The notes under the pieces: generated by a model
The model's input: only the letters and a program-made list of their open reading frames with translations
The model's database searches: none
Told to the model about the DNA's origin: nothing
Assembly: GCA_029204225.1 (NCBI GenBank)
Contig: CM055094.1
Coordinates: 20,323,489 to 20,387,488, forward strand
Origin: Diphasiastrum complanatum
Taxonomy: Eukaryota > Streptophyta > Lycopodiopsida > Lycopodiales > Lycopodiaceae
Direction of reading: 5' to 3'
Length of the DNA: 64,000 bases
Part shown: piece after piece, positions 1 through 64,000 of the stretch
Layout of the letters: each line of letters starts with the position of its first letter
Numbering within the stretch: position 1 is the stretch's first letter
Translations under genes and position numbers: made by a program

Positions 1-88
1 GGAAGTTATGGAAAAACTACATGATTCTAAGTATGAGCTTTTTCATCTTCTTTTGAAATCTCGTATGCATTGTGATGTGAATGGGGAA
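1..88. repeat. Dispersed repeat fragment
   Basis: This stretch recurs with few differences at about 52,926-53,015. It ends where a copia reverse transcriptase fragment begins on the minus strand near 88. No coding function is visible. Confidence 0.6.
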
Positions 89-1567
89 GTCGACCAGTGT
101 CCAGGTCTGGTTCGTCAAAAGTGAGTTGTACTCGCTTTCCATAGCATCCTCGGAGTTAATTGCTTCGGCTAGGCTCTTTGGTTCTTTTGATGAAGTCCAA
201 AATGATTGAGGTGTATACCTCTCAGAAACGGTCCGAGTCCATGAGGATCTGCGGACGTTTGGTTGACTAGGATGCGATGATGCTTCTTCTTGAATTTCTC
301 CAGATCTGCTCGAGCTAGCTTGGTCTGGTCTGATGACAGTAACTGTCGGCTACTGGGCTTCTGTTGTTGTAGCTGCAGGTTCTGTAGAAGGAATATCAAC
401 GTTGGAAGAATCCATGCTACGTAAAATTGAATAAATGACATAGCATCATTTATCGATGGCTGTTTAAAATCATAGTATGTATGTTCTTGAAATATTACAT
501 CCCTAGAGACAAATACTACATTGGTGGATGGATCATAAACTTTATAAGCTTTATGTTCATCAAGATAGCCAATGAAAATACATTTATTTGTCTTATGATC
601 TAGCTTCTTCCTAAGCTGTTTAGGAATGTGAACAAAACATATACAACCAAATATTTTTAAATGGCTGACACTAGGCTCGTGTCCATGCCAAACTTCATAA
701 GGAGTTTTGTTGTTGACGACTTTGGTGCTAGATTTGTTCTATAAGTACCAAGCTGTGGCAGTAGCTTCTGCCCAGAACTTCGCAGGTAGATGTGATTGAT
801 GTAGCATGGATCTGGCTGAGTTGAGAAGAGTTCGATTCTTCCTTTCTGCAATCCCGTTCTGTTGAGGTGAATAGGAAGTGGTGAACCATGTAGTCGGACA
901 TCTCGTTAGAGAGATATTCGACACCACCATCAGTTCGGAGTGCCTTCACTTTTGTAGATGTTTGGGTCTCAGCCATCGCCTTGAATCTTTTGAAGCATTC
1001 AAAGGCTTCAGATTTGTGCTTAATGATCATGATTGTAGACCATCTAGAATAATCATCTATGAAAGTGATAAAATAAATTGCATCTCCTAAGGACAAAGTT
1101 AGCATTGGACCACAAAGATTGCTATGTACAAGATCCAATACATGCTTTGTTTTGATGGAATGTGATTTGGGAGACTTGCTTCTAGAGTGTTTGCCATAGA
1201 CGCATGATTCACAAAAGAAATATTTCCTATCTAATGAAGAAGGGAAATACAATCCATCAACTAAGTTATTACAACACATATAGAAAAGTGATCTTGTATT
1301 CACGTGTCCAAATTGACTATGCCACAAAATAGCATTATTGTTTACATTTTCATTAGAGATGCTAGCTAATGAAACTGAATTAGAGAGTACGTAAAGATTT
1401 TTGACTCTAGTGCATGTAGTCAGAGTGATATCTTCATCGAAGATTGTACACTGCTCAGAGGAGAAAGTAACATTGTAGCCCTCATCATTTAACTTAGATA
1501 TTGATAACAGGTTCTTTGATAGCCGAGGAACGTGGTCTTTGTTGCCATTGTTGTAAGCCATTAACAA
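88..1567 (-). pseudogene. Ty1/copia pol fragment: GAG-pre-integrase, integrase, start of RT
   Basis: Read on the minus strand, the first frame gives a GAG-pre-integrase domain (LWHSQFGHVN, then CESCVYGKHSR). It continues into the integrase core (LDLVHSNLCGPM, FIDDYSRW, LRTDGGVEYLSNE). A frameshift near 885 moves the SPQQNGIAERKNRTLL block into another frame. A third frame carries the integrase C-terminal part (VWHGHEPSVSHLKIFGC, then VYDPSTNVVFVSRDVIF). The RT N-terminus (EAINSEDAMESEYNSLL, then QTWTLVDFP) is cut at about 88. In an intact element these domains insert cDNA and begin reverse transcription. Here they are split over several frames, so this is a dead fragment. Domain identity is clear, and breakpoints are approximate. 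Confidence 0.9.
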
Positions 1568-1921
1568 ATGTGTATCTTGCTCCTTGAATTCCGTCGCATT
1601 GGAGGAGTCTGGCTGATGCTGTTGTTGCTTCTTTGCCTTGTTGTAGATGTGAATGTGACACTCCTTGATGTTGTGATTGGCACTATTGCGCTATCTACAG
1701 AAAAGCTTCTTGCGCGATCCACTATTCTCACCTTGAGTGTGAGGCTTCTGTTGTTGCTGTTGCACTTGATTCTTGCCCTTGGAATAGTCTTTCTTCTTGG
1801 TGTACAGGGTCATGGATTTGTCTTTGATGGACAGGCCATTGGTCTTTCTTCGCATTTCTTCCTGAAGAAGATGACCGATCAGCTTTTGAAGAGTGAGGCC
1901 GGGTTGTGTGGAGATCATCAC
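1568..1921 (-). pseudogene. Copia gag C-terminal part (chimera partner 1)
   Basis: The minus strand encodes a Gag tail containing LTLQKLIGHLLQEEMRRKT, a Lys/Gln-rich segment and a decayed zinc knuckle, then runs into the GAG-pre-integrase region below. The protease DSG motif expected between gag and integrase is missing. At about 1,921/1,922 the frame fuses to a different copia family. The same fusion point is found at about 51,890, so the chimera was duplicated after it formed. Confidence 0.75.
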
Positions 1922-2978
1922 CCCTTTAGCAATCATCTTGCCATCCTTCTTGATGTTACATGTATTTGTGGCAAACTCCACAATCAAAACATTGTCAAGC
2001 AATTGCCCTACACTAAGCAAGTTCTTAGTGATACTGAAAATGTAAAGCACTCCATCAATCTTGATCTTCCTTGAAGATCCCAAGCATAAAGGTATGGATC
2101 CTATTCCTTCTATCTTATAAGCATAATTATTTGCTGTAAAAATTTATGTGATAGGTCCTTCATAGGTAGATAAGGTTGAAAAATACTCCCTCTTACTTGC
2201 CATGTGGGAGATAGCTCAACTATCTATCCACCAAGGGTCTTCACCTCTTATGCTTGAAGATGAGAAACTTGACATCATGATGAAATCTTCATGAGAGCTC
2301 TCCTCTTCCTCTTGACCAAGGTTTGCTTGACTTTGAGTTTGCTTCTTCTTGAAGCATTCCGAGGCATAGTGCCCCGTCTTGCCACAAAAGTAGCATTTGA
2401 TCTTCGACTTATCCTTCTTTGGCTTGCTCGATCTTTGACTTGGTTCTTCTTGAATGCAACACCTTTGCCTTTGGATTTTCTCTTGATCTTGATGAGAAGA
2501 GCCTTGTCATCTCCATCATTGAGGGAGAGCTTCTCCATCCTTGACTTGATGTGAGTTCTCCTACTCTCCTCGGCCATGAGGACTCCTTGGAGATCTTCAA
2601 GTGAAGGCAACTTTCTCATGATTGCATAGCCTTGCACCAAGTTAGCAAAATCCATACTTAAACCATTCAAGATTGGTTGAACAAGCTCACTTTCCTTAAT
2701 GGAATCTCCTATGTAAGCAAGCTCTTTGTTTAAGTCCTTAACTCTCAGCACATATGGATTTGATTCTTCAAGGATAGCAAACTTGAAGTATTCTTTGATT
2801 CATATATCTTTTGAAGAGTTTCCCATGATTCTTGAGCCAAGATGCAAGCACCTACCTCATTAAGAAGCTCATGAGCTACATTCATTTTATACAATGGAGA
2901 GCAACCTTGCACCTCCTTTTGTATTTTGTAGCTTCTTGAGGGTGAGTAGGCTCATCCTCTTCGCCACTCACTATATCC

Positions 2979-2992
2979 ATTAGATCTTGTAA
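2979..2992. repeat. SINE target-site duplication, left copy
   Basis: ATTAGATCTTGTAA, identical to the copy at 3,079-3,092. Confidence 0.8.
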
Positions 2993-3078
2993 CCCAACGG
3001 GGTTGGCTCAGTTGGTTGGCTTGGCATCCAAAGTTTCTTTGGTCCCAGGTTCGAGCCTCCCCTTGGAAACCAAGAAGC
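2993..3078 (+). mobile_element. Short tRNA-derived SINE insertion in copia gag
   Basis: These 86 bp carry a tRNA-like A box (TGGCTCAGTTGG) and a B box (GGTTCGAGCC) at tRNA-like spacing on the plus strand. The insert is flanked by a perfect 14-bp direct repeat, ATTAGATCTTGTAA, at 2,979-2,992 and 3,079-3,092. The related gag copy at 48,744-48,757 holds a single copy of that 14-mer, in reverse complement, with no insert, so it shows the pre-insertion state. There is no A-rich tail. The acceptor and anticodon arms do not look like those of a working tRNA. Confidence 0.75.
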
Positions 3079-3092
3079 ATTAGATCTTGTAA
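3079..3092. repeat. SINE target-site duplication, right copy
   Basis: ATTAGATCTTGTAA, identical to the copy at 2,979-2,992. Confidence 0.8.
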
Positions 3093-3179
3093 AATAAGGA
3101 TTGATTCCATTCTTAGCTTCAAAATCAAATAATTAGAAGCATTCAATCTATCATGTGAATCCAAAAGATATGCATTCAT

Positions 3180-3490
3180 TGATCTCGACTTAACAAGGAT
3201 ATAGGATTGACCTAACCTGAACCAAAAGGAATCATATGCACATAAATATGCCTCTTCAAATCATTCCTACAAGATCAGTTGAATCATCATGCAATAATCA
3301 ATCCAAATATCTCACAAATCAAGCAAAATTGAACACAATCTTGACTAGAATTGCATTCACTTGATGAGCACTTGTCAAAAACTTTGGGCTGACCCTAAAA
3401 TTTAATTTCTAAGATCTCAATAAGTCTAAGAACTAACTATTATAGTACCAAAGATGAGGATCTACCTTCCTTTTGATTGATTGAAAACTA
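3180..3490 (-). repeat. Copia 5' leader (non-coding)
   Basis: Untranslated leader upstream of the gag ATG at 3,179. It is repeated on the plus strand at 20,460-20,760 and 48,350-48,655, and on the minus strand at 56,500-56,780. No standard primer-binding site was found, so the LTR end is not located. Confidence 0.5.
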
Positions 3491-4040
3491 CGTTGCAGAC
3501 CTACGTGGTAGACCTATGTCCCTTTGTGTGAATATTTCCTGGATCCAAACATCTAGTGTGTGGCTATTAGGCTAGAGATAGCATGATATATTAATCTCAA
3601 CATCAATTGGAGCGAGCTTCCGATCCACTTGAACACGAAACTTACAAGATTATTTGCTTCATGATGTAAATGTGAATCCAACTTATCAACAGTGTGATTC
3701 CCTAGTGCACAATGTACCACTATCATCACGTGGTAGAAAGTGATTCACTTTTGTGCATATGTTCCATAGAGATGTGAGACACTTTACCGCAAATAGGCTT
3801 GAAAAAATTGGAAGGTAATTTGGTTGTACAAGAAGCAAGCGTTAAAGATTGTGCTCTCTTTCTCTTACCTTATATGGTGCAAAAAAGCTACTAGAATATC
3901 GAACCAATAATATCACAAGCTACATTCATATGTGCTAAGATAACACAAAAGTGCAGCACAATTTGCTTATAATAGGCTACTTGCAAATGATCATAATCAT
4001 GGTGAGCTGCAAACTCGATCTTTGCCATTACAAATTAGCC
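3490..4040 (+). repeat. Repeat block C
   Basis: Non-coding block, complete or partial, at 14,440-14,620, 17,325-17,500, 49,395-49,560, 56,780-57,140 and, reversed, 47,790-48,350. It lies between the copia leader and the promoter of repeat A and transcribes neither in an obvious way. Confidence 0.6.
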
Positions 4041-4049
4041 TACACTTGG

Positions 4050-4057
4050 TATAAATA
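4050..4057 (+). promoter_or_regulatory. TATA box of repeat A leader
   Basis: TATAAATA in a context shared with 58,005-58,012 (+) and 47,780-47,787 (-). In all three it precedes the same leader, which fits a Pol II start about 30 bp downstream. Confidence 0.5.
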
Positions 4058-4603
4058 GCATCATTTCCACCAAAAAGAAGCTTTCAGAGGAAGTTGATTT
4101 GTAGAAAAACTAGAACTTCAACCTCATAAAACTCTTTAAGAATCTAGGTCCTTAATTTTCTCATTTGGTGTAGCTATGTATGTAAGCAAATGTTGCAGAA
4201 CATTACAAAAAGTCACAATATCATGCTTTACGACCATGCTGCCATGCATGCTTTTTAGGAAATGAAAACAAACTCTGATGGGAGAAGATTTGACGCTGGC
4301 ACTTTCTTCTTCAGGCATGGAAATGGAATTCAGAAACTTTGAAAAGCTATAGCTTCAAAGGATCGATTTTCCATCTTTTAGTGGCTATCTATCATTTGCT
4401 ACGACCGTGCTTGATTACTCCTTCGCATCCTTGGACACCATCTACATACATCCACCATGGATCCGGAGCGCCATCATCATCCATTTTCAAAAACCCTAAG
4501 CTGCCGAGATCTGCTACATTACACAAAAATCATCACATCTAGCACGAGCTAAATGCTGAGGGGTAGTGCTACTGGAGCTTGTCAAAACCACACATTCGCC
4601 ACC
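4058..4603 (+). repeat. Repeat A leader
   Basis: Transcribed-looking but non-coding leader of repeat A. Copies lie at 15,255-15,895, 18,130-18,855, 46,860-47,779 (-), 50,220-50,960, 52,224-52,830 and 58,013-58,929. Short open frames in it are not conserved in a way that suggests coding. Confidence 0.55.
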
Positions 4604-5082
4604 GACCTCGATTGCGAGACCACTTCATGCTAGCAGATAAAAGCGTGGGAGACTCCCTCAGAACCAGCCAAGAATACCAACTCTACTTCCAGGCCTATTG
4701 CAACAGATTCCATGCAAACGGCTTCTCAAAAGAGAAAGAGTTGCTTCTCTCCACAAGGGCCAACTACAAAGTCGGCCTAGTGAAGCTTACATCGAGAAAG
4801 ACACCCTCGATACAAGCGAAGCATCATGCTTCATCAGATGAAACAGACTCGAATGATATGGATTTTACATTCGAGGAGTTCCATGGCCCAAAAGGGCTGT
4901 CTAAGAAATGCCATGTAAGAGAGAGAAAATCGTCGAATTTTAAAACTCCGACCGAGTTTTTGGTCTGCCCGCACAACTCCGATGACTTGACCTCACTAGT
5001 AATGTATGTAGTTAACTGGAAGTTGGGTAGTCGCAACGCGTGGGATCCATACTTCAAGATTCTATTTTCTACCATTAACTAA
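4604..5082 (+). pseudogene. Repeat A protein, internally deleted 3' part
   Basis: The frame encodes the C-terminal region of the unknown repeat A protein, including SQEYQLYFQAYCNRFHANGF and FSKEKELLLSTRANYK. Compared with 59,573-59,996 and 18,856-20,018 it lacks the N-terminal and middle parts, and a segment after the Lys/Ser region differs. I do not recognise the family. It is followed by the spacer and gene X, the same order as at 45-46 kb and 59-61 kb. Confidence 0.5.
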
Positions 5083-5555
5083 CATGACTTCTCATGTAAT
5101 TGCAAATTGTATTGCACATCAAAGTTTTCTTTCCATCTACTAAACCGTTTACCTCAAAGAAAAATAGTCTTATCGATCTGCAAATCATGGCAAGAAACTT
5201 TGAATATTTTGGAACACAATGAGCGCCAACATGAATCTAAATTTTTGAAATTCAGAAAATACGGAGTGTGTTGGATCAAATGGAGCAGCAAGGTTATCTC
5301 AAACTTTTGCAGTTCAAAAATTTGCAATTTCAACACACATCTATTGAAAAAATATTTTGCTTATTTTGCTCATAACTGCAAAGCTTTGATTTTGCATATA
5401 AAGCAAGAAACATGGAGTGTGATGGATCAAAAAGAGCGCCAAGGTCATTTCAAACTTTTCCAATTAATTTTTTTTTATAATTAAGACAAGTTTTAATAGC
5501 TTACAAGATATATAACAAGTGGGTTTTCTACTAGATTAATCTATCGATTGTTAAG
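5083..5555 (+). repeat. Spacer between repeat A and gene X
   Basis: Non-coding AT-rich spacer repeated at 45,163-45,760 (-) and 60,000-60,631 (+). It contains loosely repeated motifs of the type GGATCAAA-GAGCGCCAAGGT. No gene is seen. Confidence 0.5.
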
Positions 5556-6165
5556 ATGTCTAAATATCATCTCCATATTGATCTTCCCACAGAATATGCT
5601 CCACTGTCGAGAAAAAATCTGAAAGGATCCACCTTACCAGCTCACCAAAGGACGAAAGACAGGAAACAATGTGATCTATGAGTTGATGGAAGTTTGTATC
5701 CAATCGATCCAAGCTCAATGCAACATCCAAATTTTAGATCGGTCACACAACTCATACTGTTTTTGTGTGAAGGACACAATGGTCTATTGGGTTATTTTGA
5801 AAGATTGAAAAGTTATGGCATTAGTAATTCAATGAAAAAAATCCACTATTTGGAAAATATGTTGAATGGCTTGCTTACTGACTACCGAGAAAAAGAAACT
5901 TTTTTTTGCAAACAAAAAAAGAAAATGAAATCTTGAAGATAGATAATTCTCGTTTGCAAGATATTATATTAAACCTCAACCGAGGAACTGACAATATGAA
6001 ACTAATTGTACAAACATTGTGTACCTCATATTGTCAAATTAATGTAGAAGAAAACCCATTACGAAAGAAAATACTGAACAATAAGCGAAAAAGAGTTATT
6101 TTAAAAAGTATTGATGAGCTCTCAACAAGTGGGGGTCAACGGACAAAAAGAATATATCCTTTCAA

Positions 6166-6262
6166 GTAAGATTATGTTTTAAAATATTCATGTGTCTTGT
6201 TTCATCTAGCACATCAATGGTTGTGAATTGTTTTTTTTCTAAATCTTATTTTTGTTTTGCAG
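6166..6262 (+). other. Intron 1 of gene X
   Basis: 97 bp, from GTAAGA to a pyrimidine-rich tract ending TTTTGCAG. Removing it keeps the frame from YPF to KAALVTNE. Confidence 0.6.
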
Positions 6263-6929
6263 AGCAGCTTTAGTCACCAATGAAAATCCGAAAGACAAGG
6301 ACATGATTGGAAAGTCTTTGAGTGCAGTACTTATAGCCCAGTCAACGACGAGTCTACTTGGAAATCAACGATAGTCTCGAATCAAGTCCAAGATTGCAGA
6401 GGCCCCTATGGGCGAAGTCGGCAAGATCATTGACCGAAAATTGATACAAGGAGCATGTGATTATTCTGGTTTTAGCAGGGATGCATATGACACAATGTTT
6501 AAAATTATCAAAGAGGCATTTGGACAAGTACATATAAAACAATTTTCTATTCCTCGACCCTTTCAAATCAAATTAGAGAGGGATGTGTTAAACAGGGGTT
6601 TGCAAAACATCATTGGTATTTCTTACCATATCAATGAAATTTATAACTCAAAACATGGCACTTTGTCATATGATTCTACCAACAATATGTTTGTAGATCT
6701 GAATCATTTATAGAGATTTATTGTAAAGTTTTATTGAATCACAAACGAAATTGTTGAAAAATTGATATTAGTTCTCCAAGTTCGATGAATCAGAAGTAAT
6801 AAAGGGACAAAAGTTGGAAAATGTTAATGTTACACTTCTGAATGGAACATTAAGCAATACGATAAACTCGGAGAGTCTTAATTTCATTGTGCAGTCCGAA
6901 ATAATATTTGGTGGTTGGCAGCTTTCCAG

Positions 6930-7020
6930 GTTTAAATCTATTCTATTGAGTACTAGCAACTAATTCATTTCAAGAATTAACGGTTTTGTGTTTTAAGCTA
7001 AAATTGTTTTGTTATCATAG
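6930..7020 (+). other. Intron 2 of gene X
   Basis: 91 bp, GTTTAA to TTATCATAG. The same donor and acceptor are preserved on the minus strand at about 28,935-29,030 and 35,400-35,495. Confidence 0.6.
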
Positions 7021-7329
7021 GTCTGAGTTCAATTCTCTTCAAATAGTTCATGATTTTGTGTTTCAAACATGTTTAAAAGAAGATCATGAAATTCAATTTT
7101 GGATTTTTAGTAAAATAGAATATCCACAGATAATTAAGAATCAGATGAGCGACACACCACTCAATGTTCCTAGAATAGGTGATTTTAAGGTGGAATGGTA
7201 TTTGGTTCACACACCAAGAGCTACATGGAGTGAAAATCCAAAACTTACCGAAATGTTTTAACTGATCAAACAACATTTATATAGCTAAAACCAATAAAAC
7301 CCAAGCCGTACACTCGTCGATCCAACAGC

Positions 7330-7735
7330 GGATCAGATCTATGGCGCGTAATACAACCGTCCACACGTGTGAGACCTCACGTGCTACAATACATGTCAAT
7401 CTGCCATTCGGCCACGTGCCCACACGTGCGAGCTAAGACGTGCCAGAACACACGTCACCAAACCATTCGACCACATGGCCACATGTGCAAGTTTCACACA
7501 TGCGGATACAAAAGTGTGGTCCCACACGTCAAGTACTGATTGGGCCACGTGACCACACGTGCGAGCCGATACGTGCAAAAACACATGTCACTGATCCATT
7601 CGGCCACGTGTCCCCACATGGGATCCCACCCGTGTTGATCCAGACGTGCAGTTTCACACATGCGTATACAAACATGTGGTTCCACATGTCAGCTACTGAC
7701 TGGGCCACGTGTCACTGGGATTTACACGTGCCAAC
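7330..7735 (+). promoter_or_regulatory. ACGTG (G-box) motif array upstream of H3-like gene, copy 1
   Basis: About 14 ACGT cores lie in roughly 380 bp, many of them full CACGTG or CACACGTG, with interspersed CATGTG. The array is built from loosely repeated 60-100-bp units, each starting near CATTCGGCCACGTG or GACTGGGCCACGTG. In plants ACGTG cores bind bZIP and bHLH factors. The array ends just before a TATA box and the H3-like gene. Copies lie at 28,211-28,625, 34,675-35,090, 44,642-44,890 and 60,925-61,305. Confidence 0.6.
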
Positions 7736-7745
7736 TTTTTTCTCC

Positions 7746-7753
7746 TATATAAG
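7746..7753 (+). promoter_or_regulatory. TATA box of H3-like gene, copy 1
   Basis: TATATAAG about 335 bp before the ATG at 8,081. It is conserved at 28,203-28,210 (-), 34,667-34,674 (-) and 61,318-61,325 (+). Confidence 0.6.
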
Positions 7754-7774
7754 TCCATTCGCAAGGATTGTATA

Positions 7775-8080
7775 GGTTTTCGCGTAATTTGCTGTCATGT
7801 TTGACTGCTTCCATATGACCTACATTCGTGATATCGCCATCATGAGAGCGACCTCGTCCCCAGGCCTATTCCTTAAACCCTCTCACGTCGTAGCGATATC
7901 AGCCTGACTTTCCGAGTATCGCCATCATGCAAGTCCCTGCCTCTCCCCGCCTGTCTTTGCCACTCTCTCGCGTTGTAGCGATATCACTCTTAGAGTTCTT
8001 AGTGTCGCCATTACGCGATATAATTTAGCTCTCTCTTATGCTGTATCTTTGTCCTCGCATGGTATAGATATCCGGCCTCA
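7775..8080 (+). promoter_or_regulatory. 5' leader with repeated GATATCGCCAT / GTAGCGATATC motifs
   Basis: The leader between TATA and ATG holds three spaced motifs of the type TATCGCCATCATG, each followed by an opposed GTAGCGATATC. They could pair as hairpins in RNA or bind a protein as palindromic sites. The arrangement is kept in the leaders at 27,878-28,202 and 34,340-34,666. Confidence 0.5.
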
Positions 8081-8537
8081 ATGGCTCGGACGAAGCAAAC
8101 TGCTAGGCTTACCCATTTTCTTCAACCGTCCCATCCCCAGACATCTGAACCCATACGTCTGCAAAGACACGGAAGACCTCGCCTCCATGGTTGAGGGACA
8201 TCAGGGCCTTACAGAGGTACACCAAACTTGTGATCCTGAAAGCAGCCTTGTACCGGGCTGTGAGGGAGGTTACAAAGATATGACCACGCATCTGCCCTAT
8301 GCAGTGAGGTGGAATATCACTACATTGGAGGCCCTCCATATTGCATACGAGGACTTCCAGACAAAATTGTTTGAGGATTCGATGCAGTGTTCCATTCATG
8401 GCAAGAGGGTGACACTGATGCCCAAGGACATGCTTCTTGTCATGAGGTTTCGAAACACCTATGACAGCGGTATGCCACATGGTAAATCATGCAGGCTTGA
8501 GGGTTGCCATGTGGCAAGCCATGTAGGCCTACCATAA
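8081..8537 (+). pseudogene. Histone H3-like (CENH3-like) gene, copy 1, frameshifted
   Basis: The ATG at 8,081 opens MARTKQTARLTHF, matching the first eight residues of histone H3. Two single-base deletions relative to the copy at 27,419-27,877 break the frame, one near 8,185 and one near 8,273. The rest of the histone fold lies in other frames: RALQRYTKLVILKAALYRA in one, then HLPYAVRWN, KLFEDSMQCSIHGKRVTLM and PKDMLLVMRF in another. The promoter, leader and 3' minisatellite match the other copies. It cannot make a full protein. Confidence 0.8.
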
Positions 8538-9217
8538 CCTTGTATGTCAAGCCAACTGGGCCCTGTGCCACGTAGGCTTGAGTGGACCTATAGATCTATA
8601 TATATATATATAGGTGGGCTCAAAAATTGCCACTTGGCAACCCATACAGGCCTACTATAGGCTTGCATGGCAGGGCACATAGGCATGGCATATTTCTGAT
8701 GCTTCCCACGTAAGCATGTCACAGGCTACCGCATAGGCTTGCCATAGGCTTGTGTGGCAAGCAAACCAAGCTCTGCCATGTAGGCTTGAGTGGAGCTAGA
8801 GAGAGAGAGCTGGGGCTCCCAAGTTGCCATGTGGCAAGCCATGTAGGCATGTCATGAGATAAACCATAGGCTTGCATGGTAGGCCACATAGGCATGGCAT
8901 ATTTCTGATGCTTCCCACATAAGCATGTCGCAGGCTACCACATAGGCTTGCCATAGGCTTGTGTGGCAAGCCAGCCAAGCTCTGCCATGTAGGCTTGAGT
9001 GGAGCTAGAGAGAGAGAGCTGGGGCTCCCAAGTTGCCATGTGGCAAGCCATGTAGGCCTATCATAGGCTTTCGTGGTAGGTCATATAGGCATGACATAGG
9101 CTTGATGCTAGTATGTTCATGCTGGTATGTTGCAGTCTATCATATAGGCTTGACATAGGCTTGTGTGGCAAGCCAACTAAGCTATAACACGTGGGTCTGC
9201 CATGTAGGCTTGAGTGG

Positions 9218-9219
<2 letters not shown>
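8538..9219 (+). repeat. GGCTTG-rich minisatellite, copy 1
   Basis: The array is built from the words GGCTTG, CATAGGCTTG and TGGCAAGCC. They are organised into a higher-order unit of about 200 bp that contains GAGAGAGAGCTGGGGCTCCC. A short TA run lies near 8,595. Copies lie at 26,755-27,418, 33,148-33,881, 43,609-44,395 and 61,390-61,835. Open frames across it are by-products of the repeat. Confidence 0.75.

Positions 9220-9265
<46 letters not shown>
9220..9265. repeat. (GA)n microsatellite
   Basis: About 46 bp of GA. It occupies the same place in the unit as the longer CT tracts at 26,686, 32,984 and 43,534. Confidence 0.95.
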
Positions 9266-9267
<2 letters not shown>

Positions 9268-9821
9268 TTAGTGAGGAGTCACACATGAACTACTTCCCTG
9301 TGGTATGGCCTAGCATCAACGTTGAAAAAACTATCTGATGGAGATAAGAAGGGTCCCAAGCAAATTTCAAATGAGAATCTTGCAGAGAAAGTATAGAAAC
9401 CACAGTTGGCGAGGGATCCCAAAGAATCGAACTTGAGTGTACAAGCCCAACAAAAGTGCACACACCAACTCCCCTCACATGGGAAGATCGTTAAATTTGA
9501 ATTTGAATAAAAATCATTGAAATTTTTGTAGATCGATGTTTAATAAAATCATACATATTATAATCTTCACACGTGTGGAATCAAGATCTACAATTAAAAC
9601 AACATTCTACACATAGAAAACCAAGATAGAGAAAATCACATGAGATGGACATAAGAGATGAATTCTCCAGAAAGAAAGAAACTTTCATGATTATTTCTCC
9701 ACTTAGGTACAACTATTTATAGCTTCCAAAATGTCATTTGGCCACTTGCCCCAAACTTGACCTCATTTGGAAACTTCTAGATACTTTATCAAAAACCTAG
9801 AAAATCTAGTCTAGATGCAAT
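9266..9821 (-). promoter_or_regulatory. Second promoter-like block of the unit (minus)
   Basis: Read on the minus strand, the block contains TATAAATA (9,714-9,721) and then a leader that runs toward the GA tract. The same block lies on the plus strand at 26,131-26,685 and 32,428-32,983. A roughly 100-bp arm at about 9,410-9,510 is an inverted repeat of 11,165-11,285. No protein is assigned to this transcript. Confidence 0.4.
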
Positions 9822-10540
9822 GTACCAAAATTAGCCAATTAGAATGGGTCCAAACTCGACCTCATCCACTAATCTACTTGCCAAAGGTAATTAAACCACT
9901 ATTTAGGCCCTTATTAACAAATATGAAACTAACTCGAAGTTGAGATTCATTTTGGCCTCCAAAATTGCCAAATGAAAAACCAAACTAGTTGACAATTTTT
10001 CACACCATGTCCTCTAGCATCTCCATTGATGAATACAATTATAAGTTTTTGAAAGCAATGTACCAAAATTTAGCCAATTAGAATGGGTCCAGACTCGACC
10101 TCATCCACTTATCTACTTGCCAGAGGTAGTTAAACCACTATTTAGGCCCTTATTAACAAATATGAAACTAACTCGAAGTTGAGATTCATTTTGGCCTCCA
10201 AAATTGCCAAATGAAAAACCAAACTAGTTGACAATTTTTCACACCATGTCCTCTAGCATCTCCATTGATGAATACAATTATAAGTTTTTGAAAGCAATGT
10301 ACCAAAATTAGCCAATTAGAATGGGTCCAAACTCGACCTCATCCACTTATCTACTTGCCAGAGGTAGTTAAACCACTATTTAGGCCCTTATTAACAAATA
10401 TGAAACTAACTCGAAGTTGAGATTCATTTTCGCCTCCAAAATTGCCAAATAAAAAACCAAACTAGTTGACAATTTTTCACACCATGTCCTCTAGACATCT
10501 CCATTGATGAATACAATTTATAAGTTTTTGAAAGCAATTC
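9822..10540 (-). repeat. 241-bp tandem repeat, 3 units
   Basis: Three units (9,822-10,059, 10,060-10,299, 10,300-10,540) of a roughly 241-bp repeat. The same satellite is present as five units at 24,926-26,130, two at 31,947-32,427 and two at 37,067-37,546. The units are nearly identical, which indicates recent expansion. Confidence 0.9.
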
Positions 10541-11100
10541 CGAATGCAATCAGGGTCATGTTTTAGCTCAATGATCTCTCTTTCACATTACAAAAGTTTT
10601 TAAAATACATCGTTCTAGGATTCGAGAATGGATTTTGGAATGAATTATACTTCATTGAAGTTTGAACGAGCTTGGAAATTTGAAGATTGAATGAAGCTGT
10701 AATCTAGGATTTTCAAAACCCAAAGTTGTTCATGCAAATTAAGTCATTTTTGTTAATATATTAAAATGTTGTAATCTAGGGTTTCCAAAAACAAATTGGA
10801 AATTTGTTAAAAAAAATGCTTATTCCTTGTTACACGACTAAATAACATATAGTTAAAAAGCATATAATGAATCTATGCTATGTTCCAAACATATGCAAGT
10901 TACATTGCATTCATTCACACTTTACAAATCATTGAAATTTGAATTTGAACGGAATCATTGAAATGAGTAGATCAATGTTTAAATGAAGCGATAAATCTAA
11001 TAATCTCCCCATTTAATTCAATTATATTTATATATTATTGGTGCATTAATAGGATAAAAACTCATTATTATTATTTTCTTTGTTTCTATTGATTCAAGCA
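10541..11100 (-). repeat. AT-rich block with AAACCCTAG motif
   Basis: Non-coding block between the 241-bp array and block D. Copies lie at 15,896-16,225, 24,351-24,925, 31,381-31,946 and 36,541-37,066. It holds single telomere-like AAACCCTA words but no telomere array. Confidence 0.55.
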
Positions 11101-11890
11101 AGCACAGCTCGTCTAGATGATGACCAGAATGCCTCTAAGGAGAAATAGTTTTTCATTTTTTTTTAATTTTGATTTTTCCTCAAATTCAAATTTAATGATC
11201 TTCCCATGTGTGGTGAGTTGGTGTCTGCACTTTATTTGGGCTTGTACACTCAAGTTCGATTCTTTGCAATCCCCCCAAATTAATATAACCAGTAACATTA
11301 TTCTCAAAGCATGTACTATGAGCTGAAAACAACACTTGGAGAGTAAAGAGTCAGGAATATGTCAAACACTTTTACACCTAGTATTTGGCAAGATCGCTTT
11401 GCGATAAACCCCCCCCCCCCCCCCCCCCCCCCCAATTCTTAATATAACCAATAACATTATTCTCAAAGCATCTAGTATGAGCTACAAACAACACTTGGTA
11501 AGTCTTAAGACTTGGAGAGTAAAGAGTTATGCATTTGTCAAATACTTTTACACCTAGCATTTGGCAAGTTAGACACAATGATAGTAATTATAAGAATGAG
11601 TTAGACAAGCTTGTGAAGCCATCTAGAGGTGATTTGTTGTTTAGTTGCCTAGCTACATATCAAGCTACCCCAAGTTACCAAACAATTTACTGTTATTTTG
11701 AGTGACAACCATGAAGCTATCATGATTTGAAATGACATCGGTATATTAAGGTACTCCCAAGTTGACCCTTTTCCAGGAAGCCTCTCTCTTGAAACTATAG
11801 CAAAAAGCTCTTATTCAAAGGAACAATCAAGGGTCGAGTACTTACCATATGAGATGAAGACCAACAAGTAGGGCAAGGAAAGAAGATGTA
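11101..11890 (+). repeat. Repeat block D, with a 27-bp poly-C run at 11,407-11,433
   Basis: Non-coding block with an internal duplication: the segments at about 11,330-11,400 and 11,510-11,580 both contain TTTTACACCTAG followed by ATTTGGCAAG. Copies lie at 23,502-24,350, 30,629-31,380, 35,756-36,540 and 62,775-63,015. About 200 bp near 11,530-11,750 are distantly similar, in the same orientation, to block B at 15,000-15,230. Confidence 0.55.
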
Positions 11891-11894
11891 CGGT

Positions 11895-12107
11895 TTACTT
11901 TGCTATGTGCTTGGAGGTATGATGAGCATGCTTGGAATATGAAGAACATGTGTTTTCCAAAAATATTAGTAGTCTCACAAAAAGGCTTGGAGTAACATTA
12001 GAATTTGGAAGTGGTGCACCTACTTTGGATGGATGATCACTAACAAACAATTTCTGTCTAGTCCTTTTGCCTTGATATGTTCCCTCTTGTCGATATGATA
12101 TTTTCAT
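11895..12107 (-). CDS. 70-codon ORF conserved in three copies, copy 1
   Basis: The frame opens MKISYRQEGTYQGKRTRQKL and ends HTSKHIAK. It is kept at full length with few substitutions at 23,289-23,501 and 30,416-30,628, while neighbouring frames have decayed. It is basic at the N-terminus, with one hydrophobic segment (LFVRLLIFL). I do not recognise it. It could be a chance frame in a repeat of recent origin, so coding status is uncertain. Confidence 0.35.
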   Translation of the reverse strand: MKISYRQEGTYQGKRTRQKLFVSDHPSKVGAPLPNSNVTPSLFVRLLIFLENTCSSYSKHAHHTSKHIAK

Positions 12108-12448
12108 TGTGTGTCCAAATATTTTTTGAACAGAATATGTGTAACCTAATTAATGTTGATTTTGATTTAATGAGCATTCAATGGTCATTTAATACATTAA
12201 ATCAAATATCAACGATGAGAACATATATATATACACAACGAGAAGAAGGTATATCTAGATCATAGATTATGAACTAAAGTGGACATTTCAAAAGCAGTGG
12301 AGAGATAGATTAGCATTTGAGTGCCATATACATTGGCCCTAGATGACTATAATGGTCAATCTTAAAAGCTCCAATCAACAAATGTTGATGTTTTCAATGT
12401 ACTCAATTCAAAAAATTGCGCCTAAAGGATTTTCTTCATAACATTTGT
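12108..12448 (-). repeat. Spacer between 70-codon ORF and two-domain gene
   Basis: AT-rich spacer with a TA-rich tract near 12,220-12,235. It is repeated at 22,948-23,288 and 30,075-30,415. No gene is seen. Confidence 0.5.
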
Positions 12449-14150
12449 TCAGGAATAGTGGGCATCATGCTTATGATATTGCTCGTGCAGCCACTTGGAT
12501 CAGGTTCGAGTCAGCATTTGTCTTCGACCAGCAAATACTTTTGATCTCTGGGTGTAAGCCTTATCAGCATTGATGATAAAGCCTGAAGTGCACATCTCAT
12601 CAAAGATTTGTATGGAGTCTGCAGGAAAGTATTGTATCCGTAAATAGATCCTGGTATCCTCCATGTAAAGCGCCGGTTTGTTGGGATTGATGAAAAATTG
12701 TGGATCCTGCTCAAACCTTCTGCCCATGACAGTCATCAGAAACTGGCAGAACTTGTGTTGTAGCTTGATTGTAGGATCGTCAGAATCGGAAGTTAATTTG
12801 CAAAAGTTCTTGATGGATGTATGACATTCGTTCTGAGAAGAGAACGAGCCATCTATTATCGCAAAGTTGCAAGGATATGCTGATATGTTGTCTTCCGATC
12901 TCCATGCTAGCGCTCGTCTTCTACAAAAACTTGGGTCGAAAGAAGGATCATTCTGAATTTGCTTTGGTGATTGATCAAGCATTTCATAGACGTACGTATC
13001 TTTGAGGAATGGAGCTCTCCAACCAGTCGACGCAATTAAATCGGGCTGAGAAGAGCTCCCGATCAAATTAGATGCTGTCGTTGGAACTAACTTGTCCCCG
13101 TCTTTTCGTACTATCAAAATCGAATTTCTGGCATGCTTATGATTTTGCTCACGTAGCCAGTTGAAGCAGGTTCGAGTCAGTATTTGTCTTCGAACAGTAA
13201 ATGCTTTTGATCTCTGGGTGTACATGTAACTCTCATCAGTATTGATGATAAATCCTGAAGTGCACATCTCTTCGAAGATATGTATGGAGTCTGCAGGAAA
13301 GTATTGAATCTGTCTATAGATCCTGGTATCCTCCATGTGAAGGACCGCTTTGTTGGGATTGATGGAAAATTGTGGATCTTGCTCAAACCTTTGGCCCATG
13401 ACAGTCATCAGAAACTGGGAGAACTTGTGTTGTAGCTGGATTGTAGGATCGCGAGAATCGGAACTCAGTTCCCATAAATTATTGATTGATGTATGACATT
13501 CCTTCTGAGAAGAGAACGAGCCATCTATTATCGCGAAGTTGCAAGGATATGCTGATATGTTGTCTTCCGATCTCCATGCTCGTCTTCTACGAAATCTTGG
13601 GTCGAAAGAAGGATCATTCTGGACTTGCTTTGGTGCTTGCTCAAGCCTTTCATTCACGTGCGTATCTTTGAGGACTGGAGCTCTCCAACCGGTAGACGCC
13701 ATTAATTCTGGCTGAGAAGAGCTTTCGATCAAATTAGATGCCGTCGTTGGAACTGACTTCTCCGCGTCTTTCCGTCCTACCATAATCGAATTACTGATAT
13801 CATGTGCCTCCAAATCTCTTCCGCATATAGATTTTGTAGTTTCTGATATTTTGGCCAAACGGATTTTCTCAGCCGCCGATACTATGTTCATTTCTAGGTC
13901 CTGCTCCATCTTCCTAAGCCGATGTTGGAGATCAACAATCCTTTTCTGAGCCTCTTCAGCCTCCTGTAAATGACGAAAATAAGAGGCGAAATCAGACGGA
14001 CAGAGAACATCGATAATGCAGAGAGAGAGAGAGAGAGATATTCCATGCATTGCATTCTATTTGTACTAAGTTGGTTTCGGGTTAGACGTTGAGGCATTGT
14101 AGTCATATGTATAGAGCATCCCATCCTTAAAGGAGAACTTGTGACCATTC
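12449..14150 (-). pseudogene. Two-domain protein gene: coiled coil plus internal duplication, most complete copy
   Basis: A main minus-strand exon starts at 13,963 after an acceptor (TCATTTACAG) and runs to 12,449, with an early TGA at 12,500 where siblings have a Cys codon. It begins with a heptad-like helix (EAEEAQKRIVDLQHRLRKME). Two tandem versions of a domain of about 200 residues follow. Each contains STGWRAP, then NDPSFDP, SEDNISAYPCNFAIIDGSF, GQRFEQDPQF or GRRFEQDPQF, then EMCTSGFIIN and QRSKAF. Upstream, 14,088-14,150 looks like part of an earlier exon (HKFSFKDGMLYTYDYNAST). I do not recognise the domain. Apart from the early stop this copy is open for about 490 codons. It faces the H3-like gene. 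Confidence 0.55.
13964..14087 (-). other. Intron in two-domain gene, with GA tract
   Basis: Minus-strand GT (14,087-14,086) to AG (13,965-13,964), 124 bp, including a GA run at 14,019-14,039. In the copy at 16.8 kb the same intron has expanded to about 78 bp of GA. Confidence 0.5.
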
Positions 14151-14159
14151 TCTAGGTGA

Positions 14160-15254
14160 CTTGAATAAGCCCGTCCCTTTCACACTCATAGCCATCTATA
14201 CTATACACCCCCCCCTTACAACAATCAAATTTTACTTGTCCAAGAATAGGAGAAAGATAGGCATGAGAAAAGGTCACAATTGTATCACATTTTAGTTGCC
14301 CAAGACAAAGGTAGTGCATGAGAAATTAAGGCAACAGGAAAGGCACATTCACAGGTTTGTTTGAAGGGAGCTTTTCATGTCACATAAGCACGAAGAGATG
14401 TGACGAAATAAAAGGTGAAAGTAGATTAATATTGATGTGTGATGTCCCTTTGTGTGAATATTTTCTAGATCCAAACATCTAGTGTGTGGCTGTTAGGCTA
14501 GAGATAGCATGATATATTAATCTCAACATCCATTGGAGCGAGCTTCCGATCCACTTGAACATGAAACTTACAAGACTATTTGCTTCATGATGTAAATGTG
14601 AATCCAACTTATCAACCATTACAAAAAATTTGAGGACAAAAAGGGCCTCTCAAAAACATACCTTTTATTTTTTTTCTCAAAAGTTTCTTCCACATGGTCC
14701 AATCAAAAGACTCAAATTTGAAATTTACGTAACGTAGCTCCTTCAAATTGATTTTCTTTTCTTTTTAAAAGAACTGTGATTTTGCGTCGGGGGCAACCCG
14801 TAAATAAGCCATTTTATTTGTAGTATAGTGTGCAACTCAGCAAAAAAATAGCGTAACTTTTGAACGGCAGCTCAGATAGAGATGATTACGGTGCCATTAG
14901 AAAGCCCTCGACGAGAGCTTTTCCAACGACACCCAACATGACCCAGTTCCGAGCTACGATGAAGAAGGGAGTAGCATTATGGTGCACTTAAGAGTAAAGG
15001 ATCAAGCAAATACTTATAAAACTGGTATATGGCAAGTTAGACACAATGATAAATTCATGAGAATAAGTTAGTGAAGCTCAAAAAGTCATATTGGAGTGAG
15101 TTCTTGCCAAGTCCCAATTTGTTACCTTGCTATTTGTGAACTTGCCCCAAGATAAGGTGAAAAACAACTTTTAATATTACGAATGACAACCACGAAGCTA
15201 TCATAGTTTCAATCGACATCGATATAATTAAACAACAAAAATCATCACATACAT
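14160..15254 (+). repeat. Repeat block B (includes block C words)
   Basis: Non-coding block of about 1.1 kb repeated at 17,040-18,130 and 49,164-50,220, and partly at 57,400-57,670. Its centre resembles plant LTR or leader DNA (GGTGCCATTAGAAAG, then CGACGAGAGCTTTT). It always precedes a repeat A leader. Confidence 0.6.
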
Positions 15255-15895
15255 GGGAACATTACAAAAAATCACAATATCACGCTTTACTGCCATGCTG
15301 CCATGCTTGCCTTTTAGAAAATGAAAACAAACTCTGATGGGAGAAGATTTGATGCTGGCACTTCCTTCTTCAGGCATGGAAATGGAATTCAGAAGCTTTG
15401 AAAAGCTATAGCTTCAAAGGATCGATTTTCCATCTTTTAGTGGCGATCTATCATTCGCTACGACCGTGCTTGATTACTCCTTCGCATCCTTGGACACCAT
15501 CTACATACATCATCCACGGATCCGGAGGGCCATCATCATCCATTTTCAAAAACCCTAAGCTTTCGAGATCTGCTACATTACACAAAAATCATCACATCTA
15601 GCACTAGCCAAATGCTGAGGGGTAGTGCTACTGGAGCTTGTCAAAACCGCACATTCAACACCGATTTGGGTTGAAAGATCGCTACTAGTACGTTACTGCG
15701 AAGAAACATCATCGTTTCCACATCCTATCAGAACGACATTGCTCCAAATTTTTCCACAAATTTCTAGTCTCCATACACTGTCGAGCAATACTCTACATAC
15801 ACTGCTCATAGAGTCGAGCCCCCATACTCGCATTCACTGTGGACCGAATTGAGCGTCCATACTCTGCATACAAAGTTGACCGAGATGAGTCCATC
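15255..15895 (+). repeat. Repeat A leader, truncated copy
   Basis: Matches 58,150-58,830 and stops before the protein start. It joins an AT-rich block at about 15,896. Confidence 0.6.
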
Positions 15896-16225
15896 AAAAG
15901 TAAAATACATCGTTCTAGGATTCGAGAATGGATTTTGGAATGAATTATATTTCACTGAAGTTTGAACAAGCTTAGAAATTTGAAGATTGAATGAAGCTGT
16001 AATCTAGGATTTTCAAAACTGAAAGTTGTTCATGCAAATTAACTCATTTTTGTTAATATATTAAAATGTTGTAATCTAGGGTTTCCAAAAACAAATTGAA
16101 AATTTGTTAAAAAAAATGCTTATTCCTTGTTACACGACTAAATAACATATAGTTAAAAAGCATATAATGAATCTATGCTATGTTCCAAACATATGCAAGT
16201 TACATTGCATTCGTTCACACTTGCA
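15896..16225 (-). repeat. Fragment of the AT-rich AAACCCTAG block
   Basis: Same sequence as about 10,600-10,930. It is fused at its right end to a two-domain gene fragment. Confidence 0.6.
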
Positions 16226-16811
16226 TTGTGTTGTAGCTGGATTGTAGGATCGTGAGAATCGGAACTCAGTTCCCAGAAATTATTGATTGATGTATGACAT
16301 TCCTTATGAGAAGAGAACGAGCCATCTATTATCGCAAAGTTGCAAGGATATGCTGATATGTTGTCTTCCGATCTCCATGCTCGTCTTCTACGAAATCTTG
16401 GGTCGAAAGAAGGATCATTCTGGACTTGCTTTGGTGCTTGCTCAAGCCTTTCATTCACGTGCGTATCTGTGAGGTTCTCCAACCGGTAGACGCCATTAAT
16501 TCTGGCTGAGAAGAGCTCCCGATCAAATTAGATGCCGTCGTTGGAACTGACTTGTCTGCGTCTTTGCGTCCTACTAGAATCGAATTACTGATATCATGTG
16601 CCTCCAAATCTCTTCCGCATATAGATTTCGTAGTTTTTGATATTTTGGCATACGGATTTTCTCAGCCGCCGATACTATGTTCATTTCTAGGTCCTACTCC
16701 ATCTTCCTAAGCCGATGTTGGAGATCAACAATCCTTCTCTGAGACTCTTCAGCCTCCTGTAAATGATGAAAATAGGAGGCGAAATCAGAAGGATAGAGAA
16801 CATCGACAATA

Positions 16812-16893
<82 letters not shown>

Positions 16894-17000
16894 TTCCATG
16901 CATTGCGTTCTATTTGTACTATTTCGGGTTAGAAGTTGAGGCATTGTAGTCATATGTATAGAGCATCCCATCCTTAAAGGAGAACTTGTGACCATTCTCT
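16226..17000 (-). pseudogene. Two-domain gene, 5' fragment with expanded GA intron
   Basis: The minus-strand exon from 16,756 down to 16,226 covers the coiled coil and the first half of repeat domain 1. A frameshift lies near the IRLAKIS region, and bases near 16,480 are lost. The upstream intron carries (GA)n at 16,814-16,891, much longer than in the 14-kb copy. Together with B and A downstream, 16.2-18.8 kb duplicates 13.4-15.9 kb. Confidence 0.6.
16814..16891. repeat. (GA)n microsatellite inside intron
   Basis: About 78 bp of GA dinucleotide within the intron of the two-domain gene fragment. Confidence 0.95.
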
Positions 17001-17039
17001 AGGTGACTTGAATAAGCCCGCCCTCCATTATTTCAAAGT

Positions 17040-18130
17040 CAAGAATAATCCATGCCCCTTTCACACTCATAGCCATCTATATTATACACCCCTCCCTTAC
17101 AACAATCAAATTTTACTTGTCCAAGAATAGGAGAAAGATAAGCATGAGAAAAGTTCACAATTGTATCACATTTTAGTTGCCCAAGATAAAGGTAGTGCAT
17201 GAGAAATTAAGGCAATAGGAAAGGCACATTCACAGGTTTGTTTGAAGGGAGCTTTTCATGTCGCATAAGCACGAAGAGATGTGACGAAATAAAAGTTGAA
17301 AGTAGATTAATATTGATGTGTGATGTCCCTTTATGTGAATATTTTCTGGATCCAAACATCTAGTGTGTGGCTGTTAGGCTAGAGATAGCATGATATATTA
17401 ATCTCAACATCCATTGGGGCGAGCTTCCGATCCACTTGAACATGAAACTTACAAGACTATCTGCTTCATGACGTGAATGTGAATCCAACTTATCAACCAT
17501 TACAGAAAAATTGAGCACAAAAGGAGCCTTTCAAAAACATACCTTTTATTTTTTTCCTCAAAAGTTTCTTCCACATGGTCCAATCAAAACACTCAAATTT
17601 GAAATGTACGTAACATAGCTCCTTCAAATTGATTTTCTTTTCTTTTTAAAAGAACTGTGATTTTGCATCGGGGGCAGCCCGTAAGTAAGCCATTTTATTT
17701 GTAGTATAGTATGCAACTCAGCAAAAAAACAGTGTAACTTTTGAACGACAACTCGGATAGAGACGATTATGGTGCCATTAGAAAGCCCTCGACGAGAGCT
17801 TTTTCAACGACACCCAACATGACCCAGTTCCGAGCTACGATGAAGAAGTTATGGCCAGTAAGGGAGTAGCATTATGGTGCACTTAAGAGTAAAGGATCAA
17901 GCAATACTTATAAAACTGGTATATGGCAAGTTAGACACAATGATAAATTCATGAGAATAAGTTAGTGAAGCTCAAAAAGTCATTTGGAGTGAGTTCTTGC
18001 CGAGTCCCAATTTGTTACCTTGCTATTTGCGAACTTGCCCCAAGATAAGGTGAAAAAAAACTTTTAATATTACGAATGACAACCACGAAGCTGTCAACAT
18101 CGATATAATTAAACAACAAAAATCATCACG
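17040..18130 (+). repeat. Repeat block B, second copy
   Basis: Closely matches 14,160-15,254. It retains GAAGTTATGGCCAGTAAGGG, most of which is missing from the first copy. Confidence 0.6.
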
Positions 18131-18855
18131 TACATGGGAACATTACAAAAAATCACAATATCACGCTTTACAGCCATGCTGCCATGCATGCTGTTTAGGA
18201 AATGGAAACAAACTCTGATGGGAGAAGATTTGATGCTGGCACTTCCTTCTTCAGGCATGGAAATGAAATTCAGAAGCCTTGAAAAGCTATAGCTTCAAAG
18301 GATCGATTTTCCATCTTTTAGTGGCGATCTATCATTCGCTATGACAGTGCTTGATTACTCCTTCGCATCTTTGGACACCATCTACATACATCCACCACGG
18401 ATCCGGAGCGCCATCATCATCCATTTTCAAAAACCCTAAGCGGCCGAGATCTACTACATTACACAAAAATCGTCACATCTAGCACGAGCCAAATGCTGAG
18501 GGGTAGTGCTCCTTGAGCTTTTCAAAACTGCACATTCAACAACGATTTGGGTTGAAAGCTCGCTACTAGTACGTTACTCCGAAGAAACATCATCGTTTCC
18601 ACATCCTATCAAAACGACATTGCTCCAAAATTTTCCACAAATTTCTAGTCTCCATACACTGCCGAGCAATACTCTACATACACTGCTGATAGAGCCGAGT
18701 CCCCATACTCTGCATTCACTGTGGACCGAGCTGAGTGTCCATACTCTGCATACAAAGTGACCGAGATGAGTCCATCAAAAGTTGACCGAGCCGAGACACC
18801 ACTTGTCTGTTACTAGAGCCGAACCTTCAACAGAGTCCTTCGCTGAGTCCAGAAC
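18131..18855 (+). repeat. Repeat A leader
   Basis: Leader copy that runs directly into the repeat A protein start at 18,856. Confidence 0.55.
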
Positions 18856-20018
18856 ATGTCTGCCACAACATCTTCCAGTTCTGATGACCCAATTCTAGAC
18901 AGAATTGACATCACCATGGAAATCCTCGATATCTCTGAGATGAACACTTGGTACCAGGAGACACACCAGTTCCTGAGCCACATAGAGTTCCAACTTTCTC
19001 TTTTGATCAGTGGCTACCAGAGCCCATTTTGATTGCATATTGCTTATAACCCCACCTACAGATTTTCCAGTTCATGTTACCTCCTAACCAAAATTTTGTT
19101 TATATTATCCCTATTTCTGGAGCTAGCCTCAATACATTTGGCTTCCCTAGGGGACCAAACACAGTTAGTAGGACCCTCAAAAAAATTGAATCCATAGCAT
19201 ACTTCAAATACATAGACCCCTCAGCGGACAAATGGAAAAAAAAGGATGGTTATCCTATTGAGGTCATAAACGATAAGCCCTTAGCTGCTCCGTGCGCCTA
19301 TCTAACGAAATATACATAGGGCTATAGGTCCAAGATCATGCGTATCACCATGAAACTATTCCACATGATGGTTGATTCTAGACTACATGATCAGAACCTT
19401 TATGACTGGGCCCAATTTCCTTCCAACTGCCTCCATGACTATATCAAGAACAAGCAAACCTCCATTTATTGGGCTATCTTTTGATGGATGTCACTTTAAA
19501 GCAGTTTAGGGTTTAGGACCTCGATTTTGAGACCACTTGATGCTAGCAGATAATATCTTGGGAGACTCCCTCAGAACCAGCCAAAGAATACCAACTCTAC
19601 TTCCAGGCCTATTGCAACAGATTCCACCCAAGCAGCATCTCAAAAGAGAAAGAGTTCCTCCTCTCAACAAGGGCCAACTACAAAGCACCAAAAGGTCGGC
19701 CTAGTAAAGCTTACATCGAGAAAGACACCCATGTCCTCTTTGTCACAGATGAAGGATCATTCTGCTGAAGAGTCTTTTGCTCAATATGAAGACACCACCA
19801 CACTGGTCCAATCACCACCAACACAACAATCCAGACAAAGGACCAAGATACAAGCGAAACGTCATGCTTCATCAGATGAAATAGACTCTGATGATATGGA
19901 GTCTGAAGGCGAGAAGCTCCTACGCAAGCCCAAATCCAAGAAAGTAGCCACACAATCTCCACAGGATACATATGGGTCAGAAGAATCACAAGACACGAGC
20001 TCTTGATTTTATATGGCA
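18856..20018 (+). pseudogene. Repeat A protein, near full length but broken
   Basis: The ATG at 18,856 opens MSATTSSSSDDPILDRIDI. A middle block (19,074-19,319) includes NQNFVYIIPISGASLNTFGF, IESIAYFKYIDPSADKWKK and INDKPLAAPCAYLTKYT, and is followed by a stop where the sibling at 51,337 reads on. Then come MKLFHMMVDSRLH, the QEYQLYFQAYC region and a Ser/Asp-rich tail with an extra basic segment (RKPKSKKVATQS). Stops and frameshifts separate the blocks. The composition suggests a soluble protein with a disordered acidic tail, perhaps Gag-like, but I see no zinc knuckle or known domain. Confidence 0.5.
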
Positions 20019-20460
20019 TCACAACAACAATTATCACCGACTCATGCCATAGATGCTGCAGTTAGCACCTTCACTGATGACACAGTTGCGGATTCCCATA
20101 TTACTACATCGACACCTCCACGTTCGCCGACACTACACCGACACCTCCACGTTCACCATAGCCACAAGCAGTACAAGAAGACATGTTGACAACCATAGCA
20201 GACCAGCAAAGCGCAAGCACAACTTCAACAGAAGCAGAGGTGCAGCCCCTACCACAATCCCAACATGCAACATTTCTTTGCCTAGTGGGACGAGTTTGTG
20301 AAGAAACTTAGCTCTCCCAATCCTACTTTCAATCTTGTTGAGAATCCTTTCCCTGAACAACCCACAAAGTTCACCTGACATAGATGTTTGGATCCAGAAA
20401 ATATTCACACAAAGGGACATAGGTCTACCACGTAGGTCTGCCACGTAGTTTTCAATCAAT
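20019..20460. repeat. Repeat A 3' region and a fragment of block C
   Basis: Low-complexity ACC/CAC-rich sequence after the repeat A protein (20,040-20,380) is not seen in the other copies. It joins a short block C fragment at about 20,385-20,460. Confidence 0.4.
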
Positions 20461-20845
20461 CAAAGGGAAGGTAGATCCTTATCTTTGGTACTATAATAGT
20501 TAGTTCTTGGACTTATTGAGATCTTAGAAATTAAATTTTAGGGTCAGCTCAAAGTTTTTGACAAGTGCTCATCAAGTGAATGCATTTCTAGTCAAGAATG
20601 TGTTCAATTTTGCTTGATTTGTGATATAGTTTGGATTGATTATTGCTTGGTGATTCAACTGATCTTGTAAGAATGATTGGAAGAGGCATATTTATGTGCA
20701 TATGATTCCTTTTGATTCAGGTTAGGTGAATTCTATATCCTTGTGAAGTCGAGATAAAAGAGGAGGCAGTTCTATATCCAATTTTTATGCAAATTCAAGT
20801 AGTTTCCATTCTTGTTAACATTAATAGATATGATTTGGCTTAAGA
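20461..20845 (+). repeat. Copia 5' leader (plus)
   Basis: Same leader as 48,350-48,655 and, reversed, 3,180-3,490. The gag start codon region is lost and the leader joins the end of gag. Confidence 0.5.
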
Positions 20846-21839
20846 TTGGGTAGGTTCTTATTGAGAGGTCAAGTTTTGAGCTTTTTCAAGTCCCTAGGTA
20901 GTGGGATATCTAGTCTTTCAATCATTTCTATTTTGCATCTATTCAAGAAGAAGCAAACTCAAAGTCAAGCAAATCTTGGTCAAGAGGAAGAGGAGAGCTC
21001 TCATGAAGATTTCGTCATGATGTCAAGTTTCTCTTCTTCAAGCATAAGAGGTGAAGGCCCTTGGTGGATAGATAGTGGGGCTAGCTCCCACATGACAGGT
21101 AAGAGGGAGTATTTTTAAACCTTATCTAACTAAGAAGGACCCATCAAGTCAATTTTTACAGCAAATAATTATGCTTGTAAGATAGAAGGAATAGGATCCA
21201 TACCTTTATGCTTGGGATTTTCAAGGAAAATCAAGATTGATGGAGTCCTTTACATTTCTAGTATCACTGAGAACTTGCTTAGTGTAGGACAATTGCTTCA
21301 CAATGGTTTGATTGTGGAGTTTGCCACAAATACATGTAACATCAAGAAGGATGGCAAGATCATTGCTAAAGGCATAAGGTTTGGAAGATTGTTCAAACTA
21401 GATGCCTATGTGGATGCTAATGTTGTGATGCTAGCCAAGGAGACCAAGCTATCCAACCATATTCTACGGCACAAAAGACTTGGCCACATCAACTCAAAAT
21501 CCATGGAGATCATGTGCAAGGAGGAGCTTGCCTCAGGACTTCCAAGATCCTTGGCAAAGTATATATGATGTTCCAACTCTCTACAATGACAACATTTCAG
21601 TCCCACACCTTGCAACCAACCCAATCTTCCATGCAAGACCAAAACATATCGAGATCTCTCATCATTTTGTGTCAGAGAAGGTGCAATCTAAGGAGATATC
21701 TTTGGAGCATGTGGAAAGTAGTGCATGTGTTGCTGATATCCTCACTAGACCACTTCAAAGAGCTGCATTTGTGAAGTTAAGGTTAGCCCTAGGGTTGATA
21801 GCAATTCTATGTTATCTTCAAACTAGTTGTGAGGAGGAG
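20846..21839 (+). pseudogene. Copia deletion derivative: gag end, protease, then RNase H end
   Basis: The first frame holds the Gag tail and an intact-looking retropepsin site, WWIDSGASSHMTGKREYF (Asp codon at 21,071). After a frame change the region before GAG-pre-integrase follows (GVLYISSITENLLSVGQLL, then HINSKSMEIMCKEELASG). At about 21,565 this fuses to the RNase H C-terminal region (VPTLYNDNISVPHLATNPIF, ARPKHIEISHHFVSEKVQ, ADILTRPL). Integrase, RT and most of RNase H are absent. The same junction occurs at 55,492-56,510 in reverse. Confidence 0.85.
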
Positions 21840-21915
21840 TGTTAAATTTACACAAGCTAGTTTGCATAAATTCCACTTGTAAATGACTTTGAGGCCATGA
21901 TGTGGGATGTCACAC
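21840..21915 (+). repeat. Copia 3' LTR, 5' end only
   Basis: Begins TGTTAAATTT right after a purine tract (GAGGAGGAG), as an LTR should. After about 75 bp it switches to the two-domain gene. The matching longer LTR runs down from 55,491 on the minus strand. Confidence 0.65.
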
Positions 21916-22947
21916 GTGAATGAACATAGTATCGGCGGCTGAGAAAATCCGTTTGGCCAAAATATCAAAAACTACGAAATCTATATGCGGAAGAGATTTG
22001 GAGGCGGGCCAAAGGTTTGAGCAAGATCCACAATTTTCTATCAATCCCAACAAAGCGGTCCTTCACATGGAGGATACCAGGATCTATTTACGGATTCAAT
22101 ACTTTCCTGCAGACTCCATACATATCTTCAAAGAGATGTGCACTTCAGGATTTATCATCAATGCTGATGAGGGTTACATGTACACCCAGAGATCAAAAGA
22201 ATTTACTGGTCGAAGACAAATACTGACTCGAAACTGCTTCAACTGGCTACGTGAGCAAAATCATAAGCATGCCAGTAAGTCGACTCTGATAGGACGAAAA
22301 GACGGGGACAAGTCAGTTCCAACGACGACATCTAATTTGATCGGGAGCTCTTCTCAGCTAGATTTAATTGCGTCGACCGGTTGGAGAGCTCCATTCCTCA
22401 AAGATACGTACGTCTATGAAATGCTTGATCAATCACCAACGCAAATTCAGAATGATCCTTCTTTCGACCCAAGTTTTCGTAGAAGACGAGCGCTAGCATG
22501 GAGATCGGAAGACAACATATCAGCATAGCCTTACAACTTTGCGATAATAGATGGCTCGTTCTCTTCTCATAAGGAATGTCATACATCCATCAAGAATTTT
22601 TGCAAATTAACTTCTGATTCTGACGATCCTACAATCAAGCTACAACACAAGTTCTGCCAGTTTCTGATGACTGTCATGGGCCGAAGGTTTGAGCAGGATC
22701 CACAATTTTTCATCAATCCCAACAAACCGGCGCTTCACATGGAGGATACTAGGATCTATTAACAGATACAATACTTTCCTGCAAACTCCATACAAATCTT
22801 CGAAGAGATGTGCAGTTCATCATCAATGCTGATAAGGCTTACACCCAGAGATCAAAAGCATTTGCTGGTCGAAGACAAATGCTGACTCGAACCTGCTCCA
22901 AGTGGCTGCACGAGCAATATCATAAGCATGATGCCCACTATTCCTGA
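21916..22947 (+). pseudogene. Two-domain gene copy, tandem unit 1
   Basis: Starts inside the coiled-coil exon (MNIVSAAEKIRLAKIS). A deletion joins GRDLEA to GQRFEQDPQF, removing most of repeat domain 1. Later stops include TAG at 22,526-22,528 and TAA near 22,759, and a few bases are lost near 22,815. It ends at TGA 22,945. Downstream sequence matches 12.1-12.45 kb in reverse. Confidence 0.6.
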
Positions 22948-23288
22948 ACAAATGTTATGAAGAAAATCATTTAGGCCCAATTTTTTGAATTGAGTACATT
23001 GAAAACATCAACATTTGTTGATTGGAGCTTTTAAGATTGACCATTATAGTCATCTAGGGCCAATGTATATGGCACTCAACTGCTGATCTATCTCTCCACT
23101 GCTTTTGAAATGTCCACTTTAGTTCATAATCTATGATCTAGATATACCTTCTTCTTGTTGTGTATATATATATGTTCTCATCGTTGATATTTGATTTAGT
23201 GTATTAAATGAACATTGAATGCTCATTAAATCAAAATCAACAATAATTAGGTTACACATATTCTGTTCAAAAAACATTTAGACACACA
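22948..23288 (+). repeat. Spacer, tandem unit 1
   Basis: Same spacer as 12,108-12,448 in reverse. No gene is seen. Confidence 0.5.
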
Positions 23289-23501
23289 ATGAAAATATCA
23301 TATCGACAAGAGGGAACATATCACGGCAAAAGGACTAGACAGAAATTGTTTGTTAGTGATCATCCATCCAAAGTAGGCGCACCACTTCCAAATTCTAATG
23401 TTACTCCAAGCCTTTTTGTGAGACTACTAATATTTTTGGAAAACACATGTTCTTCATATTCCAAGCATGCTCAGCATACCTCCAAGCACATAGCAAAGTA
23501 A
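23289..23501 (+). CDS. 70-codon ORF, copy 2
   Basis: Full-length counterpart of 11,895-12,107, with few substitutions (for example GTYHGK for GTYQGK). Its function is unknown. Confidence 0.35.
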   Translation: MKISYRQEGTYHGKRTRQKLFVSDHPSKVGAPLPNSNVTPSLFVRLLIFLENTCSSYSKHAQHTSKHIAK

Positions 23502-24350
23502 ACCGTACATCTTCTTTCCTTGCCTTACTTGTTGGTCTTCATCTCGTATGGTAACTACTCGACCCTTGATTGTTCCTTTGAATAAGAGCTTTTTGCTATA
23601 GTTTCAAGAGAGAAGCTTCCTGGGAAAGGGTCAACTTGGGAGTAGCTTAATATATTGATGTCATTTCAAATCATGATAGCTTCATGGTTGTCACTCAAAA
23701 TAATAGTAAATTGTTTCGTAGCTTGGGGTAGCTTGATATGTAGCTAGGCAACTAAACAACAAATCACCTCTAGATGGCTTCACAAGCTTGTCTAACTCAT
23801 TCTTATAATTACTACCATTGTGTCTAACTTGCCAAATGCTAGGTGTAAAAGTATTTGACAAATGCATAACTCTTTACTCTCCAAGTCTTAAGACTTACCA
23901 AGTGTTGTTTGTAGCTCATACTAGATGCTTTGAGAAGTTATATTAATAATTGGGGTGGGTGGGTGGGTGGGGGGGGGGGTTATCGAAAGAATCCCATCTT
24001 GTCAGCTACCCCAAGCTACCAAACAATTTACTATTATTTTGAGTGACAACCTTGAAGCTATCATGATTTGAAATGACATCAATATATTAAGCTACTCCCA
24101 AGTTGACCCTTTCCCAGGAAGCTTCCAAGTGTTGTTTTTAGCTCATAGTACATGCTTTGAGAATAATGTTACTAGTTATATTAATTTGGGGGGATTGCAA
24201 AGAATCGTACTTGAGTGTACAAGCCCAACTCAAGTGCAGACACCAACTCAGCACACATGGGAAGATCATTAAATTTGAATCTGAAGAAAAATCAAAATTA
24301 AAAAAAAATGAAAAACTATTTCTCCTTAGAGACATTGTGGTCATCATCTA
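23502..24350 (-). repeat. Repeat block D, tandem unit 1
   Basis: Reverse copy of 11,101-11,890. A G-rich run near 23,955-23,980 replaces the poly-C. An inverted-repeat arm lies at about 24,200-24,300. Confidence 0.55.
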
Positions 24351-24925
24351 GACGAGCTGTGCTTGCTTGAATCAATAGAAACAAGAAAAATAATAATAAC
24401 GAGTTTTTATCCTGTTAATGCACCACTAATATATAAATATAATTGAATTAAATGGGAAGATTATGATATTTATCGCTTCATTTAAACATTGATCTACTCA
24501 TTTCAATGATTTTGTTCAAATTCCATTTCCAATGATTTGTGAAGTGTGAATGAATGCAATGTAACTTGCATATGTTTGGAACATAGCATAGATTCATTAT
24601 ATGCTTTTTAACTATATGTTATTTAGTCGTGTAACAAGGAATAAGCATTTTTTTTAACAAATTTTCAATTTGTTTTTGGAAACCCTAGATTACAACATTT
24701 TAATATATTAACAAAAATGACTTAATTTGCATGAACAACTTTCAGTTTTGAAAATGCTAGATTACAGCTTCATTCAATCTTCAATTTTCCAACCTCGTTC
24801 AAACTTCAATGAAATATAATTCATTCCAAAATCCATTCTCGAATCCTAGAACGACGTATTTTAAAAACTTTTGTAATGTGAAAGAGAGATCACTAAGCTA
24901 AAACATGACCCTGATTGCATTCGGA
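24351..24925 (+). repeat. AT-rich AAACCCTAG block, tandem unit 1
   Basis: Reverse copy of 10,541-11,100, non-coding. Confidence 0.55.
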
Positions 24926-26130
24926 ATTGCTTTCAAAAACTTATAAATTGTATTCATCAATGGAGATGTCTAGAGGACATGGTGTGAAAAATTGTCAACT
25001 AGTTTGGTTTTTTATTTGGCAATTTTGGAGGCCAAAATGAATCTCAACTTCGAGTTAGTTTCATATTTGTTAATAAGGGCCTAAATAGTGGTTTAACTAC
25101 CTCTGGCAAGTAGATAAGTGGATGAGGTCAAGTTTGGACCTATTCTAATTGGCTAAATTTTGTTTCATTGCTTTCAAAAACTTATAAATTGTTTTCATCA
25201 ATGGAGATGTCTAGAGGACATGGTGTGAAAAATTGTCAACTAGTTTGGTTTTTCATTTGGCAATTTTGGAGGCCAAAATGAATCTCAACTTCGAGTTAGT
25301 TTCATATTTGTTAATAAGGGCCTAAATAGTGGTTTAACTACCTCTGGCAAGTAGATAAGTGGATGAGGTCGAGTTTGGACCCATTCTAATTGGCTAAATT
25401 TTGGTTCATTGCTTTCAAAAACTTATAAATTGTATTCATCAATGGAGATGTCTAGAGGACATGGTGTGAAAAATTGTCAACTAGTTTGGTTTTTCATTTG
25501 GCAATTTTGGAGGCCAAAATGAATCTCAACTTCAAGTTAGTTTCATATTTGTTAATAAGGGCCTAAATAGTGGTTTAACTACCTCTGGCAAGTAGATAAG
25601 TGGATGAGGTCGAGTTTGGACCCATTCTAATTGGCTAAATTTTGGTTCATTGCTTTCAAAAACTTATAAATTGTATTCATCAATGGAGATGTCTAGAGGA
25701 CATGGTGTGAAAAATTGTCAACTAGTTTGGTTTTTCATTTGGCAATTTTGGAGGCCAAAATGAATCTCAACTTCAAGTTAGTTTCATATTTGTTAATAAG
25801 GGCCTAAATAGTGGTTTAACTACCTCTGGCAAGTAGATAAGTGGATGAGGTCAAGTTTGGACCCATTCTAATTGGCTAAATTTTGGTTCATTGCTTTCAA
25901 AAACCTATAAATTGTTTTCATCAATGGAGATGTCTAGAGGACATGGTGTGAAAAATTGTCAACTAGTTTGGTTTTTCATTTGGCAATTTTGGAGGCCGAA
26001 ATGAATCTCAACTTAGCGCTAGTTTCATATTTGTTAATAAGGGCCTAAATAGTGGTTTAACTACGTCTGGCAAGTAGATCAGTGGATGAGGTCGAGTTTG
26101 GACCCATTCTAATTGGCTGCTTTTGGTACA
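24926..26130 (+). repeat. 241-bp tandem repeat, 5 units
   Basis: Unit starts at 24,926, 25,167, 25,408, 25,649 and 25,890 give an exact 241-bp period. Each unit runs from ATTGCTTTCAAAAAC to GGCTAAATTTTGGTTC. This is the longest array of this satellite in the window. Confidence 0.95.
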
Positions 26131-26681
26131 TTGCATCTAGACAGAATTTTCTAGGTTTTTGATAAAGTATCTAGAAGTTTCCAAATTAGGTGAAGTTTGG
26201 GGCAAGTGGCCAAATGACATTTTGGAAGCTATAAATAGTTGTACCTAATTGGAGAAATAATCATAAAAGTTTCTTTCTTTGTGGAGAATTCATCTCTTAT
26301 GTCCATCTCATGTGATTTTCTCTATCTTGGTTTTCTATGTGTAGAATGTTGATTTTCTTGTAGATCTTGATTCCACACGTGTGAAGATTATAATATATAT
26401 GATTTTGTTAAACATCGATCTACAAAAATTTCAACGATTTTTCTTCAAATTCAAATTTAACGATCTTCCCATGTGTGGTGAGTTGGTGTATGCGCTTTTG
26501 TTAGGCTTGTACACTCAAGTTCGATTCTTTGGGATCCCTCGCCAACTGTGGTTTCAATACTTTCTCTGCAAGATTCTCATTTGAAATTTGCTTGGGACCC
26601 TTCTTATCTTCATCAGATATTTTTTTCAACGTTGATGCTAGGCCATACCACAGGGAAGTAGTTCATGTGTGACTCCTCACT

Positions 26682-26685
<4 letters not shown>
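26131..26685 (+). promoter_or_regulatory. Second promoter-like block, tandem unit 1 (TATA at 26,230-26,237)
   Basis: TATAAATA follows GGAAGC and is conserved in all four units. A leader-like region runs into the CT tract, with a 67-codon frame (26,381-26,584) that is shared with 32,679-32,882 but otherwise unsupported. The arm at about 26,440-26,545 is inverted relative to 24,200-24,300. Confidence 0.4.

Positions 26686-26754
<69 letters not shown>
26686..26754. repeat. (CT)n microsatellite
   Basis: 69 bp of CT. The Leu-Ser and Arg-Glu frames across it are artefacts of the dinucleotide. Confidence 0.95.
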
Positions 26755-26757
<3 letters not shown>

Positions 26758-27418
26758 CCACTCAACCCTACATGGCAGACCCACGTGGTATAGCTTAGTT
26801 GGCTTGCCACACAAGCCTATGTCAAACCTATATGGTAGACTGCAACATACCAGCATGAACATACTAGCATCAAGCCTATGTCATGCCTATATGACCTACC
26901 ACGCAAGCCTATGATAGGCCTACATGGCTTGCGACATGGCAAGTCCCAAGCCTGTGTGGTTTATCTCATGACATGCCTACATGGCTTGCCACATGGCAAC
27001 TTGGGAGCCCCAGATCTCTCTATCTAGCTCCACTCAAGCCTACATGGCAGAGCTTGGTTGGCTTGCCACACAAGCTTATGGCAAGCCTATGTGGTATCCT
27101 GCGACATGCTTATGTGGGAAGCATCAGAAATATGCCATGCGTATGTGGCCTGCCACGCAAGCCTATGGTTTATCTCATGACATGCCTACATGGCTTGCCA
27201 CATGGCAACTTGGGAGCCCCAGCTCTCTCTCTCTCTAGCTCCACTCAAGCCTACATGGCAGAGCTTGGTTTGCTTGCCACACAAGCCTATGGCAAGCCTA
27301 TGTGGTAGCCTGTGGCAAGCCTATGTGGTAGCCCACCTATATATATATATATATATATAGATCTCTAGGCGCACTCAAGCCTACGTGGCACAGGGCCCAG
27401 TTGGCTTGACATACAAGG
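26755..27418 (-). repeat. GGCTTG-rich minisatellite, tandem unit 1
   Basis: Reverse of 8,538-9,219. The higher-order unit of about 200 bp is seen twice, starting near 27,037 and 27,239. A TA run lies at about 27,340-27,358. It abuts the 3' end of the H3-like gene, whose last codons come from it. Confidence 0.75.
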
Positions 27419-27877
27419 TTATGGTAGGCCCACATGGCTTGCCACATGGCAACCCTCAAGCCTGCATAATTTGCCATCTAGCATACCGCTGTCATAGGTC
27501 TTTCGAAACCTCATGACAAGAAGCATGTCCTTGGGCATCAGTGTCACCCTCTTGCCATGAATGGAACACAGCATCGAATCCTCAAACAATTTTGTCTGGA
27601 AGTCCTCGTATGCAATATGGAGGGCCTCCAATGCAGCGATATTCCACCTCACTGCATAGGGCAGATGGGTGGTCATATCTTGTGTAACCTCCCTCACAGC
27701 CCGGTACAAGGCTGCTTTCAGGATCACAAGTTTGGTGTACCTCTGCAAGGCTCTGATGTCCCTCAACCATGGATGGTGAGGTCTTCCACGTCTTTGCGGA
27801 CATATGGGTTCAGATGTCTGGGGACGAGACAGTTGAACAAAATGGGTAAGCCTAGCGGTTTGCTTCGTCCACGCCAT
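27419..27877 (-). CDS. Histone H3-like protein with CENH3 features, intact copy (152 aa)
   Basis: Intronless 152-residue frame, start ATG at 27,877. Residues 1-9 (MAWTKQTAR) match canonical H3 except R-to-W at residue 3; the other copies have R. The tail is short (about 34 residues), and Leu stands where H3 has Lys9. The histone fold follows: alphaN/alpha1 (WLRDIRALQRYTKL, LYRAVREVTQD), a loop 1 about four residues longer than in H3, alpha2 opening with RW (VRWNIAALEALHIAYEDF), then LFEDSMLCSIHGKRVTLMPKD. The longer loop 1, RW for RF and SMLC for TNLC are typical of plant CENH3, whereas MPKD and the first residues are H3-like. The C-terminal 25 residues derive from the adjacent minisatellite. 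Expected role if expressed is nucleosome assembly, possibly centromeric. A promoter array lies upstream. It could also be a decaying capture that happens to be open. Confidence 0.7.
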   Translation of the reverse strand: MAWTKQTARLTHFVQLSRPQTSEPICPQRRGRPHHPWLRDIRALQRYTKLVILKAALYRAVREVTQDMTTHLPYAVRWNIAALEALHIAYEDFQTKLFEDSMLCSIHGKRVTLMPKDMLLVMRFRKTYDSGMLDGKLCRLEGCHVASHVGLP

Positions 27878-28202
27878 TGAGGCCGGATATTTATACCACG
27901 TGAGGACAGAGATACAGCAGAAGAGAGCTAAATTATCTCGCATAATGGCGACACTGAGAACTCTAAAGGTGATATCGCTACTACGCGAGAGAGTGGCAGG
28001 GGCAGGCAGGGAGAGGCAGGGGTTTGCATGATGGCGATACTGGGAAAGTCAGGCTGATATCGCTACGACGTGAGAGGGTGTACGGAATAGGCCTAGGGAC
28101 AAGGTCGCTCGCATGATGGCGATATCATGAATGCAGGTCGTATGGAAGCAATCAAACATGACAGCAAATTACGCGAAAACCTATACAATCCCCGGGAATG
28201 GA
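27878..28202 (-). promoter_or_regulatory. 5' leader of the intact H3-like gene
   Basis: Leader of about 300 bp with the same opposed GATATCGC motifs as copy 1. An in-frame upstream ATG would add 22 residues, but the later ATG is preferred because it begins the H3-like tail. Confidence 0.5.
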
Positions 28203-28210
28203 CTTATATA
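28203..28210 (-). promoter_or_regulatory. TATA box of the intact H3-like gene
   Basis: TATATAAG on the minus strand, 326 bp from the ATG. Confidence 0.6.
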
Positions 28211-28625
28211 GGAGAAAAAAGTTGGCACGTGTGAATCCCAGTGACACATGGCCCAGTTAGTAGCTGACATGTGGAACCACACGTTTGTATACGCATGTGT
28301 GAAACTGCACGTCTGGATCAACACGTGTGGGATCCCATGTGGGGACACGTGGCCGAATGGACAGCGGCATGTGTTCTTGCACGTATCGGCTCGCACGTGT
28401 GGTTACGTGGCCCAATCAGTAACTGACGTGTGGGACCACACTTCTGTATCCGCACGTGTGAAACTTGCACATGTGGCCATGTGGTCGAATGGTCTGGTGA
28501 CATGTGTTCTGGCACATGTTAGCTCGCTCATGTGGGCACGTGGCCGAATGGCAGATTGACGTGTATTGTAGCACGTGTGGTCTCACACGTGTGGACGGTT
28601 GTATTACGCGCCATACATCTGATCC
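28211..28625 (-). promoter_or_regulatory. ACGTG motif array, copy 2
   Basis: Dense ACGTG/CACGTG words in loosely repeated units upstream of the TATA box at 28,203. It separates the H3-like gene from the 3' end of gene X, which is transcribed in the same direction. Confidence 0.6.
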
Positions 28626-28693
28626 GCTGTTGGATCGACGAATGTACGGCTTGGGTTATATTGGTTTTAGCTATATAAATGTTGTTTGATCAG

Positions 28694-29117
28694 TTAAAAT
28701 TTTTCGCTAAGTTTTGGATTATCACTCCCTGTAGCTCTTGGAGTGTGAACCAAATACCATTTCGTCTTAAAATGACCTATTCTAGGAACACTGAGTGGTG
28801 TGTCGCTCATATGATTCTTAATTATCTTTGGATATTCTGTTCTACTAAAAATCCAAAATAAAATTTCATGATCTTCTTTAAAACCTGTTTGAAACACAAA
28901 ATCATGAACTATTTTAAGAGAATTGAACTGATACCTATAATAACAAAACAATATTAGCTTAAAACACAAAACCATTAATTCTTGAAATGAATTAGTTGCT
29001 AGTACTCAATAGAATAGATTTCAACCTGGGAAGCTGCCAAACACCAAATATTATTTTCGGACTGCACACTGAAATTAACACTCTTTGAGTTAATCGTATT
29101 GCTTAATGTTCCATTCA
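28694..29117 (-). pseudogene. Gene X 3' part, tandem unit 1
   Basis: The last exon (FKEDHEILFWIFSRTEYPKI, ending LSEKF at 28,694) follows a conserved intron and the end of the previous exon (NGTLSNTINSKSVNF, SENNIWCLAASQ). The 5' part of the gene is missing: the exon is cut at about 29,117 and joined to the two-domain gene. The remaining frames are open, cleaner than in the 7-kb copy. Function unknown. Confidence 0.55.
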
Positions 29118-30074
29118 TAAGTCATGGGCCAAAGGTTTGAGCAAGATCCACAATTTTCCATCAATCCCAACAAAGCGGTCCTTCACATGGAGGATACCAG
29201 GATCTATTTACGGATTCAATACTTTCTTGTAGACTCCATACATATCTTCGAAGAGATGTGCACTTCAGGATTTATCATCAATGCTGATGAGGGTTACATG
29301 TACACCCAAAGATCAAAAGCATTTACTGGTCGATGACAAATACTGACTCGAAACTGCTTCAATCGGCTACATGAGCAAAATCATAAGCATGCCAGTAATT
29401 CGACTCGGATAGGACGAAAAGACGGGGACAAGTCAGTTCCAACGACGTCATCTAATTCGATCAGGAGCTTTTCTCAGCCAGATTTAATTGCGTCGACCGG
29501 TTGGAGAGCTCCATTCCTCAAAGATACGTACGTCTATGAAATGCTTGATCAATCACCAAAGCAAATTCAGAATGATCCTTCTTTCGACCCAAGTTTTCGT
29601 AGAAGACGAGCGCTAGCATGGAGATCGGAAGACAACATATCAGCATATCCTTGCAACTTTGCGATAATAGATGGCTCGTTCTCTTCTCATAAGGAATGTC
29701 ATACATCCATCAAGAATTTTTGCAAATTAACTTCCGATTCTGACAATCTTACAATCAAGCTACAACACAAGTTTTGCCAGTTTCTGATGACTGTCATGGG
29801 CCGAAGGTTTGAGCAGGATCCACAATTTTTCATCAATCCCAACAAACCGGCGCTTCACATGGAGGATACCAGGATCTATTTACGGATAAAATACTTTCCT
29901 GTAGACTCCATACAAATCTTTGAAGAGATGTGCACTTCAGGCTTTATCATCAATGCTGATAAGGCTTACACCCAGAGATCAAAAGCATTTGCTGGTCGAA
30001 GACAAATGCTGACTCGAACCTGCTCCAAGTGGCTGCGCGAGCAATATCATAAGCATGATGCCCACCATTCCTGA
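29118..30074 (+). pseudogene. Two-domain gene copy, tandem unit 2
   Basis: Starts at MGQRFEQDPQF in repeat domain 1 and continues through repeat domain 2 to HDAHHS and TGA at 30,072. A CGA-to-TGA change at 29,334 is the main break. From 29,541 the frame is open for 177 codons. The left junction with gene X is identical to that at 35,581. Confidence 0.6.
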
Positions 30075-30415
30075 ACAAAGGTTATGAAGAAAATCCTTTA
30101 GGCCCAATTTTTTGAATTGAGTACATTGAAAACATCAACATTTGTTGATTGGAGCTTTTAAGATTGACCATTATAGTCATCTAGGGCCAATGTATATGGC
30201 CTTCAACTGCTAATCTATCTCTCCACTGCTTCTGAAATGTCCACTTTAGTTCATAATCTATGATCTAGATATACCTTCTTCTCGTTGTGTATATATATAT
30301 GTTCTCATCGTTGATATTTGATTTAATGTATTAAATGACCATTGAATGCTCATTAAATCAAAATCAACATTAATTAGGTTACACATATTCTGTTCAAAAA
30401 ATATTTGGACACACA
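30075..30415 (+). repeat. Spacer, tandem unit 2
   Basis: Same spacer as 22,948-23,288. No gene is seen. Confidence 0.5.
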
Positions 30416-30628
30416 ATGAAAATATCATATCGACAAGAGGGAACATATCAAGGCAAAAGGACTAGACAGAAATTGTTTGTTAGTGATCATCCATCCAAAG
30501 TAGGTGCACCACTTCCAAATTCTAATGTTACTCCAAGCCTTTTTGTGAGACTACTAATATTTTTGGAAAACACATGTTCTTCATATTCCAAGCATGCTCA
30601 GCATACCTCCAAACACATAGCAAAGTAA
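30416..30628 (+). CDS. 70-codon ORF, copy 3
   Basis: Full-length copy, almost identical to 11,895-12,107. Function unknown. Confidence 0.35.
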   Translation: MKISYRQEGTYQGKRTRQKLFVSDHPSKVGAPLPNSNVTPSLFVRLLIFLENTCSSYSKHAQHTSKHIAK

Positions 30629-31380
30629 ACCGTACATCTTCTTTCCTTGCCCTACTTGTTGGTCTTCATCTCGTATGGTAAGTACTCGACCCTTGATTGT
30701 TCCTTTGAAGAAGAGCTTTTTGCTATAGTTTCAAGAGAGAGGCTTCCTGGAAAAGGGTCAACTTGGGAGTAGCTTAATATACCAATGTCATTTCAAATCA
30801 TGATAGCTTCATGGTTGTCACTCAAAATAACAGTGAATTTTTTGGTCACTTGGGGTAGCTTGATATGTAGCTAGGCAACTAAACAACAAATCACCTCTAG
30901 ATGGCTTCACAAGCTTGCCTAACTCCTTCTTATAATTACTACCATTGTGTCTAACTTGCCAAATGCTAGGTGTAAAAGTATTTGACAAATGCATGACTCT
31001 TTACTCTCCAAGTCTTAAGACTTACCAAGTGTTGTTTGTAGCTCAACCTAGATGCTTTGAGAAGTTATATTAAGAAATGGGGGCGGGGGGGTTATCGCAA
31101 AGAATCCGATCTTGCCAAATACTGGGTGTAAAAGTGTTTGACATATTCCTAACTCTTTACTCTCCAAGTGTTGTTTTTAGCTCATAGTACATGCTTTGAG
31201 AATAATGTTACTGGTTATATTAATTTGGGGGGATTGCAAAGAATCGTACTTGAGTGTACAAGCCCAACTCAAGTGCAGATGGGAAGATCATTAAATTTGA
31301 ATCTGAAGAAAAATCAAAATTAAAAAAAAATGAAAAACTATTTCTCCTTAGAGGCATTGTGGTCATCATCTAGACGAGCT
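30629..31380 (-). repeat. Repeat block D, tandem unit 2
   Basis: Copy of block D with a short G-rich run at about 31,078-31,091. Confidence 0.55.
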
Positions 31381-31946
31381 GTGCTTGTTTGAATCAATAG
31401 AAACAAGGAAAATAATTATAACGAGTTTTTATCCTGTTAATGCACCACTAATATATAAATATAATTGAATTAAATGGGAAGATTATGATATTTATCGCTT
31501 CATTTAAACATTGATCTACTCATTTCAATGATTTTGTCAAATTCCATTTCCAATGATTTGTGAAGTGTGAATGAATGCAATGTAACTTGCATATGTTTGG
31601 AACATAGCATAGATTCATTATATGCTTTTTAACTATATGTTATTTAGTCGTGTAACAAGGAATAAGCATTTTTTTAAACAAATTTTCAATTTGTTTTTGG
31701 AAACCCTAGATTACAACATTTTAATATATTAACAAAAATGACTTAATTTGCATGAACAACTTTCAGTTTTGAAAATGCTAGATTACAGCTTCATTCAATC
31801 TTCAATTTTCCAACCTCGTTCAAACTTCAATGAAATATAATTCATTCCAAAATCCATTCTCGAATCCTAGAACGACGTATTTTAAAAACTTTTGTAATGT
31901 GAAAGAGAGATCACTAAGCTAAAACATGACCCTGATTGCATTCGGA
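31381..31946 (+). repeat. AT-rich AAACCCTAG block, tandem unit 2
   Basis: Near-identical to 24,351-24,925. Confidence 0.55.
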
Positions 31947-32427
31947 ATTGCTTTCAAAAACTTATAAATTGTATTCATCAATGGAGATGTCTAGAGGACA
32001 TGGTGTGAAAAATTGTCAACTAGTTTGGTTTTTTATTTGGCAATTTTGGAGGCCAAAATGAATCTCAACTTCGAGTTAGTTTCATATTTGTTAATAAGGG
32101 CCTAAATAGTGGTTTAACTACCTCTGGCAAGTAGATAAGTGGATGAGGTCAAGTTTGGACCCATTCTAATTGGCTAAATTTTGGTTCATTGCTTTCAAAA
32201 ACCTATAAATTGTTTTCATCAATGGAGATGTCTAGAGGACATGGTGTGAAAAATTGTCAACTAGTTTGGTTTTTCATTTGGCAATTTTGGAGGCCGAAAT
32301 GAATCTCAACTTCGAGTTAGTTTCATATTTGTTAATAAGGGCCTAAATAGTGGTTTAACTACCTCTGGCAAGTAGATCAGTGGATGAGGTCGAGTTTGGA
32401 CCCATTCTAATTGGCTACTTTTGGTAC
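31947..32427 (+). repeat. 241-bp tandem repeat, 2 units
   Basis: Units start at 31,947 and 32,188. The left and right edges match the first and last units of the five-unit array. Confidence 0.95.
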
Positions 32428-33881
<1,454 letters not shown>

Positions 33882-34339
33882 TTATGGTAGGCCCACATGG
33901 CTTGCCACATGGCAACCCTTAAGCCTGCATAATTTGCCATCTGGCATACCGCTGTCATAGGTCTTTCGAAACCTCATGACAAGAAGCATGTCCTTGGGCA
34001 TCAGTGTCACCCTCTTGCCATGAATGGAACACAGCATCGAATCCTCAAACAATTTTGTCTGGAAGTCCTCGTATGCAATATGGAGGGCCTCCAATGCAGC
34101 GATATTCCACCTCACTGCATAGGGCAGATGGGTGGTCAATCTTGTGTAACCTCCCTCACAGCCCGGTACAAGGCTGCTATCAGGATCACAAGTTTGGTGT
34201 ACCTCTGCAAGGCTCTGATGTCCCTCAACCATGGATGGTGAGGTCTTCCGCGTCTTTGCGGACGTATGGGTTCAGATGTCTGGGAACAGGACAGTTGAAC
34301 AAAATGGGTAAGCCTAGCGGTTTGCTTCGTCCGAGCCAT
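33882..34339 (-). pseudogene. Histone H3-like gene, copy 3, one frameshift
   Basis: The ATG at 34,339 begins MARTKQTARLTHFVQL and the frame runs through VREVTQD. It then breaks at about 34,137, where one base is missing relative to the intact copy (GGTCAATCTTG for GGTCATATCTTG). The rest of the histone fold (HLPYAVRWN, LFEDSMLCSIHGKRVTLM) is open in the next frame. Arg at residue 3 is the ancestral state. Promoter parts are complete. Confidence 0.8.
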
Positions 34340-34666
34340 TGAGGCCGGATATCTATACCACGCGAGGACAGAGATACAACAGAAGAGAGAGCTTAATTAT
34401 CTCGCATAATGGCGACACTGAGAACTCTAAAGGTGATATCGCTACAACGCGAGAGAGTGGCAGAGACAGGCGGGGAGAGGCAGGGGCTTGCATGATGGCG
34501 ATACTGGGAAAGTCAGGTTGATATCGTTACAATGTGAGAGGGTGTAAGGAATAGGCCTAGGGACGAGGTCGCTCGCATGATGGCGATATCATGAATGCAG
34601 GTCATATGGAAGCAATCAAACATGACAACAAATTACGTGAAAACCTATACAATCCCCGGGAATGGA
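34340..34666 (-). promoter_or_regulatory. 5' leader of H3-like copy 3
   Basis: Same leader and motifs as 27,878-28,202. Confidence 0.5.
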
Positions 34667-34674
34667 CTTATATA
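34667..34674 (-). promoter_or_regulatory. TATA box of H3-like copy 3
   Basis: TATATAAG on the minus strand, in the same position as in copy 2. Confidence 0.6.
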
Positions 34675-35090
34675 GGAGAAAAAAGTTGGCACGTGTGAAT
34701 CCCAATGACACATGGCCCAGTCAGTAGCTGACATGTGGAAGCACACATTTGTATACGCATGTGTGAAACTGCACGTCTGGATCAACACGTGTGGGATCCC
34801 ATGTGGGGACACGTGGCCGAATGGACAACGGCATGTGTTCTTGCACATATCGGCTCGCACGTGTGGTTACGTGGCCCAATCAGTAACTGACGTGTGGGAC
34901 CACACTTCTGTATCCGCACGTGTGAAACTTGCACATGTGGCCATGTGGTCGAATGGTCTGGTGACATGTGTTCTGGCACATGTTAGCTCGCTCATGTGGG
35001 CACGTGGCCGAATGGCAGATTGACGTGTATTGTAGCACGTGTGGTCTCACACGTGTGGACGGTTGTATTACGCGCCATACATCTGATCCG
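34675..35090 (-). promoter_or_regulatory. ACGTG motif array, copy 3
   Basis: Near-identical to 28,211-28,625, offset by 6,464 bp. Confidence 0.6.
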
Positions 35091-35157
35091 CTGTTGGATC
35101 GACGAATGTACGGCTTGGGTTATATTGGTTTTAGCTATATAAATGTTGTTTGATCAG

Positions 35158-35581
35158 TTAAAATTTTTCGCTAAGTTTTGGATTATCACTCCCTGTAGCT
35201 CTTGGAGTGTGAACCAAATACCATTTCGTCTTAAAATGACCTATTCTAGGAACACTGAGTGGTGTGTCGCTCATATGATTCTTAATTATCTTTGGATATT
35301 CTGTTCTACTAAAAATCCAAAATAGAATTTCATGATCTTCTTTAAAACCTGTTTGAAACACAAAATCATGAACTATTTTAAGAGAATTGAACTGATACCT
35401 ATAATAACAAAACAATATTAGCTTAAAACACAAAACCATTAATTCTTGAAATGAATTAGTTGCTAGTACTCAATAGAATAGATTTCAACCTGGGAAGCTG
35501 CCAAACACCAAATATTATTTTCGGACTGCACACTGAAATTAACACTCTTTGAGTTAATCGTATTGCTTAATGTTCCATTCA
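35158..35581 (-). pseudogene. Gene X 3' part, tandem unit 2
   Basis: Near-identical to 28,694-29,117 at an offset of 6,464 bp, with the same intron and the same truncation. Confidence 0.55.
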
Positions 35582-35755
35582 TAAGTCATGGGCCAAAGGT
35601 TTGAGCAAGATCCACAATTTTCCATCAATCCCAACAAAGCGGTCCTTCACATGGAGGATACCAGGATCTATTTACGGATTCAATACTTTCCTGTAGACTC
35701 CATACATATCTTCGAAGAGATGTGCACTTCAGGATTTATCATCAATGCTGATGAG
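35582..35755 (+). pseudogene. Two-domain gene fragment, tandem unit 3
   Basis: Contains MGQRFEQDPQF to GFIINADE only. It is then deleted straight into block D (about 1.34 kb lost relative to unit 2, including repeat domain 2 and the 70-codon ORF). Confidence 0.65.
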
Positions 35756-36540
35756 CGTACATCTTTTTTCCTTGCCCTACTTGTTGGTCTTCATCTCGTA
35801 TGGTAAGTACTCGACCCTTGATTGTTCCTTTGAATAAGAGCTTTTTGCTGTAGTTTCAAGAGAGAGGCTTCCTGGAAAAGGGTCAACTTGGGAGTAGCTT
35901 AATATACCGATGTCATTTCAAATCATGATAGCTTCATGGTTGTCACTCAAAATAACAGTGAATTGTTTGGTCACTTGGGGTACCTTGATATGTAGCTAGG
36001 CAACTAAACAACAAATCACCTCTAGATGGCTTCACAAGCTTGCCTAACTCATTCTTATAATTACTACCATTGTGTCTAACTTGCCAAATGCTAGGTGTAA
36101 AAGTATTTGACAAATGCATGACTCTTTACTCTCCAAGTCTTAAGACTTACCAAGTGTTGTTTGTACCTCATACTAGATGCTTTGAGAAGTTATATTAAGA
36201 AATGGGGGCGGGGGGGTTATCGCAAAGAATCCGATCTTGCCAAATACTAGGTGTAAAAGTGTTTGACATATTCCTAACTCTTTACTCTCCAAGTGTTGTT
36301 TTTAGCTCATAGTACATGCTTTGAGAATAATGTTACTGGTTATATTAATTTGGGGGGATTGCAAAGAATCGTACTTGAGTGTACAAGCCCAACTCAAGTG
36401 CAGACACCAACTCAGCACACATGGGAAGATCATAAATTTGAATCTGAAGAAAAATCAAAATTAAAAAAAAATGAAAAACTATTTCTCCTTAGAGGCATTG
36501 TGGTCATCATCTAGACGAGTTGTGCTTGCTTCAATCAATA
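35756..36540 (-). repeat. Repeat block D, tandem unit 3
   Basis: Copy of 30,636-31,380 with the same G-rich run near 36,202. Confidence 0.55.
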
Positions 36541-37066
36541 GAAACAAAGAAAATAATAATAATGAGTTTTTAACCTATTAATGCACCAATAATATATAAA
36601 TATAATTGAATTAAATGGGGAGATTATAAGATTTATCGTTTCATTTAAACATTGATCTACTCATTTCAATGATTCCGTTCAAATTCAAATTTCAATGATT
36701 TGTAAAGTGTGAATGAATGCAATGTAACTTGCATATGTTTGGAACATAGCATAGATTCATTATATGCTTTTTAACTATATGTTATTTAGTCGTGTAACAA
36801 GGAATAAGCATTTTTTTTAACAAATTTTCAATTTGTTTTTGGAAACCCTAGATTACAACATTTTAATATATTAACAAAAATGACTTAATTTGCATGAACA
36901 ACTTTCAGTTTTGAAAATCCTAGATTACAGCTTCATTCAATCTTCAATTTTCCAACCTCGTTCAAACTTCAATGAAATATAATTCATTCCAAAATCCATT
37001 TTCGAATCCTAGAACAAGGTATTTTAAAAACTTTTGTAATGTGAAAGAGAGATCACTGATTTCGGA
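36541..37066 (+). repeat. AT-rich AAACCCTAG block, tandem unit 3
   Basis: Copy of 31,381-31,946, somewhat closer in detail to the inverted unit at 10.6-11.1 kb. Confidence 0.5.
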
Positions 37067-37546
37067 ATGGCTTTCACAAACTTATAAATTGTATTCATCA
37101 ATGGAGATGTCTAGAGGACATGGTGTGAAAAATTGTCAACTAGTTTGGTTTTTTATTTGGCAATTTTAGGGACCAAAATGATCTCAACTTCGAGTTAGTT
37201 ACATATTTGTTAATAAGGGCCTAAATAGTGGTTTAACTACCTCTGGCAAGTAGATAAGTGGATGAGGTCGAGTTTGGACCCATTCTAATTGGCTAATTTT
37301 GGTACATTGCTTTCAAAAAACTTATAAATTGTATTCATCAATGGAGATGTCTAGAGGAGATGGTGTGAAAAATTGTCAACTAGTTTGGTTTTTCATTTGG
37401 CAATTTTGGAGGCCAAAATGAATCTCAACTTCGAGTTAGTTTCATATTTGTTAATAAGGGCCTAAATGGTGGTTTGACTACCTCTGGCAAGTAGATCAGT
37501 GGATGAGGTCGAGTTTGGACCCATTCTAATTGGCTAATTTATGTAC
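37067..37546 (+). repeat. 241-bp tandem repeat, 2 units
   Basis: Units start at 37,067 and 37,306. Confidence 0.95.
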
Positions 37547-37910
37547 ATGGCATCTAGACTAGATTTTCTAGGTGTCTGATAAAGTATCTAGTAGTTTCCA
37601 AATTAGGTCAAGTTTGGGGCAAGTGGCCAAATGACATTTTGGAAGCTATAAATAGTTGTACCTAAGTGGAGAAATAATCATCAAAGTTTCTTTCTTTGTG
37701 GAGAATTCATCTCTTATGTCCATCTCATGTGATATTTTTCTTCAAATTCAAATTTAACGATCTTCCCATGTGTGGTGAGTTGGTGTATGCGCTTTTGTTG
37801 GGCTTGTACACTCAAGTTCGATTCTTTGGGATCCCTCGCAAACTGTGGTTTGTATACTTTCTCCGCAAGATTCTCATTTGAAATTTGCTTGGGACCCTTC
37901 TTATCTCCAT
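37547..37910 (+). promoter_or_regulatory. Second promoter-like block, tandem unit 3 (TATA at 37,647-37,654), shortened
   Basis: Lacks about 100 bp after GTCCATCTCATGTGAT compared with unit 2. The LTR element at 37,911 then interrupts it, and its right remainder resumes at 43,462. Confidence 0.4.
37906..37910. repeat. Target-site duplication, left (TCCAT)
   Basis: Matches 43,457-43,461. The uninterrupted site reads TTATCTCCATCAGATATTT at about 32,900. Confidence 0.9.
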
Positions 37911-38558
37911 TGTGAAAATTGTCAACATTTCCTTGTCTAGTTTTAGGCCAAAATTGCTAAAAATGGCACATAGTTTAGGATCTGACTTTTCACACGTGTG
38001 AAACAGGTCTAGATATTTTTAGTAAGTGTATTTTTTCAGTATGAAAAAGTGTCAAACTTCAAGACCTTCGAAATGAGTCCATTTTCATGTATTTTGGACA
38101 TATATGCCAATTTTACCTATATAGGGCATATTTTAGGTAAGGAGGGTCTAGAGAGAGGAGAGAGAGTCATCTCTCTCAGCTATATATAGCAGGTAGGCCG
38201 TGGAGAAACAGGTTGGAGCAGATCCATTGTATTCATTTGCTTAATGAGAGATTTTTCTATTGGGTTCTCCTTCCATTGTTGGCATTGTGTAGTGATTGAG
38301 TTCAAGCTTTGTGTGTATGATCTTAGGTGCTTTCCAAAAGTGGTAGGCTGATGTATTATGGACTGTATAATGCTATTTTGGGCCGCACTTGATGTTTATG
38401 GAAGTTTCCATTTGTGATAAATGCTTTTTGATCAAGTTCTTTGCATTCTAGGTAGCATAGAATGTGTTGCCAATTCCTAGCTTATGTAGTTTGGAGTGCA
38501 AGCATTCAAGCCAATGATCTTGGAGTTTAGATCCACTTAGGATCTGTATTTTTTCACA
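37911..38558 (+). repeat. 5' LTR
   Basis: 648 bp, TGTGAAAATT to TTTTTTCACA, with TATATATA at 38,181-38,188 as the likely promoter. The region upstream of TATA has GA-rich and CTCTCT stretches that can pair. Confidence 0.95.
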
Positions 38559-38570
38559 TGGTATCAGAGC
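38559..38570 (+). other. Primer-binding site (initiator methionine tRNA type)
   Basis: TGGTATCAGAGC lies directly after the 5' LTR. This is the standard primer site of plant copia elements. Confidence 0.93.
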
Positions 38571-39730
38571 TGGTTGGCTTCTATTTACAGTAAGTATTCC
38601 ATTTTTGGTGATATTTGGATGTTTGATCAAGTTCTAGCATGATTTTGCATTGCTTTGTTGATCAAATCTTACTAACCTTTGTTTTGTGAGTTGAACTTGT
38701 GGATCAAAAGCATATTTCAGGTCTATTGAAGATCAGAGGCTGAAAAGAAACTATTTTGGATCAGATCATAACACCTAATCATTTGTGATTGTGAGGCTTG
38801 TGCATATTCAATACTAACAATGTTCTTTTCAATCCTATTGTTGACAATCTCCATTCTTGGATGAACACTCTCCTTAAGTGGATGAAACTTCTCCTTAAGT
38901 GGATGACAAATGCTCTTTTGAGTGAGTTGTAATTCTCCTAAAGGCTGAGCAAAGCTCCCATTTGGATGAAAGATCCCCTTTTTTGGGTGAACATATTGTA
39001 AGCTCCATTGTGAAGAGCATATTGTAAAGATTGTCATCAATTTTGGCATAAATTTTGGTGTACTTTGTTGAGCATGTAAGTAACTCTCCTTATGTAATTT
39101 GATTGGAGCATTTGCTGGAAGGTGTTAACAATTATGCAAGTGTGTTTTCAGGTTCTTAACAGGTTGAGGAACATTCTCATGTGAAGTGATCTTAGATCTA
39201 CATCTAAACACCAAGATTTGACAAGATAGTAAAGCTAGTCTTGTGATTCACTAAGTGTGCTCATTCATTCACCTCTAAATCTTGTATTTATCACTTGCTG
39301 GAGTTTATAAACTTTTAGAAGTGTGGTTTACATGTGGTTTTACAGGTTGAATCAATATCTTAGTGTGTTGATCATATGTTGATCAAGTTTGTTCATTACT
39401 AGGTAATCTTGGCATCCTAGTTTTGGGTATTTTCTAAGAATGCAAGTAACTCTTCACACCATAACTTGATTTGGTCACTTGCTGGAAAGTTTGAGAGCTT
39501 AAGCAAGAGTGTGTTCAGGTTGGTTTGATTGTGTAATCCATTCTTAGTGTGTGCAAAGTGTTGCATGTGTTTCAATCTTCCTTTCTATGCTTGGAAACCA
39601 TCTAGGTTCAAGATAGAAGTGTTTTAGGGTCCTAAATCTTCATAGATCTCTTTATCTATCATTTGTTGAGAGAAAAGTGAGTGCTAAGTGCTTTAGGACA
39701 GAACCTAAAAGTTGAAGAAACATTAGAATC
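38571..39730 (+). other. Long untranslated leader with degenerate internal repeats
   Basis: 1.16 kb without a convincing gene. Motifs like TTGCTGGA followed by a GTGTGTTTTCAGGTT-like end recur near 39,110, 39,295 and 39,475 at about 185-bp spacing. GTGGATGAAACTTCTCC-type words repeat near 38,870-38,905. It may hold packaging or splicing signals. Confidence 0.5.
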
Positions 39731-42700
39731 ATGGCTTCCAATGGTGGGATCATGCTAGAGTCTAGTGAAAGGTTGAGTTCATCAAACTACTCTACTTGGA
39801 AAGTGAGGATGGAGTCCTTACTTGAGTTGAATGAACTCATGGACATAGTTGCAGAAATTGAAGAGAGACCTCTCACACTTCAAGAGCAACAAAGGTTTGA
39901 TAAGAAGGCCAAAAGGGCTCTTCATATCATTAAAATGAATGTTACAAATGAACTTCTCAAGGAGGCATGGAATGCCTTAAAGAAGCTCTTTGAATCAAAG
40001 TCCACATCTAGGGTATTGACCCTAAGGAGACAAATATTTTCTAGTAGGCAAAGAGAGGGTGAAAGTGCTCATGCATTTATCTTGAGAGTTAAGTCCCTAA
40101 GTGATGATTTAGCATGCATTGATGAGAACATAAAAGATGGTGAAATAGTCCAAGTTATGTTGAATGGTTTGCTAAATGAACATGCTAACCTTGTGCAAAG
40201 TTTTGCCATTCAAAGAGTCTTGCCAAGTGTGGTTGACTTGCAAGAAATCTTATTGGCTGAAGAACATAGGTTGCAATCAAAGCTTGATGGTGCATCCTTG
40301 CAAGGTGGAGGTGAAGAGGCTTTCTTCACAAAAGGCAAATTCAAGGGCAAAGGTAAAGGCAAAGGGAAATGGTCCAAAGGTGGTAACTTTGATCATGATG
40401 ATCACTCTTCCTCTTCCTCTTCTACTAAGAACAATAAGTCAAAGTTCAAGTGCTTTTATTGTGGGATAGAAGGACATTTTGCAAATGAATGCCATAAGAA
40501 ACAAAATTCTAGATCTAGGTTGAGATCTAATGTACTTCTTGGAGATGATAATTGTTGTGCTAACTTGGCAAGCTTTGGTGAATCTATGGTCAATTTTTTG
40601 GATCCATTGGATCTTGAAGATGCACTAGTGTTACCTACTAGTCATATGGAGTCATGTGGAGCTAAATTAGCATCATGTTTGTACTCTTCTACTCATGGAC
40701 TTCCAAGGCTTGGTGGTTCTTCAATGGTGCTAGATGGCAAGTGCAAAAATGGAAAAGGTAAGGAAGGAGCTAACTTCATCAATGGAGTTGATGAAGATTC
40801 TTCTTTGGAAATGATTGTTGCTAATGACTTGTTTGTTCATATGGAAAAAGATGGAGATGCTAAGTGTCATTCTTTGCAAGAAGATGGTTGTTCTTCTAAT
40901 TCTTTTCATATTGATGTATGTAATCATGTGGGAAAAGATGATGGTGCTTTGAGCATGCTTGAAGGAAATGGTTCTTTTACATCTTTTTGTGATAAAGTCA
41001 TTTGTGCAACAAGTGATGTCACATTTCTTCATAAAAAGAGTAGATCAAAGGTTTCTATCATGAGACTTGGTGAGGGAGATCACAAGTCAAAAGGAAGAGA
41101 AGTATGTGAAGTGTTCAAAGTAGGATGTACTTTGAATGATGTTTTTATGAACGATAGTGAGGAAGAATCATTATCATATGACTCATTACCTAAATCATTG
41201 AGTAGAAGTTCATGTTTGAAAAGAGAGAGTACTTCAATCACTCTTATGTTGAAGGTACTAAGGATTATTTTCTTGGCTTCTAATATTCAAGAGTCTTCTA
41301 CTTCTTATGGTGCAACTATCAAGAGGGAGGTTTCTAACTTTTGTGGTGCTAGCATTAAGAGGGAGTCTTGTGAAGGAAAGGGCAATGGAAGAGTGGTTCT
41401 TGGGAAGATCCAAAGCATGGATCTAACATCTCTTCATCAACTCAAAGCATTCTATGATTGTGGTGGATTGTTCATTCATGGTCAAGATGGCAAAAGGTTG
41501 GTTGAAGAAGACTACATGGAGCAACTCAAGTGGCAACTTCTTCAAGGCAAGGGAGATATCATTGGTGAGCTTATTGAGGTTTGTTATGAACTCAAGAGGG
41601 CTGTTTTGATTAGGTTTGATACTCATCTTCACCTACTCTACTTCATGTTAAATGGAAATGTTGGAATCTATCTTTTGGTTTATGATGGTGGCATTGTTTT
41701 CACTAACTATAGTGAAGGGTCAAATTTGAGCATTGATGAGATCTTGTGGGATCTTAATCATGTGTTTGAGAGGGAGTATCTTCAGAGTTTCAGATCTGAA
41801 GATGTTCACATATGCAAGATCTTTGATGTCTTATTGGAAGATCAAGAGGTTGATCTTGGATTGCTTCATCAACACCAAGAGACAAGTGGCAATTCGAAGC
41901 TAGTGAAAAGCATCAAAGAAGAGACAAATGGTCAAGGCATTTTGGATCTGTTTTTACAGGTTCTTGAAGGTTCAAGTAAGGTCTTTGGAGCTGCAAGGAA
42001 GTGTCTTCTTACTCTACCTCACTTGCCTAATCTCATGTATGAACATTGTTATGTCAATGTGTTGAAATTGTCAAATTTCAATAAAACTAGTTCCATAGTT
42101 TTGCATCCTTTGGATCTTGGAGATGGAATAGTTATCATTGCTGGTTTGTATGATCAAGTACATGAATTCATTCAGATCTTGAAAGGTATTGAAGTGGTCA
42201 ATATGTTTTCTTTTGAACAAAGTTCAAGATCTAGTATTCTAGTGTTGGCAAATTGGCAACTTGTTGACATTGTAGGATCAAGCGTTGTGTGCAAATCTTG
42301 TGGAGGTACTTCAAGTATTTCAAGTTCAGGTTTTGGTCATTCAAATGGAGTAGGGAACACATCTTTTTGGCATTCATTCACTCAAAGGCTTTCATGGATT
42401 GAAGATCTACAAAGGCAAGGTGGTGATGGAAGTTCATTCATGGAGATACATGTTGCATTCACTATATGTATAGTGAAACGTGGAGGAGGCATGCAAACAC
42501 TTGTTGATCACTTTCATTTACAACTTGTTTGCTGCTATTTTACAGAGAAACCAGAGATGGATACATGGAGGAATTCATTAATTGAGATTCTATGTTCTTT
42601 TACATGTACCATTTTTATGATTCTATGTAAAATTGATGTAAGAAATAGTGAAGCATCCTATATGGACACTATTATCTATATCAATTATGTTGTGTCCTAT

Positions 42701-42796
42701 TTTGTACATATTAGGATCCTTGAGAAGAGATCTATTCTGATGATGGAGATCATTCTTAAGTTGGAACAAAGTAGTGTTGTAAAACTAGCAAGTTAA
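39731..42796 (+). CDS. Gag-like protein with a long unknown C-terminal region (1,021 aa)
   Basis: A single open frame starting ATGGCTTCC. Residues about 17-185 are a copia-type Gag domain (SSNYSTWKVRMESLL, then SVVDLQEILLAEEH). A Lys/Gly-rich linker follows near 200-215 and a perfect CX2CX4HX4C zinc knuckle at C241, C244, H249 and C254 (CFYCGIEGHFANEC). A Ser-, Gly- and Cys-rich stretch follows, then a folded-looking region at about 565-720 (LTSLHQLKAFYDCGGLFIHG, then LLYFMLNGNVGIYLLVYDGG) and hydrophobic stretches near the end. No DSGA protease, integrase or RT is seen. Gag should coat RNA and form particles. The role of the extra 770 residues is unknown; they may be captured host sequence. 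The intact length is notable. Confidence 0.9.
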   Translation: MASNGGIMLESSERLSSSNYSTWKVRMESLLELNELMDIVAEIEERPLTLQEQQRFDKKAKRALHIIKMNVTNELLKEAWNALKKLFESKSTSRVLTLRRQIFSSRQREGESAHAFILRVKSLSDDLACIDENIKDGEIVQVMLNGLLNEHANLVQSFAIQRVLPSVVDLQEILLAEEHRLQSKLDGASLQGGGEEAFFTKGKFKGKGKGKGKWSKGGNFDHDDHSSSSSSTKNNKSKFKCFYCGIEGHFANECHKKQNSRSRLRSNVLLGDDNCCANLASFGESMVNFLDPLDLEDALVLPTSHMESCGAKLASCLYSSTHGLPRLGGSSMVLDGKCKNGKGKEGANFINGVDEDSSLEMIVANDLFVHMEKDGDAKCHSLQEDGCSSNSFHIDVCNHVGKDDGALSMLEGNGSFTSFCDKVICATSDVTFLHKKSRSKVSIMRLGEGDHKSKGREVCEVFKVGCTLNDVFMNDSEEESLSYDSLPKSLSRSSCLKRESTSITLMLKVLRIIFLASNIQESSTSYGATIKREVSNFCGASIKRESCEGKGNGRVVLGKIQSMDLTSLHQLKAFYDCGGLFIHGQDGKRLVEEDYMEQLKWQLLQGKGDIIGELIEVCYELKRAVLIRFDTHLHLLYFMLNGNVGIYLLVYDGGIVFTNYSEGSNLSIDEILWDLNHVFEREYLQSFRSEDVHICKIFDVLLEDQEVDLGLLHQHQETSGNSKLVKSIKEETNGQGILDLFLQVLEGSSKVFGAARKCLLTLPHLPNLMYEHCYVNVLKLSNFNKTSSIVLHPLDLGDGIVIIAGLYDQVHEFIQILKGIEVVNMFSFEQSSRSSILVLANWQLVDIVGSSVVCKSCGGTSSISSSGFGHSNGVGNTSFWHSFTQRLSWIEDLQRQGGDGSSFMEIHVAFTICIVKRGGGMQTLVDHFHLQLVCCYFTEKPEMDTWRNSLIEILCSFTCTIFMILCKIDVRNSEASYMDTIIYINYVVSYFVHIRILEKRSILMMEIILKLEQSSVVKLAS

Positions 42797-42800
42797 GTTG

Positions 42801-42809
42801 AAGAGGGAG
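42801..42809 (+). other. Polypurine tract
   Basis: AAGAGGGAG immediately before the 3' LTR, the priming site for plus-strand cDNA. Confidence 0.85.
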
Positions 42810-43456
42810 TGTGAAAATTGTCAACATTTCCTTGTCTAGTTTTAGGCCAAAATTGCTAAAAATGGCACATAGTTTAGGATCTGACTTTTCACACGTGTGA
42901 AACAGGTCTAGATATTTTTAGTAAGTGTATTTTTTCAGTATGAAGAAGTGTCAAACTTCAAGACCTTCGAAATGAGTCCATTTTCATGTATTTTGGACAT
43001 ATATGCCAATTTTACCTATATAGGGCATATTTTAGGTAAGGAGGGTCTAGAGAGAGGAGAGAGAGTCATCTCTCTCAGCTATATATAGCAGGTAGGCCGT
43101 GGAGAAACAGGTTGGAGCAGATCCATTGTATTCATTTGCTTAATGAGAGATTTTTCTATTGGGTTCTCCTTCCATTGTTGGCATTGTGTAGTGATTGAGT
43201 TCAAGCTTTGTGTGTATGATCTTAGGTGCTTTCCAAAAGTGGTAGGCTGATGTATTATGGACTGTATAATGCTATTTTGGGCCGCACTTGATGTTTATGG
43301 AAGTTTCCATTTGTGATAAATGCTTTTTGATCAAGTTCTTTGCATTCTAGGTAGCATAGAATGTGTTGCCAATTCCTAGCTTATGTAGTTTGGAGTGCAA
43401 GCATTCAAGCCAATGATCTTGGAGTTTAGATCCACTTAGGATCTGTATTTTTCACA
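42810..43456 (+). repeat. 3' LTR
   Basis: 647 bp, differing from the 5' LTR at two positions. Its TATATATA is at 43,080-43,087. Confidence 0.95.
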
Positions 43457-43461
43457 TCCAT
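43457..43461. repeat. Target-site duplication, right (TCCAT)
   Basis: Same 5 bp as 37,906-37,910. The host sequence continues TAGATATTTTTTTCAACG. Confidence 0.9.
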
Positions 43462-43529
43462 TAGATATTTTTTTCAACGTTGATGCTAGGCCATACCACA
43501 GGGAAGTAGTTCATGTGTGACTCCTCACT

Positions 43530-43533
<4 letters not shown>

Positions 43534-43608
<75 letters not shown>
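43534..43608. repeat. (CT)n microsatellite
   Basis: 75 bp of CT, in the same place in the unit as 26,686 and 32,984. Confidence 0.95.
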
Positions 43609-43611
<3 letters not shown>

Positions 43612-44395
43612 CCACTCAAGCCTACATGGCAGACCCACGTGGTATAGCTTAGTTGGCTTGCCACAAAAGCCTATGTCAAGCCTATATGGGAGACTGCAAC
43701 ATACCACCATGAACATACTAGCATCAAGCCTATGTCATGCCTATATGACCTACCATGCAAGCCTATGATAGGCCTACATGGCTTGCCACATGGCAAGTCC
43801 CAAGCCTGTGTGGTTTATCTCATGACATGCCTACATGGCTTGCCACATGGCAACTTGGGAGCCCCAGATCTCTCTCTCTAGCTCCACTCAAGCCTACATG
43901 GCAGAGCTTGGTTGGCTTGCCACACAAGCCTATGGCAAGCCTATGTGGTATCCTACGACATGCTTATGTGGGAAGCATCAGAAATATGCCATGTCTATGT
44001 GGCCTGCCACGCAAGCCTATGGTTTATCTCATGACATGCCTACATGGCTTGCCACATGGCAACTTGGGAGCCCCAGCTCTCTCTCTCTAGCTCCACTCAA
44101 GCCTACATGGCAGAGCTTGGTTTACTTGCCACACAAGCCTATGGCAAGCCTATGTGGTAGCCTACGACATGCTTACGTGGGAAGGATCAGAAGTATGCCA
44201 TGCCTATGTGGCCTGCCATGCAAGCCTATGGTAGGCCTGTGTGGTTTGCCAAGTGGCAACTTTTGCGCCCACCTATATATATATATATATAGATCTCTAG
44301 GTCCACTCAAGCCTACGTGGCACAGGGCCCAGTTGGCTTGACATACAAGGTTATGGTAGGCCCACATGGCTTGCCACATGGCAACCCTCAAGCCT
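43609..44395 (-). repeat. GGCTTG-rich minisatellite, tandem unit 3
   Basis: Copy of 33,148-33,881, slightly longer, with a TA run at about 44,275-44,291. Confidence 0.75.
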
Positions 44396-44641
44396 TCATG
44401 ATTTGCCATGTGGCATACCGCTGTCATAGGTCCTCATGACAAGAAGCATGTCCTTGGGCATTAGTGTCACCCTCTTGCCATGAATGGAACACAGCATCGA
44501 ATCCTCAAACAATTTTGTCTGGAAGTCCTCGTATGCAATATGGAGGGCCTCCAATGCAGCGATATTCCACCTCATTGCATAGGGCAGATGCGTGGTCATA
44601 TCTTGTGTAACCTCTCTCATATCTTGTCTAACCTCCCTCAC
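44396..44641 (-). pseudogene. Histone H3-like gene, copy 4, truncated
   Basis: Only the fold from alpha1 onward remains (VREVTQD duplicated as MREVRQDMREVTQD, then HLPYAMRWN and LFEDSMLCSIHGKRVTLM). Nine bases after LLVMR are deleted and an early stop follows GMPHGKS. The N-terminal tail, leader and TATA are gone. The break at about 44,641 joins directly to the ACGTG array. Confidence 0.75.
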
Positions 44642-44890
44642 ACGTGGCCGAATGGATCAGCGACATGTGTTCGTGCACGTATCGGCTCGCACGTGTGGTC
44701 ATGTGGCCCAATTAGTAACTGATGTGTGGGACCACACTTCTGTATCCGCACATGTGGCCATCTGGTCGAATGGTTTGGTGACATGTGTTCTGGCACGTAT
44801 TACCTTGCATGTGTGGGCACGTGTCCGAATGGCAGATTGACGTGTATTGTAGCACGTGTGGACGATTGTATTACGTGCCATAGATCTGAT
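44642..44890 (-). promoter_or_regulatory. ACGTG motif array, copy 4 (shortened)
   Basis: Same motif array with its TATA-proximal part deleted. It no longer precedes a TATA box. Confidence 0.55.
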
Positions 44891-44945
44891 CCGATGTTGG
44901 ATCGACGAGTGTACGGCTTGGGTTTTATTGGTTTTAGCTATATAA

Positions 44946-45162
44946 ATGTTGTTTGATCAGTTAAAACATTTCGCTAAGTTTTGGATTTTCACTCCCTATA
45001 GCTCTTGGTGTGTGAACCAAATATCATTCTGTCTTAAAATGACCTATTCTAGGAACATTGAGTGGTGTGTCGCTCATATGATTCTTAATTATCTCTGGAT
45101 ATTCTGTTTTACTAAAAATCCAAAATAGAATTTCATGATCTTCTTTAAAACCTGTTTGAAAC
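44946..45162 (-). pseudogene. Gene X last exon, deletion allele
   Basis: The last exon up to GTTTCAAAC is retained, then joined at about 45,162 to the region around the gene X start (TTGTTTCCTGTCTTTCG). About 1.39 kb of gene interior is lost. The identical junction lies at about 60,631. Confidence 0.65.
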
Positions 45163-45760
45163 TTGTTTCCTGTCTTTCGTCCTTTGGTGAGCTGGTAAGG
45201 TGGATCCTTTCAAATTTTTTCTCGACAGTGGAGCATATTCTGTGGAAAGATCAATATGGAGATGATATTTAGACATCTTAATAATCGATAGATTAATCTA
45301 GTAGAAAACCAACTTGTTATATATCTTGTAAGCTATTAAAACTCGTCTTAATTATAAAAAAAAATTAATTGGAAAAGTTTGAAATGACCTTGGCGCTCTT
45401 TTTGATCGATCACACTCCATGTTTCTTGCTTTATATGCAAAATCAAAGCTTTGCAATTATGAGCAAAATAAGCAAAATATTTTTTCAATAGATGTGTGTT
45501 GAAATTGCAAATTTTTGAATTGCAAAAGTTTGAAATAACCTTGTCGCTCTATTTAATCCAACCCACTCCGTATTTTCTGAATTTCAAAAATTTACATTCA
45601 CGTTGGCGCTCATTGTGATCCAAAATATTCAAAGTTTCTTGCCACGATTTTCAAATCGATAAGACTGTTTTTCTTTGATGTGAACGCTTTGAATAGATGG
45701 AAGAAAACTTTGATGTGCAATACGATTTGCATTTACATGAGAAGTTACGTTAGTTAATGG
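45163..45760 (-). repeat. Gene X first-exon remnant and upstream spacer (minus)
   Basis: Reverse of 5,083-5,669. It includes the MSKYHLHIDLPT coding start in a changed context and the spacer motifs. Confidence 0.5.
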
Positions 45761-46860
45761 TAGAAAATAGAATCTTGAAGTATGGACCCCATGTGTTGCG
45801 GCTACCCAACTTACAGTTAACTACATACGTCACTAGTGAGGTCAAGCTCCATATCATCTGAGTCTATTTCATCTGCTGAAGCATGACACTTCGCTTGTAT
45901 CTTGGTCCTTTGCCTGGATTGTTGTGTTGGTGGTGGTTGGACCAGTGTGGTGGTGTCTTCATGTTGAGCAAAAGACTCTTCAGCAGAATGATCCTTCGTC
46001 TGTGACATAGAGGACATGGGTGTCTTTCTCGATGTAAGCTTCACTAGGCCGACCGTTTGGTGCTTTGCAGTTGGCCCTTGTGGAGAGAAGGAACTCTTTC
46101 TCTTTTGAGAAGCCGCTTGCGTGGAATCTATTGCAATAGGCCTGGAAGTAGAGTTGGTATTCTTGGCTGGTTCCGAGGGAGTCTCCCAAGCTTTGATCTG
46201 CTAGCATCAAGTGGTCTCGAACTCGAGGTCGGTGGCTCAACTACTACAGTGACATCTATCAGAAGATAGCCCAATAACTGGAGGTTGGCTTGTTCTTGAT
46301 ATAGTCATGGAGGCAGTTGGAAGCAACTTGGGCCCAGTCATAAAGGTTCTAATCGTGTAGTCTAGAATCAGCCATCATGTGGAATAGTTTCATGGGGATA
46401 CGCATGATCTTGGACCTATAGCGCTATGTATATTTAGTTAGATAGGCGCATGGAGTAGCTAAGGGCTTATCATTTATGACCTCGATACGATAACCATCTT
46501 TTTTTCCATTTGTCCACTGAGGGGTCTATGTATTTGAAGTATGCTCCTGTTGACTGTGTTTGGTCCCCTAGGGAAGCCAAATGTATTGAGTTCAGCTCTA
46601 GAAATAGGAATAATATAAACAAAATTTTGGTTAGGAGATAACATGAACTGGAAAATCTGTCATTGTGGTTATAAGCAATAGGCATTAGAAATGGGCTCTG
46701 ATAGCCACTGAAAAGAGGAAGTTGGAACTCTATGTGGCTCAAGAACTAGTGTGCCTCCTAGTACCAAGTGTTCAACTCAGAGATATCGAGGCTTTCCATG
46801 GTGATGTCAATTCTGTTTTGAGTTGGATCATCAGAACTGGAAGATGTTGTGGCAGACATG
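45761..46860 (-). pseudogene. Repeat A protein (minus)
   Basis: Minus-strand copy: MSATTSSS-like start near 46,860, HIEFQLPLFSGYQSPF, the ISGA..NTFGFP region, the QEYQLYFQAYC block, and a Ser/Asp tail in another frame (MSSMSQTKDHSAEESFAQHE). It is broken by stops and frameshifts. The order protein A, spacer, gene X is preserved. Confidence 0.5.
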
Positions 46861-47779
46861 TTCTGGACTCAACTGATGACTCTGTTGAAGGTTCAGCTCT
46901 GGTAACAGACAAGTGGAGTCTCGGCTCGATTAACTGTGGAGGGCTTCGAATCGGTCAACTTTTGATGGACTCGGTTCAGTCAACTTTGTATGCAGAGTAT
47001 GGACGGTGAGCTCATTCCATAGTGAATGCAGAGTATGTACGCTCGGCTCGGTCCACAATGATTACAGAGTATGGGAGCGCGGCTCTATGAGCAGTGTATG
47101 TAGAGTATTGCTCGATAGTGTATGGAGAATAGAAATTTGTGGAAAAATTTGGAGCAATGTTGCTCTAATAGGATGTGGAAAAGATGATGTTTCTTTGCGA
47201 TAACGTACTAGTAGAGAGCTTTCAACCCAAATTGGTGTTGAATGTGTGGTTTTGACAAGCTCCAGTAACACTACCCCTCAGCATTTGGCTCGTGCTAGAT
47301 GTGACGATTTTTGTGTAATGTAGCAGATCTCGACAGCTTAGGGTTTTTGAAAATGAATGATGATGGCACTCTGGATCCGTGGTGGATGTATGTAGATGAT
47401 GTCCAAGGATGCGAAGGAGTAATCAAGCACGGTCGTAGCGAATGATACATCGCCACTAAAAGATGGAAAATCGATCCTTTGAAGATATAGCTTTTCAAAG
47501 CTTCTGAATTCCATTTCCAAGCCTGAAGAAGGAAGTGCCAGCATCAAATCTTCTCCCATCAGAGTTCGTTTTCATTTCCTGAAAAGGATGCATGGCAGCA
47601 TCGCAGTAATGCGTGATATTGTGACTTTTTGTAATGTTCTGCAACATTTGCTTACATACATAGCTACACCAAATGAGAAAATTAAGGACCTAGATTCTTA
47701 AAGACTTTTCTGAGGTTGAAGTTCTAGTTTTTCTACAAATCAACTTCCTCTGAAAGTTTCTTTTTGGTGGAAATGATGC
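46861..47779 (-). repeat. Repeat A leader (minus), TATA at 47,780-47,787
   Basis: Reverse counterpart of 58,005-58,930. Confidence 0.55.
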
Positions 47780-47789
47780 TATTTATATC

Positions 47790-48350
47790 AAGTGTAGGCT
47801 AATTTGTAATGGCAAAGATCGAGTTTGCAGCTCACCATGATTATGATCATTTGCAAGTAGCCTATTATAAGCAAATTATGCTGCACTTTCATGTTATCTT
47901 AGCACATTTGAATGTAGCTTGTGATATTATTGGTTCGATATTCTAGTAGCTTTTTTATGCCATTTAAGGTAAGAGAAAGAGAGCACAATCTTTAACGCTT
48001 GCTTCTTGTACAACCAAATTACCTTCCAATTTTTTCAAGCCTATTTGCAGTAAAGTGTCTCACATCTCTATGGAACATATGCACAAAAGTGAATCACTTT
48101 CTGCCACGTGATGATAGTGATACATTGTGCACTAGGGAATCACATTGTTGATAAGTTGGATTCACATTTACATCATGAAGCAAATAGTCTTGTAATTTTT
48201 GTGTTCAAGTGGATCGGAAGCTCACTCCAATTGATGTTGAGATTAAAATATCATGCTATCTCTAGCCTAATAGCCACACACTAGACGTTTGGATCCATAA
48301 AATATTCACACAAAGGGACATAGGTCTACCACGTAGGTCTGCCACGTAGT
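47790..48350 (-). repeat. Repeat block C (minus)
   Basis: Reverse counterpart of 3,490-4,040. It lies head to head with the copia leader at 48,350 exactly as at 3,490. Confidence 0.6.
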
Positions 48351-48654
48351 TTTCAATCAGTCAAAAGGAAGATAGATCCTTACTTTGGTACTGTAATAGT
48401 TAGTTCTTAGATTTATTGAGATCTTAGAAATTAAATTTTAGGGTCAGCCCAAAGTTTTTGACAAGTGCTCATCAAGTGAATGCAATTCTAGTCAAGATTG
48501 TGTTCAATTTTGCTTGATTTGTGAGATATTTGGATTGATTATTGCATGATGATTCAACTGATCTTGTAGGAATGATTTGAAGAGGCATATTTATGTGCAT
48601 ATGATTCCTTTTGGTTCAAGTTAGGTGAATCCTATATCCTTGTGAAGTCGAGAT
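48351..48654 (+). repeat. Copia 5' leader (plus)
   Basis: Same as 3,180-3,490 in reverse, ending at the gag ATG. Confidence 0.5.
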
Positions 48655-49163
48655 AAATGAATGCATATCTCTTGGATTCACATGATAGATTGAATGCTTC
48701 TAATTATTCGACTTGGAAGCTAAGAATGGAATCAATCCTTATTTTACAAGATCTAATGGATATAGTGAGTGGCAAAGAGGATGAGCCTATTCACCCTCAA
48801 GAAGCTACAAAATACGAAAGGAGGTGGAAGGTTGCTCTTGATTGTATAAAATGATTGTATAAAATGAAGGAGGTGCTTGCATCTTGGCTTGAGAATCATG
48901 GGAAACTCTTCAAAAGATATATGAATCAAAGAATACTTCAAGGTTGCTATCCTTGAATAATCAAATGCATATGTGCTGAGAGTTAAGGACTTAAACAAAG
49001 ACCTTGCTTACATAGGAGATTCCATTAAGGAAAGTGAACTTGTTAAACCAATCTTGAATGATTTAAGTATGGATTTTGCTAACTTGGTGCAAGGCTATGC
49101 AATCATGGGAAAGTTGCCTTCACTTGAAGATCTCCAAGGAGTCCTCATGGCCGAGGAGAGCAC
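48655..49163 (+). pseudogene. Copia gag fragment with empty SINE site
   Basis: Starts MNAYLLDSHDRLNASNYST and continues DIVSGKEDEPIHPQEATKY to a stop near 48,854. The Gag middle follows in another frame (VKDLNKDLAYIGDSIKES, LPSLEDLQGVLMAEES). It is cut at 49,163 by block B. The 14-mer at 48,744-48,757 is the intact target of the SINE seen at 2,993. Confidence 0.8.
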
Positions 49164-50220
49164 TTACAACAATCAAATTTTACTTGTCCAAGAATAGGAG
49201 AAAGATAAGCATGAGAAAAGGTCACAATTGTATCACATTTTAGTTGCCCAAGACAAAGGTAGTGCATGAGAAATCAAGGCAACAGGAAAGGCACATTCAC
49301 AGGTTTGTTTGAAGGGAGCTTTTCATGTCGCATAAGCACGAAGAGATGTGACGAAATAAAAGGTGAAAGTAGATTAATATTGATGTGTGATGTCCCTTCG
49401 TGTGAATATTTTCTAGATCCAAACATCTAGTGTGTGGCTGTTAGGCTAGAGATAACATAATATATTAATCTCAACATCCATTGGGGCGAGCTTCCGATCC
49501 ACTTGAACACAAAACTTACAAGACTATTTGCTTCATGATGTAAATGTGAATCCAACTTATCAACCATTACATATAATTTGAGCACAAAAGGGGCCTTTCA
49601 AAAACATACCTTTTATTTTTTTTCTCAAAAGTTTCTTCCACATGGTCCAATCAAAACATTCATATTTGAAATCTACGTAACGTAGCTCCTTCAAATTGAT
49701 TTTCTTTTCTTTTTAAAAGAACTGTAATTTTGCCTCGGGACAGCCCGTAAATAAGCCATTTTATTTGTAGTATAGTATGCAACTCGGCAAAAAAACAGTG
49801 TAACTTTTGAACGGCAACTCAAATAGAGACGATTACGGTGCCATTAGAAACCCCTCGACGAGAGCTTTTTCAACGACACCCAACATGACCCAGTTCCGAG
49901 CTACGGTGAAGAAAATATGGCCAGTAAGGGAGTAGCATTATGGTGCATTTAAGAGTAAAGGATCAAGCAAATACTTATAAAACTGGTATATGGCAAGTTA
50001 GACACAATGATAAATTCATGAGAATAAGTTAGTGAAGCTCAAAAAGTCATTTGGAGTGAGATCTTGCCGAGTCCCAATTTGTTACCTTGCTATTTGTGAA
50101 CTTGCCCCAAGATAAGGTGAAAAGAAACTTTTAATATTACGAATGACAACCACGAAGCTGTCATAGTTTCAATCAACATCGATATAATTAAACAACAAAA
50201 ATCATCACGTACATGGGAAC
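49164..50220 (+). repeat. Repeat block B, third copy
   Basis: Copy of 17,090-18,130. It interrupts copia gag at its left edge. Confidence 0.6.
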
Positions 50221-50960
50221 ATTACAAAAAATCACAATATCACGCTTTACAACCATGCTGCCATGCATGCTTTTTAGGAAATGGAAACAAACTTTGATGG
50301 GAGAAGATTTGATGCTGGCACTTCCTTCTTCAGGCATGGAAATGAAATTCAGAAGCCTTGAAAAGCTCTAGCTTCAAAGAATTGATTTTCCATCTTTTAG
50401 TGGCGATCTATCATTCACTACGACAGTGCTTGATTACTCCTTCGCATCCTTGGACACCATCTACATACATCCACCACGGATCCGGAGCGCCATCATCATC
50501 CATTTTCAAAAACCCTAAGCTGCCGAGATCTGCTACATTACACAAAAATCGTCACATCTAGCACGAGCCAAATGCTGAGGGGTAGTGCTCCTGGAGCTTG
50601 TCAAAACCCCACATTCAACACCGATTTGGGTTGAAAGCTCGCTACTAGTACGTTACTACGAAGAAACATCATCGTTTCCACATCCTATCAGAAAGACATT
50701 GCTCCAAATTTTTCCACAAATTTCTACTCTCCATACACTGCCGAGCAATACTCTACATACACTACTCATAGAGCCGAGCCCCCAAACTCTGCATTCCCTA
50801 TGGACCGAGCTGAGCGTCCATACTCTGCATACAAAGTTGACCGAGACGAGTCCATCAAAAGTTGACCGATCCGAAGCCCTCCATAGTTGACCAAGCCGAG
50901 ACTCCACTTTTCTGTTACCAGAGCCGGACCTTCAACAGAGTCCTCAGTCGAGTCCAGAAC
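50221..50960 (+). repeat. Repeat A leader
   Basis: Copy leading directly to the protein A start at 50,961. Confidence 0.55.
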
Positions 50961-51684
50961 ATGTCTGCCACAACATCTTCCAGTTTTGATGACCCAACTC
51001 TAGACAGAATTGACATCACCATGGAAAGCCTTGATATCTATGAAATGAACACTTGGTACCAGGAGGCACACTAGTTCCTAAGCCACATAGAGTTCCAACT
51101 TCCTCTTTTGATTAGTGGCTATCAGAGCCCATTTTGATTGCATATTGCTTATAACCCCACCGAGAGATTTTTCAGTTCATGTTACCTCCTAACCAAAATT
51201 TTGTTTATATTATCCCTATTTCTGGAGCTGACCTCAATACATTTGGCTTCCCTAGGGGACCAAACACAGTTAGTAGGACCCTCAAAAAAATTGAATCCAT
51301 AGCATACTTCAAATACATAGACCCCTCAGCGGACAAATGGAAAAAAAAGATGGTTACCGTATTGAGGTCATAAATGATAAGCCCTTAGGTCCTCCATGTG
51401 CCTATCTAGCAAAATATACACAACGCTATAGGTCCAAGGTCACGCGTATCCCCATGAAACTATTCCACATGATGGCTGATTCTAGACTACACAATGAGAA
51501 GCTTTATGACTGGGCCCAATTTGCTTCCAACTTCCTCCATGACTATATCAAGAACAAACAAACTTCCACGTTATTAGGCTATCTTCTGATAGATGTCACT
51601 TTGCAGCAGTTGAGCCACCGACCTCGAGTTCGAGACCAGTTGATACTAGCAGATAGAAGCTTGGGAGACTCCCTCGGAACCAGC
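50961..51684 (+). pseudogene. Repeat A protein, N-terminal and middle parts
   Basis: Opens MSATTSSSFDDPTLDRIDIT, with stops after MNTWYQEAH. From 51,337 the longest uninterrupted middle block runs: MEKKDGYRIEVINDKPLG, YRSKVTRIPMKLFHMMADSR, LYDWAQFASNFLHDYIKNKQ, LADRSLGDSLGTS. It is cut at about 51,684 by the chimeric copia fragment. This copy gives the best view of the protein middle. Confidence 0.5.
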
Positions 51685-52223
51685 GATCCACTATTCTCAC
51701 CTTGAGTGTGAGGCTTCTGCTGTTGCTGCTGCACTTGATTCTTGCCCTTGGAATAGTCTTTCTTCTTGGTGTAGAGGGCCATGGATTTGTCTTTGATGGA
51801 CAGGCCGTTGGTCTTTCTTCGCATTTCTTCCTGAAGAAGATGACCGATCACCTTTTGAAGAGTGAGGTCGGGTTGTGTGGAGATCATCACCCCTTTAGCA
51901 ATGCTCTTGTCGTCCTTCTTGATGTTACATGTATTTGTGGCAAACTCCACAATCAAACGATTGTCAAGCAATTGCCCCACACTAAGCAAGTTCTTAGTGA
52001 TACTGCAAATGTAAAGCACTCCATCAATCTTGATCTTCCTTGAAGATCCCAAGCATAAAGGTATGGATCCTATTCCTTCTATCTTATAAGCATAATTATT
52101 TGCTGTAAAAATTCACGTGATAGGTCCTTCATAGGTAGATAAGGTTGAAAAATACTCCCTCTTACTTGTCATGTGGGAGGTAGCCCCACTATCTATCCAC
52201 CAAGGGTCTTCACCTCTTATGCA
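51685..52223 (-). pseudogene. Chimeric copia gag fragment, second copy
   Basis: The minus-strand frame runs from GVLYICSITKNLLSVGQLLD through DDKSIAKG, then switches at about 51,890 to VMISTQPDLTLQKVIGHLLQ and the Lys/Gln-rich Gag tail. This is the same fusion as at 1,921/1,922. The frame is open across the junction. It is flanked by repeat A on both sides. Confidence 0.8.
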
Positions 52224-52830
52224 AGAAGCTTTGAAAAGCTATAGCTTCAAAGGATCGATTTTCCATCTTTTAGTGGCGATCTATCATTCGCTACGACCAT
52301 GCTTGATTACTCCTTTGCATCCTTGGACACCATCTACATACATCCACCACGGATCTAGAGTGCCATCATCATCCATTTTGAAAAACCCTAAGCTGCCGAG
52401 ATCTGCTACATTACACAAAAATCGTCACATCTAGCACGAGCGAAATGCTGAGGGATAGAGCTACTGGAGCTTGTCAAAACCACACATTCAACACCGATTT
52501 GTGTTGAAAGCTCTCTACTAGTACGTTATCGTGAAGAAACATCATTGTTTCCACATCCTATCAGAGCGACATTGCTCCAATTTTTTCCACAAATTTCTAG
52601 TCTTCATACACTGCCGAGCAATACTCTACATACACTGCTCATAGAGCCGAGCCCCCATACTCTGCAATCACCGTGGACCGAGCCAAGCATCCATACTATG
52701 CATTCACTATGGACCAAGCTGAGCGTACATACTCTGCATACAAAGTTGACTGAGCCGAGTCCATCAAAAGTCGACCGATCCGAAGCCCTCCACAGTCGAT
52801 CGAGCTGACACTCCACTTGTAAATAGATTT
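52224..52830 (+). repeat. Repeat A leader fragment
   Basis: Leader copy from GAAGCTTTGAAAAGC to the CGAGCTGACACTCCACTTG region, with no protein A after it. Confidence 0.6.
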
Positions 52831-52925
52831 TAAAAACCATACTATGGTATTTATAGATAAGTTTGACCAGATAGTCTCTATTTATGGGAGACTAATGTAC
52901 TCCCATCATCGACGGTTTGTTCGGC

Positions 52926-53015
52926 TGAAGTTATGGAAAAACTACATGATTCTAAGTATGAGCTTTTTCTTCTTGTTTGTAAATCTCGTATGCATTGTGA
53001 TGTGAATGATGATGT
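52926..53015. repeat. Dispersed repeat fragment (match to window start)
   Basis: Second copy of the sequence at 1-88. Confidence 0.6.
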
Positions 53016-53288
53016 GAATGTGTTAACATGCTTTAACACCAAAAATTAGCATCAAGAACAGCCTTTAATGCAAGATTTAAAAGAAGAGTTCAATGATATT
53101 TTTCCTAAATAGGTAAGTTTTTCTGAGGTACATACTTCTAATTATATTGCAATCTGTTTTAAGCACATAATCAAATTTTTCCGAAATGAAATCTTTGAAA
53201 TGTTTCAGAAAAGAGCAAGAACATAAAGATAGATTTTCAATTTCAAAATTGCAGAAAACATCAAACAGAAAGTATCATTCACTTTTGA

Positions 53289-53517
53289 TGTTAGGTCAGT
53301 ATGACCAAGCAAACATAATATGATGGAAGGACTTGTGTATATAAGGCTAAAGATCTGTAATAAAATACAAGTGTAAAAGTGTCTCACATGAATGGTCTCA
53401 AACATTCTATTATAGTAGCGTAAATGTAAAAATATCTTTGTCTTGTCCTTGCGCGTGTTGAGTTGTAGTCGATCCACCGTATTCCTTGTGAGAGTTCTTC
53501 TATACAGATCCTCAACA
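53289..53517 (+). mobile_element. Candidate solo LTR of another family
   Basis: 229 bp with TGTT..AACA ends, a TATATAAGG-type box near 53,335 and an AATAAA-like signal about 25 bp on. No matching second LTR or clear target duplication was found, so this is a weak structural call. Confidence 0.3.
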
Positions 53518-54650
53518 TTTTGTGAGCCAGTTAATCCTTGTAAAAGTTTAGTCTTTTAGTCGGTAAGTCTTCTTTTGCACCACTCCCTTGTCCTTTCTTT
53601 CCTTTATATCATGTATACTTCTTTCTTTTTCCCATATTTTGTCCAAAAACCACCGAACTAGGGTTGTTTAGGTTGAAAGAACCAGGCCTTTCACTTGAGT
53701 TTTGGAAGAATTTATCTTGGACAGCGAAAAAATTTGGTCTTTTGAGGAGGCGTTCAATCTCTCTGATGTTTTCAGCATCTCCTAAGTTGGCAAGGAGTTT
53801 AGCAGAAGGGTTTGCAGCAAATCAATCATGTGCTGGCGTAAAAAGAGAAAAGTAGGTGTGACTTGACAACATCTCTGGCGAGCTTGTGTAGCCAAAAAAA
53901 AAAGCCATTCATCTGATTTTGGAAAAATGCACCAGGGAAGAATTTACTAAGATTGTTCATCATGAAACACGATGACCCAAAAAAAAAAATGACATGGAGA
54001 CCCATTTTTTTTTTGTCGCTTTTTTTTTTTGTTTTATAAAAGAAATATCCATATTTAAAATGCTTCAAATAAAGATATTATAATGCTAAAAAAAATGTTG
54101 TATTTTGCAAGAAAATTAATCAACCTACTAAAATTTTGTTAATAGATTTTTGTTAATAATTGCAAATTAGCTTATATGAAATAATGATACTATTCAAAAT
54201 AAAATCATTGGACACAACCATTAGAATAACTAAAAAAAACCTTTTTGCTTATTAAAACAAAAGTTTTCAATGTTTTTTTTTTAAATCTTAAAAGTGTTTT
54301 AAATTACAATACTTGTATCAAGAAAAATATTTTTTAAATTATGACAAAATTTAATCAGTATTTAAATCTTTACTTATATTTAAACATTAAATGATTGCAA
54401 ATGAAATTATTTCTAAAAACTTCTTATAAAAACATAACGAAAAATTAAAATATTAAAAACCTGACAGTTCGTTGCAATTTTAGTTTTGCTAATATTTAAA
54501 TCATTAAAAAACTGCTAAATCTATATTTTTAATACAAACAAATTTAAAAACATTAAATTAATCAAAAAGATTTCAATACACAATATTTCAAGAAATATAA
54601 ATGCAATTGTTTTTTAAAATAAAAGAGAATTTATTACTCCCAAAAATCAT
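53518..54650. other. AT-rich region without a supported gene
   Basis: Very AT-rich, with several A or T homopolymers (53,895-54,035). Short frames here have no recognisable domain. It is apparently the least repetitive stretch of the window. Confidence 0.6.
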
Positions 54651-54659
54651 CAAGATCAT

Positions 54660-54875
54660 TTACATTTTTTGTTTTTTTGAAGGAGCCATTGCAGTGTCAA
54701 TTGGCACCTCTTCCACAATTTCCTTGACAGTTGTAACCACATTATAGTCCTGAACTAGGACATCAGCAAACTCCCCTTTATCACCCACTTTTCCACTAGT
54801 AGGAGTTTGGGGTTCTTTTTGAAAAGAATACAGCAAAATAAACCCATTTGTTTCTAGAAATGATGGAGAAAGCAC
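54660..54875 (-). CDS. Possible terminal exon or short ORF, unknown
   Basis: Minus-strand frame ending in a basic tail (DTAMAPSKKQKM). A possible splice acceptor (pyrimidine-rich, ending CAAAAAG) lies before EPQTPTSGKVGDKGEFADVL. The sequence has no repeats in this window and looks more protein-like than its surroundings. It could be the last exon of a host gene or a chance frame. Confidence 0.25.
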   Translation of the reverse strand: MLSPSFLETNGFILLYSFQKEPQTPTSGKVGDKGEFADVLVQDYNVVTTVKEIVEEVPIDTAMAPSKKQKM

Positions 54876-54999
54876 CTATTTAAAATTCAAACAAGATCTA
54901 GAAGCTAGATTACTAATCAATGCATTGATTCCTAGTTTATCTTGACTTGAACTCCATGAATTATCTCCAAAACTCTTTACACATGTGGATGTACGGCTT

Positions 55000-55491
55000 G
55001 CTGCTGCCTGCGTACTGTACCTGCAACTCCAATCTCATTCAATGATCATAAAAAATCATAAGCCAATAGCATTCATCAGTCAAATCATAGACTCAAACTA
55101 GTCAAGAAGGAAAATCTCAATTTTGCTCATAATTGGATGGAAATCCCATCACATATTTATACATGTAGAGCTCGAATTTGAGCATATTACGGCTTCTATG
55201 TAATCATCACAACCTAACCCTAACATCCAACCTAAGTTGATCCACCCTATCTAGGGTCGATACCTCGAGATCCAAAAACAATGCAAAAACTGCTATTTTA
55301 AGCTCCTACTTTTTTTCTACCCTATCTATGCACTCTTTGGACACATTCCAAAGGTACCATTCCAAAGCTAGGTTAATAATTTGACTTAGAATAAGGTATC
55401 CTATGCTTTTGGCATGTGTGACATCCCACATCATGGCCTCAAAGTCATTTACAAGTGGAATTTATGCAAACTAGCTTGTGTAAATTTAACA
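55000..55491 (-). repeat. Copia 3' LTR (minus), outer end uncertain
   Basis: Begins TGTTAAATTT after the purine-rich GAGGAGGAG, reading leftward, and matches 21,840-21,915 over its first 75 bp. TATAAATA lies at 55,154-55,161. The far end was not located because no second LTR is present. Confidence 0.55.
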
Positions 55492-56510
55492 CTCCTCCTC
55501 ACGACTAGTTTGAAGATAACATAAAATTGCTATCAACCCTAGGGCTGACCTTAACTTCACAAATGCAGCTCTTTGAAGTGGTTTAGTGACAACACATTCA
55601 CTACTTGCCACATGCTCCAAAGATATCTCCTTAGATTGCACCTTCTCTGACACAAAATGATGAGAGATCTCGATATGTTTTGGTATTGCATGGAAGATTG
55701 GGTTGGTTGCAAGGTGTTGGACTGAAATGTTGTCATTGTAGAGAGTTGGAACACCATATAAACTTTGCTAAGGATCTTGGAAGTCCTGAGGCAAGCTCCT
55801 CCTTGCACATGATCTCCATGGATTTTGAGTTGATGTGGCCAAGTCTTTTGTGCCGTAGAATATGGTTTGATAGCTTGGTCTCCTTGGCTAGCATCACAAT
55901 ATTAGCATCCACATAGGCATCTAGTTTGAACAATCTTCCAAACCTTATGCCTTTAGCAATGATCTTGCCATCCTTCTTGATGTTACATGTATTTGTGGTG
56001 AACTCCACAATCAAACCATTGTCAAGCAATTGTCCTACACTGAGCAAGTTCTTAGTGATACTAGAAATGTAAAGTACTCCATCAATCTTGATTTTCCTTG
56101 AAAATCCCAAGCATAAAGGTATGGATCCTATTCCTTCTATCTTACAAGCATAATTATTTGCTGTAAAAATTGACTTGATAGGTCCTTCTTATGCTTGAAG
56201 AAGAGAAACTTGGCATCATGACGAAATCTTAATGAGAGCTCTCCTCTTCCTCTTGACCAAGATTTGCTGGACTTTGAGTTTGCTTCTTCTTGAATAGATG
56301 CAAAATAGAAATGATTAAAAGACTAGATATCCCACTACCTAGGGACTTGAGAAAGCTCAAAACTTGACCTCTCAATAAGATCCTACCCGATCTTAAGCCA
56401 AATCATATCTATTAATGTTAACAAGAATGGAAACTAGCTTGAATTTGCATAAAAATTGGATGTAGAACTGCCTCCTCCTTGATCTCGACTTCACAAGGAT
56501 ATAGGATTCA
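55492..56510 (-). pseudogene. Copia deletion derivative (minus)
   Basis: Reverse of 20,846-21,839: GVLYISSITKNLLSVGQLLD to KEELASGLPRSLAKF, then directly RNase H C-terminal sequence (IFHA-like NPIF block, ADxLT-like end) in another frame. The protease DSG region, present at 21,071, is lost here. It shares the internal deletion junction with the plus-strand copy. Confidence 0.8.
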
Positions 56511-56780
56511 CCTAACCTGAACCAAAAGGAATCATATGCACATAAATATGCCTCTTCAAATAATTCCTACAAGATCAGTTGAATCATCAAGCAATAATCA
56601 ATCCAAACTATGTCACAAATCAAGCAAAATTGAACACAATATTGACTAGAATTGCATTCACTTGATGAGCAATTGGCAAGAACTTTGGGCTGACCCTTAA
56701 ATTTAATTTCTAAGATCTCAATAAGTCTAAGAACTAACTATTACAGTACCAAAGATAAGGATCTAGCTTCCTTTTGATTG
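56511..56780 (-). repeat. Copia 5' leader (minus)
   Basis: Copy of 3,180-3,490. Confidence 0.5.
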
Positions 56781-57140
56781 ATTGAAAACTATGTGGCAGA
56801 CCTACGTGGTAGACCTATGTCCCTTTGTGTGAATATTTTATGGATACAAACATCTAGTGTGTGGCTATTAGGCTAGAGATAGCATGATATATTAATCTCA
56901 ACATCCATTGGAGTGAGCTTCCGATCCACTTGAACACGAAACTTACAAGACTATTTGCTTCATGATGTAAATGTGAATCCAACTTATCAACAATGTGATT
57001 CCCTAGTGCACAATGTATCACTATCATCACGTTTTAGAAAGTGATTCACTTTTGTGCATATGTTGATGTGAGACACTTTACCACAAATAGGCTTGAAAAA
57101 ATTGGAAGGTAATTTGGTTGTACAAGAAGCAAGCGTTAAA
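56781..57140 (+). repeat. Repeat block C
   Basis: Copy of 3,490-3,850, ending in CAAGCGTTAAA where new sequence begins. Confidence 0.6.
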
Positions 57141-57400
57141 AAATGAAGGGGCCTAGACAAATTTTTTCAAGGCTATGTCCTTGGAGGTGGCCAATAATCA
57201 ACTCCAAGCATCTGCAATGAACTACAACAACACTTGGCTTAACACACAAGCTTCAAACTTTCAAGACTTATTCAGTAACTACAAAGAACATGTTTAAGCT
57301 TAAAGACAAGTGGATGCAAAAACATCAGTATGTCTTGAAAACTTCCATACATGTGTATACATTGTTAATTTTAGAGCTCTAGGACTATGGCACATGCAAA
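57141..57400. other. Unassigned insert within block C
   Basis: 260 bp not seen elsewhere in the window, splitting block C from its continuation at about 57,800. No frame or terminal repeat was identified. Confidence 0.4.
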
Positions 57401-57800
57401 GGGGGGTAGCATTATGGTGCATTTAAGAGTAAAGGATCAAGCAAATACTTATAAAACTGGTATATGGCAAGTTAGACACAATGATAAATTCATGAGAATA
57501 AGTTAGTGAAGCTCAAAAAGTCATTTGGAGTGAGTTCTTGCCGAGTCCCAATTTGTTACCTTGCTATTTGTGAACTTGCCTTAATATTACGAATGACAAC
57601 CATGAAGCTATCATAGTTTCAATCGACATCGATATAATTAAACAACAAAAATCATCACATACATGCAAACAAGATGGCAAACACTCATCAATTTTTCTGT
57701 GCATGATTCGAGCCGGATTGTCTTCATGCCCAAATTCCTAGAAATTGGAGATACCGGAACAACAGATTTACATTTTTCTAGAACCTATTGCATCATTATT
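57401..57800 (+). repeat. Block B 3' fragment plus unassigned sequence
   Basis: 57,400-57,665 matches the end of block B. 57,666-57,800 is unassigned. Confidence 0.5.
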
Positions 57801-58929
57801 TGATTGTGCTCTCTTTCTCTTACCTTAAATGGTGCAAAAAAGCTACTAGAATATCGAACCAATAATATCACAAGCTACATTCAAATGTCCTAAGATAACA
57901 CGAAAGTGCAGCACAATTTGCTTATAATAGGCTACTTGCAAATGATCATAATCATGGTGAGCTGTGAACTCGATCTTTCCCATTATAAAGTAGCCTACAC
58001 TTGGTATAAATAGCATCATTTCCACCAAAAAGAAACTCTCAGAGGAAGCTGATTTGTAGAAAAACTAGAACTTCAACCTCATAAAAGTCTTTAAGAATCC
58101 AGGTCCTTAATTTTCTCATTTGGTGTAGCTATGTATGTAAGCAAATGTTGCAGAACATTACAAAAATTCACAATATCACACTTTACTGCCATGCTGCCAT
58201 GCATGCTTTTTAGGAAATGAAAACAAACTCTGATGGGAGCAGATTTGATGCTGGCACTTCCTTCTTCAAGCATGGAAATGGAATTCAGAAGCCTTGAAAA
58301 GCTATAGCTTCAAAGGATAGATTTTCCATCTTTTAGTGGCGATCTATCATTCGCTACGACCGTGCTTGATTACTCCTTCGCATCCTTGGACACCATCTAC
58401 ATACATCCGCCACGGATCCAGAGTGCCATCATCATCCATTTTCAAAAACCCTAAGCTGCCGAGACATGCTACATTACACAAGAATCGTCACATCTAGCAC
58501 GAGAATGCTGAGGGGTAGTGCTACTGGAGCTTGTCAAAACCACACATTCAACACCGATTTGGGTTGAAAGCTCTCTACTAGTACTTTATTGCGAAGAAAG
58601 ATCATCGTTTCCACATCCTATCAGAGCGACATTGCTACAAAATTTTCCACAAATTTCTATTGTCCATACACTGCCGAGCAATACTCTACATACACTGCTC
58701 GTAGAGTCGCGCTCCCATATTCTGCAATCACTGTGGACCGAGCTGAGGGTACATACTCTGCATTCGCAGTGGAATGAGCTGAGCATCCATACTCTACATA
58801 AAAAGTTGACTGAGCCGAGTCCATCAAAAGTCGACCGATCCGAAGCCCTCCACAGTCGATCGAGCCGAGACTCCACTTGTCTGTTACCAGAGCCGAACCT
58901 TCAACAAAGTCATCAGCCGAGTCCAGAAC
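57801..58929 (+). repeat. Repeat A promoter and leader (TATA at 58,005-58,012)
   Basis: The most complete leader, from the block C continuation through TATA to the protein A ATG at 58,930. Confidence 0.55.
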
Positions 58930-59996
58930 ATGTCTGCCACAACATCTTCCAGTTATGATGACCCAACTCAAGACATAATTGACATCACCATGGAAAGCCT
59001 CAATATCTCTGAGATGAACACTTGGTACCAGGAGGCACACTAGTTTCTGAGCCACATAGAGTTCCAACTTCCTCTTTTCAGTGGCTATCAGAGTCCATTT
59101 CTATTGCATATTGCTATAACCACACTGACAGATTTTCCAGTTCATATTACCTCCTAGCCAAAATTTTGTTTATATTATCCCTATTTCTGGAGCTAATCTC
59201 AATACATTTGGCTTCCCTAGGAGACCAAACACAGTCAACAGGACCCTCAAAAAGATTGAATCCACAGCATACTTCAAATACATAGACCCCTCAGTGGACA
59301 AATGGAAAAAAAAAGATGGTTATCGTATCGAGGTCATAAATGATAAGCCCTTAGCTGCTCCATGCGCCTATCTAACGAAATATACATAGCGCTACAGGTC
59401 CAAGATCATTCGTATCCCCATGAAACTATTCCACATGATGGTTGATTCTAGACTATATGATCAGAACCTTTATGATTGGGCCCAGTTTGCTTCCAACTGC
59501 CTCCATGACTATATCAAGAACATGCAAACCTCCAGTTATTGGGCTATCTTCTGATAGATGTCACTGTAGCAGTTGAGCCACCGACCTCGAGTTCGAGACC
59601 ACTTGATGCTAGTAGATAAAAGCTTGGGAGACTCCCTCAGAAGCAGCCAAGAATACCAACTCTACTTCCAGGCCTATTGCAACAGATTCCACGCAAGCGG
59701 CTTCTCAAAAGAGAAAGAGTTCCTTCTTTTCACGAGGGCCAACTGCAAAGCACCAAATGGTCGGCCTACTGAAGCTTACATCGAGAAAGACACCCATGTC
59801 CTCTATGTCACAGACAAAGGATCATTCTGCTGAAGAGTCTTTTGCTCAACATGAAGACACCACCACACTGGTCCAACCACCACCAACACAACAGTCCAAG
59901 CAAAGGACCAAGATACGAGCAAAGCATCAAGCTTCATTAGATGAAACAGACTCAGATGATATGGAGCTTGACCTCACTAGTAGTGTATGTAGTTAA
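58930..59996 (+). pseudogene. Repeat A protein, most complete order
   Basis: Opens MSATTSSSYDDPTQDIIDIT. The middle region is broken by stops (KYT-stop near 59,389). Clean C-terminal blocks follow: RPRVRDHLMLVDKSLGDSL, QEYQLYFQAYCNRFHASGF, EAYIEKDTHVLYVTDKGSFC, then in the next frame MSSMSQTKDHSAEESFAQHE, PPPTQQSKQRTK and SLDETDSDDMELDLTSSVCS. An acidic Ser/Asp tail follows a globular part. I do not recognise the family. Confidence 0.5.
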
Positions 59997-60631
59997 CTGG
60001 AAGTTGGATAGCCGCAACGCATGGGGTCCATACTTCAAGATTCTATTTTCTACCATTAACTAACATAACTTCTCATGTAAATGCAAATCGTATTGCACAT
60101 CAAAGTTTTCTTTCCATCTACTCAAAGCGTTCACATCAAAGAAAAACAGTCTTATCGATCAAAGAAACTTTGAATATTTTGGATCACAATGAGCGCCAAC
60201 GTGAATCTTGAAATTCAGAAAATAAGGAATGTGTTGGATCAAATGGAGCGGCAAGGTTATTTCAAAATTTTGCAATTCAGAAATATGCAATTTCAACACA
60301 CATGTATTGAAAAAATATTTTGCTTATTTTGCTCATAACTTCAAAGCTTTGATTTTGCATATAAAGCAAGAAACTTGGAGTGTGATGGATCAAAAAGAGC
60401 ACCAAGGTCATTTCAAACTTCTCCAATTATTGGTATTTATAATTAAGACGAGTTTTAATAGCTTACAAGATATATAACAAGTTGGTTTTCTACTAGATTA
60501 ATCTATCGATTATTAAGATGTCTAAATATCATCTCCATATTGATCTTTCCACTAAATATGCTCCACTGTCGAGAAAAAATCTGAAAGGATCCACCTTACC
60601 AGCTCCCCAAAGGACGAAATACAGGAAACAA
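59997..60631 (+). repeat. Spacer and gene X first-exon remnant
   Basis: Matches 5,083-5,669. The gene X start at about 60,520 (MSKYHLHIDLSTKYAPLSRK) is retained, but the exon is cut at about 60,631. Confidence 0.5.
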
Positions 60632-60838
60632 GTTTCAAACAGGTTTTAAAGAAGATCATGAAATTCTATTTTGGATTTTTAGTAAAACAAAACATCCAGA
60701 GATAATTAAGAATGATATGAGCGACACACCACTCAATGTTCCTAGAATAGGTGATTTTAAGGTGGAATGGCATTTGGTTCACACACGAAGAGCTACCAGG
60801 AGTGAAAATCCAAAACTTAGCGAAATGTTTTAACTGAT
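60632..60838 (+). pseudogene. Gene X last exon, deletion allele
   Basis: Joined to the spacer at the same point as at 45,162. Encodes FKEDHEILFWIFSKTKHPE and GDFKVEWHLVHTRRATRSEN. Confidence 0.65.
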
Positions 60839-60924
60839 CAAACAACATTTACATAGCTAAAACCAATAAAACCCAAGCCGTACACTCGTCGATCCAACAA
60901 CGGATCAGATCTATGGCGCGTAAT

Positions 60925-61305
60925 ACAACCGTCCACACGTGTGAGATCACACGTGCTACAATACACGTCAATCTGCGATTCGGCCACGTGCCCACACGTG
61001 CGAGCTAACACGTGCCAGAACACACGTCATCAAACCATTCGACCACATGGCCACATGTGCAAGTTTCACACATGCGGATACAAAAGTGTGGTCCCACACG
61101 TCAGGTACTAATTGGGCCACGTGACCACACGTGCGAGCCGATACGTGCAAGAACACATGTCGCTGATCCATTCGGCCACGTGTCCCCACGTGGGATCCCA
61201 CACGTGTTGATCCAGACATGCAATTTCATACATGCGTATACAAACGTGTGGTTCCACATGTCAGCTACTGACTGGGCCACGTGTCGCTGGGATTCACACG
61301 TGCCA
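60925..61305 (+). promoter_or_regulatory. ACGTG motif array, copy 5
   Basis: Full array, close to 7,330-7,735, with many intact CACGTG words. Confidence 0.6.
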
Positions 61306-61317
61306 ACTTTTTTCTCC

Positions 61318-61325
61318 TATATAAG
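61318..61325 (+). promoter_or_regulatory. TATA box, orphaned
   Basis: TATATAAG as in the H3-like promoters, but the leader and H3-like gene are deleted about 20 bp downstream. Confidence 0.55.
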
Positions 61326-61389
61326 TCCATTCCCGAGGATTGTACAATGGCCGGTGATTCCTGGGATTTCAGAAAGCTCAACATACGAT

Positions 61390-61835
61390 GAGTTGAGGCT
61401 ACAACTACAACCACATAGTCCTACCATAGGCTTGTGTGGTTTACCGTATGGCCTACCATAGACTTGTGTAGCAGGCCACATAGTCCTGCGATTGACCAAG
61501 GCTGTTATAGGTGCCCACGTGTCAAGTCACGTACGGCTGCCAAGTGACAAATCATGCAGGCTTGGGGCTAGCCACGTGGCAAGCCACACAGGCCCATCTT
61601 AGGCTGGCAAGCCAACCAAGCTCTGCCTACGTGGTCTGCTATTTGCGAAGCCTATCGCACACTACCACATGGCAAGCCACGTAGGTCTACCACATGGCAA
61701 ATCATGCAGGCTTGAGGGTTGCCATGTGGCAAGCCATGTAGGCCTACCATTACCTTGTATGTCAAGTCAACTGGGCCCTGTGCCATGTAGGCTTGAGTGG
61801 ACCTAGAGATCTATATATATATATAGGTGGGCTCA
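61390..61835 (+). repeat. GGCTTG-rich minisatellite, partial
   Basis: Includes CATGCAGGCTTGAGGGTTGC and GTCAACTGGGCCCTGTGCC, which flank the 3' end of the H3-like gene elsewhere, with a TA run near 61,813. The H3-like frame itself is absent. Confidence 0.65.
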
Positions 61836-62091
61836 AATCTCTTGCCATAAAAACCAGCCAAGAAGATGAACTTTTTCAAACCCTAAATTTGCCCTAAAAG
61901 ACACAAAAAATAGCAAGTATCAAATCTAAAAAATCAGCACCAAAATGTGTCGAAACCACACATTAGACGGATGCAGGAACTCTCCCTCCTACAAGCCTTG
62001 TGTGCTGAAAATTTCAGCCTGAAATTGCATTACAAACTCAAAAAACCAGCAAGCAAAGAATTAGGTTATCCCCAAAAAAGCAATAATTTCT
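61836..62091. other. Unassigned sequence before the RT remnant
   Basis: AT-rich with AAACCCTAAA. Nothing recognisable, but it could be decayed upstream sequence of the RT element. Confidence 0.4.
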
Positions 62092-62805
62092 TTGAACGGG
62101 ATTGACGATTTGAAAACTATTATAACTAAAATGATTTGTTCGGCATTTAAAATTTCCAAAATCAAATTGCTCAAATACAAACGAATATTTGGAACCAATG
62201 ATTTTAAATGGGTTTCGAAAAATACAGGTTCATATAAATGGAGTACTATAGACCGAAAGAATACTTTATGCATTTGGAGTTCCTATTTGATAGACAATTG
62301 CATTATCAGACTTGGGGATCATACCTGGTGACAGGTCGGGAGAATACCAATGGGTTTTTCATATTCACCAATGTCTTGTAATTGGTACCTTTCTTTTTTT
62401 GAAATGCAGTTTATTAAGAGGCTTGCAAGATTAGGGGAAATTAAATTTATCAACGACTTCAAATATTCCTTCAGGTACATTGACGATATATGCTTTATCA
62501 ATAATCATACGGTTGGACGTTTCCTAGACAAGACTCAACCAAGAACACCTGACAATCCTTTTTGGATCTATCCCTTGGAATACCTTGAGATAGACAGAAA
62601 GGACAACACATGTAATTTGGTGAACTTTCTGAATATTACAATTACCTTTAACCCAATTACCGGTTGTACACATCTGTCCAAATATGATAAAAGGGGAGAC
62701 CTTCCTTTTCGCTTTTTGCAATATATACACCTTGCCTCATATAGACCCGTGTTTAACTCATATAATAGATCCGTGGTAACTTTGGGTAGCTTGATATGTA
62801 TCTAG
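62092..62805 (+). pseudogene. Penelope-like reverse transcriptase remnant
   Basis: One frame with a single in-frame TGA at 62,329-62,331. Before the stop: SYLIDNCIIRLGDHTW. After it: QVGRIPMGFSYSPMSCNW (RT motif region with G-PMG..SP), SFFEMQFIKRLARLG, FRYIDDICFINN (catalytic YIDD), WIYPLEYLEI, NFLNITITF and YDKRGDLPFRF. These match the order in Penelope-like RTs (GIPMG..SP, RYIDD, IYP..L, FLDI, YDKR). The N-terminal region and the GIY-YIG endonuclease are not visible. An RT of another non-LTR type is less likely. It is inactive as it stands. Confidence 0.65.
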
Positions 62806-63015
62806 GCAACTAATAAAACAACAACACACCTCTGGATGGCTTCACAAGCTTCTCTAACTCATTCTTATGATACTATCATTATGTCTAACTTTCCAAATAC
62901 TAGATGCAAGAGTATTTGACAGATTCCTAATTCTTTACTCTCCAAGTGTTGTTTGTAGCTCATCGTAGATGCTTTGAGAATAATGTTACTAGTTATATTA
63001 ATTGGGGGGGGGGAG
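62775..63015 (-). repeat. Repeat block D fragment with poly-G run at 63,004-63,013
   Basis: Matches 23,720-24,190 in part and replaces the end of the RT remnant. Confidence 0.55.
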
Positions 63016-63245
63016 ATTTTGGATTTTTTGCTCTTGAATAGGGATTTTGGAAGTTCTTTTATTGCATTCAGGTTTGCCATTACTTTTTCCCTATTTACTT
63101 TTTTGGGTTAAGGCAATTGAAAGCCTTAAAAAAAAAGCAATTTTTGTTGAGTACTTTGTAGACCTAGCAACCGTAACCTTTTAGAGGTGTATGCATTTTT
63201 TTCCATTTGAAAAAGGCTTCTAATAATCACTTAAGGGTCACTTGA
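63016..63245. other. Unassigned
   Basis: No repeat copy or supported frame seen in this stretch. Confidence 0.4.
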
Positions 63246-63533
63246 TTGGAAGTTGGCACAGTGGCAATTCATAGTATGGATTATCAGCCGATTACCAAAA
63301 GGAGTGCAAATGGAATGTCCTCCATATTGAAACATGCTATCCGAGTAGCTAAAGCCTACGATAGCACCGTGATTGCCTCACGAAAGAGTATGCACAGCCA
63401 ATCAGCCCAAAAGCCTAAGAATGAAAAGCCAAAAAATAATAAGATAAAAAATCTATTTTTTGATGAACTAGAAGCTACTGCTTGCCAACAAACTTGGGCA
63501 TCATGCCAAACAGAGATCCGAGAGGGAAAATAA
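63246..63533 (+). CDS. Unknown 95-codon ORF
   Basis: A Lys-rich linker (KPKNEKPKNNKIKNLFFDEL) follows a helical segment (SSILKHAIRVAKAYDST). It lies just before a gypsy-type protease remnant, so it may be the Gag-protease linker of the same element. Not recognised. Confidence 0.3.
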   Translation: MEVGTVAIHSMDYQPITKRSANGMSSILKHAIRVAKAYDSTVIASRKSMHSQSAQKPKNEKPKNNKIKNLFFDELEATACQQTWASCQTEIREGK

Positions 63534-63546
63534 ATCATCAAGTTTC

Positions 63547-63930
63547 ATGGCGATGGATTTACCGACAGGTAAATTGAAAGTCGATTTGTTAAATGGTTGT
63601 GAATTGAAAGTTGATTTGTTAAATGGTTGTGAATATACTTGTAACTTCAGTACACTTTCTTTCAAGTCTAATCAATGGTTTCAAGTTAAAGGCAATATTC
63701 TAGGGAAAGACATAAGTATAATGTTTGATTTTGGAGATACTCACGACTTTTTGAATGTGCGGCTTGTATAGAAGCTTTGGGTCCCCACCATGGCCAGTGA
63801 TCAACATTATGTGGTCCTCTAGCCTCAGAGTCAGACACAGAAGTTTGGGATGTGAAAGTCCCTAATTTGGAGGTTCGGATGCAAGATCATGTTGTAATCT
63901 ATCTCGAAGTAATGAGATGGATGTATTTTG
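63547..63930 (+). pseudogene. Ty3/gypsy-type aspartic protease remnant
   Basis: The frame at 63,547-63,771 contains VKGNILGKDISIMFDFGDTH, then DFLNVRLV, which resembles the gypsy retropepsin core (G..LG..V.ILIDTGATH.F) with Ser/Thr of D-S/T-G changed to Phe. Sequence after the stop (KLWVPTMASDQHYVV) fits the next protease strand. A 30-bp tandem duplication (KLKVDLLNGCE/ELKVDLLNGCE) precedes it. The altered active site and the stop mean it is not functional. Confidence 0.5.
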
Positions 63931-64000
63931 TCCTTAGTTCTTTAGTCTTTGGACCTAATGACCTTAAGTGCCAGGCTGGCAAGCTAACCAGGCTCTACCT

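Follow-up and report, generated by a model that had tools for sequence, protein, structure and literature searches.

The H3-like frame and its copies in the window

Within the 64,000-nucleotide stretch of Diphasiastrum complanatum DNA analysed here (hereafter, the window), an open frame of the histone H3 family lies on the minus strand. It is one of four H3-like copies, all of which have a broken transposase-like piece 0.4-0.9 kb upstream, and the window also holds a 241-bp tandem repeat belonging to an amplified unit. The features are as follows.

8081-8560, plus strand: H3-like copy 1, with two one-base gaps
27422-27877, minus strand: H3-like copy 2, an open frame of 152 codons with an H3-type N-terminal tip and a complete histone fold (family D, see below)
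33861-34339, minus strand: H3-like copy 3, with one one-base gap
44331-44641, minus strand: H3-like copy 4, with its 5' half absent
6258-7207, plus strand: broken transposase-like piece upstream of copy 1, which stops just short of the second conserved D motif
28748-29121, minus strand: transposase-like pieces upstream of copy 2
35212-35585, minus strand: transposase-like pieces upstream of copy 3
45015-45167, minus strand: transposase-like piece upstream of copy 4
60627-60779, plus strand: transposase-like piece of a fifth unit, with no H3 among the matches listed there
24926-26134, and also 9817-10538, 31947-32432 and 37070-37548: 241-bp tandem repeat of the amplified unit

The open copy is contained in a minus-strand ORF (27419-27943), in which the H3-type start MAWTKQTARL is located at 27877; a plus-strand reading of the frame is ruled out by stops. 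An initial annotation, made from the sequence, had assigned this gene to the H3 family, and the assignment was borne out by the Pfam Histone model (E=2.6e-20) as well as by a search of PDB, in which H3.3 was the top match (E=1.2e-19). The fold has the loop 1 arginine and the FED/FKD, KRVT-type and KD motifs of histone H3. The residues RW, SMLC, VTLM and MPKD to which the annotation had drawn attention are all present, and the longer loop 1 that it described is confirmed, with four residues more than in host H3. Its count of four copies, one open and three broken, is also correct, two being broken by one-base gaps and copy 4 lacking the 5' half. The ARTKQTAR start, however, applies to copies 1 and 3, which begin with MARTKQTAR, and not to the open copy 2, which reads AWTKQTAR; this W occurs only in copy 2 among the three tip-bearing window copies, and is found again in L043, a dispersed copy described below. 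A single-sequence structure model of the window protein had a mean pLDDT of 37.6 and was set aside.

Past approximately residue 130, the window frame exits the gene and runs into repeat sequence, while in its full-length relatives another 230 or so residues follow the fold. A codon comparison of the other three window copies with the open copy gave 12 silent and 23 replacement differences, a ratio near neutral decay, which indicates that the copies in the window are fossil or close to it. Judged from these differences, the H3 gene of the window looks to be decaying within amplified arrays.

These arrays were traced with both the protein and the repeat. Among the best 150 of 6741 candidates matching the window protein, 84 are located at C3:18.5-21.8 and 29.9-30.2 Mb and 9 at C14:49.4-49.9 Mb, with 54 of these 93 array matches being free of stops; the remaining 57 lie elsewhere, on many chromosomes. 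For the 241-bp repeat, all of the 42 matches listed (40 of 2480 candidates scored) fall within the same places of C3 and C14. The coincidence of the two sets of matches indicates that a truncated family D element has been amplified together with the repeat over megabases on two chromosomes. Two pairs of copies with equal scores (C3:21274466/21382229 and C3:21276327/21384090) are each 107,763 bp apart, suggesting that the C3 array grew partly by large segmental duplication.

Several other features were observed in the window. An internally duplicated open frame of 516 codons (12500-14050, minus strand) is repeated in the amplified unit, at 21920-22528 and 29541-30074; its sole Pfam match is weak and below threshold. 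On the plus strand, an open frame of 1021 codons (39731-42796) encodes a copia-type gag (PF14223, E=4.7e-14) with a zinc knuckle; it is flanked by direct repeats (37911-38559 and 42810-43457) that are 99.7% alike and are likely the LTRs of a young element. Another plus-strand frame (62350-62805) contains a FRYIDDI motif and appears reverse transcriptase-like by eye, with no Pfam match at E 0.01, and the nearby segment 62774-63013 is 82% alike to 11424-11680.

H3-bearing transposon families in the genome

The Pfam histone model PF00125 was run on this one genome (1,744,706,496 bases in 5176 contigs). The best 150 of 6325 candidates comprised 13 canonical H3 matches (163.7-165 bits), 134 diverged matches (95-110 bits) and 3 partial ones. 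Twenty diverged loci of 10 kb each were sorted into three families, A (14 loci), B (5 loci) and C (1 locus), and the copies of the window were designated family D. The family A protein has a long tail with the H3 fold at its C-terminal end, and that of family B has a short tail and a C-terminal extension. In L042 and L043, two dispersed copies of family D, the frame stays open from the H3-type start over 357 codons, which encode the H3 fold and about 230 further residues. Comparison of the C-terminal parts by blastp, run without compositional adjustment, showed those of B, C and D to be homologous to one another, at E values of about 1e-7 to 2e-16; a shared domain is thus fused to H3 in these three families, and is missing from family A and the window frame. 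In the fold, the four families are 41-60% identical to each other, and the transposon H3 sequences are 46-55% identical to host H3. The initial annotation had also considered that the window copies might be a fossil capture. Its picture of a repeat-borne gene, mostly fossil in the window, stands; the idea of a CENH3 picked up by a local repeat was dropped, because the Pfam histone search showed families across the whole genome.

Elements of families A and B possess inverted ends of about 37 bp (CATTAG...CTAATG) and are 6.4-9.0 kb in length. Seven aligned family A loci share a sharp start, CATTAGGGCCCTTTTTGGACTC or a close variant, and an inverted copy of it closes five of the seven. The family A elements with both ends are L010 (8809 bp), L025 (8955 bp), L021 (8697 bp), L014 (7946 bp) and L011 (6404 bp); the far end was not found in an added 2 kb at L020, nor within 10 kb at L027. 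Family B has the terminus CATTAGAGGAGTTCTC, and its element L026 measures 8681 bp. Terminal inverted repeats thus stand at the sharp ends of seven elements (L010, L011, L014, L021, L025, L026 and a short one in L018), and none of the seven has an exact flanking repeat of more than 2 bases that could represent a target-site duplication. No such ends were observed for families C and D, where the sequence analysed did not extend to the limits of the elements. The short element (L018, 1283-2373) is a 1090-bp derivative with A-type ends situated inside a family B element, from which about 0.8 kb is gone at the derivative's site with no target duplication, a possible clue to the mechanism of insertion.

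Families A and B also share genes. Significant matches between them were obtained for a transposase-like gene (two parts and a third piece), for g2 and its neighbour (provisionally labelled sumo or ubi, labels without evidence), and for g4c. Families C and B have the transposase-like gene, g4 and g4b in common; the g4 and g4b genes of family A lie at the matching place but have no significant match to B. By position, the order of modules is the same in A and B (g2, its neighbour, H3, the g4 block, transposase), with the H3 and the g4 block each inverted between the two. Conserved in the transposase-like protein of both families are one D, a second D with CxxC behind it, and an E motif that reads SQGMEKSH or TQGMEKSH. 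This protein showed no meaningful match in Pfam (best E 0.076, in the N-terminal part), no match in PDB, and a best E of 0.074 in PHROGs. Kinship with RAG1, suggested by its motifs, was rejected when hhalign gave no signal, in a weak test that compared two of the sequences with a RAG1 core.

The H3 and transposase-like genes are physically linked across the genome. An H3-like match lies within 6 kb, mostly at 2.8-3.9 kb, in 56 of the 113 listed transposase matches (the best 113 of 13774 candidates), a count whose PF00125 input was only the 22 H3 matches already near a transposase match and which also took those matches of the CENH3-query searches that the PF00125 list lacked, canonical and intron-bearing H3 excluded. 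The two genes are on opposite strands in 56 of 57 pairs. Taken from the side of the histone, a listed transposase match lies within 12 kb of 22 of the 134 diverged H3 matches, where 0.2 would be expected. Both counts exclude the 13 canonical and 3 partial PF00125 matches and are lower bounds since most candidates were unscored; because the transposase query came from family A, the linkage speaks for that family above all.

We then compared silent and replacement changes among copies that had been chosen by Pfam or protein score, a choice that biases the apparent dN in the fold downwards. Between two subfamilies of family B (6 pairs), the fold has a dS of 0.49-0.65 and a dN of 0.03-0.06, with a silent excess (P=3e-9 for L022-L026 and P=1e-8 for L018-L024). 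The family D fold shows a dN of 0.05 and a dS of 0.24 between L042 and L043 (silent excess, P=9e-4), and a silent excess is also present between L043 and the window (P=5e-3). The C-terminal domains, which were outside the search scoring, have a silent excess as well (P=5e-3 in B and P=1e-3 in D, one pair each). Among the young copies of family A, pN/pS is 1.04 in the tip, indicating no constraint there, and only 0.38 in the fold (14 copies); the value for the transposase part is 0.42 over 7 copies. These comparisons suggest that the H3 fold of family B is under purifying selection, with signs of the same in D. The initial annotation had named a lack of purifying selection in every genomic copy as a point against its reading; signs of such selection were found in the folds of B and D, but not in the window copies, which look neutral, nor between the window and L042 (P=0.41).

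Overall, the gene in the window arose by truncation of an H3-variant gene that belongs to the regular equipment of a DNA transposon lineage (families A-D), and we are highly confident that it is the transposon's own H3. At least four diverged families of H3-bearing transposons exist in the genome, and their sequences make it seem that the H3 has long been kept as a working part.

N-terminal tips and possible roles of the transposon H3

The tip of host H3 reads ARTKQTARKS. In family A, an exact ARTKQTARDP is present in 9 of the 14 loci, while each of the other five departs from it at one or two positions; the ninth residue is D in 12 loci and G in two (L013 and L016). An in-frame ATG is located upstream of this tip in all 14 loci (MSEE; MSEK in L012), and therefore the tip may not be the true N-terminal end in family A. 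The stretch from tip to fold is open in only one of the 14. Three of the five family B loci (L019, L024 and L026) have the tip, DRRKQTRRDF, in an open frame, and the single family C locus reads ARTESTARAT. In family D, the tips are ARTKQTARLT (window copies 1 and 3), AWTKQTARLT (copy 2), ARAKQTAKLT (L042) and AWTKQTASLT (L043). Position 9 is thus not K in any copy read (D or G in A, D in B, A in C and L in D), and the AARKS context of K27 was not seen by eye in the tails read, while an ARTKQTAR-like tip is retained in all four families among the copies read. A different arrangement was observed at L010 and L014, where the fold is joined in frame to another N-terminal part (MVRERSTRAKKKESSQG...) that replaces the usual family A tail and is perhaps the same DNA in another reading frame.

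Hosts silence transposons via marks on histone H3. The survival of an H3-like tip in four families, though K9 is gone in all of them, points to a possible anti-silencing function. The element would make its own H3, which would enter nucleosomes together with host H4; chromatin containing this H3, with neither K9 nor the K27 context, could not take the methyl marks of transposon silencing, and the element would thereby keep itself expressible. We put this mechanism forward tentatively, and the loss of K9 could be mere divergence of the tail. The combined explanation, namely a transposon's own H3 that is decaying in the window and has an anti-silencing role, is the one to which we incline by a modest degree. 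The broader proposition, in which an old DNA transposon lineage that leaves no target duplication owns a K9-less H3, domain-fused in three families, and rewrites silencing-relevant chromatin with it, is plausible rather than probable. If true, a self-supplied H3 without K9 would strike directly at the substrate on which host silencing acts and would provide a natural experiment on the purpose of H3 K9. New H3 variants, some of them centromere-like, could then also come from transposons and not solely from the duplication of host genes.

The alternative that survives best assigns the histone to the transposition machinery, where it would pack the element DNA or join the transpososome, with the C-terminal domain of B-D contacting the transposase and the loss of K9 being incidental. 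The linkage to the transposase-like gene (56 of 113 listed matches), the conserved fusion of the C-terminal domain in B-D and the long, proline-rich tail of family A are all consistent with such a role. Family A, however, is without this domain, the reading is drawn from sequence comparison, and we know of no histone-fold subunit of a transpososome; we consider this role rather unlikely.

A second alternative takes up the centromeric-H3 features that the initial annotation had reported: a CENH3-like protein would mark or invade centromeres, the element would be a selfish centromere factor, and the arrays at C3:18.5-21.8, C3:29.9-30.2 and C14:49.4-49.9 Mb would be centromere-like. CENH3-like residues occur at A65 in five of five representatives and at P63 and T75 in four of five (H3 numbering assigned here), and loop 1 is longer than in host H3 by four residues in D and one in B. 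The corresponding extension in CENH3 is two residues in Arabidopsis and maize and one in rice. However, families A and C have no extra residue in loop 1, the tip is H3-like, and 16 sites diagnostic for angiosperm CENH3 versus host H3 are split in each family (in L042, 6 are CENH3-like, 5 H3-like and 5 neither). In an unrooted tree of 18 fold sequences, with angiosperm CENH3 sequences and without host CENH3, host H3 (99/95) and CENH3 (86/84) each hold together, and the branch of transposon H3 is parted from the rest with support of 97/93. Having three groups and no root, this tree places the transposon H3s neither with CENH3 nor outside host H3 plus CENH3. Host CENH3 was not found with maize and Arabidopsis queries, by which a gene in short exons could be missed; these queries returned canonical H3, intron-bearing H3 genes (L039-L041 among them) and transposon copies, and a further candidate, L049, proved to be a piece of an H3 pseudogene. 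In addition, dispersed D-type copies lie on many chromosomes, whereas arrays were seen on two only. A centromeric role for the element is doubtful in our estimation.

Passive capture, in which a host H3 was caught and multiplied as a passenger and all copies are fossils, suits the window copies and has a precedent in fungal hAT elements (PMC6710886). It is hard to reconcile with four families that are only 41-60% identical to one another in the fold, with the silent excess in the folds and C-terminal domains of B and D, and with the shared gene set, and we regard it as quite improbable. Least probable of all is that the elements descend from a DNA virus that carried an H3 gene: although viruses with single H3 genes exist (PMC9145170), a scan of IMG/VR, which reaches close relatives only, gave no match for one transposase-like protein of family A, the best PHROGs E for the transposase-like protein was 0.074, the window H3 was unmatched in phage records, and no replication or capsid gene was recognised in the scanned ORFs.

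Comparison with known systems

Plant CENH3 is usually encoded by one or two host genes. The transposon H3 resembles it in the H3 fold, the longer loop 1 (B and D), the LIP.AP motif and the diverged tail, and differs from it in its mixed diagnostic residues, H3-like N-terminal tip and many transposon copies. A search of the literature in one open library found no report of plant transposons with their own H3.

The nearest fungal case is that of the Dothideomycetes, whose hAT elements carry a transduplicated histone H3 (PMC6710886), with the first case reported in PMC3538342. Intact H3-bearing hAT elements of P. fijiensis average about 9.5 kb, and the H3 in the fungal elements is the host gene's own coding sequence, taken up by capture; RIP has inactivated every copy except the original in P. 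fijiensis and its relatives, and the recent H3 copies of P. tritici-repentis may be active (PMC6710886). The likeness to our elements is that a DNA transposon multiplies an H3 sequence to many copies (PMC6710886). In contrast, the H3 studied here is 46-55% identical to host H3 in the fold, occurs in four families, is fused to a domain in three of them and is constrained, and Pfam finds no hAT domain in the transposase-like protein. Singlet viral H3 genes encode one core histone that likely enters host nucleosomes, and such viruses are similar to our elements in being mobile genomes with one core histone (PMC9145170). The elements described here, however, sit integrated in the genome as transposons, have inverted ends and carry a transposase-like gene, and no viral genes were seen in the scanned ORFs.

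As far as these sources show, neither the fungal nor the viral precedent concerns a lineage of transposons whose own H3 is under constraint and fused to another domain. If our reading is true, the elements would form the first lineage of transposons to encode a histone as a functional component of their own. With regard to function, VANC, an anti-silencing protein encoded by the VANDAL transposons of Arabidopsis, offers a parallel, since the function proposed here is likewise to lift the silencing that the host imposes on the element; VANC is a non-histone protein, whereas the means proposed here would be an H3 without K9.
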